NCBI GenBank assembly: GCA_964035545.1 | Contig: OZ037765.1 | Location: forward strand, 2,909,001-2,973,000 | Direction: 5' to 3' | Length of the DNA stretch: 64,000 nucleotides | Source: Bugula neritina | Lineage: Eukaryota > Bryozoa > Gymnolaemata > Cheilostomatida > Bugulidae | Part shown: positions 1 through 64,000 of the stretch, one piece after another | Numbering within the stretch: the first letter of the stretch is position 1 | Layout: each line of letters opens with the position of its first letter | Position numbers and translations under genes: made by a program | Notes under the pieces: generated by a model | The model's database searches: none | Told to the model about the DNA's origin: nothing | The model's input: only the letters and a program-made list of their open reading frames with translations

Positions 1-303
1 GCGGGACAAGGGGAGGAAACCCCCGCCGCGGCTGCCGTGTCCCAGTTGGCGACGGCATCAAAAGTCACTCAACTGACGGACATGCTAGCCAAGCTGATAG
101 CAACACTGACACCACAAAACCCAGTGAGTACCGCCCCTGAGCCCATGCGGCCATCGGCGCCGCCACAGGGAGAAACAGTCAGTTTTTGCTGGGAGTGCGG
201 AAATCAAGGACATTTCCGCCGATATTGTCCCTTCCTAAATCAGGGGTTAAACTACCGCGGCCCGCAGATGTTCCCACCTTCCGCGGGCCGACGAAACCTC
301 TAG
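1..303 (+). CDS. gag: gag, C-terminal end (nucleocapsid)
   Basis: This frame is open from the first base of the window to a TAG at 301-303, so only the end of Gag is seen. It carries one CCHC zinc knuckle of the form CX2CX4HX4C (codons about 187-228; key residues Cys, Cys, His, Cys), the RNA-packaging motif of nucleocapsid. The upstream part is rich in Pro and Ala. The last 118 bases overlap pol, which lies in the -1 frame, so Pol is likely made by -1 ribosomal frameshifting. A GTTAAAC heptamer at 246-252 is in the right codon phase (G TTA AAC) to act as the slip site. This is an inference. Confidence 0.85.
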   Translation, partial: AGQGEETPAAAAVSQLATASKVTQLTDMLAKLIATLTPQNPVSTAPEPMRPSAPPQGETVSFCWECGNQGHFRRYCPFLNQGLNYRGPQMFPPSAGRRNL

Positions 304-2156
304 GGAAGAAGAAACGCAGGTCACCCAGACGGGTACCGCGTACTGGCAACCAACAGTGGCAACAGCCACAACGGACCAGCAAGGGGCTTCGCCCCGCGGC
401 TGCCTTTTCTGTGCCCCTTCACAACAGATTCACAGGGCTACAAGTCCAAGAATCTGGATGGGAGCACACAAAGGTAGCTGAGAATCTAGCCTCGGCACCC
501 CCGAGGCCTACCTATCACCGCCCCAAGAGACCTCCTTCGCGACCCAAAGCGAGGGAGGTACTCCCTGCGAGAGTAAGGCCGGAAGGGAAAGTTCAGGTGC
601 AGCCCCATGGGAACAGCTATTTCTTGCCCGGTAAACTGGAAGGCAAAGCTGTTACTTTTCTCATTGATTCGGGCTGTACCACAAACCTCTTAAGCCGCCA
701 ACTCTTCGACACCCTCAGTGCTAGGGTCAGGGGCGAGATGGAAGCATACGAAGGGGAATACGGCACCCTAGCTGACGGGTCATGCCTTCCCTTCTATGGT
801 ATAATTGAGCTGACGGGACGAGTCCGCGATCAAACGATCCAAGAGACGTTTATCGTCAGTCAGCTCGAGGAGGATGCTATCCTCGGGATGCCGTTCCTTA
901 AACGGCACGGATGTCACATAGATTTTAGCAGATCTGCAATGATGATGTCCGGGCGGGAACTCGCCTGCGTCGACAAGTTCGGCTGCCCTTTAGTGGGAGG
1001 TGTGCAAGTGGTACGCAACCGTACCATACCAGGCCGCTCCCGGGCTACCATTCACTGCAGGGTGAATAGTAGCCGGATCTCTGGACTCGGGGTGGTTGAA
1101 GGCGCGCACGAAAAGATCCAACTTGCCAGCAGTCTGAATCAGCTGACTGAGCAAGGGGAGATCTTAGTACAGTGCGTCAACCCCTTTACCGAGCCTATCA
1201 AGCTCCCGGCTGGGTCGATGCTGGGCCGTTTTCACTCTGTTCAAGAGGGAAACGTAGGCCCGTCGCTGGGTGATGCGACAGAGGCACTCCCTCGACACCC
1301 TATTCAGGGACGAGGGACAGTCCCAACACATCTCCGGGAGTTATACGAAACAGCCAGTGGCGGCTGCGCGAGTAACAGAGAGCGCCAGGCTATGGCCAAG
1401 TTACTACGCGACTACGGTGATGTGTTCAGCAGCGGAGAGCATGACGTGGGACTGACTGGAATTGTCAGACACGAAATACCGCTGACTGCAGGGACAGTCC
1501 CTGTCCGGCAGCCCACACGCAGGCTGGGGCCGGAAAAAGAGAAGGAGGTTAGCCGACAAGTACGGGATCTTCTGGACTGGGGACTGATAGAGCCCGCCCA
1601 TAGTGCGTGGAGCTCGCCAGTCGTACTGGTCCGGAAGAAAGACGGCAGTTGGCGGTTCTGTGTGGACTACCGCAAACTCAATAGCGTAACCATACAGGAC
1701 GCCTACCCTCTACCTCGTATTGACGAGTCATTGGACGCCCTAGCCGGCAGCAAGTACTTCAGTACGTTAGACTTGCTAAGCGGCTATTGGCAGGTTCCTC
1801 TGAGTCCCGACGCCCAGGAGAAAGCGGCGTTTATCACACGGGACGGTTTGTGGAAGTGGAAGGTGCTGCCCTTCGGGTTAACCTCCGCCCCAGCCACCTT
1901 CCAGAGGCTGATGGAACAAGTCCTTAGCGGACTCCATTGGAAGACACTGCTGGTCTACCTCGATGATGTCATCGTAATCTCTCCAGACTTCGAGACACAT
2001 GTCAGTCGTCTGCAGGAGGTTTTCGAGAGACTCCGAGGTGCCGGTCTTAAGCTCAAACCTTCCAAGTCTGTCTGTTGCAGCCGGAGGTCAAGTACCTGGG
2101 GCACGTTGTCGGTCGAAATGGCGTGGCAACGGATCCCGAAAAGGTACGGGCAGTAG
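186..2156 (+). CDS. pol: pol part 1: aspartic protease and reverse transcriptase
   Basis: The frame opens inside gag in the -1 phase. The ATG at 186 is probably not the real start, because a Gag-Pol fusion is expected. Visible domains: a retropepsin-like protease with the catalytic triplet in FLIDSGCTTN (about 658-690), then a reverse transcriptase from about 1470, with the fingers motif WSSPVVLVRKKDGSWRFCVD and the catalytic YLDDV box (Asp-Asp codons at 1961-1966). After about 2070 this frame stops looking like RT, and the thumb/connection region continues in another frame (next entry). That is a small insertion or deletion. The last roughly 80 bases of this frame are therefore out-of-frame translation. 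Confidence 0.9.
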   Translation: MLGVRKSRTFPPILSLPKSGVKLPRPADVPTFRGPTKPLGKKKRRSPRRVPRTGNQQWQQPQRTSKGLRPAAAFSVPLHNRFTGLQVQESGWEHTKVAENLASAPPRPTYHRPKRPPSRPKAREVLPARVRPEGKVQVQPHGNSYFLPGKLEGKAVTFLIDSGCTTNLLSRQLFDTLSARVRGEMEAYEGEYGTLADGSCLPFYGIIELTGRVRDQTIQETFIVSQLEEDAILGMPFLKRHGCHIDFSRSAMMMSGRELACVDKFGCPLVGGVQVVRNRTIPGRSRATIHCRVNSSRISGLGVVEGAHEKIQLASSLNQLTEQGEILVQCVNPFTEPIKLPAGSMLGRFHSVQEGNVGPSLGDATEALPRHPIQGRGTVPTHLRELYETASGGCASNRERQAMAKLLRDYGDVFSSGEHDVGLTGIVRHEIPLTAGTVPVRQPTRRLGPEKEKEVSRQVRDLLDWGLIEPAHSAWSSPVVLVRKKDGSWRFCVDYRKLNSVTIQDAYPLPRIDESLDALAGSKYFSTLDLLSGYWQVPLSPDAQEKAAFITRDGLWKWKVLPFGLTSAPATFQRLMEQVLSGLHWKTLLVYLDDVIVISPDFETHVSRLQEVFERLRGAGLKLKPSKSVCCSRRSSTWGTLSVEMAWQRIPKRYGQ

Positions 2157-4528
2157 AAGACTGGGTCACCCCCCAAGACTTGACCGGACTCCGGGCTTTC
2201 TTGGGGCTGGTAGGGTATTACAGGCAATACATACCAGACTTTGCGGGCATAGCCCAGCCTCTAAACCGGCTTACCGCAAAGGGAGTGACGTGGCAGTGGA
2301 CCCCAGTCGAACAAGAAGCGTTCGACCCCCTCAAGGGCTGCCTCCTAACGGCGCCCATCTTGGCCTACCCAGACCCCACTCTGGAGTACATCCTAGACAC
2401 GGACGCCAGTGACCAGAATGTTGGCGCTGTGCTGTCACAAGTGCAGGAAGGCCGAGAAGTAGTAGTAGCCTACTACAGCAAGTCTCTCTCTCCCGCTGAA
2501 CGAAATTACTGCACTACCCGCAAGGAACTGCTGGCAGTAATCAAGGCAGTGAAGCACTTCAGACCATACCTATATGGCAGGAAGTTCCGGCTGCGTACGG
2601 ATCATGCCTCGCTGATCTGGTTGTGCAGGAGAGCAGAGCCCTCTAGTCAGGTCGCCCGGTGGCTCGAAATCCTAGCTGAATTCTCGTACCGGATCGAACA
2701 TCGACCGGGCAAGAGACACAGCAATGCGGATGGTTTGAGTCGCCGACCTGACGGAGGTTGCAAACAGTGTCTCAACATCGAGAGGAGGGATGGAGGTCCC
2801 CCACGATGCGAGTTGGAGACGCTGGCTCATCACGGAGCACCGTTTGACTGGGATCAAGGTCAACTCAGGCAAAGAGTTGATGAGTCCCCGGAGGATGTAC
2901 AAAACCTCCGCGCCAACCCTGTACTGGCCGGTAATGTTCGAGAGCTGAAGAAGCTCCAAGCAGAGCTGCCGGGAGTCGTGGCAGACATATACCGGGCCAA
3001 AAGGGAAGGGCGACGACCCAGCGAAGAACGCATACGACAGGGATGCGCCGAGTTCCGGCTATACTGTCAGCGTTGGGACTCGCTGCGGATCGGGCAGGAT
3101 GGGTTGCTAACCATCTCTCTAGCTGCCAGCGGCAGACACCCGGAAAGGAAGAGGGTAGTCTGCCCCACAGCCATCCGCCGTGAGTTGATTTGGGATACTC
3201 ACAAGCAGGCCCACGCAGGGGTCAAGCGAGTGATATCCAAATTACGACTCCGGTGGTATTGGCCGCAGATGGAGCGTGACGTCCGGCTCAGAGTCAAACA
3301 GTGTGAGATCTGCCAGGCCAGTAAGCATAGCCGCCCCCCTGGTGAAGCAGGACGGCGGAGGCTATATGCTGGTAGGCCCTGGCAAGTAGTCGCTGTAGAC
3401 CTGGTCGGACCCATGCCCCTGACCCCCAGAGGCAATAATTGGATCCTAGTACTAACCGACCACTTTACTAGGTGGGCGGATGCTCTGGCTATCCCAGATG
3501 CATCAGCCCCAACAGTGGCCAGGGCACTAGACCAACATGTATTCTGTTATTTTGGGCTCCCCGAACAGATACACTCTGATCAAGGCGCTCAATTCCAGTC
3601 TCAACTGATGAGCGACCTTTGCCACCTCTGGGGAGTAAATCAGAGCAGGACCACCCCCTACCACCCTCAAGGTAACGGGGTGGTGGAGCGCAACAACCGG
3701 ATGCTAGGTGATGCGCTCCGGAGTCTCCTCCTTGGACGAGGTCAAGAGGAATGGGATACGGTGTTGCCGCAAGTCATGCGTGCATATCGTAGCACCCCAC
3801 ACACCAGTACTGGTGAGACCCCAAACCTCTTGATGCTCGGGAGAGAGACCCGTGTCCCTGACCATCTCACCTATCACGTTCCAGAGCAAGATAACTCGGT
3901 TCACGAGTATGCCAGTGAACTAGTGGAACGGATGAAGGCCGCACACGATATACTGCGTCAACAGCAGTGGAAGGTGCGGCACGAAGATTCCGATGCACCA
4001 CCCCTCTATCAAAGAGGAGATAAGGTGTGGATGGTCAATTACCGTAGGCGCCGCGGACAGGCTGATAAGCTGAAGCCTAAGTTCGTAGGCCCCTACGTGG
4101 TCGTCGAGGCTATGCCCAATCATACGTACAAGATTGAGCGCTCAGGACAGGTATCTATCCAGAATGAGTCTCGCTTGAAACCGTATTGGGCTAGCCCCGG
4201 CGGAGTGGGAGAAGCCCCCCCGTTGTTAGAGCCCAGGAGGCAGACAACAATGCGCGGGCGACGGCGGCATGGACCTGAATACGAAGTGGTCATACCGCGG
4301 GAAGAAAACTTGGTGAGAGAGGAGCGGCAGCTTCTACCAACAGAAGCGTGTCCGCCACCACCAAGTCTAATTCCATCACTTCCAGAAACCGAGCCGGTTC
4401 CGGAAGTGCAAACCCCCACGGAGGGAGGGGCTCCATCCGGAGAACAAGAAGAGGTGACCGCTGACGGTGAAGTAGAGACGCCATTAGAGGCCCCTACTAA
4501 CGAACCAGCAAGCGTGTCACCCCCCTAG
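2075..4528 (+). CDS. pol: pol part 2: RT connection, RNase H, integrase
   Basis: This continues pol after the frame break near 2070. In order: the end of RT (EVKYLGHVVG), RNase H with DTDASDQNVGAVLSQ, an integrase zinc-binding HHCC segment (about 3200-3330, ending CEICQ), and the DDE core (VAVDLVGPM; HSDQGAQF; NGVVERNN). A GPY/F-type module follows (VGPYVVVEA, about 4090), then a Pro/Glu-rich tail to the stop at 4526-4528. No chromodomain is visible. The ATG at 2075 is only the first Met after the break, not a real start. All catalytic residues I can place are present, so apart from the break near 2070 this half looks intact, suggesting a fairly young copy. Confidence 0.9.
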   Translation: MQPEVKYLGHVVGRNGVATDPEKVRAVEDWVTPQDLTGLRAFLGLVGYYRQYIPDFAGIAQPLNRLTAKGVTWQWTPVEQEAFDPLKGCLLTAPILAYPDPTLEYILDTDASDQNVGAVLSQVQEGREVVVAYYSKSLSPAERNYCTTRKELLAVIKAVKHFRPYLYGRKFRLRTDHASLIWLCRRAEPSSQVARWLEILAEFSYRIEHRPGKRHSNADGLSRRPDGGCKQCLNIERRDGGPPRCELETLAHHGAPFDWDQGQLRQRVDESPEDVQNLRANPVLAGNVRELKKLQAELPGVVADIYRAKREGRRPSEERIRQGCAEFRLYCQRWDSLRIGQDGLLTISLAASGRHPERKRVVCPTAIRRELIWDTHKQAHAGVKRVISKLRLRWYWPQMERDVRLRVKQCEICQASKHSRPPGEAGRRRLYAGRPWQVVAVDLVGPMPLTPRGNNWILVLTDHFTRWADALAIPDASAPTVARALDQHVFCYFGLPEQIHSDQGAQFQSQLMSDLCHLWGVNQSRTTPYHPQGNGVVERNNRMLGDALRSLLLGRGQEEWDTVLPQVMRAYRSTPHTSTGETPNLLMLGRETRVPDHLTYHVPEQDNSVHEYASELVERMKAAHDILRQQQWKVRHEDSDAPPLYQRGDKVWMVNYRRRRGQADKLKPKFVGPYVVVEAMPNHTYKIERSGQVSIQNESRLKPYWASPGGVGEAPPLLEPRRQTTMRGRRRHGPEYEVVIPREENLVREERQLLPTEACPPPPSLIPSLPETEPVPEVQTPTEGGAPSGEQEEVTADGEVETPLEAPTNEPASVSPP

Positions 4529-5091
4529 GAAGGGGACAGCGTACGAGGCAACCCCCCGCATACTTGAAGGACTTCGTATGTGACTGCGTTAAAAGCGGCA
4601 CGCATGAAAGTCTAGGGGAAAGCCGTACGAGAAAAGAATCGAGCAAATGTGGGAGTTGTCAACACCACAGAAATATCAACTTTTACATCGGCGGAAATAG
4701 AAATAAAATTCATCCGCCGGGTGCACAAAGTCTTAATCACGCACCCCAACCACGTTGCTCGATCTTTTCATACGCCGATGCAGTCAGGAGTAGACGTGTT
4801 TCTAAGCAGTAGTTCAAACCATTTCACATATTCAGTATGTCTTACGACAACAGATCGTGGGGTGAGTTAACTATATCTTAATACGAAACTAGATTGCATC
4901 GCTCAGCTCTGACTCACTGAGTCAAGCGAGCTGGAGATAGGTTAGTGAAATACCGTAGTAAGAACTCAGTTTGACTTAGAGATTTTTATAATCTCATTGC
5001 AATACGGTTCTATCTGACTATTCACTATCATTAATCTCTACGAGGTAACTGAATTAGGAGTTGCCAAGCTGTTCAAGCTGACAACACGGCA
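4529..5091 (+). other. Gap between pol and ORF3 in the retrotransposon
   Basis: About 560 bases with no convincing coding frame. A pyrimidine-rich run ending in AG at 5112-5125 (inside the start of the ORF3 frame) looks like a 3' splice site, so ORF3 may be made from a spliced subgenomic RNA, as env-type genes are. No donor could be identified because the 5' leader is outside the window. Confidence 0.4.
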
Positions 5092-5913
5092 GTGTACTGT
5101 ACTAACACTGTTGAAACTTTTTCAGATTACACTCGACCCGCTACAACCAGGGTACGGGATAGAACACTTCCCGCTCCGTATCCGGAGGACCATGCTAGTG
5201 GTGACCGGCCTGAGCCACTACGCCGCCGTTGGCGGTGGGTGTCTCCACAAACCGAAGAAGAAATAGAAACAGCCTGGGGGTCCAGAGGACGGACGAGATG
5301 CCAGATCTGTGGTGAAGATTGCGCCTCTCACCGCTCCCTTAAACTACACGTCAATGCTCACCTCCTACTGACCTTCTGCCCCTGCGGGTACAATGATGTG
5401 TATCCCTACCCCGTCACCAGACACAGAGCGGCGGGCTGTTTCCCTGGAGAAAACTATGTGGTCGACGCTAAGCTGTACCCGGAGTTCCTCACATATATAC
5501 GACCTCTGGTAAAGAAGGCCATGCTATTAGCCGTTCTATCCTCGGGGTTCCAACGTGTGTTAGACAACGCCCGCCAACAATCCCCGTTGGTGTCTGACCG
5601 CCCTCAAATTACATACACCCCCGAGGAAACTACATATCCAGAAGAAGGAGAGATCTCCCCTACCCCGGCGAAGAGACGGACCAGGTCCCCCAGTCCACCC
5701 TTACGCCGCAGACGGACACCGTCCCCCGACCCGGTACGACTAGCCACAGTAGAAGAACGCCTCCTACGATTACAAGAAGAGTTCACCCAGCTGGCATCAG
5801 ACCTACTTAACACTACAACAGGACTCTTCCAGCTCAAGGGATCCGTATGCCGTATGAAACGGAAACTGCGTACATGCCAAGCCAAGCACCGGCGTGCCCA
5901 ACAAGGACTCTAG
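5092..5913 (+). CDS. Retrotransposon ORF3: zinc-finger, SR-like and coiled-coil protein
   Basis: 273-aa ORF downstream of integrase, where an env gene would sit. It has no signal peptide and no membrane segment, so it is not a normal envelope protein. Residues 70-90 form a classic C2H2 finger (CX2CX12HX3H). Residues 96-116 look like a second, irregular finger (CX1CX12HX4C). Residues about 190-213 are basic and rich in SP/RS pairs (RRTRSPSPP, RRRRTPSPDP). Residues about 218-262 are heptad-like and probably coiled coil. I infer a nucleic-acid-binding accessory protein. Zinc-finger third ORFs may occur in other invertebrate Gypsy elements, but I cannot name the family. If the splice site at 5125 is used, translation may begin from a leader codon rather than the ATG at 5092. 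Confidence 0.75.
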   Translation: MYCTNTVETFSDYTRPATTRVRDRTLPAPYPEDHASGDRPEPLRRRWRWVSPQTEEEIETAWGSRGRTRCQICGEDCASHRSLKLHVNAHLLLTFCPCGYNDVYPYPVTRHRAAGCFPGENYVVDAKLYPEFLTYIRPLVKKAMLLAVLSSGFQRVLDNARQQSPLVSDRPQITYTPEETTYPEEGEISPTPAKRRTRSPSPPLRRRRTPSPDPVRLATVEERLLRLQEEFTQLASDLLNTTTGLFQLKGSVCRMKRKLRTCQAKHRRAQQGL

Positions 5914-6480
5914 TATGCTACCCAGAATACTCCGCAACTCTCCATTTGGTGAGGAACCAAACTCGTGCAAATGCTTAACTGCTAGACAGGTTAATCCTTG
6001 TCTACTACCACAGCTAGCTAGTATTCCTCGTCTATCTACAGCTGGCCAATTGTATGCAACGGATCGTTACCATGACTCTGTCTATTATTGTGTCTCTTCC
6101 TGTATATTATGTATTATTTTTGTCCACTGATGTATACAATTACTATTGAATGTTTTTTTTTATATATATCAGAAAGATAGCTTTCTGCTGGTGTGGGCGG
6201 TGTGGTGGTTCGTGGAACTACCAGCAGCACAACGTGTAGGGTCGCGTAATTGACCCGGAACAATGGATAGCCAATTAGCGTAGTTGATAGTTAGCAGCAA
6301 TTGTAGCTTCCCGCTGCTAACGCAGTCGAAGCTAGAGTGTGAAATAGATTAGATGTGTAACTTGTTGGAAATAATGTATCGTGTTTTTATAATGTATAGT
6401 TGTGTATAAAATATACTCGTTCACTCGACTTAGCCTGGTGCAGTTCTATATACTAGATAAATAGACTCTCTGGATAGCAT
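5914..6480 (+). promoter_or_regulatory. 3' noncoding region with putative 3' LTR (from about 6200)
   Basis: No coding frame. A G-rich run (about 6187-6199) just before TGTGGTGG at 6200 could be the polypurine tract and the TG start of the 3' LTR. A TATAAA box lies at 6405-6410. The LTR end cannot be fixed without the 5' LTR; TATCA near 6480 is one possibility. Only the direction and general place of the LTR are supported. Confidence 0.4.
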
Positions 6481-6861
6481 ATCAACCCTAAATCTGAAAA
6501 ATATAACAATAGCACAACTAGTAGCTAATATAAATTGGGGGCGAAGTAGTTTTCTAGTTATAATGATCTTTGTTTAGTTTTTCAAATTCTATGTTCAGGT
6601 TTTTATATCTTGATTTATTTATAGAAAATTTTGATATAATTTGGAGCTCATTTATATTTGAATTCTTTGTTAACATAAAAAAATAATGATTTTAGTTTAG
6701 TCTGTCCATAAGCTCACTCTATCTATATCAGTTTATGACATTGATATTTACATGTTATAGTTTTTTTTACAGTTGTTGAACTACATAATTATTGTTTTGT
6801 ACTTTTCAATACAAATTTTGATTGCTAGTGTTGGTTGTAGATTTTTAGTTAGTGAAATATT
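6481..6861 (+). promoter_or_regulatory. Upstream region of SLC15 copy 1
   Basis: AT-rich DNA between the retrotransposon and the copy-1 ATG. Similarity to the upstream DNA of copies 2 and 3 begins only at about 6795 and runs to the ATG. Before that the sequence is unrelated to the shared upstream block (12525-13984, 19245-21094), so copy 1 may have a different promoter. A T-run followed by ACAG at 6761-6772 could be the acceptor of a 5' UTR exon. No CACGTG box is present here. Confidence 0.4.
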
Positions 6862-11686
<4,825 letters not shown>

Positions 11687-12348
11687 CTTAAGTGCTTAAA
11701 AACCAATGATCTGATTTCACGCCTTATATACTTATGATGTTATTCAGGCAACAGTGAAATAAGCTGGTACATTGCTCAAATATTTGTTTAAGTTCTATTG
11801 AATATTGTTATTATATTTTTACAAGTTGAGCTGCATTCCTATCAAGTATGGCTAATTTACATATTTTTTCACTGTTTTGCTATTTTTATTAGAAACATAC
11901 ATGTGTATTTTCATATAAATTATTTTTATATAAAAATTGTACAGTATTTAATAAATGCATTTGTATAGAATAGTTTAATGTTACAGTATATAAACAATTA
12001 GCAAACTGCCTGATATCAATTATTAAAAAAACAATATCCGTTGTTTTATTATTTATAATAACTTGAAAGTCTATAACCAGTTGTGTTGAACTGATAGCGG
12101 AAACATTAACATATTGGTAATCTTAAAAAAACACTTCCTGATTATTTGACTGATATTGTATATATCAAAAGTTCAAATATACTGAGCTATTGAGAAAATT
12201 TTCCAGAACTTCATCTAGTCTTGATAAGGATTATAAATTATTGTAGTTCATGCTAAATAAATGCAATTAAACTCAGTAAAAATGGAAATATTTTTTGCTG
12301 CCATCTAGGAAACAATATGCCCACTACTTGATAACCACAATGCAAATA
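11687..12348. other. 3' flank of SLC15 copy 1
   Basis: Noncoding DNA matching the 3' flanks of copies 2 and 3. An AATAAA polyadenylation signal lies at 11950-11955, 264 bases after the stop. No other gene is seen. Confidence 0.6.
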
Positions 12349-12524
12349 TCATGAATTTCCTAGTAGCTGATATTTAACAACATGTCTTTTGATAACAGTT
12401 TCTGGCATACAGTACACAGGGTTGACTTGTGCTATAGAAGTGTCTCCCAAAAGAGAGAGACCAGCCAAACCAAACAGAGTATGAAATGGATCCACCATAT
12501 CGCCGGGTCTATCAGCAAACCCTC
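12349..12524 (-). pseudogene. RABGGTB: Truncated terminal exon of RABGGTB, remnant 1
   Basis: Nearly identical on the minus strand to the last exon of the intact gene (26504-26692), with the same stop codon position (12349-12351). It encodes [18 protein letters not shown] and the rest of the C-terminus with at least one change (Asp to Val near the end). Homology stops abruptly after CAAACCCTC at 12524, inside the codons for ETGGF, so the 3' splice site and first codons are missing. It cannot make a transferase, but marks the breakpoint of the tandem duplication. Confidence 0.93.
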
Positions 12525-13199
12525 ATTAGTAATTCTATTGTAAGTTGGATAGCTAAAGTCAAAGTGCAGATAACTTTAATCAATAGTATTTCAAACTATT
12601 AATTTCAATAAAGTGATAGATGCTTTAAGTTTGCTGTCACATATGTTAAAAATCATAACATTGTAGAAAAAAACGAGCACAAATACACAGGTTGACTTGT
12701 ATTTTGGCATTCCTGTCTTTGTGCAAGCTTATCAATTTATGCAATATTAAGCAAATGTCACACACATGCAATAAGAGAAAGTTTTCGTTTTACTGATGAC
12801 TTTCTAAAATTCATTATATATAATACTGTATATAACATATGTGCGTGCATATATATGTTATTGGGAGCATTAAAATATAATTGTAAAAGCGTATAAGTAA
12901 AAATTGTGCATGGTTTTTATGTATACACACACAAATTGAAATAAAGCAACCCATGACATCATGTTATAGCAAGTAGTTTTTATTACACAAAACAAAATAA
13001 TCTCAGCATGCCTTTCCTACAGGCTACAGAATATGCATCTTTTAATTATTTACACCGTGTTTTGTCCAATTATATAAAGCTATATTATCTTCAATCACAA
13101 AAAATGATAATATTTTCATATAGCAGATAAGTGTATCCTTCTGTGATATGTAGATAGTTGGTTGTCATATTACAGGAGTTGTCAGCTTACATCTTTTAG

Positions 13200-13218
13200 T
13201 CACATGACGCTCACGTGA
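13200..13218. promoter_or_regulatory. Paired E-boxes, CLEAR/M-box-like, upstream of SLC15 copy 2
   Basis: TCACATGA (13200-13207) is followed three bases later by the palindrome TCACGTGA (13211-13218). The second matches the core of the CLEAR element (TCACGTGA) bound by TFEB/MITF factors that control lysosomal genes. It is 832 bp upstream of the ATG, so its role depends on an unseen transcription start. A similar box occurs in a transposon at 41482, so chance or a mobile origin is possible. Confidence 0.4.
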
Positions 13219-13289
13219 CTGTAGCGCTATTTTAAAACATCACTCTTGGACAATCTTTATAATAGTAATAATATTCAACCGGGTTTATT

Positions 13290-13595
13290 ATATCTAAAGT
13301 ATTAGTAATACTAATACTATTAGTATTAGAGTATTACTGTTACCAGCTGATACTAATAATTTTAGTATTACTATTACTATCAGTATTACATTTAGTTCTA
13401 TCAGTTAAATTTTATGTAGGTGCTCTTGTGGTTTTAGTTTTACTAATACTAATAGTAATAGTAATACTATTCGCATCGCTATTACTATTACTATTAGTAT
13501 TACTATTAGTATTAGTATTACTATTACTATTAGTATTAGTATTGCTATTAGTAATAGTAATAATATTACTATTACTATTAGTATTACTAGGTGTA
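13290..13595. repeat. Degenerate TATTAC/TATTAG hexanucleotide repeat
   Basis: Long tract built from TATTAC, TATTAG and their complements. Related tracts occur at 20098-20236, 20383-20700, 30605-30662 and 45415-45545. ORFs on both strands here are low-complexity artefacts. Confidence 0.9.
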
Positions 13596-14049
13596 AAATA
13601 CACTAACTTGAAACTAAGAGCACCACTGTACGTGTAAGTATCACTGTCAGTAAAACTAAATAGTAAAATACGTTTATTATTATTATTATAATTATCATAA
13701 TTAATAACATTAAATATCAATTAGCTTAAGACATTTTTACTGAAGATATATATTAGCACTCAGCTAGTCGTAATCATAGCTGCACTTGCGTAGTTGTCAT
13801 AATTCTTGCCATGTATTTAATTTATAATTATCACCCCAATCACAATGACAGCTATACTTTTGCTCATTGATCGTGGGTAAATTGAAATGAGAATGTGAGT
13901 GAGTAAGTTGCTATTGTAATCTTTGTGAACATTCCTGTGGCTATTAAAATAATTTCTTTTTACCAACCATTTAAAAAAGGTGTTTTGTAATTTTCAAAAC
14001 AAGTTTTGATTGCTAGTGTTGTTTGTAGATATTTAGTCAGTGGCATATT

Positions 14050-17000
14050 ATGGATTCAGGAGATGAAAGAGCTCCTCTGCTCCTTACCCGAACAGTTATT
14101 CAGCCCTCTACTCAGCACACTTTAGCTTGTGCGGCAGTCATTGCAGCCAACTTTTTTGAGAGACTTGCTTATTTCAGCATTGCTGGAAATTTAGTTTTCT
14201 TTCTAAGTAAAGAACCTTTGTGCTGGCCAATATCATTGGCTACAGTCACCATACTCGTATTAACAGCTATAACATATCACTTGGGTTTAATCAGTGGATG
14301 GCTCTCCGACAGCTATTTTGGCAGATACCGAACTATTTTAGCCGGTTACATTATCTACATATTGGGTTACGGTTTCTTTCTTTATGTTACTTATTATTCT
14401 CAACATCCTGCAACACCTGAGAATGTAACTGATGAGGGCACTTCCTGTAATTCGAAATGGGGAAGCTATGGAAAGCCCCCGGTTTGTGCAAAATCACACT
14501 GCTGGATAGTGTTGTATATAGGAGTCATATTGGTGGGGATCGGAGCTGGCACTGTTAGTACTAACCTGACATCATTTGGTGGTGACCAGGTGGGTTATGT
14601 TGACCTTGTATATTGGTCATCAGTTGGGTTGTGTGTAACTTTATATGGAAAATTAATTTTTATGGCTGTGTTTCATCTGTTTTGAAGTCATTTTAGGCTA
14701 TTGAGAGCATTAGATTAATCCTAAAAGCTTGATTTTGGCCAAGTGTAAATTATTGTTGCAATAATTTACTGTTGATATCCTTTTAGTCGGACCAATTTTC
14801 TGTTATATCAGGGTTTTCTATTTCCCTAAATATGAAGTTCTAGTAGATACAGAAGGTATGCATAATTACAGGTTTTGAACCAAGTTAGCTTATATATATG
14901 GGATTTTAGTACAAGGTATATTCCTACTATGCCATATCATAACGCTGTGCTCTTTCTAGTCTATTGCTGTCCATGTAGGCACGGAGCGGTGGCATCAAAT
15001 CTACCCATAGGTTTTTCACAGGATATTACTGGTCTATCAATATGGGTGCTCTTCTGGCACTAGTGGGCGTGGCTATCATTCAGGACGTAAACTATTTCAA
15101 TGGATTCATTGTGTCAGGATCTTCACTTATTCTCAGTTTTCTGTTATTTTTATTGGGTAAGTCTATAGTGTTGATCCATTCTATAGATAGCTAATTCTAC
15201 CTTGCTTGGTTATTTTCATGTTTTACACGGCTGGTTATTGACTTTTGTAGCTAATTAGGTTTATATCAAAGAAGTTTTATCATCAGATAGTATTTTCATT
15301 ATACTATATAGCATGTGTATATTGCTTCTTCAATTAGATGGGCATAAAACACCCAACAAGACTTTTTTGTACCTAAACTTAGGAAGGATGTTTTGCTAGC
15401 AGTAATAGCTTCTGTTTTATGTACTGAAATGGAATTAGTAATTTTTTATAACTTTTTTATTTGATTTGTCAATTTACTATTATGAATGTAAATATCGAAT
15501 GAAATTATCAAAATAACATGAGTGACTTGTTTTCGGAACCCTCTGTTCAACGTGTAGGTAGACTCAACTTCATGGAAACATCCTTCGCTATTGTGCATAT
15601 GGACCCACATCACTGACTTTTTTCTATTTTTCAACCTATGACATAAACTACTATTTGATGAAAATACAAACAAACAAACAAACAAACAATATTGCAAGTT
15701 ATTTTATTGATTTGGATTGCAGGTACAAAGCTGTACATTAGAAGACCAGCAGGTGCCATTAATATCTTCAAAATAGTATATCGTGTGATAAGCAACGCTT
15801 GCTATGTGAAAAGGAACTCCAGTATTCAGTAAGTTTTATTTTCTAACCATTTATAATGCATAATTATAGTAGTATTCTTTTTGTGTATTGATTTACATTT
15901 TCTATTATTTTCATTTGATGATGAACTGTAATATTTTGCAGCCTAATATTAACTGCGTAATTTTTTCAACATTTCGTAAAATATTAGCTTAGTCTGCGGA
16001 TATATTATTTGTAGGGATGATGGAACAGTTCACAATTTCTTAGACTATTCCAACATGGAACATGAAGGTGGAGAGTTTAATGTCAATCAAATTGAAGATG
16101 TCCGACGTCTTTGGAAATCGTGTAAAGTGTTTCTACTGACAATACCCTACTGGGTGTGCTACAGTCAGGTAGAGCAATGGTAGACTTGAACATAATTTTC
16201 TAGTTTATATACAAACCCAAAACTAATTAAAACTATAATACAAAATGAATATATTGATTTTAAAAGGCTCTCCAGTGTGTGGTTTTATTTTTCTCACATA
16301 CTGGCTTGCAGTGTTTTGCTAACTACACGTTTTCTCAACTTCTAACTTGCAATTTATTTTCTAATAACTGTTTCTCTTCATGTCTTTCTCCTGGTCTAGT
16401 TATTTGATGTTATCTTTGCAGATGGTTTTCAATCTTTTCCTTTTACAAGGACTGCATTTACGTGTGCGTTTTGACAATCAATCCAAATGCGTTTCAAACA
16501 GTCCAATCAAATCCCAGGGAGCTAGAGCCAATCTGTGTGACAACACCTCTCATATAAACTATACTGATGACAACGGAATTCCGGTGAGTCTAAAACTTGA
16601 AGTCCTACTTGATTGTAGCTTTTAATAGGATAATAATAATAACCTTACATATTTAGTTTTGTATTATCTTTTAAATGCTTTGCTATAGTTGAATACTTGT
16701 ATCATAATCCTGTGATCACATAATGTTTACATAGGAACATTGATTTTAAGTTGTGGTTTTTAAAACAAATGTTTTCGGATTGGATAGTATTTAGCATATA
16801 TATATTTTTTTAATAAATTGCTATAGTTTTTAGTAATATAGACACATATATAATATTTTAGATTATATAATATAATACTATTTCAGATTCCTCCAGCCTC
16901 TCTTGCTGCATTCAATGCCGTTTTCATAGTGCTGTTTCTTCCCTTGATACCAACGTGCTACAGGTTTCTCTCTAAGAGGGGAATTGAGGCCCTGACATGG

Positions 17001-18456
17001 CGCAGGTTGTGGCTGGGCATGCTTCTAGCATCTTTGGCTCTTTTAGCTGGCGGTTTACTCGAGTATTTCAGACGGGCAGACATTGCGAAATGTGGCCTTT
17101 TTCGTCAAGTTATTGGTGTGCAAGTATAACACTCCATGATTTGAGTAAATGACAAACAATTTTTAGTAAGAGTCATTAGAAGACTGAAATTCACCTGAAG
17201 TATAAAATTCATTTGAACATTAAAAATTTTAAAAAGTGTCTGCTGGATAAAGAATTTGACTTTTGCTGTACTTTGATATTGTAATGTTTAGGCAGTGTGC
17301 ACTATGTCGCTAGCTTTTACTTTACTTCTATTTGTTACTTACAAGTCAAGATATAATGAGGTTGGAACTGTCACTGAAATTATTTTCGTTATTGTTTGTA
17401 GGTGGTACATATTATGACGCCTCACCAAATTTATCCTTGTTGTGGCAAATACCTCAGTATTGTCTGGTGGGAGCTAGCGAAGTCTTCTTTGTTGTTACAG
17501 GTATGTTTCATATCTACTCAAGTGTAGCATATTTAACTCAAGAAATAGCTCATCCCCCTTTAGCTCATTATATACGTATCTCATTCCCTTAATTTATTAC
17601 CAGTGCCACCCCTGTGCTTATTACTAATGTCATCATCTTAGTCCATTACTTATGCCCCCATTTCAGTTCACTGCTACTTTCTAGTGTCTCCATAGTTCAA
17701 TACTGGTGCCCCCCCTCCCCCCCCCCCCGTAGTTAACTACTGCATCAATCTCATGATATGCATGCCTATTGAATTGGTGTTAGGCATCATGTAGCAATTG
17801 CTTTCCTTTCAAACTCAACCAAATCTCCAAGTTTTTTTATATATCAGGAAAAAAAGAATCCTTACGATCTAAAAAGATTATGCATTTCTGACGGCAATAA
17901 CCATGATAATAATATGGTGTGGTTTACAAGTATCTGTTCAGACTTCCACCAGAGCACAATTTTTGACATTGTGTAGCATAATCAAATATATTACAGATAT
18001 CAATAATTAAACACGTTATTTCTATAATTCAGAATAATAATTTCTTGTATTAGCTATTTAATATTTATTGCAGGTATTGAATACGCCTACATAGAGTCAC
18101 CTATCAACATGCAAGGCGTTGTTATGGGACTTTTCTGGCTTGCTAGCGGAATTGGGAATTTTATTGGTCTTACCCTGCCATATATATTTCAATATATTGG
18201 GGACATTTGGCAACCTAAAAAGTATATTAATTGTAGTAGAATTGACAAATATTTTTTCATACTAGCAATTTTTATGTTAATTTACTCCTTTATTTTTATC
18301 TGCATATCCAAATGTTGTGATCTTAGTTTGGACAGTGTTATTGTGGAAACGCATCAGAAACGCAACAATTCAGAACCCGAAAGCGCTTCTGCTACTCCTC
18401 AACTTGCACGTCGACGTGCTGTTCGGCCGGTTAATTTTGAATCTTCAGTCGAATAA
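14050..18456 (+). CDS. SLC15A4: SLC15A3/A4-type peptide/histidine transporter, tandem copy 2
   Basis: Eight exons: 14050-14589, 14979-15156, 15723-15828, 16015-16168, 16422-16583, 16887-17115, 17402-17500, 18074-18456; total 1851 nt (616 aa), no stops. Same family, dileucine start (DERAPLL) and signatures as copy 1, to which it is very similar. Main differences: one extra N-terminal residue, three fewer residues in the exon 5 loop, and a changed tail of exon 5 (DDNGIP). Asn34 replaces the first Glu of ExxER and Ser170 replaces the TM4 Lys. The luminal loop between TM3 and TM4 is complete, with an N-glycosylation site (PENVT) and Cys residues. Exon 6 again uses a GTGTGC donor (17116). The upstream block has a CLEAR-like E-box. 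Confidence 0.93.
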
Positions 18457-19068
18457 CTTAAGTGTTTGAAAGTGAATAATATAATTTCACATCTTATAAG
18501 GTTATGATCTTATTCAGGCAACAGGGAATTAACCTGGTTCATTGCTCAAATATTTGTTTAAGTTCTATTGAATATTGTTATTATATTTTTCGAACTGCAT
18601 TCATATCTAGTATGGCTAATTTACATATTTTTTCACTGTTTTGCTATTTTTATTAGAAACATGCATGTATATTTTCATATAAAACGTTATTATATAAAAA
18701 CTGTACAATATTTTATAAATATAATGCATTTGTCTATTAACTATTAGCCTGATACTAGAAGCAATCTCCATTGTTTTTATTGTTTATAATAATAACTTGA
18801 TGCAGTCTAACAAGCTGTGTTAAACTGATTTTCATATCGGTTATCTCATGAAAACACTTCCTTATTATTTGACTGATATTGCATCTCAAAAGTTCAAATA
18901 TACTGAACTGTTGAGAAATTATTCAGCATTTTATCAAGTTTTGATAAGAATTATAAGTTACTGCAATTCATGCTACATAAATGCAGTTAAACTCAGTAAA
19001 AATGGCAAGATTTTTTGCTGCCAACCAGGAAAAAATATGCCCTCTACTTGACAGCCACAATGCCGATA
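18457..19068. other. 3' flank of SLC15 copy 2
   Basis: Noncoding DNA homologous to 11687-12348 and 25874-26503. The AATAAA seen after copy 1 is altered here. Nothing else is recognised. Confidence 0.5.
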
Positions 19069-19244
19069 TCATGAATTTCCTGGTAACTGATATTTAACAT
19101 CATGTCTTTTGATAACAGTTTCTGGCATACAGTACACAGGGTTGACTTGTGCTATAGAAATGTCTCCCAAAAGAGAGAGACCAGCCAAACCAAACAGAGT
19201 ATGAAATGGATCCACCATATCGCCGGGTTTATCAGCAAACCCTC
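19069..19244 (-). pseudogene. RABGGTB: Truncated terminal exon of RABGGTB, remnant 2
   Basis: Second copy of the 3' part of the RABGGTB last exon, cut at exactly the same base (after CAAACCCTC, 19244) as remnant 1. The shared breakpoint shows that both units come from one original duplication that was then copied again. It is nearly identical to the real exon, so the event is recent or gene conversion acts. Confidence 0.93.
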
Positions 19245-19980
19245 ATTAGTAATTCTATTGTAAGTTGGATAGCTAAAGTCAAAGTGCAGATAACTTTAAT
19301 CAATAGTATTTCAAATTATTAATTTCAATAAAGTGATAGATGCTTTAAGTTTGCTGTCACATGTGTTAAAAATCAAAACATTGTTAGAAAATACAAATAC
19401 ACAGGTTGACTTGTATTTTGGCATTTTTGTCTTTGTGCAAGCTTATCAATTTATGAAATCTAGCAAATGTCACACACAATAAGATAGAAAGTTTCCATTT
19501 TACTGATGACTTTCTAATATTCATTATAATATATAATATAATTATATTATATACTGTATATATAATATAATTATGTTCGTGCGTGTGTGTGTGTGTGTGT
19601 GTGTGCATATATATGTTATTGGGAGCATAATTAGAATATAATTGTAAAAGTGTATAGGTGAAAATAGTGCATGGTTTTTATGTATACACACACAAATTGA
19701 AATAAAGCAACCGGGGCCATGATATCCTGTTATAGTGATTAGTTTTGGTTACACAAAACAACATAATCTCAGCATGCCTTTCCTACAGGCTACAACACAT
19801 GCATCTTCTAATTATTTACACCATATTTTGTCCAATTATATAAAACTATATTATCTTCAATCACAAACAATGATAATATTTTCATATAACAGACACGTGT
19901 ACCCTTCTGTGATAGATTATAATAATATTATTTGCCATTTGGTTGTCATATTAAAGGAGTTGTCAGCTTCCATCTTTTAG

Positions 19981-19998
19981 TCACATGACGCCCACGTG
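19981..19998. promoter_or_regulatory. Paired E-boxes upstream of SLC15 copy 3
   Basis: TCACATGA (19981-19988) and CACGTG (19993-19998), equivalent to 13200-13218. The second box here reads CCACGTGA, so one base of the CLEAR palindrome is lost. Confidence 0.35.
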
Positions 19999-20097
19999 AC
20001 TGAAGCGCTATTTAAAAACATTACTCTCGCGCAATATTTATAATAATATTATTAAGATTCAACCGGGTTTATTATATCTAACCCAATAGGCAATAGC

Positions 20098-20700
20098 CTA
20101 GTAATACTAATACTAATAGTAATAGTATTACTAGTAGTATTACTATTACATTTACTGTAATACTAATAGTATTAGTAATAATAATATTAATAGTAATACT
20201 AATTACTAATAGTAACTAAATTTAAATAACTATAACTATAAGTATGAAGTTAAAGTATTAGTATAATATTTATAATTAAAATTCCGTTAATTAATTATTT
20301 TGAATGTTATTATAATTAATAACTCATGATAAAATGATGCTAAAAAACTGATAAAAAGCATAACAATTGAAACAGTAATCTATTAAATAGTATTAGTATT
20401 ACTATTGCTATTAGTATTACTATTGCTATTAGTATTACTATTAGTATTACTATTACTATTACTATTAGTATTACTATTAGTATTAGTATTACTATCATAG
20501 TAATACTAATACTAATAGTAAAACTAAAACTACAGGAGTACATAAAATTTAAGTGATAAAACTAAATGAGTAAATGTAATACTAATAGTATTAGTATTAC
20601 ATTTACTCATTTAGTTTTATCACTTAAATTTTATGTACTCCTGTAGTTTTAGTTTTACTATTAGTATTACTATTACTATTAGTATTACTAGGTGTAACAG
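20098..20700. repeat. Hexanucleotide repeat region, expanded copy
   Basis: TATTAC/TATTAG repeats at 20098-20236 and 20383-20700 flanking AT-rich DNA, with a perfect palindrome inside (separate entry). The equivalent tract upstream of copy 2 is shorter and has no palindrome. Confidence 0.85.
20507..20669. repeat. 163-bp near-perfect palindrome
   Basis: Two inverted arms of 80 bases meet around a 3-base centre (20587-20589). I found no mismatch when reading the arms against each other. The outer parts are hexanucleotide repeat; the inner part is unique sequence (CTACAGGAGTACATAAAATT) that occurs once, in one orientation and diverged, upstream of copy 2 (about 13395-13440). The block was therefore copied in inverted orientation. 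Confidence 0.9.
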
Positions 20701-21160
20701 ACACTAACTTGAAACTAAGAGCGTCGCTGTAAGTGTAAGTATCACTATCAATAAAACCAAATACGTTTTTTATTATTATAATATTAATTAATTATTACCA
20801 TTAATTATCAATTATTATTAGCTTTAGGCATTTTCACTGAAGATCTATATTAGCACTCAGCTAGTGGTGATCATAGTTGCACTTGCATAATACTAATTGC
20901 CATAGTATTCATAGTTCTTGCCATGTATTTAATTTATAATTATCAACATAATCACAATGACAGCTATACTTTTGCTCATTGATCGTGGGTAAATTGGAAT
21001 GAGAATATGTGAGTGAGTAAGTTGTTATTGTCTTTGTAAACATTCCAGTGACTATTAAAATAATTTCTTTTCTGCAACCATTTGAAAAAGGTGTTTTTTA
21101 ATTTTCAAAACAAGTTTTGATTGCTAGTGTTGTTTGTAGATATTTAGTTAGTGGACTATT

Positions 21161-24100
21161 ATGGAGTCAAATGAAAGAGCTCCTCTGCTCCTTACCAGGA
21201 CCATTATTCAGCCCTCCACTCAGCACACTCTGGCATGTGCGACAGTCATTGCAGCAAACTTTTTTGAGAGGCTCGCGTATTTCAGTTTTGCGGGAAATTT
21301 AGTTTTCTTTCTAATTAAAGAACATCTGGATCTGCCAATCCCATTGGCTACAGTCACCATACTCATATTAACGGCTATCACATCTTGCATGGGTTTACTC
21401 AGCGGGTGGCTATCCGACAGCTATCTTGGCAGATATCCAACTATTGTAGCTGGTTACATTATCTACATTTTTGGTTATGTCGTTTTTGTTCATTATATGT
21501 TGTATATAGGAGTCATATTGGTGGGGATCGGAGCTGGCACTGTTCGTACTAACCTGCTATCATTTGGTGGTGACCAGGTGGGTTGTGTTAACCTTGTATA
21601 TTAGTCATCAGGTAGTTTATGTTCACCTTGTATATAGTATTCAGGTGGACAGTGTTTACCTTGTATATGGCAGATTAATTTGTATGGCTGTGTTTCATTT
21701 GTTTGAAGTCAACATTTTAAGCTATTAAAAACATTAGATCAACCTTGGAAGCCTGATATTGGTAAAATGTAAATCATAACAATATTTAATTGCAAAACTT
21801 TTTTTGACTCCAGTGCATAACCAATGCTCATTATTGATTATTTAAATTTTAGAACTTCAATTCAACAAATAATGCATCATTTTTTTCTGAAATCATGACT
21901 ACTACCACAAGGTACATGTATATAAACTTGGGATTTTTTAACAACACCCAGTTGAAGATACGTTATGTTTGGTTGAAGCTGGTTCATGTACATTTAGGTT
22001 TCGTTTGAAGCATGTATTCGCTGTCCATGTAGGCACGGAGCGGTGGCATCAGGTCTACTCATAGGTTTTTCACAGGATACTACTGGTCTATCAATCTGGG
22101 TGCTCTTCTGGCACTAGTAGGTGTGGCTATCATTCAGGACTGGAGCTTTTTCTATGGATTCATTGTGGCAGAATCTTCACTTCTTCTCAGTTTTCTGTTA
22201 TTTTTATTGGGTAAGTCTTAGTCTATAGTGTTGATCTATTCTATAGACAGCTAATTTTACGTTGCTTAGTTTTTTTATTCTTACCAGTGTCTTAACTTTT
22301 GTAGTAGATTAGAAATTTATATTGTAGATGTTATATTATCAGATGGTATTGCTACAGTGTTCTAGGGTGATTTATATTGCTACTTCATCAACAGGAAAAG
22401 CACCACAAAAGCTCAATTTTACTTTATTTTTTCTAGTGTAATTTTTTTGGAGTAGTAATTTCTGGTTGATGTGATAAAATTGCAGTTTTATAGTTTTATT
22501 TTTCATATTTCAAGTCATTATTATGGGAAATTCCAAGTATGCCTAATGAAACTATCTAAACAAGTTTTAGTATAACTTCTAACTTATATTATGGAATATC
22601 TACTCAACAAGTGTAACTTGAATCTAAACTTTACTTCATGGAAACATTCTACTTACAATAGTGCCAGTGATTTTATCTTATTTGTAATGCAGGTAAAAAG
22701 ATTTACATTGAAAGATCACCTGGTGCCGTTAGTGTTTTTAAAGTAGTATATCGCATAATATGCAATGCTTACTATGTGAAAAGGAACTTCACTATTCGGT
22801 AAGTTTTATTTTCTAATTATTTCAAATACATAATTACATAATTATAATAATATTCTTTTTGTGTATTGGTAGACATTTTCTATTATTTTGATTTGGTGAT
22901 GAACTGTAATATTTTGCAGCCTAAATTTTTTCAAGATTTTGTAAAATATTAGCTTAGTCTGTGGATATATCATTCATAGGGATGATGGAACAGTTCACAA
23001 TTTCTTAGACTATGCCAACATGGAACATGAAGGTGGAGAGTTTAATGTCAATCAAATTGAAGATGTCCGACGTCTTTGGAAGTTGTGTAAAGTGTTTCTA
23101 CTGACCATACCCTACTGGATGTGTTACAGTCAGGTAGAGCAAAGATGGAGAAAGTTGGGACATACACATACTATTTTTCATTTCATATGAAAGGCCATGT
23201 CCATGTATATAAGATTTTCTAAATTAAACTGTTGATATAAACTGAATTTATTAGTTCAGATAAATTTTCCAGCGCATAGTTTCATTGTATTCAAGGTTGC
23301 AAATTGTTACCAACTGTTGAATTTTATAAATTTTCTTGTTATGTCTTATAGTAGGCCTATTCAATTTAGCAATAGATTTTCATCCATGGCTTTCTCTCTT
23401 TCTCTCTCCGCCCCCCTCCCTCTCTCACTCTGGCGTCATTCTGTTTTAGTTATTTGGTGTTTTCTCTGTAGATGGTATTTAGTGTCTTCCTTTTACAAGG
23501 ACTTCATTTGCGTGTGCACTTTGACAATCTCACTGCCTGCCCTTCAAACCTTACTACTAGTACCACAAAAACAGAGGGAGCTGGAGCAAATCTGTGTCTG
23601 AATATATCTTACATGGAGCAATCTATTGAGAGTAGATTTTTAGTGAGTTTGAAATATGAATTCTTAGCTAATGATAGCTTTTAATAAAAACTAGCAACTC
23701 ATGTTGATAATTTTTTTATTATTCTGCAATTGCAATGCAATGTAGCTGTAGTTGTGTGTTTATATCATGATTCTGTTCTTGCAATATTTAAATTGTAGTT
23801 TCTACAATCATTTCTTATACAAATTTGATTTTTCTAGTGTGCATTTGTGTTTGACAAGTTTATTCACCTGATTCTCTAGTTTCTGACAATGCTGGATGAC
23901 ATTAACGAGGTTGTTACTATTTCAGATTCCTCCTGCCTCTCTTGCTGCATTCAATGCCATTTTCATAGTGCTGTTTCTTCCCCTGATACAAAGGTGCTAC
24001 AGGTTCCTCTCTAAGAAGGGGATTGAGGCCCTGACATGGCGCAGGTTGTGGCTGGGCATGTTTCTGGCATCTTTAGCTTTGTCAGCTGCCGGTTTACTCG

Positions 24101-25873
24101 AGTATTTCAGACGGAAAAATATTGCTGAATGTGGCCTCTATCGTCAATCTATTGGTGTGCAAGTATATCAATATTGAATTAAAATTGTTAACACATTGAA
24201 AAAGTATCAGTGTTTAATAAATAACAAAATTCATTTGAATAGAAAAAACCACCCTGTGCTGTAGTTTTGCTTACATCTGATCTTATTACTGTTTATAGGG
24301 AATACATATTATGACACCCCACCACGTATATCTGTATTATGGCAAATACCTCAGTATTGTCTGGTGGGAGCTAGTGAAGTCTTCTTTGTTGTTACAGGTA
24401 TGTTTCATATCTACTCAAGTGTAGCATATTTAGCTCAAGAAATAGTTCATCTCCATAATTCACTACTAGTGCTCCCCTTAATTCATTACTAGTGCCCTCC
24501 TCAGTTCACTTCTAGTGCCCTCCCCTTTAGTTCACTACTAGCTTCAATTACATAACCCAAGTTTAATAAATGTATATTTGACACCAGTGTATGATTGCTG
24601 CTCTTAAAATAAATCCTCATCATTATCTACTTGTTTTATCCCCCAACTGATTTCACACAACCAGTAAAAACAAAATTATGGCACTATAAAAAAATAGTTC
24701 TGCAATTTTAGCTGCTATGAGCATAATACTATGATTTACAAGTTTCTTTGCATGCCTCTATCAGTTTTGACATTGTACTCCCCTGTTCACAAATTACCGT
24801 ATCGTAAACCGTAACAGAGCAAACAAAATGGTGCCGCTGTTACGTTTTGTCAACAGTCGTTCACACATTGACGTAAAAGTACAGATGTGACCAATCATAA
24901 CAAAGCTAACTCTTGTCTGCTGTGACTTATACGCCTTTGGATATTATTCACAACTTATTGCAACATTCTTTTCAAAAGATAAGGTTACAATGCTATTGAT
25001 TAAAGAAAAGCAATAAAATGAAAAAGATCTCTCTTTTAAATACATGATTCTTTAAAATAATTGTGCAAACTAATTTGAATGATAAATATTTTAGCCGTCC
25101 AAATATTTTTTAAGTTTTTAGTTTGCATGCTTTTGTGATTAGGGAAAGCTAGATTTTGAAGCTGAGTTTAATTTAAACAAGCCGGATGAAGATTTTTTAA
25201 TCAATTAAGAATTTTGAATTGGTTAAATTGAATCAACAATAAGCGACTAAAGTGAACAAGCTAAAATGTTCCTTAAATTTTAGTACCGGATCAACTCTAC
25301 CCAATAGGAGCTCGTTGTAATTTTTTGAATCAAGCACTGCTTGATCAACGATTCAGCCTGGATGTTATCAAAGATGGCGGATACTTGCTGTTACGTTACG
25401 GCAATGTTTGAACAGGGGGAATGGCATAATAAAATATATTACGGACACTATAGTTCAACATCGTTTTCCTGTATTTGCTATTTATTGCAGGTATTGAATA
25501 CGCATATTTCGAGTCACCTATCAACATGCAAGGCATTGTTATGGGCCTCTTATGGCTTGCTAGAGGGATTGGGAATTTAATTGGTATTGCTTTGCTATAT
25601 GGATTTCAATATTGTAAAAACATATTGTCCACATCAAAATATCTTGATTGTAATAGATTTGACTGGTATTTTTGTATATTAGCAATTTTTATGTTAATTT
25701 TCTCCTTCATATTTATCTGCATATCAAAATGTTGTGATCTTAGTTTAGACAGTGTTATTGTTGAAACGCATCAAAGACGCTACAACTCAGAAACTGAAAG
25801 CGCTTCCGCTACTCCTCAACTTGCCCGTAGACGCACTGTTGTACCCGTTAATTTTGAATCTTCGGTCAAATAA
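21161..25873 (+). CDS. SLC15A4: SLC15A3/A4-type transporter, tandem copy 3, luminal loop deleted
   Basis: Eight exons: 21161-21577, 22033-22210, 22693-22798, 22980-23133, 23472-23642, 23926-24154, 24299-24397, 25491-25873; total 1737 nt (578 aa), no stops. Same family and exon structure as copies 1 and 2, but the most diverged. Exon 1 is 123 nt shorter than in copy 2: an in-frame loss of 41 codons removes nearly the whole luminal loop between TM3 and TM4, including its N-glycosylation site and Cys residues, leaving TM3 almost joined to TM4 (VFVHYMLYIGV). Asn33 replaces the first Glu of ExxER and Arg129 the TM4 Lys. Intron 7 holds a 640-bp insertion absent from copies 1 and 2. Open frame and normal splice sites argue that it is expressed, but function is less certain. 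Confidence 0.88.
24780..25420. mobile_element. Insertion with degenerate inverted ends in intron 7 of SLC15 copy 3
   Basis: Intron 7 of copies 1 and 2 reads continuously through the place where copy 3 has about 640 extra bases (between GACATTGT and GCATAAT). The insert starts CCCCTGTTCA and ends TGAACAGGGG, and the ends stay similar inward (CCGTA..CGTAACAG). It looks like a small nonautonomous DNA transposon. No clean target-site duplication is visible and no transposase frame is present. Confidence 0.6.
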
Positions 25874-26503
25874 CTTAAGTGTTTGAAAGTGAATAATCTG
25901 ATTTCACACCTTATATGACCGTGATCCTATTCAGGCGGCAGGGAATTAATCTGATACATTGCTCAAATATTTGTTTAAGTTCTATTGAATATTGTTATTA
26001 TATTTTTTTACAAGTTGAACTGCATTCTTATCAAGTATGGCCAATTTACATTTTTTTAGTTTTTTTGCAATTCTTACTAGAAACATACATGCATATTTTC
26101 ATATAAAACATTATTATATAAAAATTGTACAATATTATATAAATATAATGCATTTGTCTATTAACAATTAGTCTGATACAAAAAACAATCGCCATTGTTT
26201 TTATTATTTATGATAACTTGAAACAGTATATAACCAGTTGTGTTAAACTGATTGAGAAAACATTAACATATTGGTAATCTCATGAAAACACTTCCTGATT
26301 ATTTGACTGATATTGTATATCAAAAGTTCAAATATACTGAACTATTGAGAAAATAATCCAGAATTTCATCTAGTCTTGATAAGAGTGATAAGTTACTGCA
26401 ATTCATGCTACATATATACAGATAAACTCAGTAATAATGGAAAGTTCTTATAGTGCCATTCAGGAAACAATATGGCCTCTACTTGACAACCACAATGCAG
26501 ATA
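25874..26503. other. Region between SLC15 copy 3 and RABGGTB (convergent genes)
   Basis: Noncoding 3' flank shared with units 1 and 2. It must hold the polyadenylation sites of both converging genes; TTTATT at about 26198 would be AATAAA for RABGGTB. No other gene is seen. Confidence 0.5.
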
Positions 26504-29500
26504 TCATGAATTTCCTAGTAACTGATATTTAACATCATGTCTTTTGATAACAGTTTCTGGCATACAGTACACAGGGTTGACTTGTGCTATAGATGTGTCT
26601 CCCAAAAGAGAGAGACCAGCCAAACCAAACAGAGTATGAAATGGATCCACCATATCGCCGGGTCTATCAGCAAACCCTCCTGTCTCCACATCCTGTATAA
26701 GTTTGTAGAGAATAATGCTGGGAGTGCGACTGAGGAAAATCGCTTGATGCAGCACAAAGTTTAGGGCTACTGAGTGCAATGGTTGGAGAGGATGTTTGGA
26801 GTTCCCACAAAGGTATGTATAAAATGCACTCAGTGACCCCAGACATTGTGCTGCATCTAACCGATATTAATAAAGTAAACAAGTTGCATTTTTATTAGGA
26901 ATGCAAAACGACAGAACCATAACAAGCGAAATAATATACGAGCCACCGGCCACTTAATATATCACACATTGGCTCTATATATCAGACAGCAAATCCACTT
27001 TAGGAAAGGAAACCATGAATTTAAACTAGAAAACTTTATAAAGAAATTTTACATCTGTAGCAAATATCGGCATATTTACTACAACAGTAATAAAAATAAA
27101 CAAAGAAATTTGTGGGTGATACATGCATAAAAGATGAAAAACGCCCTCTAAAAAATTATAAATAAAAAAAAACTATTCAGTATAATATTCTACATTTTCT
27201 ACTGATTTTCACAAAAAGCTTTGGGTTTGACTTTTGAGAGTACAAACATCACGTACAGTTGAGAAAAACTCTTTTGGAAGTTGTACACGTTTGTTACATA
27301 ACCTACTGTTTGTGAGCAAGTCAAGAGCAAAACTGTTGAAGGAAATATGCTAACTCTAAATGCTGTCTACTTGGCTTACAAATTTTCTGATCACTAGCCC
27401 CTACATACTTTTCCATAAATATAAATTTAATACTACTTTGATAGCCTATCCACACTTCCTTGTAGTGACAGCAAAAGCAATAAACACAGCTGTCTGCTTA
27501 CAGTAGTTTATGCTAGAGTGTTAGCACAGAGAATAACTTGCTCTCAGAAGAAAAGTTTGATGACCTATTTATACATATTAGGTTACAGAAACAGTTTGGG
27601 AGAAGCCAATAGTCATAAAACTTTTGATTCAACTGCTGAGATCTTTAGATACTTGTTCACTAAGCAGACTATTACTGTGATGTATAGTTTCAGTGGGAAA
27701 TCTTAGCTTAAAAGTAGCAATTTTATAATGAATTGATTTTTTCCTAAACTCTGCTATTTACTCAAGTGAGAGCACTGCATTTCCATTGCTGGCAAATTAC
27801 GGATAAATTTGTGGTTGCAGTTTGCATTAACTTATGGTCATAGTGTCATTCGATACCACTGTTTCCAAACATCAAATGAAAAATCCATTTGCATAATGCA
27901 ACAGCATGGAAACGCAGTGATAGTTTGAGTAAAACAGCTTAAACAAAACGCATAGCTCAATGAGCTCTGTAGTATACTACAAACATGAACTACACCAGGA
28001 CACTAGAGACATACTTGACATGCGAGAATATAGGTGGTGAGCTTAGCTGAGTCAATCCAGTGAAGTCGTCCAATCATCTTCAAGGACGCAAGCACCCACC
28101 ATGAATAACACACGTCTGGTAGTTTCTCTGGCCGTCCGTTCAGCCCACCAGATGGGAGTTGTCTCTCACACAGCCACCAGCCGAGTAGGTCAGCGTTGAC
28201 TAAATCCAGCCGACCAATCACAGACAAGAACCCCACACAGCAGTATATCTGATAAAAAAATTATGTAACAGCAGCTGAGATACAAACTCAAAGGAAATGT
28301 CTACCAAATATTATTTCAACATTTTCAACAATTACTCATACACATTGCTACGTAAAGTTAACAAATTATTAAATACAAATAAAATATGCACATAGACTAG
28401 GAAATATTTTAGAGTTATTAAAATTTATTTGAAACCTTTTTTAGAAAACTAAGCTCTGTAATTAGTAGTTATGATAGAGCATAGAAAGAAACAAAAATTA
28501 TACACCAGGAAATAATCTGGTGTCCATAAATGATTTGATCCTTATACAATCACTATAACATCAGAAACATTTAGAACAATGAGAGATTAAATTGGGTTGG
28601 AGTTATCTAATCTTGTCTTTAAACTTGTTTAGACCATAGAGTTACACTTATGCTGGGCTAGTCATTGACCTATTAAGTGTCAATTACTGGGGCTTGACCC
28701 AGACGCAGCCAACCTTATAAGTTTAAAAACTAAGTCAGCAAGGCTAAATTTTTAGACTTGTTTTTAAAGATAGAACATGATTAGAGAATAGCAGTTTAAA
28801 CACTAGTTGAGTCATGTAATAACCATCTAGGTTTGGTGAAGGAAAATATTTGTGTATGTTGCAACTTGCGGTGATGATAAGTTAATGAAAAGCTTTGCAT
28901 ATTGCTGATAATCAGAATGTTTATTAACAAGCCTGGCCAAACTGCATATACTAGTAGCATGTTGGTGTAAAAAAGAGCAGTGATCTAGATAATGTATTAT
29001 TATAGAGCTTTGCAACCAAGTATGTGATTTTAGTGTTATGCAAGCCAACACAATAAAAGTATTTAATTACAGCACATGTCAAAGGGGAGACATATTGATT
29101 ATCTAGCATTTACATCCCATGCAAAAAGAATTGAAAAGTTAAATTCATTTGCAAGTATTTTTGTACATTAAAATTAATCATTATAAGTTATGTCGATCAA
29201 TAAAAGATTTAGCCTCAGGTTATTACCTGCCCAGCATGAGATTCACTTCCGGGACGACATCCAAACCCACCGTCAAAGTTATTGCATGTCATGACAAACT
29301 CAGTGGCCTTGTCAATGTCGACAGCGTCTAGTCGGTGCAGTAAAGAGAGGCAGGCGACAGCACAGAAAGAGAACCTGGTGTCTACTTCTCCCCACTTGTC
29401 GCCATAGAAACTACCATCTTCTTGCTAATATCAAAAAAATTCAATTTTGAAACAGTGCAGATGGCTTACAAGCAAGTACATGGAAACACCTGTCTATTAT

Positions 29501-30259
29501 CTGCAGCAAACGACAACCAGGTGAAAAGTGCTTCACGGACCTAACCACTTCCCTCTTTCTACACAGCAAAGAAAGAATATGACTAAGAGTATATGCATTA
29601 TTGAAAAATATGAAAAAATATTGCGAAAAATTAAGAAACTGTTAGCTGTACAGCTGTTAACTTATGGCAGCAAATATTAGAACAGGAGCCAATTTAGAAT
29701 TTATACAATAATAGTCCATGACATGAATAGCATTTATAGTGATGAACAATCAAAATATAAATTATATAGTTTATTACCTGTAGTCCTTTGATGAAATTCA
29801 CCAGACTAGAGATGTTAATCGCATCTAAAGCATCATATAAACAGAGGATCTGCACGGCACTGAGGGAATACAATAGGTGAGGGTCGTGCGCTTGACTTGC
29901 CCCAAACCCTCCGCAATCGTGTTGACACGACTTCACAAAGTCTACAGCTTCCTGGAGAACAGAAAACTGGCAGCCGTAGTAAAAGTATCAGCAATATTTT
30001 ATAAATCCAAACACACATTTAAAGGATATAAAAAATCAAGAGTTCAAACCTGTCTGTCCATCCGATGAAGTTTTCCCATCAAGTCCATGGCAGTTAGTCC
30101 CCAATAAATCCCACTCATTCGCAAATACTCAGTCATGATGTATTCATAATCATTTTTTTTTTCGGAATAGGCATGAATGTAGTCACTGTGCTTGTCCAAA
30201 ATAAGTTCTGATATAACACCATGAGCTTTCAGATCTACATCCTTAATTGTAGTGCCCAT
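26504..30259 (-). CDS. RABGGTB: Rab geranylgeranyltransferase (GGTase-II) beta subunit
   Basis: Five exons on the minus strand, in order: 30259-30050, 29951-29778, 29424-29227, 28248-28015, 26692-26504; 1005 nt, 334 aa (human about 331). The enzyme transfers geranylgeranyl groups to C-terminal cysteines of Rab GTPases presented by REP, as a dimer with RABGGTA in the cytosol. Near-identical blocks to the human protein are visible: DDYEY-type start with [16 protein letters not shown] and [16 protein letters not shown] repeats, and [20 protein letters not shown]. Zinc ligands are present: Asp and Cys in LPDVCYSWW and His in VDPFHTLFG. All introns are phase 0. It is divergent from GLT1D1 and convergent with SLC15 copy 3. 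Two cut-off copies of its last exon lie between the SLC15 genes. Confidence 0.96.
27790..27950. repeat. Dispersed repeat, copy in RABGGTB intron 4
   Basis: About 100 bases (core AAACATCAAATGAAAAATCC, about 27868) resemble 43230-43380 in the third intron of APEX2 (AAACATCGAATGAAAAATCC). Both lie on the same strand. No coding signal; probably an old interspersed repeat. Confidence 0.5.
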
Positions 30260-32284
30260 AATCTAAAGCAAATAACTAAACATTGTAGTCAAAAGAACTA
30301 AAAAATACCAGTAGTTGATCATGATATAGTATCACACTTCTAACATATTTCAGGCAACGAACTGCATTTAGCTTTGTATTGTCAACTGAGAATTGTATAT
30401 TTCCCAAGAGTTTAAATAGAACTTGAGTTTTTTCAAGCATATTTCAAGGCTAAACAGCTTCGCAGAGCTAGCAAAGCAAGGTACTGGCTACTGTGAGCAA
30501 CTAAAACTGCATAATGAGCAAAAAGAAGCTTATAGACTAATCATTTTGAAAAATTATAAGTATTTGTAAAAAAAATTGAACTTATTAATTAATAAATTAC
30601 TGATACTGATGGTATTGGTAATTATTAGTATTACCATTACTATTACTATAGTATTAGTATTAGGCTAAAATCGAATAGCTTTTAAAGTTTTAAATATACA
30701 ATGAATACGCCAATGACACAAATCAATATAGTATTAACTATGTTTGCAATTAAAAAAAAATAAATATTGATATATTTATATTATTCATAATCATAATGAT
30801 AGTTTAAATTATTTCCAACAACTTGATGATGATCATCATGATGATGATGATCAACAGCATTTGTACTTCACTTTCAATCTGAGAAGTATATGATTTAATA
30901 CATTTAAAAAGACATCTATCAGCAATAAATTTTCAATATTTTTACTTTAGTGGAACAGAATGTTCATTTATTTCAAGGCCTAAGCCGTTGACTGTGAGTA
31001 CAAAGTGAAAGTGAAGGAGGGAGTCTGGAAACATAGGAAAGCGAACGGAAACTAAAGATAACAACTATTATTTGCTTCGCTGGAAATTATTAGCTAGTCA
31101 TTTTGACCCTTGTAACAAATAGCTCTTGACTATTATTGTAAAGTCGATATAGTTGACTAATTTTTAGGATCTGTTGCTAATTACTTAACTAGCCGCGCCC
31201 CCATTGGAGGACGTTGAAATAGTAAGTTGGTAAAATGTTAAAGGTGATTTACTTTCAGTGTCATGCTCATAGTCGTACTGATACTTTATCATCATTTATA
31301 TTCTTACTGATAGTGATACTTGTGTCGGTATTGATTGTGACACTGATAATGGATTTCATACAGATACTGAGTTTGATTACCATACATTATGAATATATGA
31401 TTATCATTACCAATACACATAGTCTTCAGTTGTTACACTTACAGTTACTGTTAGTTATAACTTGAAGTTAAACTTACAGTTACATGCCACACCTAAAGTT
31501 AAAGTCAAGCTCATAACTGATAACAATAACTCATAAGATTAAGTCATAATTATTAACTTATAAGATTAAGTCATGAGTAATAAGATTAAGAACAAGTGAT
31601 GGCTGATAGGTCATATTTATATTAATTAAATAGTAATATAAATATTAATAATATTAATAATCATATCAGTATCACTTCTGTATTTGACTTTGTTGCTGTT
31701 TAATTTTATTTAGTAATACTACCATATTCATAACCATGTTTATTTGATATTGATATTAATATAAATAACGACATTAGCACTGCACCAGTGGCTGTCAGAC
31801 TCATAAAACATTGACTTTGAGATGGAGTAAAGGTCAATATTTATATTAACAGTGAGACTGCTATAAATTTATAATTGATGGTTTAGTTTAGAGCTAAGCT
31901 AGCTTATTTCTTTACCAGTTTGAAACTCAAATTGAAAAATTACAAAAGTTTAAACTCAAGTGACCTAACTCAAAAAGAGTTAACATGTGTAAAGCATAAA
32001 TACTTGAAATAAGTTACTCAGTGTTTTATTCTTTAATAACCTGTAGCTACAATTTCTGCCTGCAGCCTATTCTACATGACTGTGTTGATATATTATCATG
32101 TAGTTCATTGTGAAGTAAAATGACTGGTAATATTATGTAATAATTGGCAAACTAATTAGTTGCTTTTATTCTGACTAGATTTAGCTTTGCACCAATTAGT
32201 TCACTGCCTTATAATTTAGTAATTTTCTATTTATACTGATTGTAACTGTGAGCTTCAATTTTAATATTTTAGAAGTTTTAGAAG
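30260..32284. promoter_or_regulatory. 2.0-kb divergent intergenic region, RABGGTB / GLT1D1
   Basis: Holds the promoters of both head-to-head genes. It is mostly AT-rich with low-complexity tracts: hexanucleotide repeat (30605-30662), an ATGATG/CATCAT run (about 30823-30853), degenerate GATACT-type repeats (31255-31470) and a TAAGATTAAGTCAT repeat (31536-31590). A small GC patch with an ATTGG (CCAAT) box at about 31192-31208 (CCGCGCCCCCATTGG) is the best promoter-like spot. No gene is recognised. Confidence 0.45.
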
Positions 32285-35200
32285 ATGGTTAAGATACTAT
32301 TTACATGTCCAAAACTTTCAACCTCAGGAAATTTTACTTCAGCAATGCGGATCAGGTTTACTTTTAAATCTAACTAATTTAATGTGTTGTGAAGTTTTAT
32401 TTTTCATTGTTAAATTTATTTTGTGCTACTTGTTGTAGCATTATATTTGATCTCAGTTGTATTTTGTATGCAGGGCACACCTTCAGGCTTTTGGTCACCA
32501 TGTGGATGTTTGTAGCATTGCTGATAGTTTACTTCTTTCTCCATCATGTCTTCACAGCTACTCCATCATATTCACTATCCATGCCTACAAATCAACTGGT
32601 CTTCTACAAGGTATCTGTAGTTGACTGAAAATTTTATTTGCAATTTTATTCTAAACTTGGTGGAGTATTCCGTATACTACTAGCATGAGGTTTTGAAGTT
32701 GAATTGAGAACAATATTAGCTCAATGTAATGTTTATTACAAAAAGGCTGAATAAGTAGAAATTATGCAGTTACTAAGTGTTATTTATTTTATTAAATAAA
32801 TTGCTTTTTTCAAACCTACACTAATGTACTATTTTGTTTCAGCTTTTTTCAAAACAATTTCAACCTATAATAGTTGCAAATATTTGATATATCATATCGA
32901 TAATTGATATATTTTCTGTTCATCAAAACTTATCACAGAATGTTTCAAATTATTAATTTTATTATTTAATCAAATTGTCTCCTTTTTATTATAGTGGTTA
33001 GTGAAGATTCGAAACTAGTCTTGCTGTTTGGAGGGACAGATTTGAATGAGAACATGAAATGTGATGAACAGCATGACTCCATGAAGCAGGTGGTTGACAG
33101 GTGCTCGCACTGTGTCGCCTTTAGTCAACCTCTTAAAGAACTAGCCTGCTCTGCTTGGGTATGACTTCTACCTTTAATTCTTTGCTGTATAGAATTTTGG
33201 CATCTCTCAACTTATGATCAACATTTACTCTCATACGTGTTTGAAAGATTTAAAACTCACCATAATTATCTATCCTCATGAGTAATGTTAGCAATCACGT
33301 CTCTTTAGTTGTAGCACAGAAATTATTGCCACCAGATGCATTTAAATTGTTTTCTACGAATTCTGCTGCCAGAGCTTATAAATTTAAATTCTGCAAATTT
33401 TTTTCTTGATGAAATCATTCTCAATTCACATAATTGTTGTATTTGTAGCCTGATATTGCTGGCAAGGTGTCTACGATTCATCAAGGTACACTTCTTAGAC
33501 AGATATTTTATTTCAACTCATGCCTAGATGATGCAATAGACCATGTAAAACTCAGCCAATCAGCGAAGTGTACCAGGTCAATGTCTTACCATTGTAACTG
33601 ATATAAAATTCTGCAAGTTCAATTGCAAAATGCATGCTTCTAAAAGCTAGTTGTGCAACTTTTTTTTCATGCATTATTTAATTTCATATCTTAAATTGAT
33701 GACTCTTGAAATGATTTTTTAAAATGTCTAAATTAAGTGTTTATAAAACGCAATTAAAAATTGCATGTCTAGAAAAATGACCTGGTACACTTTTGCAACT
33801 TAAGGCCAATTATTACATAACTGCCAGCTTAGTAGTTATTTGTTGTTGCAGCTTGAATGGGTTATTGTTTAGCATTGGAAGCTTGCAGTAAACATCTGTG
33901 AATTTGGTACATGACTTCGATTGGCTGGTTTTTGAATGGCCCTTTAGTATATGCATCTGGATGGCTGGGTAGTGTAGACTCCGCCTACATCTAGCTAATG
34001 TACAGTAGCCAATCCACAGTAGTATTACAAAATTTCTGTTTAACAAATGAAATATTCTGGTCATTTGTTTTGTACTTTACAATAGTAAATATTCTATTCA
34101 ACTAGAATTTTATTGTATGTAAGCCATGGGAACTACTAAGAGGTTAAATCAACCACCCATGCTGGTAATATTGTTGCTCGCAGTAATAGCAAGTCCACAC
34201 CGTATAAATATACACATAAGCTATTATGTGCAGCTTATAAATGCTGAAATGACCCCATTTCTTACTTTCAACTTGAAAAAAATTGTATTACATGTTCTGC
34301 CACTTCTGCACCAAGAATTTGTTTTCCTTTTAAATTTTGAAAATAGTAGTCAGTTTCTGCAGCAGTCAACTGCATCCACAATAAACAAGCTTTCAAATAA
34401 ACTATAAATATATGAAATATTAGTGTGGAAACAATGTAATTTAGTTCTTGCTATGATGAAAAATTACAAGAATATTATATAAAAGCTAGATATAGATTTC
34501 TATAAAATGGCACAGGTAAAAATAACACATTTTTACTTCAAATTCTAAATTTCATCAGCACTAAAGCATATAATGTAAGACGCACAAAAAACAGTGGTTT
34601 TAATGAAACATGTGAAGAAAGCAAACAGAAAACGTTATCAACAGAGTCAGCTGATATAGAGCAACAGAACTCATCTGACAGCCATCCTCATAGTCAGACT
34701 TCATCAGAAGTAACTAAGTTACCAGAATCATCAACTACTCAGAAAAGGCTCAAAAAGTTCCACGTTTAAACAAAAAGCAACTATTGAAAAAGTAAAAGTT
34801 TTTAAAACTTTCACCACTACAGATGAGCAAACTAAATTCTATACTGGAATACCTACACGTTCTCTATACTATTTTTTAGCAAGGTGAAAATTATGATTTT
34901 CTTATTGCAAAGATAGACTATGGTTTATTACAAATAAACAATGCAAGTCTCACTATGCTAAAATTTCTACATTGATTAAATTTAATGTGTAGTAAAACTG
35001 TCATTTTAATTAAATTTGTTGCAGTGTGAGTACATCATTCATACATTTTTTATTAAAGATGTTGTTTTATGTAAGATATTCATAAATACCACAGTGGTCA
35101 TCTGTATGCTTTGACTTATTTAGTTTAGGGTTTTATTTAAACAAGCAGCAGTATTTTATTTGTGGACAAATTGACTCACTTTCTCCAGGAAAAGTAAATT

Positions 35201-38200
35201 GTTTTGACTTAAATTTTCCTTGGTTATTTTAAAGCTTATCAAAAGTGGCCTCCTAATCTAATTTTTAGCTGAAACTAACTCAGTGTTTAAAACTAAAATG
35301 GTTTACACTTGTTACTAGTTTCACTTATTCACAAACATTATTAAATGCTATTCTAGAAATAATATGGGTTTGAATTAGTTATATTATAATTATAAAATGA
35401 AGTAATAATTGTTTTTCAACACTATTTGTTTAAACTCATAACTTCATTCAAAGCATGTATTCATACAACTAGCTTACCATGTACTGTTACAGTATTATGT
35501 AACACATGTTGACACGCATTACATTCTGTTTGGATGGTGATATATTGGGTCAAGCCTTCAGCTAGCAGTTCTTGAACTTCATAGTTGTTGCAAAATATAA
35601 CTGAAGCTACTTACCAGAGGGTAAAAACTGCTGAATGAATACAAACTAAGCACAAAATTTATTTAGCACATTCATTATAATTTGAATCATAATTTAATTT
35701 TCATTCTTTATTTTCTGTATTTAGATTTATATGTCTGAAGATGAAAGTTCTCACTCTCAGAAAAAAGTTAACAAGACAAGATAAACTTTTATTGGCTTTG
35801 ATGAAGCTGCGTCAAGATTTACAGTTTCAAATACTTGCTGGCCTTTTTTACATCTCTAGATTGCTAGCAAGCAAAACCTTCAAAAACACATTAGATATTT
35901 TAGCAAGAGAACTGAACAATATAATAGTTTTTCCAGCAAGAGAGAAGCTAAACATCCCTCTGAGCTTCCAAAGCCAATATGCTACCATATATTTACAGTT
36001 TATTTGAAAGCTTACGTTGTGGATGTTGACTGCTATAGAAACTGACTACTATTTTCAAAATTTAAAAGGAAAACAAGTTCCTGGTGCAGAAGTGGCAGAA
36101 TATGTAATACAATTTTTTTCAAGTTGAAAGTAAGAAATGGGACCATTTCAGCATTCATAAGCTGCACATAATAGCTTATGTGTATATTTATACGGTGTGG
36201 ACTTGCTATTACTGCGAGCAACAATATTACCAGCATGGGTGGTTGATTTAACCTCTTAGTAATTCCCATGGCTTACATACAATAAAATTCTAGTTGAATA
36301 GAATATTTACTATTGTAAAGTACAAAACAAATGACCAGAATATTTCATTTGTTAAACAGAAATTTTGTAATACTACTGTGGATTGGCTACTGTACATTAG
36401 CTAGATGTAGGCGGAGTCTACACTACCCAGCCATCCAGATGCATATACTAAAGGGCCATTCAAAAACCAGCCAATCGAAGTCATGTACCAAATTCACAGA
36501 TGTTTACTGCAAGCTTCCAATGCTAAACAATAACCCATTCAAGCTGCAACAACAAATAACTACTAAGCTGGCAGTTATGTAATAATTGGCCTTAAGTTGC
36601 AAAAGTGTACCAGGTCATTTTTCTAGACATGCAATTTTTAATTGCGTTTTATAAACACTTAATTTAGACATTTTAAAAAATCATTTCAAGAGTCATCAAT
36701 TTAAGATATGAAATTAAATAATGCATGAAAAAAAAGTTGCACAACTAGCTTTTAGAAGCATGCATTTTGCAATTGAACTTGCAGAATTTTATATCAGTTA
36801 CAATGGTAAGACATTGACCTGGTACACTTCGCTGATTGGCTGAGTTTTACATGGTCTATTGATGTTGACTTGTGTAGTATAGAAATTACCCAGTGTCTGT
36901 AGTGTAATGGTAGTTCGCCTGCTTGCAAGCCAGCGGTCTCGGGTTCGAATCCCAATGGCAACAAAAGTTTTATAGCTGGAGCAATCAAATTATATTTTGT
37001 TAATATCTTTTTAAAAAAACTCTGTATTTAATTATGATTAACTTTGCTTGACCCCAAAAAGCTTATTTTACTGAATAAAAAACTATTTTTATCTATATTT
37101 TATCTATTGTCACATATTTATATATTATGTAATATTATAATCTATTGTTGTATTTTGTTTTTTCAGAACTTACATACAACGAACCTGTTATATGTAGTAA
37201 AGTTACCATGTGTAGGTAACTATGGTAACTGTTAAAGTTAATGCTGTAGGTATTCACACTTGTCCGAGTGAATCATTCATGTTTAGAGATTACCTGCGGA
37301 CTACATATTCTTATAGAGCTCAGTCTAAGATTCTGCTGCTAGTGGCTGGCATCAGACCAGTGAAAGACCCTCTGTTTCTCTTGGAAGAGTTTGCTAGTAA
37401 GTGCTGGTAATTTTCTGTTTTCAATGTCCGAAATGTTATTTTGTAATTTTCTGTTTAGTAAATCAAAGTTGTCAGCCCTTGTCATCTGTGATGAAAGCAT
37501 ATATATTAAGGAGACAACTCCATGATATTTTAACTTCAATATGTATATCACAAAAATCGGATTTAATTCACTGTAGTAATAGAATAGTAATTTATAGTCT
37601 TCGTTTATAATGCAGGCTCAGGTTTTGAAAAAGTATAGACTCTCATCTTATTCAAGTTACACATCATTTTAGACTCAGAACTTTCCAACACAATGAGTTT
37701 TGTTGTTATTGGCCCCCTGGTGAGTAACTAAGTGTGCTTTTAGCTAAAGTGAACCCGGCTTTAGATGTGTCACATTGTATACTAATCACCAACTGTAATG
37801 ATACTTTCCAGTGATTCACACACTTACTGTGCCAAACACCCTTTGCCTTTTGATTTTCTCTCTTTATTTGAAGTTTTATTATATAATTTTCCAAAAAAAT
37901 AATCCGAAAATTTCATGTACGAGTATAAATGGTTGATATGATGCATCAAGTGTGTTGACTAAATGTCTGTGTGCTTGTCACCTTGTCCTTACAGCCCTAG
38001 TCGCTAGATAGCACAGCTGTGTGCAGTGACTCAATACGCAGCCTCTCCATCAGCAAGCCAAATGTTGTGTATAGTAATATTATTTTTATAATTTATAAAA
38101 AATTAAAGTTATCGCTGTTTTGCAGTAATCTAATAATGTTTTCTCTTCATAGTACCCTAGCGTTAACTTTCCCTGACACTCTCATAATTCTGCTGTTGTG

Positions 38201-39680
38201 TGTCTCTTGATAAGTGTTGCACGTGAAATTATTTTCTGGCACTCTGTTGAAACTAAGTTAAACATTATCAGTACAGTAATTTTTGCACTTTTATATAAAT
38301 TGTTGTTTTGTTTAGGCAGATAAAGATTACAGGGAAAAATTCTTTGCTGGGATTCAAAAGTTAAGGTACTACTGGTTTTTATATAATTCTGAGTGTTTTA
38401 CAGTTTCTTTGGTATAACTTTAGTCACTAAGCTCCCTTGACATAGTGAGAGAATAGACCTGGCTTAAACACATGAAGTGCTTGGAAAGTTGGTCCACACT
38501 TCCATAAGCATTCTTGATGATCTCAAAATTATTTTTCTATTATTTTAAATCCTGATGTTATGTTGTCAGCATAGTTTAGAGTAGAAATTACTTTCCCACC
38601 AAAATCTTCATCCAAACATCAGCTTCTTTTAATAGAAATTTTAATCTCACTTACTACATTTTGTTTTATCTATTTTAATAAATTCATTTCTATCACCTCA
38701 TGATTTGTATCAATAAAATTGTATTGAGTTTTGCTTTATTAATCAGCCTAATAGCGTTACTTTTGCAGACAGCGAAATGTCTTCTATGCTGGAGAGATGT
38801 CAATTGAAGACGTTCATGCAGCCATACAGCAGAGTGATTGTCTTGTGAACAGTTCCACTAGTGAGGGTATGTGTGCAGCCATACTGGAGGTTGGTACACT
38901 CACTATATTCCCCCTGCACCTCTCATACATAGGTTTAGAGTACCCTTCCTATATCTCCGCACCTTTTGTAATTATGGCTAAAGGTGCCCTGTCTTTGCAC
39001 TCTAACGCTATGTGAATTTATAAAAATTGTTTATTTTAGTGGATAAACACTTGTAAAGCTTGATTTTTTATAATTATTTTATCAATTTTTTATACAACTC
39101 AATAAAGTTTTGAATCATTTGCATATCTTATTATTTATTCCTGTAACTTCATTCTAAACCTATTTTTAAATTGTTAGGCATTTGATTTGCAAACACCGGT
39201 AATAGCAAGGGAAAACGCTGGCAACTGTTATCTTGTGAAGCATGAAGTGACGGGGCTGTTATACAAAACTGCACAGGTGTGTCTTTCGGTTAATATTGGT
39301 AGTAGATAACAGTGTCTTCTGATATTATAGGTGCACTTTATACTTGTTTAACAATGCTTATGCTATATTGGACTTGGTTTATTTTAAAGTTCTTAGGATT
39401 TTTAGCTGTGTATGATGGTTCAGCCATGTTTTATGATGCTGGGGATTTGTATTACGATGATTTAGGTATGCATTAGGGTGTTTCACCTGTGCACTATAAT
39501 ATTTTACATGCATATTATGATATATTTTTACAGGATTTTGTCCAGTGCGTCAAAAAACTGATGAATTCAAACGATTTAAAGGTAAAACTGTCATCTAATG
39601 CAAAACATCATCTTATGCAATCATTTTCACCTGAGAAAGAAAAAGAATTGTACGGCCAACTGCTTAAACAACTTGAGTAA
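32285..39680 (+). CDS. GLT1D1: Glycosyltransferase 1 domain-containing protein 1
   Basis: Ten exons: 32285-32355, 32474-32610, 32995-33158, 33449-33485, 37250-37396, 37673-37719, 38316-38365, 38769-38889, 39178-39276, 39534-39680; 1020 nt, 339 aa (human about 346), all junctions in frame. It is a GT4-fold retaining glycosyltransferase-like protein whose acceptor is not well defined. Recognised blocks: MVKILFTCPKLSTSGNFT start, FGGTDLNE (third exon), VAGIRPVKDPLFL, and SEGMCAAILE with the EX7E pair of GT4 enzymes, then NAGNCYLVKHEVTGLL. No signal peptide is evident, so it is probably cytosolic. Intron 4 (33486-37249) contains a 3.3-kb transposon and a tRNA-like repeat. It converges with APEX2; an AATAAA lies at 40031-40036. 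In human it neighbours SLC15A4. Confidence 0.95.
33534..36861 (+). mobile_element. DNA transposon with about 850-bp terminal inverted repeats
   Basis: The left arm (33534-34382) and right arm (36013-36861) are inverted copies, almost identical over their whole length. Ends read CAATAGACC and GGTCTATTG, flanked on both sides by ATG (33531-33533, 36862-36864), a possible 3-bp target-site duplication. Between the arms are remnants of an HTH_Tnp_4/DDE_Tnp_4-type transposase (separate entry). This suggests an IS4EU/ISL2EU- or Harbinger-like element that lost the rest of its transposase. It lies wholly in intron 4 of GLT1D1. ORFs within the arms (33813-34064 and its mirror 36331-36582) are probably not genes. 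Confidence 0.85.
34551..36007 (+). pseudogene. Transposase remnant (HTH_Tnp_4 / DDE_Tnp_4 type)
   Basis: Three pieces read as parts of one transposase. The first, 34551-34769, is a Ser/Gln-rich linker ending KRLKKFHV. The second, about 34765-34883, one frame off, reads TDEQTKFYTGIPTRSLYYFL, the typical segment before the helix-turn-helix of this class. The third begins at about 35725 after an apparent intron (donor GTGAAA at 34884, acceptor near 35724): LTRQDKLLLALMKLRQDLQF, then VFPAREKL, the start of the DDE domain. Stop at 36005-36007. The catalytic DDE residues are missing, replaced by the right inverted repeat, so it is inactive. Family assignment rests on remembered motifs. Confidence 0.65.
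36893..36963 (+). repeat. tRNA-like SINE head
   Basis: Contains an A-box-like TAGTGTAATGGTAG and a perfect B-box GGTTCGAATCC, as in tRNA genes, but the anticodon stem does not pair well. Related copies at 44797, 45015 and 56546 share GCCTGCTT and the GGCAA(A/T)ATTATTTT-like tail. I call it a tRNA-derived SINE rather than a working tRNA. It starts 29 bases after the transposon's right end. Confidence 0.6.
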
Positions 39681-40040
39681 CAGATTAATTTTAAACTATC
39701 ATTTCTATATTTGTAGTCAATACATTAATTTTTACAGTTTTGCTGCAATTTAATTTAATATTACTGTGACTTTTTATTTAAGGCGATTGTTATACTTTAA
39801 ATTTAGACAACAAAAGTACCTCAATTTTTCGTAGAAGCAACATGTACCAGTTTTAGTATTTGTATAACATATATTTTTGATAACAATATTTAGATATGTG
39901 ATTTATTCTTCCCGATACCTGATTTTTTTACTTTTATATGATTTATTTTTTAAAAATGTATTTTATCTTTACAAAAACTATGTTTTTTGAAGAATATTTT
40001 TACATGCACATTTTACAAGATAAATTTTCAAATAAATTGT
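39681..40040. terminator. Overlapping 3' ends of GLT1D1 and APEX2
   Basis: The 360 bases between the two stop codons. The plus-strand signal AATAAA (40031-40036, GLT1D1) lies beyond the minus-strand signal (TTTATT at 39942-39947, AATAAA for APEX2), so the two mature 3' UTRs probably overlap by roughly 100 bases. No gene in between. Confidence 0.55.
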
Positions 40041-43000
40041 TCATGAAACTTCATCAGCCCATAAAAAGTAAGAGCATCTCGCTTGTTTGTCATTGGCTAA
40101 CCCCACTGGCCGAGCACAGCTATAGAACTTTTTTCCTTTATTTTTACCAACTTTTTTTACTGTCTGCAGCACGCAGGTTTCCTGGTGGGCCAGACATTTT
40201 GGCGCAGATTTCTTTGGGAACAGTTTGCTCCACTCTTGTGATTGGCTCTTCTCTCCTCCAATGACTGAGTCCGACTGTGACGAATCTGACAACTGGGACT
40301 GTGATAGTGGTTCTTCCTGAGATTCATTTTCCTTTTTGACTTCATTCTTCTCTTTAATCAAAAAATTTGTTAGCGATTGACTTTTCGTAGGTTTCCGTTT
40401 CTTTTCAGGGGGTTTGGTGCCTGTTTGGGATAACGGTGTTGAGCTGAACATATCGTCATGAGATTTTTTGTTGGCATTTGTCATAAACATAGTTAACTTC
40501 TGTTGTTTAGCCTTGAATCTGTAGCTGCTACAGAGAGGCGGGGGTTTGACAGATGGCTTCACATTAATATTTGTAATCTCAGCTTGTACTGGACAATGAT
40601 CAGAACCCATGTATTTAGCCATGACTTCAGCGGATTTCAAATGTTCACGAAGCCTGCCATCTAGGAGTATATAGTCAATTCTCGTACCAAAGTTGGTTTG
40701 CCTCGCATCTGCAACATCCGCAAAAATAAATACAAATAAAACCCCAAAAATTATCAAATTTTGAACTCCAAGAATAAATGCTGAGCAACTAATGAAGTAT
40801 GATAAGGTGAGAAGCAAATACATTTTAAACAAAAATGCCATTATAGAAATGTAGTCAATCATGTTGGCAGTTGCAAATGAATTTAATCTAATTCCTATCA
40901 ACAGCTCCCAATGCTTTAAATGGCTCTTGTCCAATCACTCACTATATTAGCTGAAGAGTGTGAGTAAGAAAACTGCTACACACTAACACTACAATCCTAG
41001 CCTCCCCCACCCATGGTAAGTGCATACGTACTCAGCTTAGTGTTCCAGCAGGTATACGCATACTTTGTACAGGGATGTAGCACTCTGTATGTGTCTATGA
41101 GTGCACCAGCACCCGGAGTCAGCATTTTGTCTAGCCATTGTCTGTGAGGCTGACTAAGAAATTCCTGTAACATATAAGAAGTATTATACAATTGGATAGA
41201 TATAGAAGTACATGGTGTCAGCTGCTTTAAACCAGACAGCACTTCATCTATATCATCAGAAGGCTTTATCTTCACTTAAAGGATTGCTCTATCTTGTCTA
41301 ATAAATGGCCATTTAGGTCAAACACACATAATATTGTGTTTTTCTAAGCATGCATTGACAAAAAGCATTTGACCAAAGGTAGAAAAAGTTAGTTGAAGTT
41401 GAGGGTGTAGATTGGTAACAGCCAAAACGCCGATTTTGAAATGAGCTGGGAAATGTGACGTAACAGCGCCAGCATTCCTGCTGGTCACGTGACTATACAA
41501 ATGAATAACTATAGAAATATGACTGTGAGATGTGATCTTTCAGCTCGTAATTTGTATATTTATAGAAGTGCAAATGTGAATTATCTCAATCTATAGTTTT
41601 TTGACATGTTAAATAACATGTATGTGATAACATTAGGCCATATTTTGCGTGTAAGCATAGAAAAAAGCATTGCAAAAACATGCATTCTTTAGGATGAATG
41701 CCTGCGATCGATCTAAACTAGGTCAGATTGTGCAATATTACGGGCGCACCAAAGCTGACCTATATAGCGCACTGTAACTGCTTGAGCGTTATTGGTTGAT
41801 GTTGCTCTCAGCAACCTTGAATACTAGCGTTATAGTTAGCACGTGCAGCATAGTTACTGGCGTTCACACGTCACGTATTAGGCTATTCTTTTTCATGGCT
41901 GAAAATTTTACCTCCCTCAAAATTGGAATTTCGAAAAGCTGTTTTCTAGGCACATATCCCTTTGCAAAGTCACAATTGTTTGCATACAAATTAGATTATA
42001 GTTCATAATTATAATGTGATTGTAATAAACTAAGATAGAGCAATCCTTTAACCAACCCTGAATAGATATACATTATATATTCAGAAAAAACTTTTATTTA
42101 TAGAAAAGAAATCACCATTTTGAAACACTATATGAAGGTCTTTATGCTAAATGTTTTAGCACAAACCTCTGTACATTAATCCTGAGGTTTTATAGATGAA
42201 TAAAAAATATTCATGCTCCAAATGTTACATCCAACATTATTTTAAGAATCTACAATAGGTAAACATACAAAGTGTATGTACATAAAATAAATGTAAAGCC
42301 CACAGACTTATGAAGGGCAACTTTTAAACTAGTAAAAAACTGAACATTACAATTTGAGTAGCAAATAGATAGATTGAACGTTAGCCTAAGGCACTCAAAG
42401 GTAACTTGGCGTGTAAAGGGTGGTGAATAGATTAGGACAAACCTCAGTATCTCCAGGATCACAGCTGTCTATAACTTTATGAGAAATGTTGATATCACCC
42501 AGCACGATGACATAACTACAAATAACCAATACATTGCTTATTGAACATGTCTGATCAAAACTTTAACAATTAATGTTTTAAAGTAGCCTTAATATTAAAA
42601 ATTTGGCTGCTAATTCAACCTCTAAAAATTATTATTTCTATCTAGATATCTATTAAATAATTAGAGGCTATGATAATACTAGGTGATAGGTCAACATTTA
42701 ATAGACTGTAAAAGCACAGTTTAGAATTCACCTAATTTTTTGGAGTTGTCTGATTCTCTCCTCCAACGTCTGTAGAAACTGAAGTCTGAACAATTCTCTA
42801 CCCTCAGTTTCTCCAGTAACACACGGACAGTACAGATTAATGAGAGTTAGCAATGACTTTTCTTTACCTTCATCTCTAAATGTATGCAGAGGCAATATAC
42901 TTATATCTCGCATATCAGACTAACAATGCACTACGAATATTCTTTTTAGTTCAATATTTCTTACTTTTACAAAACTCTCTCTTAACATAACATACAACCT

Positions 43001-44751
43001 CAACTCATATCATATAACAATAAACAGCAGTTACTGAAAGTAACAGAAAAAACATGAAACCTTTCAGGGGTTGTCCTCTCATGAAACTTTCAATAGGCAG
43101 CTAAATATAATTCATCAACAATGAGCAAGTTCAATGGACAAATAATTCATTGTCAACTGTACAATTGTGAGCAAGTTCAATAGATAGAATTATTTTCAGT
43201 GGACTTACTTTTAATACAGGTGTTATTTATATATACTGCGATGCTACTATTTCGAATTGTGAGAATGAATGCTCGTACAGATGAATTTGGGGTTGCGGTT
43301 TCATTTGATGCAACTGTTTCTAAACATCGAATGAAAAATCCATTCACATGATACGAAGCAATAGAAAGGGAGTGATAGACAAAAGGCAAAATTTAACTCA
43401 CTGAAGTCTAAACTGAACAATCAGAGTCCTGCCCTCATTATCCAAACACTTCAAAGTGTCGGCAGGTAAACTGAAAGACAAGTCATCCTCGCTGTCCAGT
43501 TTCGTAATCAGACTGTCAGTAGCATGCTCAGGTTGGAGTCCACGTCTGCAGTATATTACTACGCCTACAACAAATAACACATGCCTTCTGCAGTATATCA
43601 CTACGCCTACAATAAAATAGTAACATCTGCACTCCGTATATTGTATTACTACGCCTACAATACAATAACACCTGCTCTATGCATTGTATTATTACGCCTA
43701 CAAGAAATAAGTAACAACTGCATTCAGTATATTGTATTACTACGCCTACAATACAATAACACCTGCTCTCAGTATTGTATTACTACGCCTACAATAAAAT
43801 AACATCTGTGTTCTGCAGTACATCATAACACTTGCAATAAAGAAGTGACATTTGCACTCCATATATTGTATTAATACGCCTACAATAAATAAGTAATATC
43901 CGCATTCTGCAGTATATTACTACGCCTAAAACAGAGATAATTATTACATGTCAAAGTAAAAATTTTACAAATGATACATCATGTTCAAAAGATTTTCCAA
44001 TTTCACTAAAACAGATTGGAAATTGTATAAAAATTAGAAAAGGGATATTATTGTTAGGTAAAACCAATGGAGCGACAGCCTCTTATGAAATGTGTTTACA
44101 AAAAATTAAACTAATCTAATTCCAAACAAATGGAGTGTCTAAAATATCAATTAAATTCGTATAATTATTTATATTTGTTGTGATCAGAGGTAAATGGGTT
44201 GCATGATGAAATAAAGTTGTAAGATTTTAAAGGTAGTGTGACAAATAAATAATTAAAAATTAAAAAAACATTTACTACAATTAATAGCCATGGCATTGTG
44301 AGGGTACCTGAATAACCAGCTCGTGCTCTGGAGTAGCTGAAATATGACCGGTATCCATCTACTATAGCTAACTCTTCTGTCATCAGTTCTTCTACAGTCA
44401 TAAGTAAAAATATTTTTATTCGACTTATTTATTTATACTTTTAACAAATACAAGCTTAGTGACATTGGTGTAACTACATCATACAGGGAAAACCATTTTC
44501 AATGTTGACTAGTGTGTCGAAATTATTTCAGCTGCTGTATATTTGATTTAGCATATCTGATTCAACATGTTAGAAACAGCAAATAAAATTAGCATACAGA
44601 TAAAAATAAAGTTGTTGATTGCATAATCAATATTACTTGTTATTTTAGTTTCCTGGAAGCAGGCAACATCTGCTTCTAATTCCGTGATAATCACACCAAT
44701 CTTCTTTTTGAGAGACCGGAGCCCATTCACATTCCATGAAACTATTTTCAT
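40041..44751 (-). CDS. APEX2: AP endonuclease 2 (class II abasic endonuclease/3' exonuclease)
   Basis: Seven exons on the minus strand: 44751-44637, 44391-44308, 43564-43402, 42875-42732, 42515-42443, 41164-41032, 40708-40041; 1380 nt, 459 aa (human about 518). It is a nuclear ExoIII-type phosphodiesterase for base-excision and 3'-end repair. Motifs: MKIVSWNVNGLR start, metal-binding Glu in CFQETK, SYFSYSRARAGYSG, LTLINLYCP, Asp-Asn in VIVLGDINISH, TRIDYILLD, and the catalytic Asp-His in MGSDHCPV. The C-terminus has a GRF zinc finger (CLAHQETC ... KKFYSCARP ... RCSYFLW). A PIP-like SQSLTNFL lies where human APEX2 has its PCNA-binding box, but with Ser in the usual Gln place. The start is MKIV: upstream codons are not conserved. 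Intron 2 carries a splice-site minisatellite and intron 5 a TTAA-flanked element. Confidence 0.95.
41276..42051. mobile_element. TTAA-flanked MITE-like element in APEX2 intron 5
   Basis: Inverted ends AGGATTGCTCTATCTT (41280-41295) and its complement (42032-42047), each bordered by TTAA (41276-41279, 42048-42051), the target used by piggyBac-type transposons. The 768-bp interior has no transposase. It is richer in CpG than its surroundings and carries GGTCACGTGACT (CACGTG at about 41484) and TGACGTAA boxes. Classification as piggyBac-derived is inferred from TTAA only; the ends do not start with the usual CCC. Confidence 0.7.
43230..43390. repeat. Dispersed repeat, copy in APEX2 intron 3
   Basis: Counterpart of 27790-27950. 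Clear match over about 80-100 bases around TTTCTAAACATCGAATG (43317). No function seen. Confidence 0.5.
43559..43930. repeat. APEX2: Minisatellite of 3' splice-site units, APEX2 intron 2
   Basis: Eight or nine units, 42-48 bp apart, each carrying ACTACGCCTACAA or a close variant. On the minus strand this reads TTGTAG then GCGTAGTAAT, the acceptor and first bases of APEX2 exon 3. The unit nearest the exon (43561) is the acceptor used in my model; others start at about 43603, 43651, 43694, 43742, 43784, 43875 and 43922, with one decayed unit near 43823. Using the next acceptor would add 14 codons without a stop. Confidence 0.85.
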
Positions 44752-44785
44752 ATTTACCTGCAAACACAAAATACCCTTGAACACT

Positions 44786-45110
44786 GTTGTTAGGAATCCC
44801 TGTGGTGTAATTGGTTAGCGGCTTAGTGCGCCTGCTTGCAAGCCGAAAGTCTGTGGTTCAAATCCTGGTGAGGGCAATATTTTACAAGCTAGTTCTGCCT
44901 TGCGTTGTGGGTGTACTCTCAAGGAGTTGAGTGGTGAGTGTAGCACATGAACTGACAGAGTAGGAGGGGGCCAGTGCAGTTTTGGAGAGAACTGGGTGGG
45001 ATGTTGTTAGGAATCCCGAAGCCCCTGGGATGTAATCGGTTGGCGCGCCTGCTTGCACGCCGGAGGTCTGTGGCTCGAATCCTGGTAAGGGGGGGGGGGC
45101 AATTATTTTC
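44786..45110 (+). repeat. Dimeric tRNA-derived SINE
   Basis: Two tRNA-like heads in direct order (about 44793-44877 and 45003-45100). Each begins GTTAGGAATCCC, has an A-box-like TGTAATTGGTTAGC or TGTAATCGGTTGGC, GCGCCTGCTTGCA, and a B-box (GGTTCAAATCC, GGCTCGAATCC). They are joined by about 125 bases and followed by a G run. It lies just upstream of the APEX2 start codon. Confidence 0.65.
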
Positions 45111-47300
45111 TTCTATTACATAATATTTATAGAGTGAAATTTCTCAAAATTGGCAGAGTCAAAATAAACTCTGCTACAAAAATTTATGTTTACATAATTT
45201 GAAGATTTCAAACAACTTTGGTTTGAGGTATGACAACTTATCTATTCTACGTCTAACACTAATGACTAATAGCGTTTAACAGTTTAATTTTATCATTATG
45301 ATTATCATAAATATCATGGTCAAAGTTATCAGGTAATGATATAAGTATAACTTTAGTATAAGTATAACTAGACTCTAGAGTCTAGAGAGTAGAGTCAGTT
45401 TTATATTCAAACTTACGATTATTATTAATATTACTATTATTATTGCTAGTATAATCATTATTCAATCTCATTACTATTAGTTATTACTTATACTTATAGT
45501 TTAAGTAATTAACAATAACTAATACTAGTAGTAATAGTAATTCAGATTGATAAATCAAAATGAAAATGACGCACTTTCAGTTTCATACGAGTCACTACAA
45601 AATATAAAATTTCATTTGAAAATACCAATATACAAACAACGGCATAATTTTAACAGTTTACTAACTACTACTAGCGCTATAACCAATAGAATACTCACTA
45701 ATAGTAATACAGTAAATGCAACGCTAAAAGTAAAACTATTCAGTATTTAGTACCCTTTGATTCAAATCTCGCATCATGGCAGCCACTTCCTGCCACTACC
45801 CGGGTTATCCTTTTAAATAGATTGGCGTACAGACATTTTTAGAGAGAATACAACTTCTAATTAACTATATACTTTCAGGCATCGAACTCAACAATATCTA
45901 TTCTATTCCAGCTCAGGGCATTCAGGCATATTGCAACAATAGTCATTGATCTTATAATAAGTAGCATAAATATAACAAGCTCCAATAAACTCCAGAATCT
46001 ATACCATTTCATGAATTTTACTAATAAACATATTAACTTACTTGTGTGTTACTGAGAAGGAGTCATATGGCGATAATGTGTAACAGGAAATGCTTTTATT
46101 TTATTGAAACATGTAGTGCAAAGTTTAAATGTGTGCTCTCACTTGTCATCTATACTTCACTTTAGAACCAATTAAGTCTAGGATGCAGGGTTCAAAGTTC
46201 AAACTTTGCTGGCATCCATTTAAAATTTAGATTTTCACAGTAAAAATAAGGGCACTGCTAGGCTGTAAGATTTTTTTTTAATTGAACCAAGAAATTATTT
46301 GAAATATAGTTTTGACTCATAAAATTAAGAGGCTCGATCATTTAAATTTTAGATACAGCTATATAGTGAAAATAAAAATTTAAAAAAGTAAATCAAGCAT
46401 TTTAACTCACACGTTTACCTCTAAAAATAGCTGGATTGAAGACATCATTTATCATAGGTTAACAATTATATATAGCCATTGCTCACAATTGAAATGTCAT
46501 GGTAATGCACAGATCGGTTAGAGTTTATAAGACTGCGTGTATTCTATGTATTCTGCATTACATTCCACTATATTTTCCAATACTCAATCAAAACAAACAT
46601 TAAATCAATTGTCATATTATATACTAATAATCTTAATTTCTTTTTTGTAGGTAAAACTGTTTATAGATATATGTAAATAATAGTTTATATTTATAGATTG
46701 TGTAGTGTATAAGTAGAAATATATACTGCACTTTAGCAATATAATAGAAATAGATTGCTAATTACTGATCATAAATGTTGTTATATTTTCAGAATCATAT
46801 GAATCTATATGAATATAATATAATGCGAGAATATTTGCTATAAAAAATGTTTTGCCTAGTCTATGCTATAATATCTATGAACATACTGTATTTATTTGTG
46901 TATTTGCCAGGTTACTGCATTATCAGCCTGAGAATTAGGCTAGTGCACAAGTTTTCTTAGTATGAACAAGTTATATAATATAAAAAATTTTAGTACAAAA
47001 CTGGAAAAAGTATAATAATTATACATGCAAAATAGAAACACTGAAAGAATAACAATATATAAGTAATGCAGCGCCGTATATAAAACAGAAATGAAAATAT
47101 TTTATAGCGTAAGCCAATATGTTTATATGAATAAATTGCTGGTTGCAGGTTTCAAGTAAAAAAGTTATCAAATTATAGTACTACATATGCTTGAATTTTA
47201 TATAATATTTGTATTTTATATCTGCTACTAGAAAGCATATTATATATAAAATACCATACTTTATATGGAAAACTGAAATATAATGTGGTTTGGTTTGGTC
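45111..47300. other. Intergenic region upstream of APEX2, no gene seen
   Basis: AT-rich DNA containing a TATTAC-type repeat tract (about 45415-45545) and a short CTAGAGTC palindrome near 45372-45390. It lies between the APEX2 5' end and the 3' end of the 207-aa gene. I see no exon with family similarity. Confidence 0.5.
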
Positions 47301-50300
47301 TTAATAATCAACAAGTGGCGTGCTTTCGGATGGCGTGCTGGCAGCATTTGATTGGTTGATACTCAGCTGTGCACTAAGTCTACTGTACTCCAAAGTTACT
47401 CTCGGTATCCCAAAGTTGATGAAATCTTGTTCATTGAGACTCGTAGAGCAGTCTTCTATTATACCGTATCTGTATACACCCGGCCGAGAGAGTATTTGTA
47501 GTAGGTTCTCAGTCCGCATGGAACCTATGTCATGATATGATTGGCTCAACATGTCATGGGCCAAGTTTTCGTTGACTTCTGTTCGCCATTTTATCCAGAG
47601 AAAGATTTGTTGTATGCTGTTAGCTTTTTTGAGTTCCTTCTACAACATAGAGTATATACATAAAAGTCAAGTAAAATAATTGTATAGATAAGTTTAGATA
47701 AATTATTAGTTGCATAAGTATCAATAACCACATAAAATATGTCATAAAATTAAAAAAAAAACAAAAGATTTTGATGGCAAAAAAAATAGCTTTAACTGCT
47801 TTAACTAATGACTATAATAACTCAAATTATATATACTCATGCATGTTACCCATTGCGCAATCCATGCAGGGTAGATGACCCTAGTTAAAGCTGGTTAGCA
47901 GATATTATAATGGCAGTTTACTTCAGGAGTAATACATGCCTTTTTATAATATAAATTAAAACTTAAAACTCAATACTTTAAAATATCCTTTCACACATTC
48001 ACTTCAATTATTAACATACATACAAGATATCAGTTATCAAATTTAAATAAACACATTCATTTTTTATTCAAATAGCTTGTTGCTGTTTACAAAATAATAT
48101 TATAGCTACATGCAAACTAAAATAACTACGTTGACAGTTAATTGTATATTTACTTAAATTTTCTTTTAGCAAACACATACATGTGTTTATTCATTTAACT
48201 TATAATAAACATGTTTATTATAAGTTAAATGTTATTCAACTTATTAACTGAATCTAGTATCTCTTGTTTTGATTTGTATGCCAGACAGGATATCTTTACA
48301 ATGTTGTGTTACTTTGTAATGTGAAAAACTAAAATTAATAATTAAAAACATGTTATATATTCTTTTGGTATCATTACATTGAAATAATGCACTCAAACAA
48401 CACATTTCATTATCTATAATAATAATTTATACCAATAATTCTGTTTACGCAAAAAGTAACTCAGTAATTTTCATGCATACATACTAGTGTTTTTAACAAG
48501 TGCTGACAGAAAAATTTGCTTTAAAAAAGTTGGTTTCATGTGAGATTTCCGCATGTTTGCTGAGCTTGTCTTTAACAAAACCTTCATAGCTAACTAACAA
48601 AATAGTTTTTCACATTTGCTAAAAAGATAACTTTATTTACTTTTATCTGATAACTATGATTTTAATGTCAAGGTTTATCGACACTCAGTAACGGACATGA
48701 TTCTTAAGTTAGATTGATATGGTTAAGTTAACACAATTGTATTATGTATATTCACATGCTGCTTATAATGTAAGTTACCCCATACTGAATATGGGTGTAT
48801 CTTGGACAGTGTTTCTATTGTTTGCATGTCAGTCATTTATTATCAGCTGCACTAACATTATTATAATGTCAAAGATGTGGTCATGTATGCAACTGGATTA
48901 TAGCGCCAAATAAAAGTTTCTATTTTTCACTCTGCCTTAATTATTTGATGTATATAGCTGTGTTTATAGCATAAAATTAAACTATATTAACTTGCACCGT
49001 TAATTGATGCCGTGAAAAAAAGCAAGATTTTCAAAACTGAACGCTTTGTGTTTTAAATTGCTCAAATGTTGGACTATCTTGTAAAATATATCTTTTTCAA
49101 TCAATCAGAGTTCTAGTTGAAATAGAAGAAAGGTTTTGACTTTAGCCAGGAGTATGGAGATAGAGCCAAGACTAAGTTATAAGCTAAGATGGCAACCAGC
49201 AACATGTGTACAAACTGCAGATGATATTTATGAGGTATGCACCTATAATGAATACAACCTTCATATTACATGAAGTACAAGATAGTTCCACTGGGAATAT
49301 TATGTAACTTTAAATGAGTTTTTTAGTGTTACTACATTATTACTAATTATATTTTAGGTATAAGAACATATCAAACTTCTATAAGAATTTTTCAGCATGG
49401 TAAAAGTGCTATATTTTAGCCCTAAAGCACAATCAATGAAATTTTTACGAAGCATACCTCCTTTTCAGCCAAGGCATTTGCTGACACGGCTAACTCAAGC
49501 AGTTTATTTGTTTTACTGAGAGAAGACATGGATATGCCGGCAGTAGAGGTCAAGTTGGAGGTCAAGTTGGGGCTTTGACTTCTAACAGAATTTACTTCTT
49601 TCTTCTTGACTTTTCTTCTGTTCTTTTCACCTTGACTTGAGGTGTGATCCAATTGTAATGGACCTGGGTAATCTTGTCTGGGTAACCTTCATTCAATACA
49701 TAATATTGAAAGTCTCCATTTATATATATGGTATACAATCACATATTATATATAACATTTGTGCTTTTACCTTTATACTTTATACAGGTATATAATTCAA
49801 CCACAGTAAATCAATCTTTTATATATGTTGCTGTTTTGAGAAAACATAGCAGAGCTGCTGTGTTTCAGTAAAATAATTGATGAATCTCAATGCACCAACC
49901 AGTCAATGTAATAAATGATTTAAGCAGAAATATTTATAAGAATAATATTATAATTATGGTATAACATTGCCAACTGCATGCAGTTGTTCCAGATGTTACT
50001 GAGTTTGTTATAACATTACTATAAAGCACACTATTGTTATATGCAATACCTCATGCCTAATTTTCATTTCAACTTTCTATTAGCTAGTTATAGGCCTATA
50101 TTTACACATACTAATTTCATAGTTGAAATTCAGCTAATCAATGATTCAAAATGCAAACTTGTGCAACTTTTACAATTAGAATATTGTACAGCTGATTTGT
50201 TTAAACTACATGAATATAAGACATGGCATATATAAGTATATAGTTATGAAACTATAAATTGTCATAGTTACTACACATACTGTATATGTAATATTTGTCA

Positions 50301-50861
50301 ATGCATTCAACATTTGACTTTGCTACACCCATGCTGAAGTTAGCTACTAAGAAATAGAAGCTATGAGTTATACATTTCACTGACTGCAAACATCCTTATA
50401 TAAAAGATAATAGTAATTAAAAAATCCTAATACTAATAGAACTATAACATGTTTTACGGTTTTATCTTTGGTTTGGTGTTCCGTTCATCAAAACAATAGC
50501 TATACAATTGCTTTACTGTACTGCCCAGTAAACCATCATCTCTAAACCACTGAGGTATGCATGCACAACTTACTAACACCAGCCTATCTCCTGTATGAAG
50601 ATATTTAGTCAGTAACTACTACACTTTCATTTATTCTCCAAGATCCCGTTAAAGCGTTTGTTAGTATATCTAGGATAGTGCTGCTTTTCTTCACTACTAT
50701 AGTCTACTACTACTACTTGATAAACATTCCGTGAACACAGCTATATAACCTAGTACAAGCATATTGCACTCGTTCACCCAGCACTGCTAAACTTACCTTG
50801 GTGAAAAAGACATTTCAGTTATATTTAAATTGTCTACTATAGATCTCTCATCATCAGACAT
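47301..50861 (-). CDS. Unrecognised 207-aa protein, three exons
   Basis: Minus-strand model: 50861-50797, 49677-49458, 47639-47301; 624 nt, all junctions GT-AG and in frame. I do not recognise the family. The protein starts acidic (MSDDERS), then a Lys-rich segment (EKNRRKVKKKE) and a Ser/Thr-rich stretch. Next comes a likely amphipathic helix/coiled coil over exons 2-3 (SKTNKLLELAVSANALAEKE into KELKKANSIQQIFLWIKWRTE), and a C-terminal half with SRPGVYRYGIIEDCS and a Ser/Pro tail. No signal peptide or membrane segment, so probably cytosolic or nuclear. It could be a small cytoskeletal or adaptor protein; that is a guess. Support comes from frame-consistent splicing and protein-like composition. 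A further exon in the large introns cannot be excluded. Confidence 0.65.
48193..48230. repeat. 38-bp perfect palindrome in intron 2 of the 207-aa gene
   Basis: ATTTAACTTATAATAAAC meets its complement around the centre AAACATGTTT. AT-rich and isolated; no function inferred. Confidence 0.8.
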
Positions 50862-51852
50862 CTTGTTATAAAACAAAGCTGGCTGCTAGCTTTTTCAACA
50901 AACACTTTACAATTGAGTATATGAATGTAGCTGCCTTATCTTTTATGGAACTTATGATTGATAAGGAAACCATAAAGATAGCACTGCAGTCACTCAATAC
51001 TAGCTATCACCCACTACAGCAACACGTTTTAGTTAATGTCATGAGTAATAAACGCTTTTTATTGGCTATTGGCGGGTATGAAGCTGGAGATGTGACAACT
51101 GATTGTAAACGCATTTACAAAACTGACCTCATAAATTTGTTTTACCTTTCAAAATGTAAAATAATCTAGTGGCATGTTTTGGCAATCTTGTATAAGTTAA
51201 TGTTGTCACTTGAAAGTCAAGCTAGATATTATTACATATACCTTTTTTATTTTGTAATGGGTTTAGAAAGAAAGCAACTATTTTCTTCAATATTGACATA
51301 TATTTTCAGTTATGTATAACCTACCAGAGTAATATATTTTCTAGTATAACAATGTAACAGTAAAAACAAGTTTTATCGTTTTTTTGCAATTAAAACTATA
51401 TTCGAATCACTACTATTTTAGCAGGTTAAAGATATTTGAATCATTTAATTGTACAGGCAGCATCTCAGTAATTGTACAGGCAGCATCTCAGTAATTGTAC
51501 AGAAATATCACAAAACAACTTTATTATTTAGAGAATAAATTGATTTTTAAAGAAATAAAACATATGAACATTGGAACAGAAATAATTTTGATGAGCTAAA
51601 AAGTTTTTTTTGTATAGCTTGTAGTTTTTGAGCAACAAAGTTTCTTGTTTGCATATGATAGTTTGAAAGACATGGCTGTATGCTCAAATGTAAGTTTAAG
51701 CAAAGCAGGTTCTGTGAGTTTGGTTAGATTATTAAATTTTTATTTATTGCATCAGATATGCATTATATAGCATTAGGATTGTACTTCAATGTTATTATAG
51801 CATCAAACTATTTTTAGTAAGAAGTTTTAAAATCAGCAAAGAGGTTGATGAC
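50862..51852. other. Intergenic region with 23-bp tandem repeat
   Basis: Between the 207-aa gene and the first two-repeat gene. A 23-bp unit (AATTGTACAGGCAGCATCTC plus AGT) occurs twice plus a partial third copy at 51447-51502. TTTATT at 51739-51748 gives AATAAA for the gene ending at 51853. A plus-strand 82-codon frame (50921-51169) has no support as a gene. Confidence 0.5.
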
Positions 51853-53124
51853 TTAGTAGCCTCTTCCTTCTTCCGTCAAATGCTTGTGCGCTCGGTGAGG
51901 TAACAACTGTCCAGGAAGTCTGAAGTAAAACAGTGCGAGATGAGTACAGAAAGCCAGAATCATTCTTCTCCTGTCTCCAAGAACTTTTTCATCAGTAAAC
52001 CGAACTTTCACGACGTGGAATTCAGAGTTGATTTTTGCTAGCACTCTTTTCTCATTCAGCGCTGATATGATCTCTAGGTTAAACTTAGGCTCGTTGTTCA
52101 GCATACCTTGCTCAGAGGGATGGACAATAACAGGAGCCTGTGTCCTTACTTTCATGTATGGGACCGGAGTCTCTGCCAATTTGGCAGTAGATGAAGGGTT
52201 GCTTTTGCTGCACATAGTGTAAGATCCTAAATCACAGCCGTTTTCTGAGTGTACAGTGATAATATCCGACCCGTTTGTCCTCTTACAAGAAATATCTGGA
52301 TACTCAGTTAGTCCATGAAACTTCATTACATCCAACAATAGTTCTACAATATAAACAACCCTCTTGGGTTTTGGGTGAATGATGTCCACATGTACCCTAC
52401 CGAACGTCGCCACCCCTTTGGAGTTTACGAATAATCGATCTCGACAAGAGCCCCGGATAATCAACTCATCAGTGCAGTCTAAAGGATGACACTGTTTAGC
52501 ACAACATACATTGTTGAAAAACATTGGCAAGTTTGTTAATTGGAACATGTTAAACTCTATGGCGAACTCCCTCAATGCGCTGGCTAGTACGAATCCTATA
52601 GTGACGGCAGAGCAAGAGCGACCTGGTGTTACCACTATCGATTCATATTGTTTGTCTAAATTGGCAATCAAAGCAAATTTATTAACAGAACGGTATTCTA
52701 TGTTGAAAGGTTTGTCGTTGACACATGTCCTGTGTAGAGACAGATTATTGCAAGACGCATCTGACGGATTGGTGAAAGTAACAAAGTTCTGCGATGCATC
52801 AGCACTTTTAGTTTGGCATATATCGAAAAAATAAGAAAAGCTCAATATGCCATTAGAACTGAAAGAATCTAGTTTACCAACTCCAACTTCATTTCCTAAT
52901 TCATCAGCTATTGTGATATTACTTAGAGAAGTAACTCCACTAAACTTCACGGTGCCTAAAATCCCAGCTTGCAAATCTAGTCGGATCAAATCGAATTCAG
53001 TCTCCTGGACATTGCAGTTATCGCTTATCTCATTCATTCGAAGAGCAAATTTCGTTGACATTAGACTCTCCAGAAACTTTTGTGTAGCCGACGGACCAGC
53101 CATGGGCACATGTTCTTGAGCCAT
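51853..53124 (-). CDS. Unrecognised 423-aa protein A, intronless, two-repeat (Tubby/scramblase-like?)
   Basis: One uninterrupted minus-strand frame with a good start context (AAAATGG) and an AATAAA about 110 bases after the stop. It is clearly homologous to the next upstream gene, B. No signal peptide. The chain seems to have two similar halves. Each is rich in alternating hydrophobic residues (beta strands) and ends in a strongly hydrophobic helix: about 171-194 (VTIGFVLASALREFAIE) and about 387-405 (MILAFCTHLALFYF). A beta barrel closed round a hydrophobic helix is the plan of the Tubby C-terminal, scramblase and LURP-one superfamily. I infer that fold but see no family signature, so function is unknown. 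Conserved with B: TEF(D/E)LIR, SCRD, FGRVH, CKR, ITVH, GSY.M, and the end LPGQL.PHR. Intronless form, unlike all neighbours, suggests retrocopy origin. Confidence 0.8.
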   Translation of the reverse strand: MAQEHVPMAGPSATQKFLESLMSTKFALRMNEISDNCNVQETEFDLIRLDLQAGILGTVKFSGVTSLSNITIADELGNEVGVGKLDSFSSNGILSFSYFFDICQTKSADASQNFVTFTNPSDASCNNLSLHRTCVNDKPFNIEYRSVNKFALIANLDKQYESIVVTPGRSCSAVTIGFVLASALREFAIEFNMFQLTNLPMFFNNVCCAKQCHPLDCTDELIIRGSCRDRLFVNSKGVATFGRVHVDIIHPKPKRVVYIVELLLDVMKFHGLTEYPDISCKRTNGSDIITVHSENGCDLGSYTMCSKSNPSSTAKLAETPVPYMKVRTQAPVIVHPSEQGMLNNEPKFNLEIISALNEKRVLAKINSEFHVVKVRFTDEKVLGDRRRMILAFCTHLALFYFRLPGQLLPHRAHKHLTEEGRGY

Positions 53125-53649
53125 TTTGATTCTATACTGCTTCTTTTTTCGATTTCAACTAATTTAAATTTTGCGTAGCAATTGTTTATAAAGATATTTA
53201 TAAAATTTTAAAAATTCTTATTGCTTAAATGTTTTTAATAATAGCTATATAAAATAGCAATATAAATTTCTGTTTATGAGTACACCAAATTCCAGCTCAG
53301 GCTAATGTAATTTGCATTTTTTAACATGGTCTCACTTTCATAATATAACATAATTTCTATATTTTATATATACAATTTATATATTTTCTCTACTCGTTAT
53401 ATCTATTTGCTTATTTGTTATAACTATTACAAAGTTTGTAACTTAACAAATGCAAAGAGCTGGAAACTGTTATCTTGAAAGATTAGCATTTTATTTTTTA
53501 TAAGTAAACTTGTAATAACAACTTTATTTATAAGAGCTTTTTTTAATTATAAAGAATCTGCAACATAATATTTTTGTCTCAAAGACTATCAACAATTTAA
53601 TTTAAGTTTTGATTATGTGTCACCATGTTACTTTTGTTGTTGAATGTTA
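53125..53649. promoter_or_regulatory. Spacer between paralogues A and B
   Basis: 525 bases, very AT-rich, that must hold the promoter of A and the 3' end of B. TTTATT at 53490-53495 gives AATAAA about 155 bases after the B stop. No gene is seen. Confidence 0.5.
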
Positions 53650-54888
53650 CTAAGACTGAGAGTCAGATTTGTACTTGTAAGGTCTGTGGGGTATGAGTTG
53701 CCCAGGTAGCTTAAAATAAAACAGCGCAAGATTGGTACAAAATGCCATCAGCAGTGTCTTGAAGCTGTTTTCATTCAATTCTTCTGAGAGAGAAACTCGA
53801 ACCACGTAGTTTTCAAACACAATCTTGCACAGTGTACGACAGTTGTCAAACGCACTGACTACCAGCAAGTTAGATTTCATTTGACAGTTGATTTGATCAT
53901 CTCTGGATACATAAACAGAGGGAGGCAGGGCTTTCACATGAAAGTATGGAGTACTGAGACCAGGAATTAGTCCTACAGATGTTGGATCACTGCGACTAGA
54001 CATTGAGTAGCTGCCCACTTCCTCGCCGTCATAGCCGTGTACAGTAATCATGTTAGAGCACTCAGAGCGTTTACAATAGAACGGAGTGCAACCTTGCTGG
54101 TTGTTGAACTTGATTTGATGAGACATCACCTCGACAACATACAGCAGTCTGTTCTCCTTGTTCAGAGTAAATATCTCTGCATGTACTCGGCCAAATGAAG
54201 GCTTTCCATTCTGATTCATAGTAAACTGGTCTCTGCATGAAGCTCTAATAACCATTTCTGGCACAGGTACAGGAGGGGATAAGCACTTTTCCATCATATC
54301 CGTTGGCAGTGGTGTAGTCAGATACATTTTATAAGTGTAGAAATACTCTCTGATTGCAGCGACAAGAATACACCCAACAGCGTATTTAAAGATGCTTTTT
54401 CCTGGTGAAATGACAATAGCAGACTCTTGCCGATAGAGAGATGCTACTTCGGAGCTATCAAACAGTCTAAATATAGACTTTGTCGTATCGTTGATAATGG
54501 AGGGACGGATTATTATCAAATTACTTAAACATGGCCCACATGTTTGAACAAATGTTACCCCTTCTTGGGTTACACTTGCTTCCACGTTATCGGGGCAATC
54601 AAAGATGGTCAAACTTGAGGCTATTTGTGGATCACATGAATCAAAGTTAGCTTCACCTACTTTAGCTCCCTTTGGATCTACAAGAGTGATAGTTGATCCA
54701 AGTAGATGCACGGAGCCCAGCACTCCTGGCTCTGTGTCGGTCCTAATGAGCTCAAACTCTGTGCTAAATGCACTGCAGGAAGCGACAAACTTCCGGCAGT
54801 CAGCACGAATACCGAAACTTTGAGCACACAGACTGTTGAGGAATTCACTTGTCGCAGAGCTCGCTACAGATGCGCCACCAGCAGCCAT
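53650..54888 (-). CDS. Unrecognised 412-aa protein B, intronless paralogue of A
   Basis: Single minus-strand frame, stop TAG at 53650-53652, start context CAACATGG. It aligns with A from end to end. Shared blocks: TEFELIR (44-50), PGKS with a hydrophobic helix to about 189, ASCRD (216-220), FGRVH (232-236), YCKR (271-274), MITVHG, GSYSMSSRSDPTS, STPY, and AFCTNLALFYFKLPGQLIP near the C-terminus (382-400). Overall similarity is moderate, so the duplication is old compared with the SLC15 array. Both copies stay open over 1.2 kb in AT-rich DNA, strong evidence that both are maintained as proteins. No catalytic motif is recognised. The conserved Cys and charged residues around SCRD/FGRVH are the best candidates for a functional site. 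Confidence 0.8.
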   Translation of the reverse strand: MAAGGASVASSATSEFLNSLCAQSFGIRADCRKFVASCSAFSTEFELIRTDTEPGVLGSVHLLGSTITLVDPKGAKVGEANFDSCDPQIASSLTIFDCPDNVEASVTQEGVTFVQTCGPCLSNLIIIRPSIINDTTKSIFRLFDSSEVASLYRQESAIVISPGKSIFKYAVGCILVAAIREYFYTYKMYLTTPLPTDMMEKCLSPPVPVPEMVIRASCRDQFTMNQNGKPSFGRVHAEIFTLNKENRLLYVVEVMSHQIKFNNQQGCTPFYCKRSECSNMITVHGYDGEEVGSYSMSSRSDPTSVGLIPGLSTPYFHVKALPPSVYVSRDDQINCQMKSNLLVVSAFDNCRTLCKIVFENYVVRVSLSEELNENSFKTLLMAFCTNLALFYFKLPGQLIPHRPYKYKSDSQS

Positions 54889-55250
54889 GTTGGAGTAGAG
54901 TTGAAACTAGTTTGTGAATTTATTTTTGGAATTCGATGACAATACAAAAATTGTGAAGCCAAGCAAATTTTTATTTAAACTGTCATAGAATTAAAAAGAA
55001 TTGTTGAATTAGAATAAAAACACAAAAGCAATGAAAATCTTAAATTATTTTCTAATATTCCAGTAGCTACATTATATAAATAATTTATTACACATACAAA
55101 ACTATCTTGTTTGTTTACTAAAAACATTATTTCGAACAAATTGATTGCTTTTGGGTTATCTTTGTGAAGTGCCATTTATTACATTTTACCTAAACATTTT
55201 TTAATAGTTTTTTATACAAATTATTTTTTTTTTATTTACATACTGCATTA

Positions 55251-55252
<2 letters not shown>

Positions 55253-55308
<56 letters not shown>
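55253..55308. repeat. (TA)n microsatellite
   Basis: Pure TA run directly before the first copy of the 190-bp repeat. A second TA run (about 55771-55802) directly follows the second copy. Confidence 0.95.
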
Positions 55309-55310
<2 letters not shown>

Positions 55311-55311
<1 letters not shown>

Positions 55312-55767
55312 CAATGCTCCTGGCTCCTAGGTGACCCCTAGAGTCATTTGAGCACTCTGGCTTGGGTTTACACACCTTTTAAATATGCTTTAGTAAAACT
55401 ATAAGTTTTACTATTGCAAAGGTGTGGGCCATGGTACTCTGTTCTGTGCTGATAAGGGGACAAATCCCGAACCAGCTGCTGTCCACAGATTGAGATATTA
55501 CGCTCTCATTTAATGCTCAGCAATGACATTAAATGATTGAGCAATCTCACCATGGTCACAAACTCAAGCTGCTAGCATTTTGCAATGCTCGTGACTCCTA
55601 GGTGACCCCTAGAGTCACTTGAGCACTCTGGCTTGAGTTTACACACTTTTTAAATATGCTTTAGTAAAACTATAAGTTTTACTATTGCGAAGGTGTGGGC
55701 CATGGTACTCTGTTCTTTGCTGATGAGGGGACAAATCCCGAAACAGCTGCTGTCCACATGCAGATTG

Positions 55768-55771
<4 letters not shown>
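55311..55771. repeat. Direct repeat of about 190 bp, two copies, bounded by (TA)n
   Basis: 55311-55497 and 55582-55771 are roughly 90% identical by eye (shared GGTGACCCCTAGAGTCA, GGCCATGGTACTCTGTTCT). Each contains the small palindrome GTAAAACTATAAGTTTTAC. They are separated by 84 unrelated bases. The arrangement (TA)n - copy - spacer - copy - (TA)n suggests a dimeric mobile element that inserts in TA repeats. No tRNA boxes were found. Confidence 0.8.
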
Positions 55772-55807
<36 letters not shown>

Positions 55808-56545
55808 TTAATAACATTATATAATTGGTTCATTAAAAACAAACTGGCATTTCTTTTTCATGCTACTTTTAGTTGCATTAATAAGGGTGGAGAATAAGAC
55901 ATCCCGTAATCACAGTTAATTTGACGTCAATGATAAGATAAAAACAAATAAATTTTGATCAAACATGTTGAAATAGTTTCAAGAATGTCAGCGTTTAACA
56001 AAATTCAAAACAACATAATTCAATTCTGCAAAGCAAACTCTAACAAAATCAGAACAAATTATAAACTGCATGATCAGCTGTTGTATCTGCTAAACCTGAT
56101 TAAGCCACTTGACTTAAATAGAAACAAGTGAAGACACAAAGTAGTACGCTACAAAACAATAAATATGCATAAGGGGTTTAACCGTGGTCCATTCACTTGT
56201 TAAAACCATGAAACTCTTAAGCTTTTAAGAACATTTGATTCTTTTTTTATTTGCAACTATTTTGCATTACGACAGCATAAGCTTCATTGTGATATTATGC
56301 TAGCGCCATGCTTCTATAAACTATTGTTTTATAACTAGCAATTGGTGCAGATAATTTTAAAAATATCAAAATCATTCTCACATTGTGGGAGAAAGATAAG
56401 ACTTGGAACATTTTCAGAGCAGTTCAATTGTTTTGGAAGTGCGCGTATCGAAATATATATAATTTACTTGCTGCTTCCGAAAGTTTGTATTGCTGTACTG
56501 ATAACAAATGAAAGAAAAGTTGTATGGTGTGTTGTTCACTCAGTG

Positions 56546-56611
56546 GTCCCTAGAGTGTAATGGTTAGCTTGCCTGCTTTCGGAGGTCTCGAGTTTGAATC
56601 CCAGTAGGGGC
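56546..56611 (+). repeat. tRNA-like SINE head with intact acceptor stem
   Basis: GTCCCTA (56546-56552) can pair with TAGGGGC (56605-56611) at 6 of 7 positions. An A-box-like AGTGTAATGGTTAGC and a B-box AGTTTGAATCC lie between. The anticodon arm is too short for a normal tRNA. It is followed by the AAAATTATTTT tail shared with the other copies, so it is a SINE relic. Confidence 0.6.
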
Positions 56612-57258
56612 AAAATTATTTTATGTGATTACTGATATTATAAAGGGTTAAAAATAGCTATTTGAAAATATAGTGTTATCTCGCTTATGCTATATAAAAT
56701 TTAAATTGAAAAAATAATTGAACAAAAAGTGACAATATATTATCACTGCATGTGATTTGTATAACAACGTTTACATTGGTATTCCATATTGATAAGCACA
56801 GAAATCGAAATGTCAAAATACAAGTCAACCTGTGTTTACGAGCTCACTTTTTTAAACAGCTGTAATATTACATATGTGACACCACCCTGAGTACAAACCC
56901 AACGCATTTAATAGCTTTATTCAATATATTATTTCAAGAAACATATAATTTAAAATTATATGTATGCAGTTTCTTTATACTGTTCATAACTATCACACTT
57001 ATAATAGAAACTAATAAATTTAGAATATTATATTTAATTATATATCATACATTATTCCTAATAGAAATATTTCTGTCATCTCACTGATAAATACAATTTA
57101 TAACGAAAAGCAAACGCATTGGAAATCACAAACTTAAGTAATAGCAACTATATATTGAGGTGTACAGATTATAGGCCTTATGAATATTGCGCACAAAACT
57201 GCTCTAACTAAGGTATCTTTTTCAAAATCCTGTTGACTCTCGTGATTAGCTATTGGTG

Positions 57259-60200
57259 CTAATTAACCGCTTGTTGCTCCTGTTCTGGTTCTGGAAGTAT
57301 GATCATCCAATGGAGTCCAAGACGGAAATATTTACAGCATTTATAAAATATGAAGGTGCAAACAACAAGAAAAAAGGCCAAGGCATAAAAATAAATATCT
57401 AACTTTCCACAGTTGATGTTATTTGTCACTTGAAATATAGTTGTTAGAGCTAATCCAATAAAATTCCCAATGCCGATGGAAAACCAAAGTAATCCCATAG
57501 ATAGTCCTTGCATGTGAACCGGAGACTTGGTGTAGGCATACTCTAAACCTAAAAAAACAATCATTACTTTTGTTTTATAACAATAGCATGGAGTGTAGAA
57601 ACAATGCTAGTGGTTGCACTTGTAATTTGTACTGTAGCATCTCTTTATTTTAAAATTTAAAGTTGTTTTTTAGGAAATTATTTTCACATTTAGGAACTCC
57701 AACAACATGGTTGCCATACAGTACTTTTATATAAGGCATCCATTATTTGAATTTAAATATAGAAAACTGCACATACCAAGCAAAATTATTAGCAAAAGAT
57801 TTTAATTGCATAACAATATTCTTGTAAATTTACAAGTTTCTTGAACATGGCTCAATATTGACAATAACGTTTTTTTATTTCACAGAAAAATGTTGGTATA
57901 ATTCCTTAGCTAATCTTTAGCTAAAAGAATACATGAGTTTCATATCTTATAGCAGTTAAAATGTAATATCTAAATTATTGTTCATTTTTGTTATTTCTTT
58001 TGTAATAAATCATATCATTATTTTCATTTTTTGCTTATGTTTGGGTGAATTACAATACCAAAAAAGTTAACTGGTCAATTAAAACTGTTTCAAAATAAAT
58101 AAACCAACCTGTGGCTGTGATTAATATTTCACTCGCTCCTGCTAAGCAATACTGGATAGTTTGCCACGCAATATGTAATGATGGTGCAGTGCGATAATAA
58201 GTAAAATCTAAAACAGATGAAGAATTTATTTATAGTTAAATAAATTCCTATATGAAGTATCATTTCAAAGTACAAATAAGTTGCAATAATTTTACAAATT
58301 TCTATTGCCAATAAAGTGGTTGAAAATATCAATAATTTTACCACAACTCTTGAGCATGATCACAAAACATAGCAACTTGTTTAAACATTTACTAAACAGG
58401 GTTATATAAGATTTATTTGGGAAATAAACTTGACTGCTGGACAATGACATGCTTTAATGATAGAAAAAAAACAAATATAAAAGAATCAATAGAGGTTTTA
58501 ATTCTATGGACAATTTTGCAACTGCATGGCAAGCTACCTATATCACTGTAATATGTACATAAGTAAAGATGGTATATCTGATTATAGACATAGTTTTTTA
58601 TTACTGAATTTGATAACCACGTTGTAGTTGCAACACACAGTTTTTTGAAATTTTTATTTTAAGCTGACATAAATTAGCACCTTCTATCAACTCAGCAGAT
58701 CATAATATTAACAAAATTTATAAAAACTCGAGCCAATAAAAAGACAAATTTTGCCTTAAGGTCTTAAAAGCTTATATGTAACTTAATTCAGTGAAATAAG
58801 CGCCTGTAAAATGTGAATTTTTTTGAAATTATATTGGTTTTTTGAACTAAGAGAACAGCTTTGGTGCAGTGGTTAAAGCGCTGCATGGCCTAGTGAAAAA
58901 GAAGGTAAGTCCTTAAAGTTCAAACACCAACGGGGAGGTTAGGAAAAGCAATCAGTCATACTTGCTTCGGTGTAGTATTTAAAAATAAGTTTTTATATAG
59001 CTGGTTTTACTAAACTCTTTCTATCAAGAGTACTAACAGGGATAATTACTACAAACTTGCGTAAGAGATTTTTACTAACCTATAAATTGAACCTGTACTC
59101 CAAGTTCACAAATATTCTGTAGCCGTGCTGTTTCAATAGCTCCGGCGGCAAGCATCGACAATGAAGCGAAGATCATACCCATGACAAGACGGCGATATGT
59201 ATAAATAAAACAGTTGCGAGCAGTGAGGCATTCGTAGAAGGTATGAGCAAACGGCAGGAATAATAAAATGAATATATTGTCAGCAATACTCAGAAATGCA
59301 GCCGCCATCTAAAATAAAATAGCACATTTAATGTAACCCAATTTAATTAAATTTCAAATGTTTCAATAATGAAAGAATATACTATTAGTTGCAGGTTTAT
59401 TAGTCATTAGTGTAACACAGTTCATTGAGACAGTTTCCCACAATAAACTGCCTATCCATATTATTTCTAGATATCTATTTTTATTAAGCATCATTACGTT
59501 GTTGATGCAACCTCTCTACCGCCACATCAATAAACATTATATTCAAAAGCAGCTGAATAAAAATCAAAGATATTTTAGAATATTGATTATCAACACATAC
59601 TGGACTGTTTTTTGAGCTAGTGTCTCCATCTAAATATGTTGTATTAGTCACGCTGTCACAGAGAGTTGAGTTGAGCAGCTGCCACCTGGAGGTGCAGGAT
59701 GTTATTGGAAAGACGGTTGGCTGATCAAGAGGGAAGCCGAGTGACATATGAAGTCCTTGCAGTTGGTAAATGTTTCCCATAATCTAAAAACAATTACTAA
59801 AAAAGTAAAGCTTTGACTTTATTCCTCCAGTTTTGATTGCAGTTTTTTTTTAAATTTTTGAAAAGTTTGCAATTTACTAACATTAGGACAAAATTTGTGT
59901 TTTTAATGCTGCTAGAAATGTATATTCAGTTAAACATGGTGCTGTAATTCGTATATACACCAGAGCTTTACAGTGGTCAAATAGCTTGTGCTTTATGTCA
60001 TGCAGTTTTCTCCTTGTACTGCAACATTTGGTCACAGAATTGTGAAACTACATTTTTAGTAATCCTATTGTATAAAATGTAAGTTTGTAGAACTATATAT
60101 CTTAAAAATGATATGTTTACCTTTTAATGCCATGCCCTGGCCAGTTGGCAGAGAAGATGATGGTATATAACCATGATTTTGAGTAAACATTTTAATAAAA

Positions 60201-61528
60201 GCAGTTTTATCATTCATGAATACAAAAACTTGCATGACTGTAGCAGATCCAGTAGGGAACCATCAACAGAACCACTTTGAATATCTGACAGATGTTCTTT
60301 GTATCTCTTATCTCTTGAAATGTACACTCAGCTCCAGGGTAACCTTTAGCCTCATTGGAATATTCCAGAAGCCATTCTTCCTCTATGCTAAAATGTTTAA
60401 TAATTAACCATTATTTAACAAATAATAATAGCCAACTGTTTAGCTGCCATAAAATAAAATACATTCCCTTTACTTGAAACTTACAATATCCTGAAGTTTC
60501 TTTCAAAAAATACTCTTGATACACCAAAAGTTATGTATTTTTAAACTTATCGTTTATTTATCTATTAAACAAGTATAATTATTATACTAGCTACTCTTAA
60601 TGATATAAAAATCATTTTTAGCATGCAATCTTATGTTATTCGTTACAGGAATATTAAACATCAGAAAATATTTTTTTTAAATATATGACTTAATTATTAA
60701 TTTAACAATTGTACACTAGTATCTGTAAATTTGTGTGATAATTTGAATGTTTTTTTAGCATTAATCAGGTATGTGATAGCATATATCACTAAAGTTGGCT
60801 TCAATAATCCATCAATAGTCTTTAGTTACTAATAGACATCAAACACAAGTCATTTTATATGAATACATGTAGAGCTATATGGGCCACTTACTCGGGATTG
60901 TTTCTCTTCACTTTCCGGGCATTGCAAATAACCTTAAATATGTCCTTCACTACAAATCTCGATTCAGGTAATCTTTTGATAGATAATTTCATACCTAAAA
61001 CATAATTTAACAAAAATTGTATTAGCCAAAAACTTTTGAGATGAAGTTAGTAGTTTTGCTAATTTGAATGACAAACTACATTATATTAAAAATTTAAGGT
61101 GACAAAGGTGAGTTTAAATCAACATTTGGTAATAATAGCATAAGATAAATAGCTTTTGGTTTCTTTCACTTACAACTTTTGTTTTAATAATTTACTCACC
61201 GGTTTTACTGTCTTAAAAGCAAAATCAAAATATTGACAAAAGTATCAAGTAAATTATGCTGTTGAGTTAAAGCAATGTTTCAACGGCTTTGACCCGATTT
61301 AGAAGAACAGTTTTGTTTTTGCAAGAAAGTATACCTGACAGGAAAAACAGAAAGCTGAGCAACAGGGAGCTTGATAATGCTATGAGATATCCAAAAGCAA
61401 AACTTGTTCTCTCCTCCAACATAGAAAAGCCGGAATTTGCAATAAGAGCTCCGAGATTGGTTCCCCAGAAGTACCAAGTCATAAACTTGCGAGAGTGAGT
61501 GACTCCGTACATTCGAACCTATGAAGTA

Positions 61529-61624
<96 letters not shown>

Positions 61625-62334
61625 GTATATATATATATGTATATATATATGTATATGTATATTGTTTCTTTTCTCCAATCAGCAATCAACTCTACAAAAA
61701 ATTTAAAATATTGCAATAACGCAACAAATACGTAATATAAGTACATCAACTAAGTTATTTATCTGTTTTACCTGCAAAGTCTTACCTGTTGAGCTCCAAA
61801 CGGTGGTAAATTAGTCTTGACGATTGCAGCTGCCATTGAAATAATGAACAAGGCAAGGCCAATCAGTGATACAGAAAGTCTCAAGTCATCATCAGAAAAA
61901 GTCCTTTCACAAGCAGTTCCCTCATAAGTATTAGACGAAGAATTTTGTGAAATTTTCAAATAATCATACTTTGAAGTTTTATACAGCAAGGCATAACCCA
62001 AGTGGTAGAAAATGTACCCAATAATAATGGTCACATGACGACTTATATAACTATCAGATATCACGCCCCCCAGCAAACAGCAAGTATAGGTAACAGCATT
62101 AAAGAGGAATTGCACTGCAGAGGCTTGACTGTCGGATAGGCAAAGGGGCTGCTTAGTGAGGTAAGCAAACAGTGTCCCCGACACGCTGTACCACGCCACT
62201 CTCTCAAAGGTTTCGGCAGCTATGACGAAAAAGGCAGCGGCTATTCGCTTCGGACCTCTTTGCTCATCTTCGTCTACATATGGATGTCTGCCGCTAGTCT
62301 GTGTCATCAGGGGCGTGGTCTCGTTGGCGGCCAT
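57259..62334 (-). CDS. SLC15A4: SLC15A3/A4-type peptide/histidine transporter, fourth gene
   Basis: Eight exons on the minus strand: 62334-61786, 61518-61335, 60994-60892, 60387-60234, 59783-59601, 59308-59080, 58207-58109, 57548-57259; 1791 nt, 596 aa. Exon lengths 154, 229 and 99 equal those of exons 4, 6 and 7 of the tandem copies, so all four share one ancestral structure, but the protein is much more diverged. Start [10 protein letters not shown] with an acidic dileucine-like motif; [10 protein letters not shown] (TM1) keeps the full ExxER (Glu41, Glu44, Arg45) and the TM4 Lys is present (Lys173 in VKTNLPPFG). Thus proton coupling is probably conserved here. PTR2 signature is [11 protein letters not shown], with Thr for the usual Ile. 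Intron 4 seems to use a GC donor (GCAAGT, just below 60234). Intron 1 has a (TA)n tract, intron 6 a tRNA-like repeat. Confidence 0.9.
58861..58936 (+). repeat. Degenerate tRNA-like repeat in intron 6 of the fourth SLC15 gene
   Basis: TGGTGCAGTGGTTA (A-box) and AGTTCAAACAC (B-box, about 58917) are spaced as in a tRNA gene with a long insert, but the stems do not pair convincingly. It differs from the other SINE heads in the window. Confidence 0.45.
61531..61663. repeat. (TA)n microsatellite, intron 1 of the fourth SLC15 gene
   Basis: About 130 bp of TA with a few GTA interruptions, starting only 11 bases from the exon 2 acceptor, where it may take part of the branch-point/pyrimidine region. 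ORFs here are artefacts. Confidence 0.95.
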
Positions 62335-64000
62335 CTTGAGTCTGAAAGAGGTTTATACCAGATGGTTAACCCACATCTGAAATAGTTTCAAAGAATCATG
62401 AAGCAGAGTTGATTGGTTTCTTTATCACACTAAAGCCATAAACATATTTTCATGACAACATCCCAAGTTCCTAGTTTGTTTTCAATAACATTTGTTAACC
62501 AAGATGTAGCAAGTTTCGTTTCGCTTATCTAGTTATTGCATGTGATTATTTAGAATTGGAATTAATGCTGGGTTGTTTCCTCAATTGTGCCCAACACCAC
62601 TGTGAAACCTTAAACCAAGTTTGACAAAATGACATTAAAATCTGTAAAATCAATTAGGCCTACTGATAACTCACACAATGAACATAGAGAAACTAGCAAA
62701 CATTGCTAACATACATTACAATACTAGATCTATTACGACAAAATGATTGTTGCAAGTGAAACTGCACTAATATGCAGAGGCAAATAAAGTTGACACTATA
62801 AAAATGCTAGTATTATAGTCACATATAAAATAAAACAAACAAAATTGAGTATACTAAATCTAAACTATTACCTTTATTTCTCTAGTGACCACAAGACTGA
62901 TAATAAAATGCGCAGTGAGTATAAGTAAAAATGAACTATTTTAATTTTGTATGTACTAATCATTTTGATACCAAAAGCCTACTGACAGCCCAGACAGCAG
63001 CAATAACTAGTGGAGAAAATTTATTACATTATTTAAAAGTGCATTGGTGGATTTGAATAGCCCAAATCTTTGCCAGCCAGTGACCAATGCTGACAGCAAT
63101 GTGGCAGTGAAGCAAGGCCACAAATAAACTGTGAAGGTATAAAGGCAACTTGAGAAGCATGGAATATGAGAAGCATCTTATTACATGATAGCATAGGCTA
63201 TACAAAGTAATGAAGAAAAAATTAGCCAAGATCTTGTTACACAAGAAGCGCTAACTTCAAAACATGAAAACTTTCATTTTTCACTGACAACGAATTTCAA
63301 TTACTTTCAGGATGGTTAATATCCTTCTTTTGAGCAGTAATCAACTGTGACTGTTCGGTTCAGTTCCAAAGACTTTTTTAGTTTGAAAAATCTCTAAATG
63401 ACATGCTCATAATAACTTAGTAAATAAAAGCTAGAACTTTATCACCTAGCACTATGTTTCTAAGTTGCTATTTGTGCTGAAAATACTCATTAAACTTAAT
63501 CCTATATTTCATCATTTCAGTGCAACAGCAATAGCTGTTGGTGGTTTGGACAAAAATCAAACCACTAGTTTGGTTGTAAGCCACAGTGAGTTATGATGAC
63601 AAGGAATTGTTTGCTCTTGTTACATAATATTATTTTGTATTGACTATAATAATCAGTAAAGAAAGTGCAATAGTAAACAAAGAAAGGGCAGAAGTTATGA
63701 GAACTAATTTTCAGAACAGACAGTATCTTTCTCTTTTTATTGTAGCTTTCTATAGAAAACTGGTGGTGTGATTAAGTAAGTAAAATCTAAGGCTCCTTAA
63801 AGCAATACAGCTGAGCAATTAGCATTTACAAGTAGCCAACGAGAAATGACTCAACATAAACATTGCGATGTATTATAGCTGCATATGCTACTGTAGAAAC
63901 TGGGGCATAGCATCTTGCATACACACATTCTTAGCAATGTTTGTGTGTATTCTGCGTAGGACAGTGCATTGGTAACACTTCTTATCAAAAGGCAGTAGAC
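62335..64000. other. Upstream region of the fourth SLC15 gene, no gene seen
   Basis: AT-rich DNA holding the promoter of the minus-strand SLC15 gene. I found no CACGTG box, no convincing exon and no repeat family. Short ORFs (for example 63029-63244) are Leu/Cys-rich low-information frames without splice or homology support. Confidence 0.5.

Follow-up and report, generated by a model that had tools for sequence, protein, structure and literature searches.

A family of single-exon genes in the bryozoan Bugula neritina with a duplicated, possibly Tubby-like domain

Two adjacent open reading frames in a 64,000-nucleotide stretch of the Bugula neritina genome (hereafter the window) are real, conserved, single-frame genes, which we refer to as A and B. 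Judged by sequence comparison, they are members of a Bugula family of at least nine single-exon genes (A to I), and an alignment of the nine shows that each of the encoded proteins holds one domain twice. A model of one repeat further suggests that this domain adopts a closed β-barrel of the Tubby-like kind, built around the terminal helix, a reading which we consider somewhat more probable than its alternatives taken together.

A preliminary description of the window, based on its letters alone, had reported two neighboring single-exon genes for proteins of 423 and 412 residues, and both frames are indeed found at these positions on the minus strand (Table 1). The proteins are similar from end to end, as had been stated (BLASTP, E 7e-76; 35% of the 411 aligned columns are identical), and the blocks SCRD, FGRVH, ITVH and LPGQL are exact in both. 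The longest stop-to-stop frame between 50 and 57 kb of the window has 433 codons, whereas the longest frames in 200 first-order Markov sequences average 101 codons and reach at most 176, so that frames of the length of A and B are not a product of chance in AT-rich DNA. An in-frame stop lies a short way upstream of each ATG, and the G+C content of A and B (0.42 and 0.44) exceeds that of their surroundings (0.22–0.31). The best protein matches of both genes are hypothetical proteins of Bugula neritina (Table 1) from a draft genome whose genes were predicted by AUGUSTUS with transcriptome hints (PMC7576161). The two paralogs have diverged unequally between the window assembly and this draft: A differs from its counterpart at 19 of 423 residues, and the first 400 residues of B contain 4 differences, after which the draft record of B ends in eight residues that read differently.

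Table 1. Positions in the window of genes A and B, their repeats, hydrophobic stretches and AATAAA motifs
Feature	Position	Strand	Basis or remark
Gene A, single-exon ORF, 423 aa	51853..53124	-	EB796_015289, 96% identical
A, N-terminal repeat, residues 1-207	52504..53124	-	split by nine-sequence alignment
A, C-terminal repeat, residues 208-423	51856..52503	-	split by nine-sequence alignment; 51895-52491 modeled
A, hydrophobic stretch ending repeat 1, residues 171-189	52558..52614	-	hydropathy; helix 173-187 only in low-confidence model
A, hydrophobic helix ending repeat 2, residues 389-407	51904..51960	-	hydropathy; helix in C-repeat model
AATAAA twice, overlapping, 104 and 108 nt past stop of A	51739..51748	-	sequence
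Gene B, single-exon ORF, 412 aa	53650..54888	-	EB796_015290, 99% identical over 97%
B, N-terminal repeat, residues 1-202	54283..54888	-	nine-sequence alignment
B, C-terminal repeat, residues 203-412	53653..54282	-	nine-sequence alignment
B, hydrophobic stretch ending repeat 1, residues ~170-186	54331..54381	-	alignment with A; overlaps hydropathy peak 158-176
B, hydrophobic stretch ending repeat 2, residues 376-394	53707..53763	-	hydropathy and alignment
AATAAA, 121 nt past stop of B	53523..53528	-	sequence

As to the rest of the window, A and B are flanked by an array of exon-split, POT/SLC15-like peptide transporters (6856–11686, 14029–18456 and 21152–25873, plus strand; 57259–62352, minus strand), three exons of which were scanned, with PF00854 above the cut-off in one and below it in two, while the rest were grouped by eye. 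A Ty3/gypsy-like retrotransposon at 141–5913 is G+C-rich (0.52–0.57 versus about 0.3); its frame at 2054–4525 encodes RNase H and integrase domains, and its 286-codon frame at 5053–5913 shows a zinc-finger-like Cys/His spacing with no Pfam match. Pfam domains also mark two minus-strand exons, a GRF zinc-finger exon (40041–40934), which we take to be APEX2-like, and a prenyltransferase exon (29694–29987), presumably RABGGTB-like.

The other members of the family were found by searching the genome (215.85 Mb in 295 contigs) with A, C and D, and the family may have members beyond those reached from these three queries. Query A retrieved, besides B, the gene C of contig C6 (E 1.8e-24, stop-free frame of 398 codons). 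Along its whole length, C is 27–32% identical to A and B as well as to the draft versions of both. Query C in turn yielded D on contig C5 with an E-value of 0.24, weak by itself; a profile of five sequences, however, scores D at 7.3 bits, against 6.0 for the best of 2000 shuffled versions of D, and the C-terminal halves of D and C match with a Smith-Waterman z-score of 12.7 (0 of 300 shuffles). Query D finally led to E, F and G within a span of 7 kb on contig C5, to H on contig C4 (E 1.9e-9) and to I on contig C9 (E 0.98). H joins the two branches of the family, given its z-scores of 29.2 with D and 14.6 with B, and for I the scores are 15.1 (F) and 10.3 (D), all from 40 shuffles per comparison. 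No pairwise similarity is detectable between A and D to G (z −0.5 to 0.7) or between I and either A or B (z 1.4 and 0.6), and the N-terminal half of D alone does not match those of A, B and C (z 0.1 to 1.0).

All nine genes are single uninterrupted frames, encoding proteins of 396 to 438 residues with starts set by hand; that of F was placed within a frame that opens earlier, and that of I within a longer frame that opens in a microsatellite. An AATAAA motif follows the stop codon by 89–133 nt in eight of the nine, the exception being I. For the closest pair, E and G, dN is 0.077 and dS 0.44, which argues for purifying selection; dS is saturated in the other two pairs tested. Among 5.8 billion proteins, searches with A and B found no relatives beyond the two Bugula records, in a procedure that requires exact five-letter words and is a weak filter, as neither full-length query returned its 35% identical paralog.

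The family had been proposed to have spread by retrocopy and local duplication. Local duplication and dispersal are supported by the adjacency of A and B, the cluster of E, F and G, and the position of C between exons of another gene, on the opposite strand. Retrocopy is compatible with the uninterrupted frames, but no intron-bearing relative that could represent the parent turned up in the genome searches with A, C and D, and the longest run of A within 300 nt downstream of the members is 3 to 8 nt. We therefore only infer that copies were dispersed by retrocopy and then multiplied in tandem. Within positions 150001–170000 of contig C6, C is read from the minus strand between plus-strand exons. 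On one side these encode a DENN domain (above the cut-off) and, with weaker scores, two dDENN matches; on the other they encode a weak PLAT match and a RUN domain (above the cut-off). DENND5 proteins carry DENN, dDENN, PLAT and RUN in this order, and C therefore probably lies in an intron of a DENND5-like gene.

The uninterrupted frames would also fit an origin from a virus or bacterium by intronless uptake, with later duplication, and among the BFVD Foldseek matches listed, the two of highest probability are uncharacterized proteins from giant viruses (Terrestrivirus A0A3G4ZSG7, probability 0.90; Tupanvirus A0A6N1P065, 0.77). However, these giant-virus matches to the C-repeat model have E-values of only 0.07 and 0.14, neither A nor B has a PHROG match at E ≤ 1, and scans of viral and bacterial contigs with two short peptide patterns each revealed no relative, so that we regard such an origin as very improbable. 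The rival explanations discussed here and below are not mutually exclusive.

The claim that each protein consists of two similar halves holds in the alignment of nine paralogs, but not from A and B alone. When the nine sequences were cut at the same column, hhalign aligned positions 25–196 of the N-terminal half with 11–180 of the C-terminal half over 162 columns (probability 90%, E 1.5e-6); the score of 46.9 was reached by none of 60 column shuffles (11.0 ± 2.0, maximum 16.4) and compares with 14.3 when the profile was reversed. Restricted to the five members D to H, the comparison yields an E-value of 9.8e-5. Smaller sets were less telling. The two halves of A alone match only weakly (9 of 500 shuffles). 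With A and B only, the halves of B scored below the shuffle mean and hhalign returned P 0.14 in a first series, and further tests gave P 0.12, 2 of 60 shuffles for local and 29 of 60 for end-to-end alignment. Three sequences gave 2 of 150 shuffles in hhalign, z ≤ 2.97 in 18 pairwise tests and 67 of 1000 for the tails alone, and four sequences gave 3 of 60. In an alignment of all 18 domains, most repeats open with a strand around I-R-A-x-x-R/K and close with a hydrophobic helix.

In line with the preliminary description, in which each half closes in a very hydrophobic helix, the 19-residue segments of highest hydropathy in A and B sit at or overlap the ends of the halves, with Kyte-Doolittle peaks of 1.56 (residues 171–189) and 1.20 (389–407) in A, and of 1.49 (158–176) and 1.27 (376–394) in B. 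The two stretches might thus be transmembrane helices that anchor two β-domains in an integral membrane protein; yet all peaks stay below the usual cut-off of 1.6, and the stretches contain charged residues. While the equivalent helix of scramblases has been interpreted as transmembrane (PMC4725246), we consider this explanation improbable for the Bugula family.

In the Tubby-like fold, 12 strands form a barrel that encloses a hydrophobic C-terminal helix (PMC4725246). For the suggested kinship with Tubby, scramblase and LURP-one proteins, the evidence is moderate and comes from the model of the C-terminal repeat of A, whose best match among solved structures is 1zxu (At5g01750), covering nearly the whole domain (model residues 3–190). 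The full-length single-sequence model of A was useless (pLDDT 32), with no tubby-like chain among the 50 fold matches listed for it, and the N-terminal repeat has no usable model; since the two repeats are homologous, we carry the barrel reading over to it.

No significant sequence link accompanies this structural match. PF04525, PF03803 and PF01167 have no match at E ≤ 10 in A to I or in the halves of A to D, with HMMER filters that discard most matches above about 0.1, and no Pfam model exceeds its cut-off in any of the nine members. This does not decide the question of the fold, since one LURP-one sequence and one scramblase sequence likewise fail to hit the Pfam model of the other family at E ≤ 10. 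In profile comparisons with human and Bugula scramblases, the nine-sequence halves were equaled in 13 (N-terminal) and 2 (C-terminal) of 60 shuffles, and in those with At5g01750 in 20 and 43 of 60; for the 18-row domain the counts were 4 and 7 of 60, respectively, none of these results being significant. A PDB search with the 18-row profile matched 18 sequences at E ≤ 10, none of them a tubby-like chain. The terminal helix is where the C-terminal half and the domain have their best scramblase matches, as would be expected, but these count as no evidence, because the reversed C-terminal profile scores higher (18.5 versus 16.8). An N-terminal match to scramblases with four sequences (0 of 60 shuffles) was dropped, since nine sequences gave the figure above. 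Several weak matches were rejected as chance: those to GGDEF domains, which fell at differing places (3nja, E 0.22; Pfam, E 0.08–0.2), two sub-cut-off Pfam matches of H, and SMC1 and CXCL12 in the PDB search. The repeat could instead be another all-β barrel or sandwich with a packed helix, lipocalin- or LolA-like or new, that has no kinship to Tubby and perhaps binds small hydrophobic ligands, a possibility that we take seriously but find rather doubtful.

Compared with the known families of the Tubby-like fold, the Bugula proteins show likenesses and differences. LURP-one-related proteins (PF04525) provide the top structure for the C-repeat model, but the solved example has one domain, their Pfam model matches no family member, and it finds nothing in the Bugula genome at E ≤ 10. 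Phospholipid scramblases (PF03803) share, by eye, the tail order of hairpin, strand and hydrophobic helix; Bugula's own, however, are recognized by PF03803 and come in several exon-sized pieces per locus, whereas the family is intronless, double and unrecognized. The Tubby C-terminal domain (PF01167) has the barrel and helix proposed here, but it matches no family member, and Bugula's Tub domain belongs to a separate gene on contig C1. Further Tub-domain matches on contigs C38, C99, C152 and C288 span 9 to 12 in-frame TAA or TAG codons and no TGA, and hence look as if they came from a ciliate-like epibiont or contaminant with reassigned stops.

On balance, we moderately favor the explanation that A to I form an intronless Bugula family with a duplicated Tubby-like barrel, which would act as an intracellular double barrel docking on membrane lipids, as is thought for Tubby, scramblase-type and LURP-one proteins. 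The terminal helices would then be folded inside the barrels rather than span a membrane, and two barrels per chain could allow two-site binding, either avid or bridging. In this explanation, the family grew locally by duplication and spread in intronless form to other chromosomes. Given that no Pfam model matches above its cut-off, the proteins have no known enzyme domain, and this, together with helices that would lie inside the barrels, suggests the lipid-docking role; we hold a function as lipid tether to be somewhat less probable than the fold itself. A limited full-text search, confined to open-licence papers, yielded nothing on a tandem tubby-like scramblase domain and, apparently, nothing related on bryozoan scramblases.

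LURP-one proteins of plants and PLSCR1 of mammals have been tied to defense. By analogy, lineage-specific, divergent double Tubby-like barrels might have expanded in this colonial animal to serve in cell-autonomous defense or self-recognition by sensing or bridging the lipids of membranes, an idea to which we give little chance. In any case, an animal genome contains nine genes with a domain that no Pfam model recognizes above its cut-off. If the Tubby-like fold is true, they would represent a tandem double-barrel architecture and its intronless multiplication in a phylum with few genomes, and the family may serve as a test case for a fold that diverges past sequence recognition.
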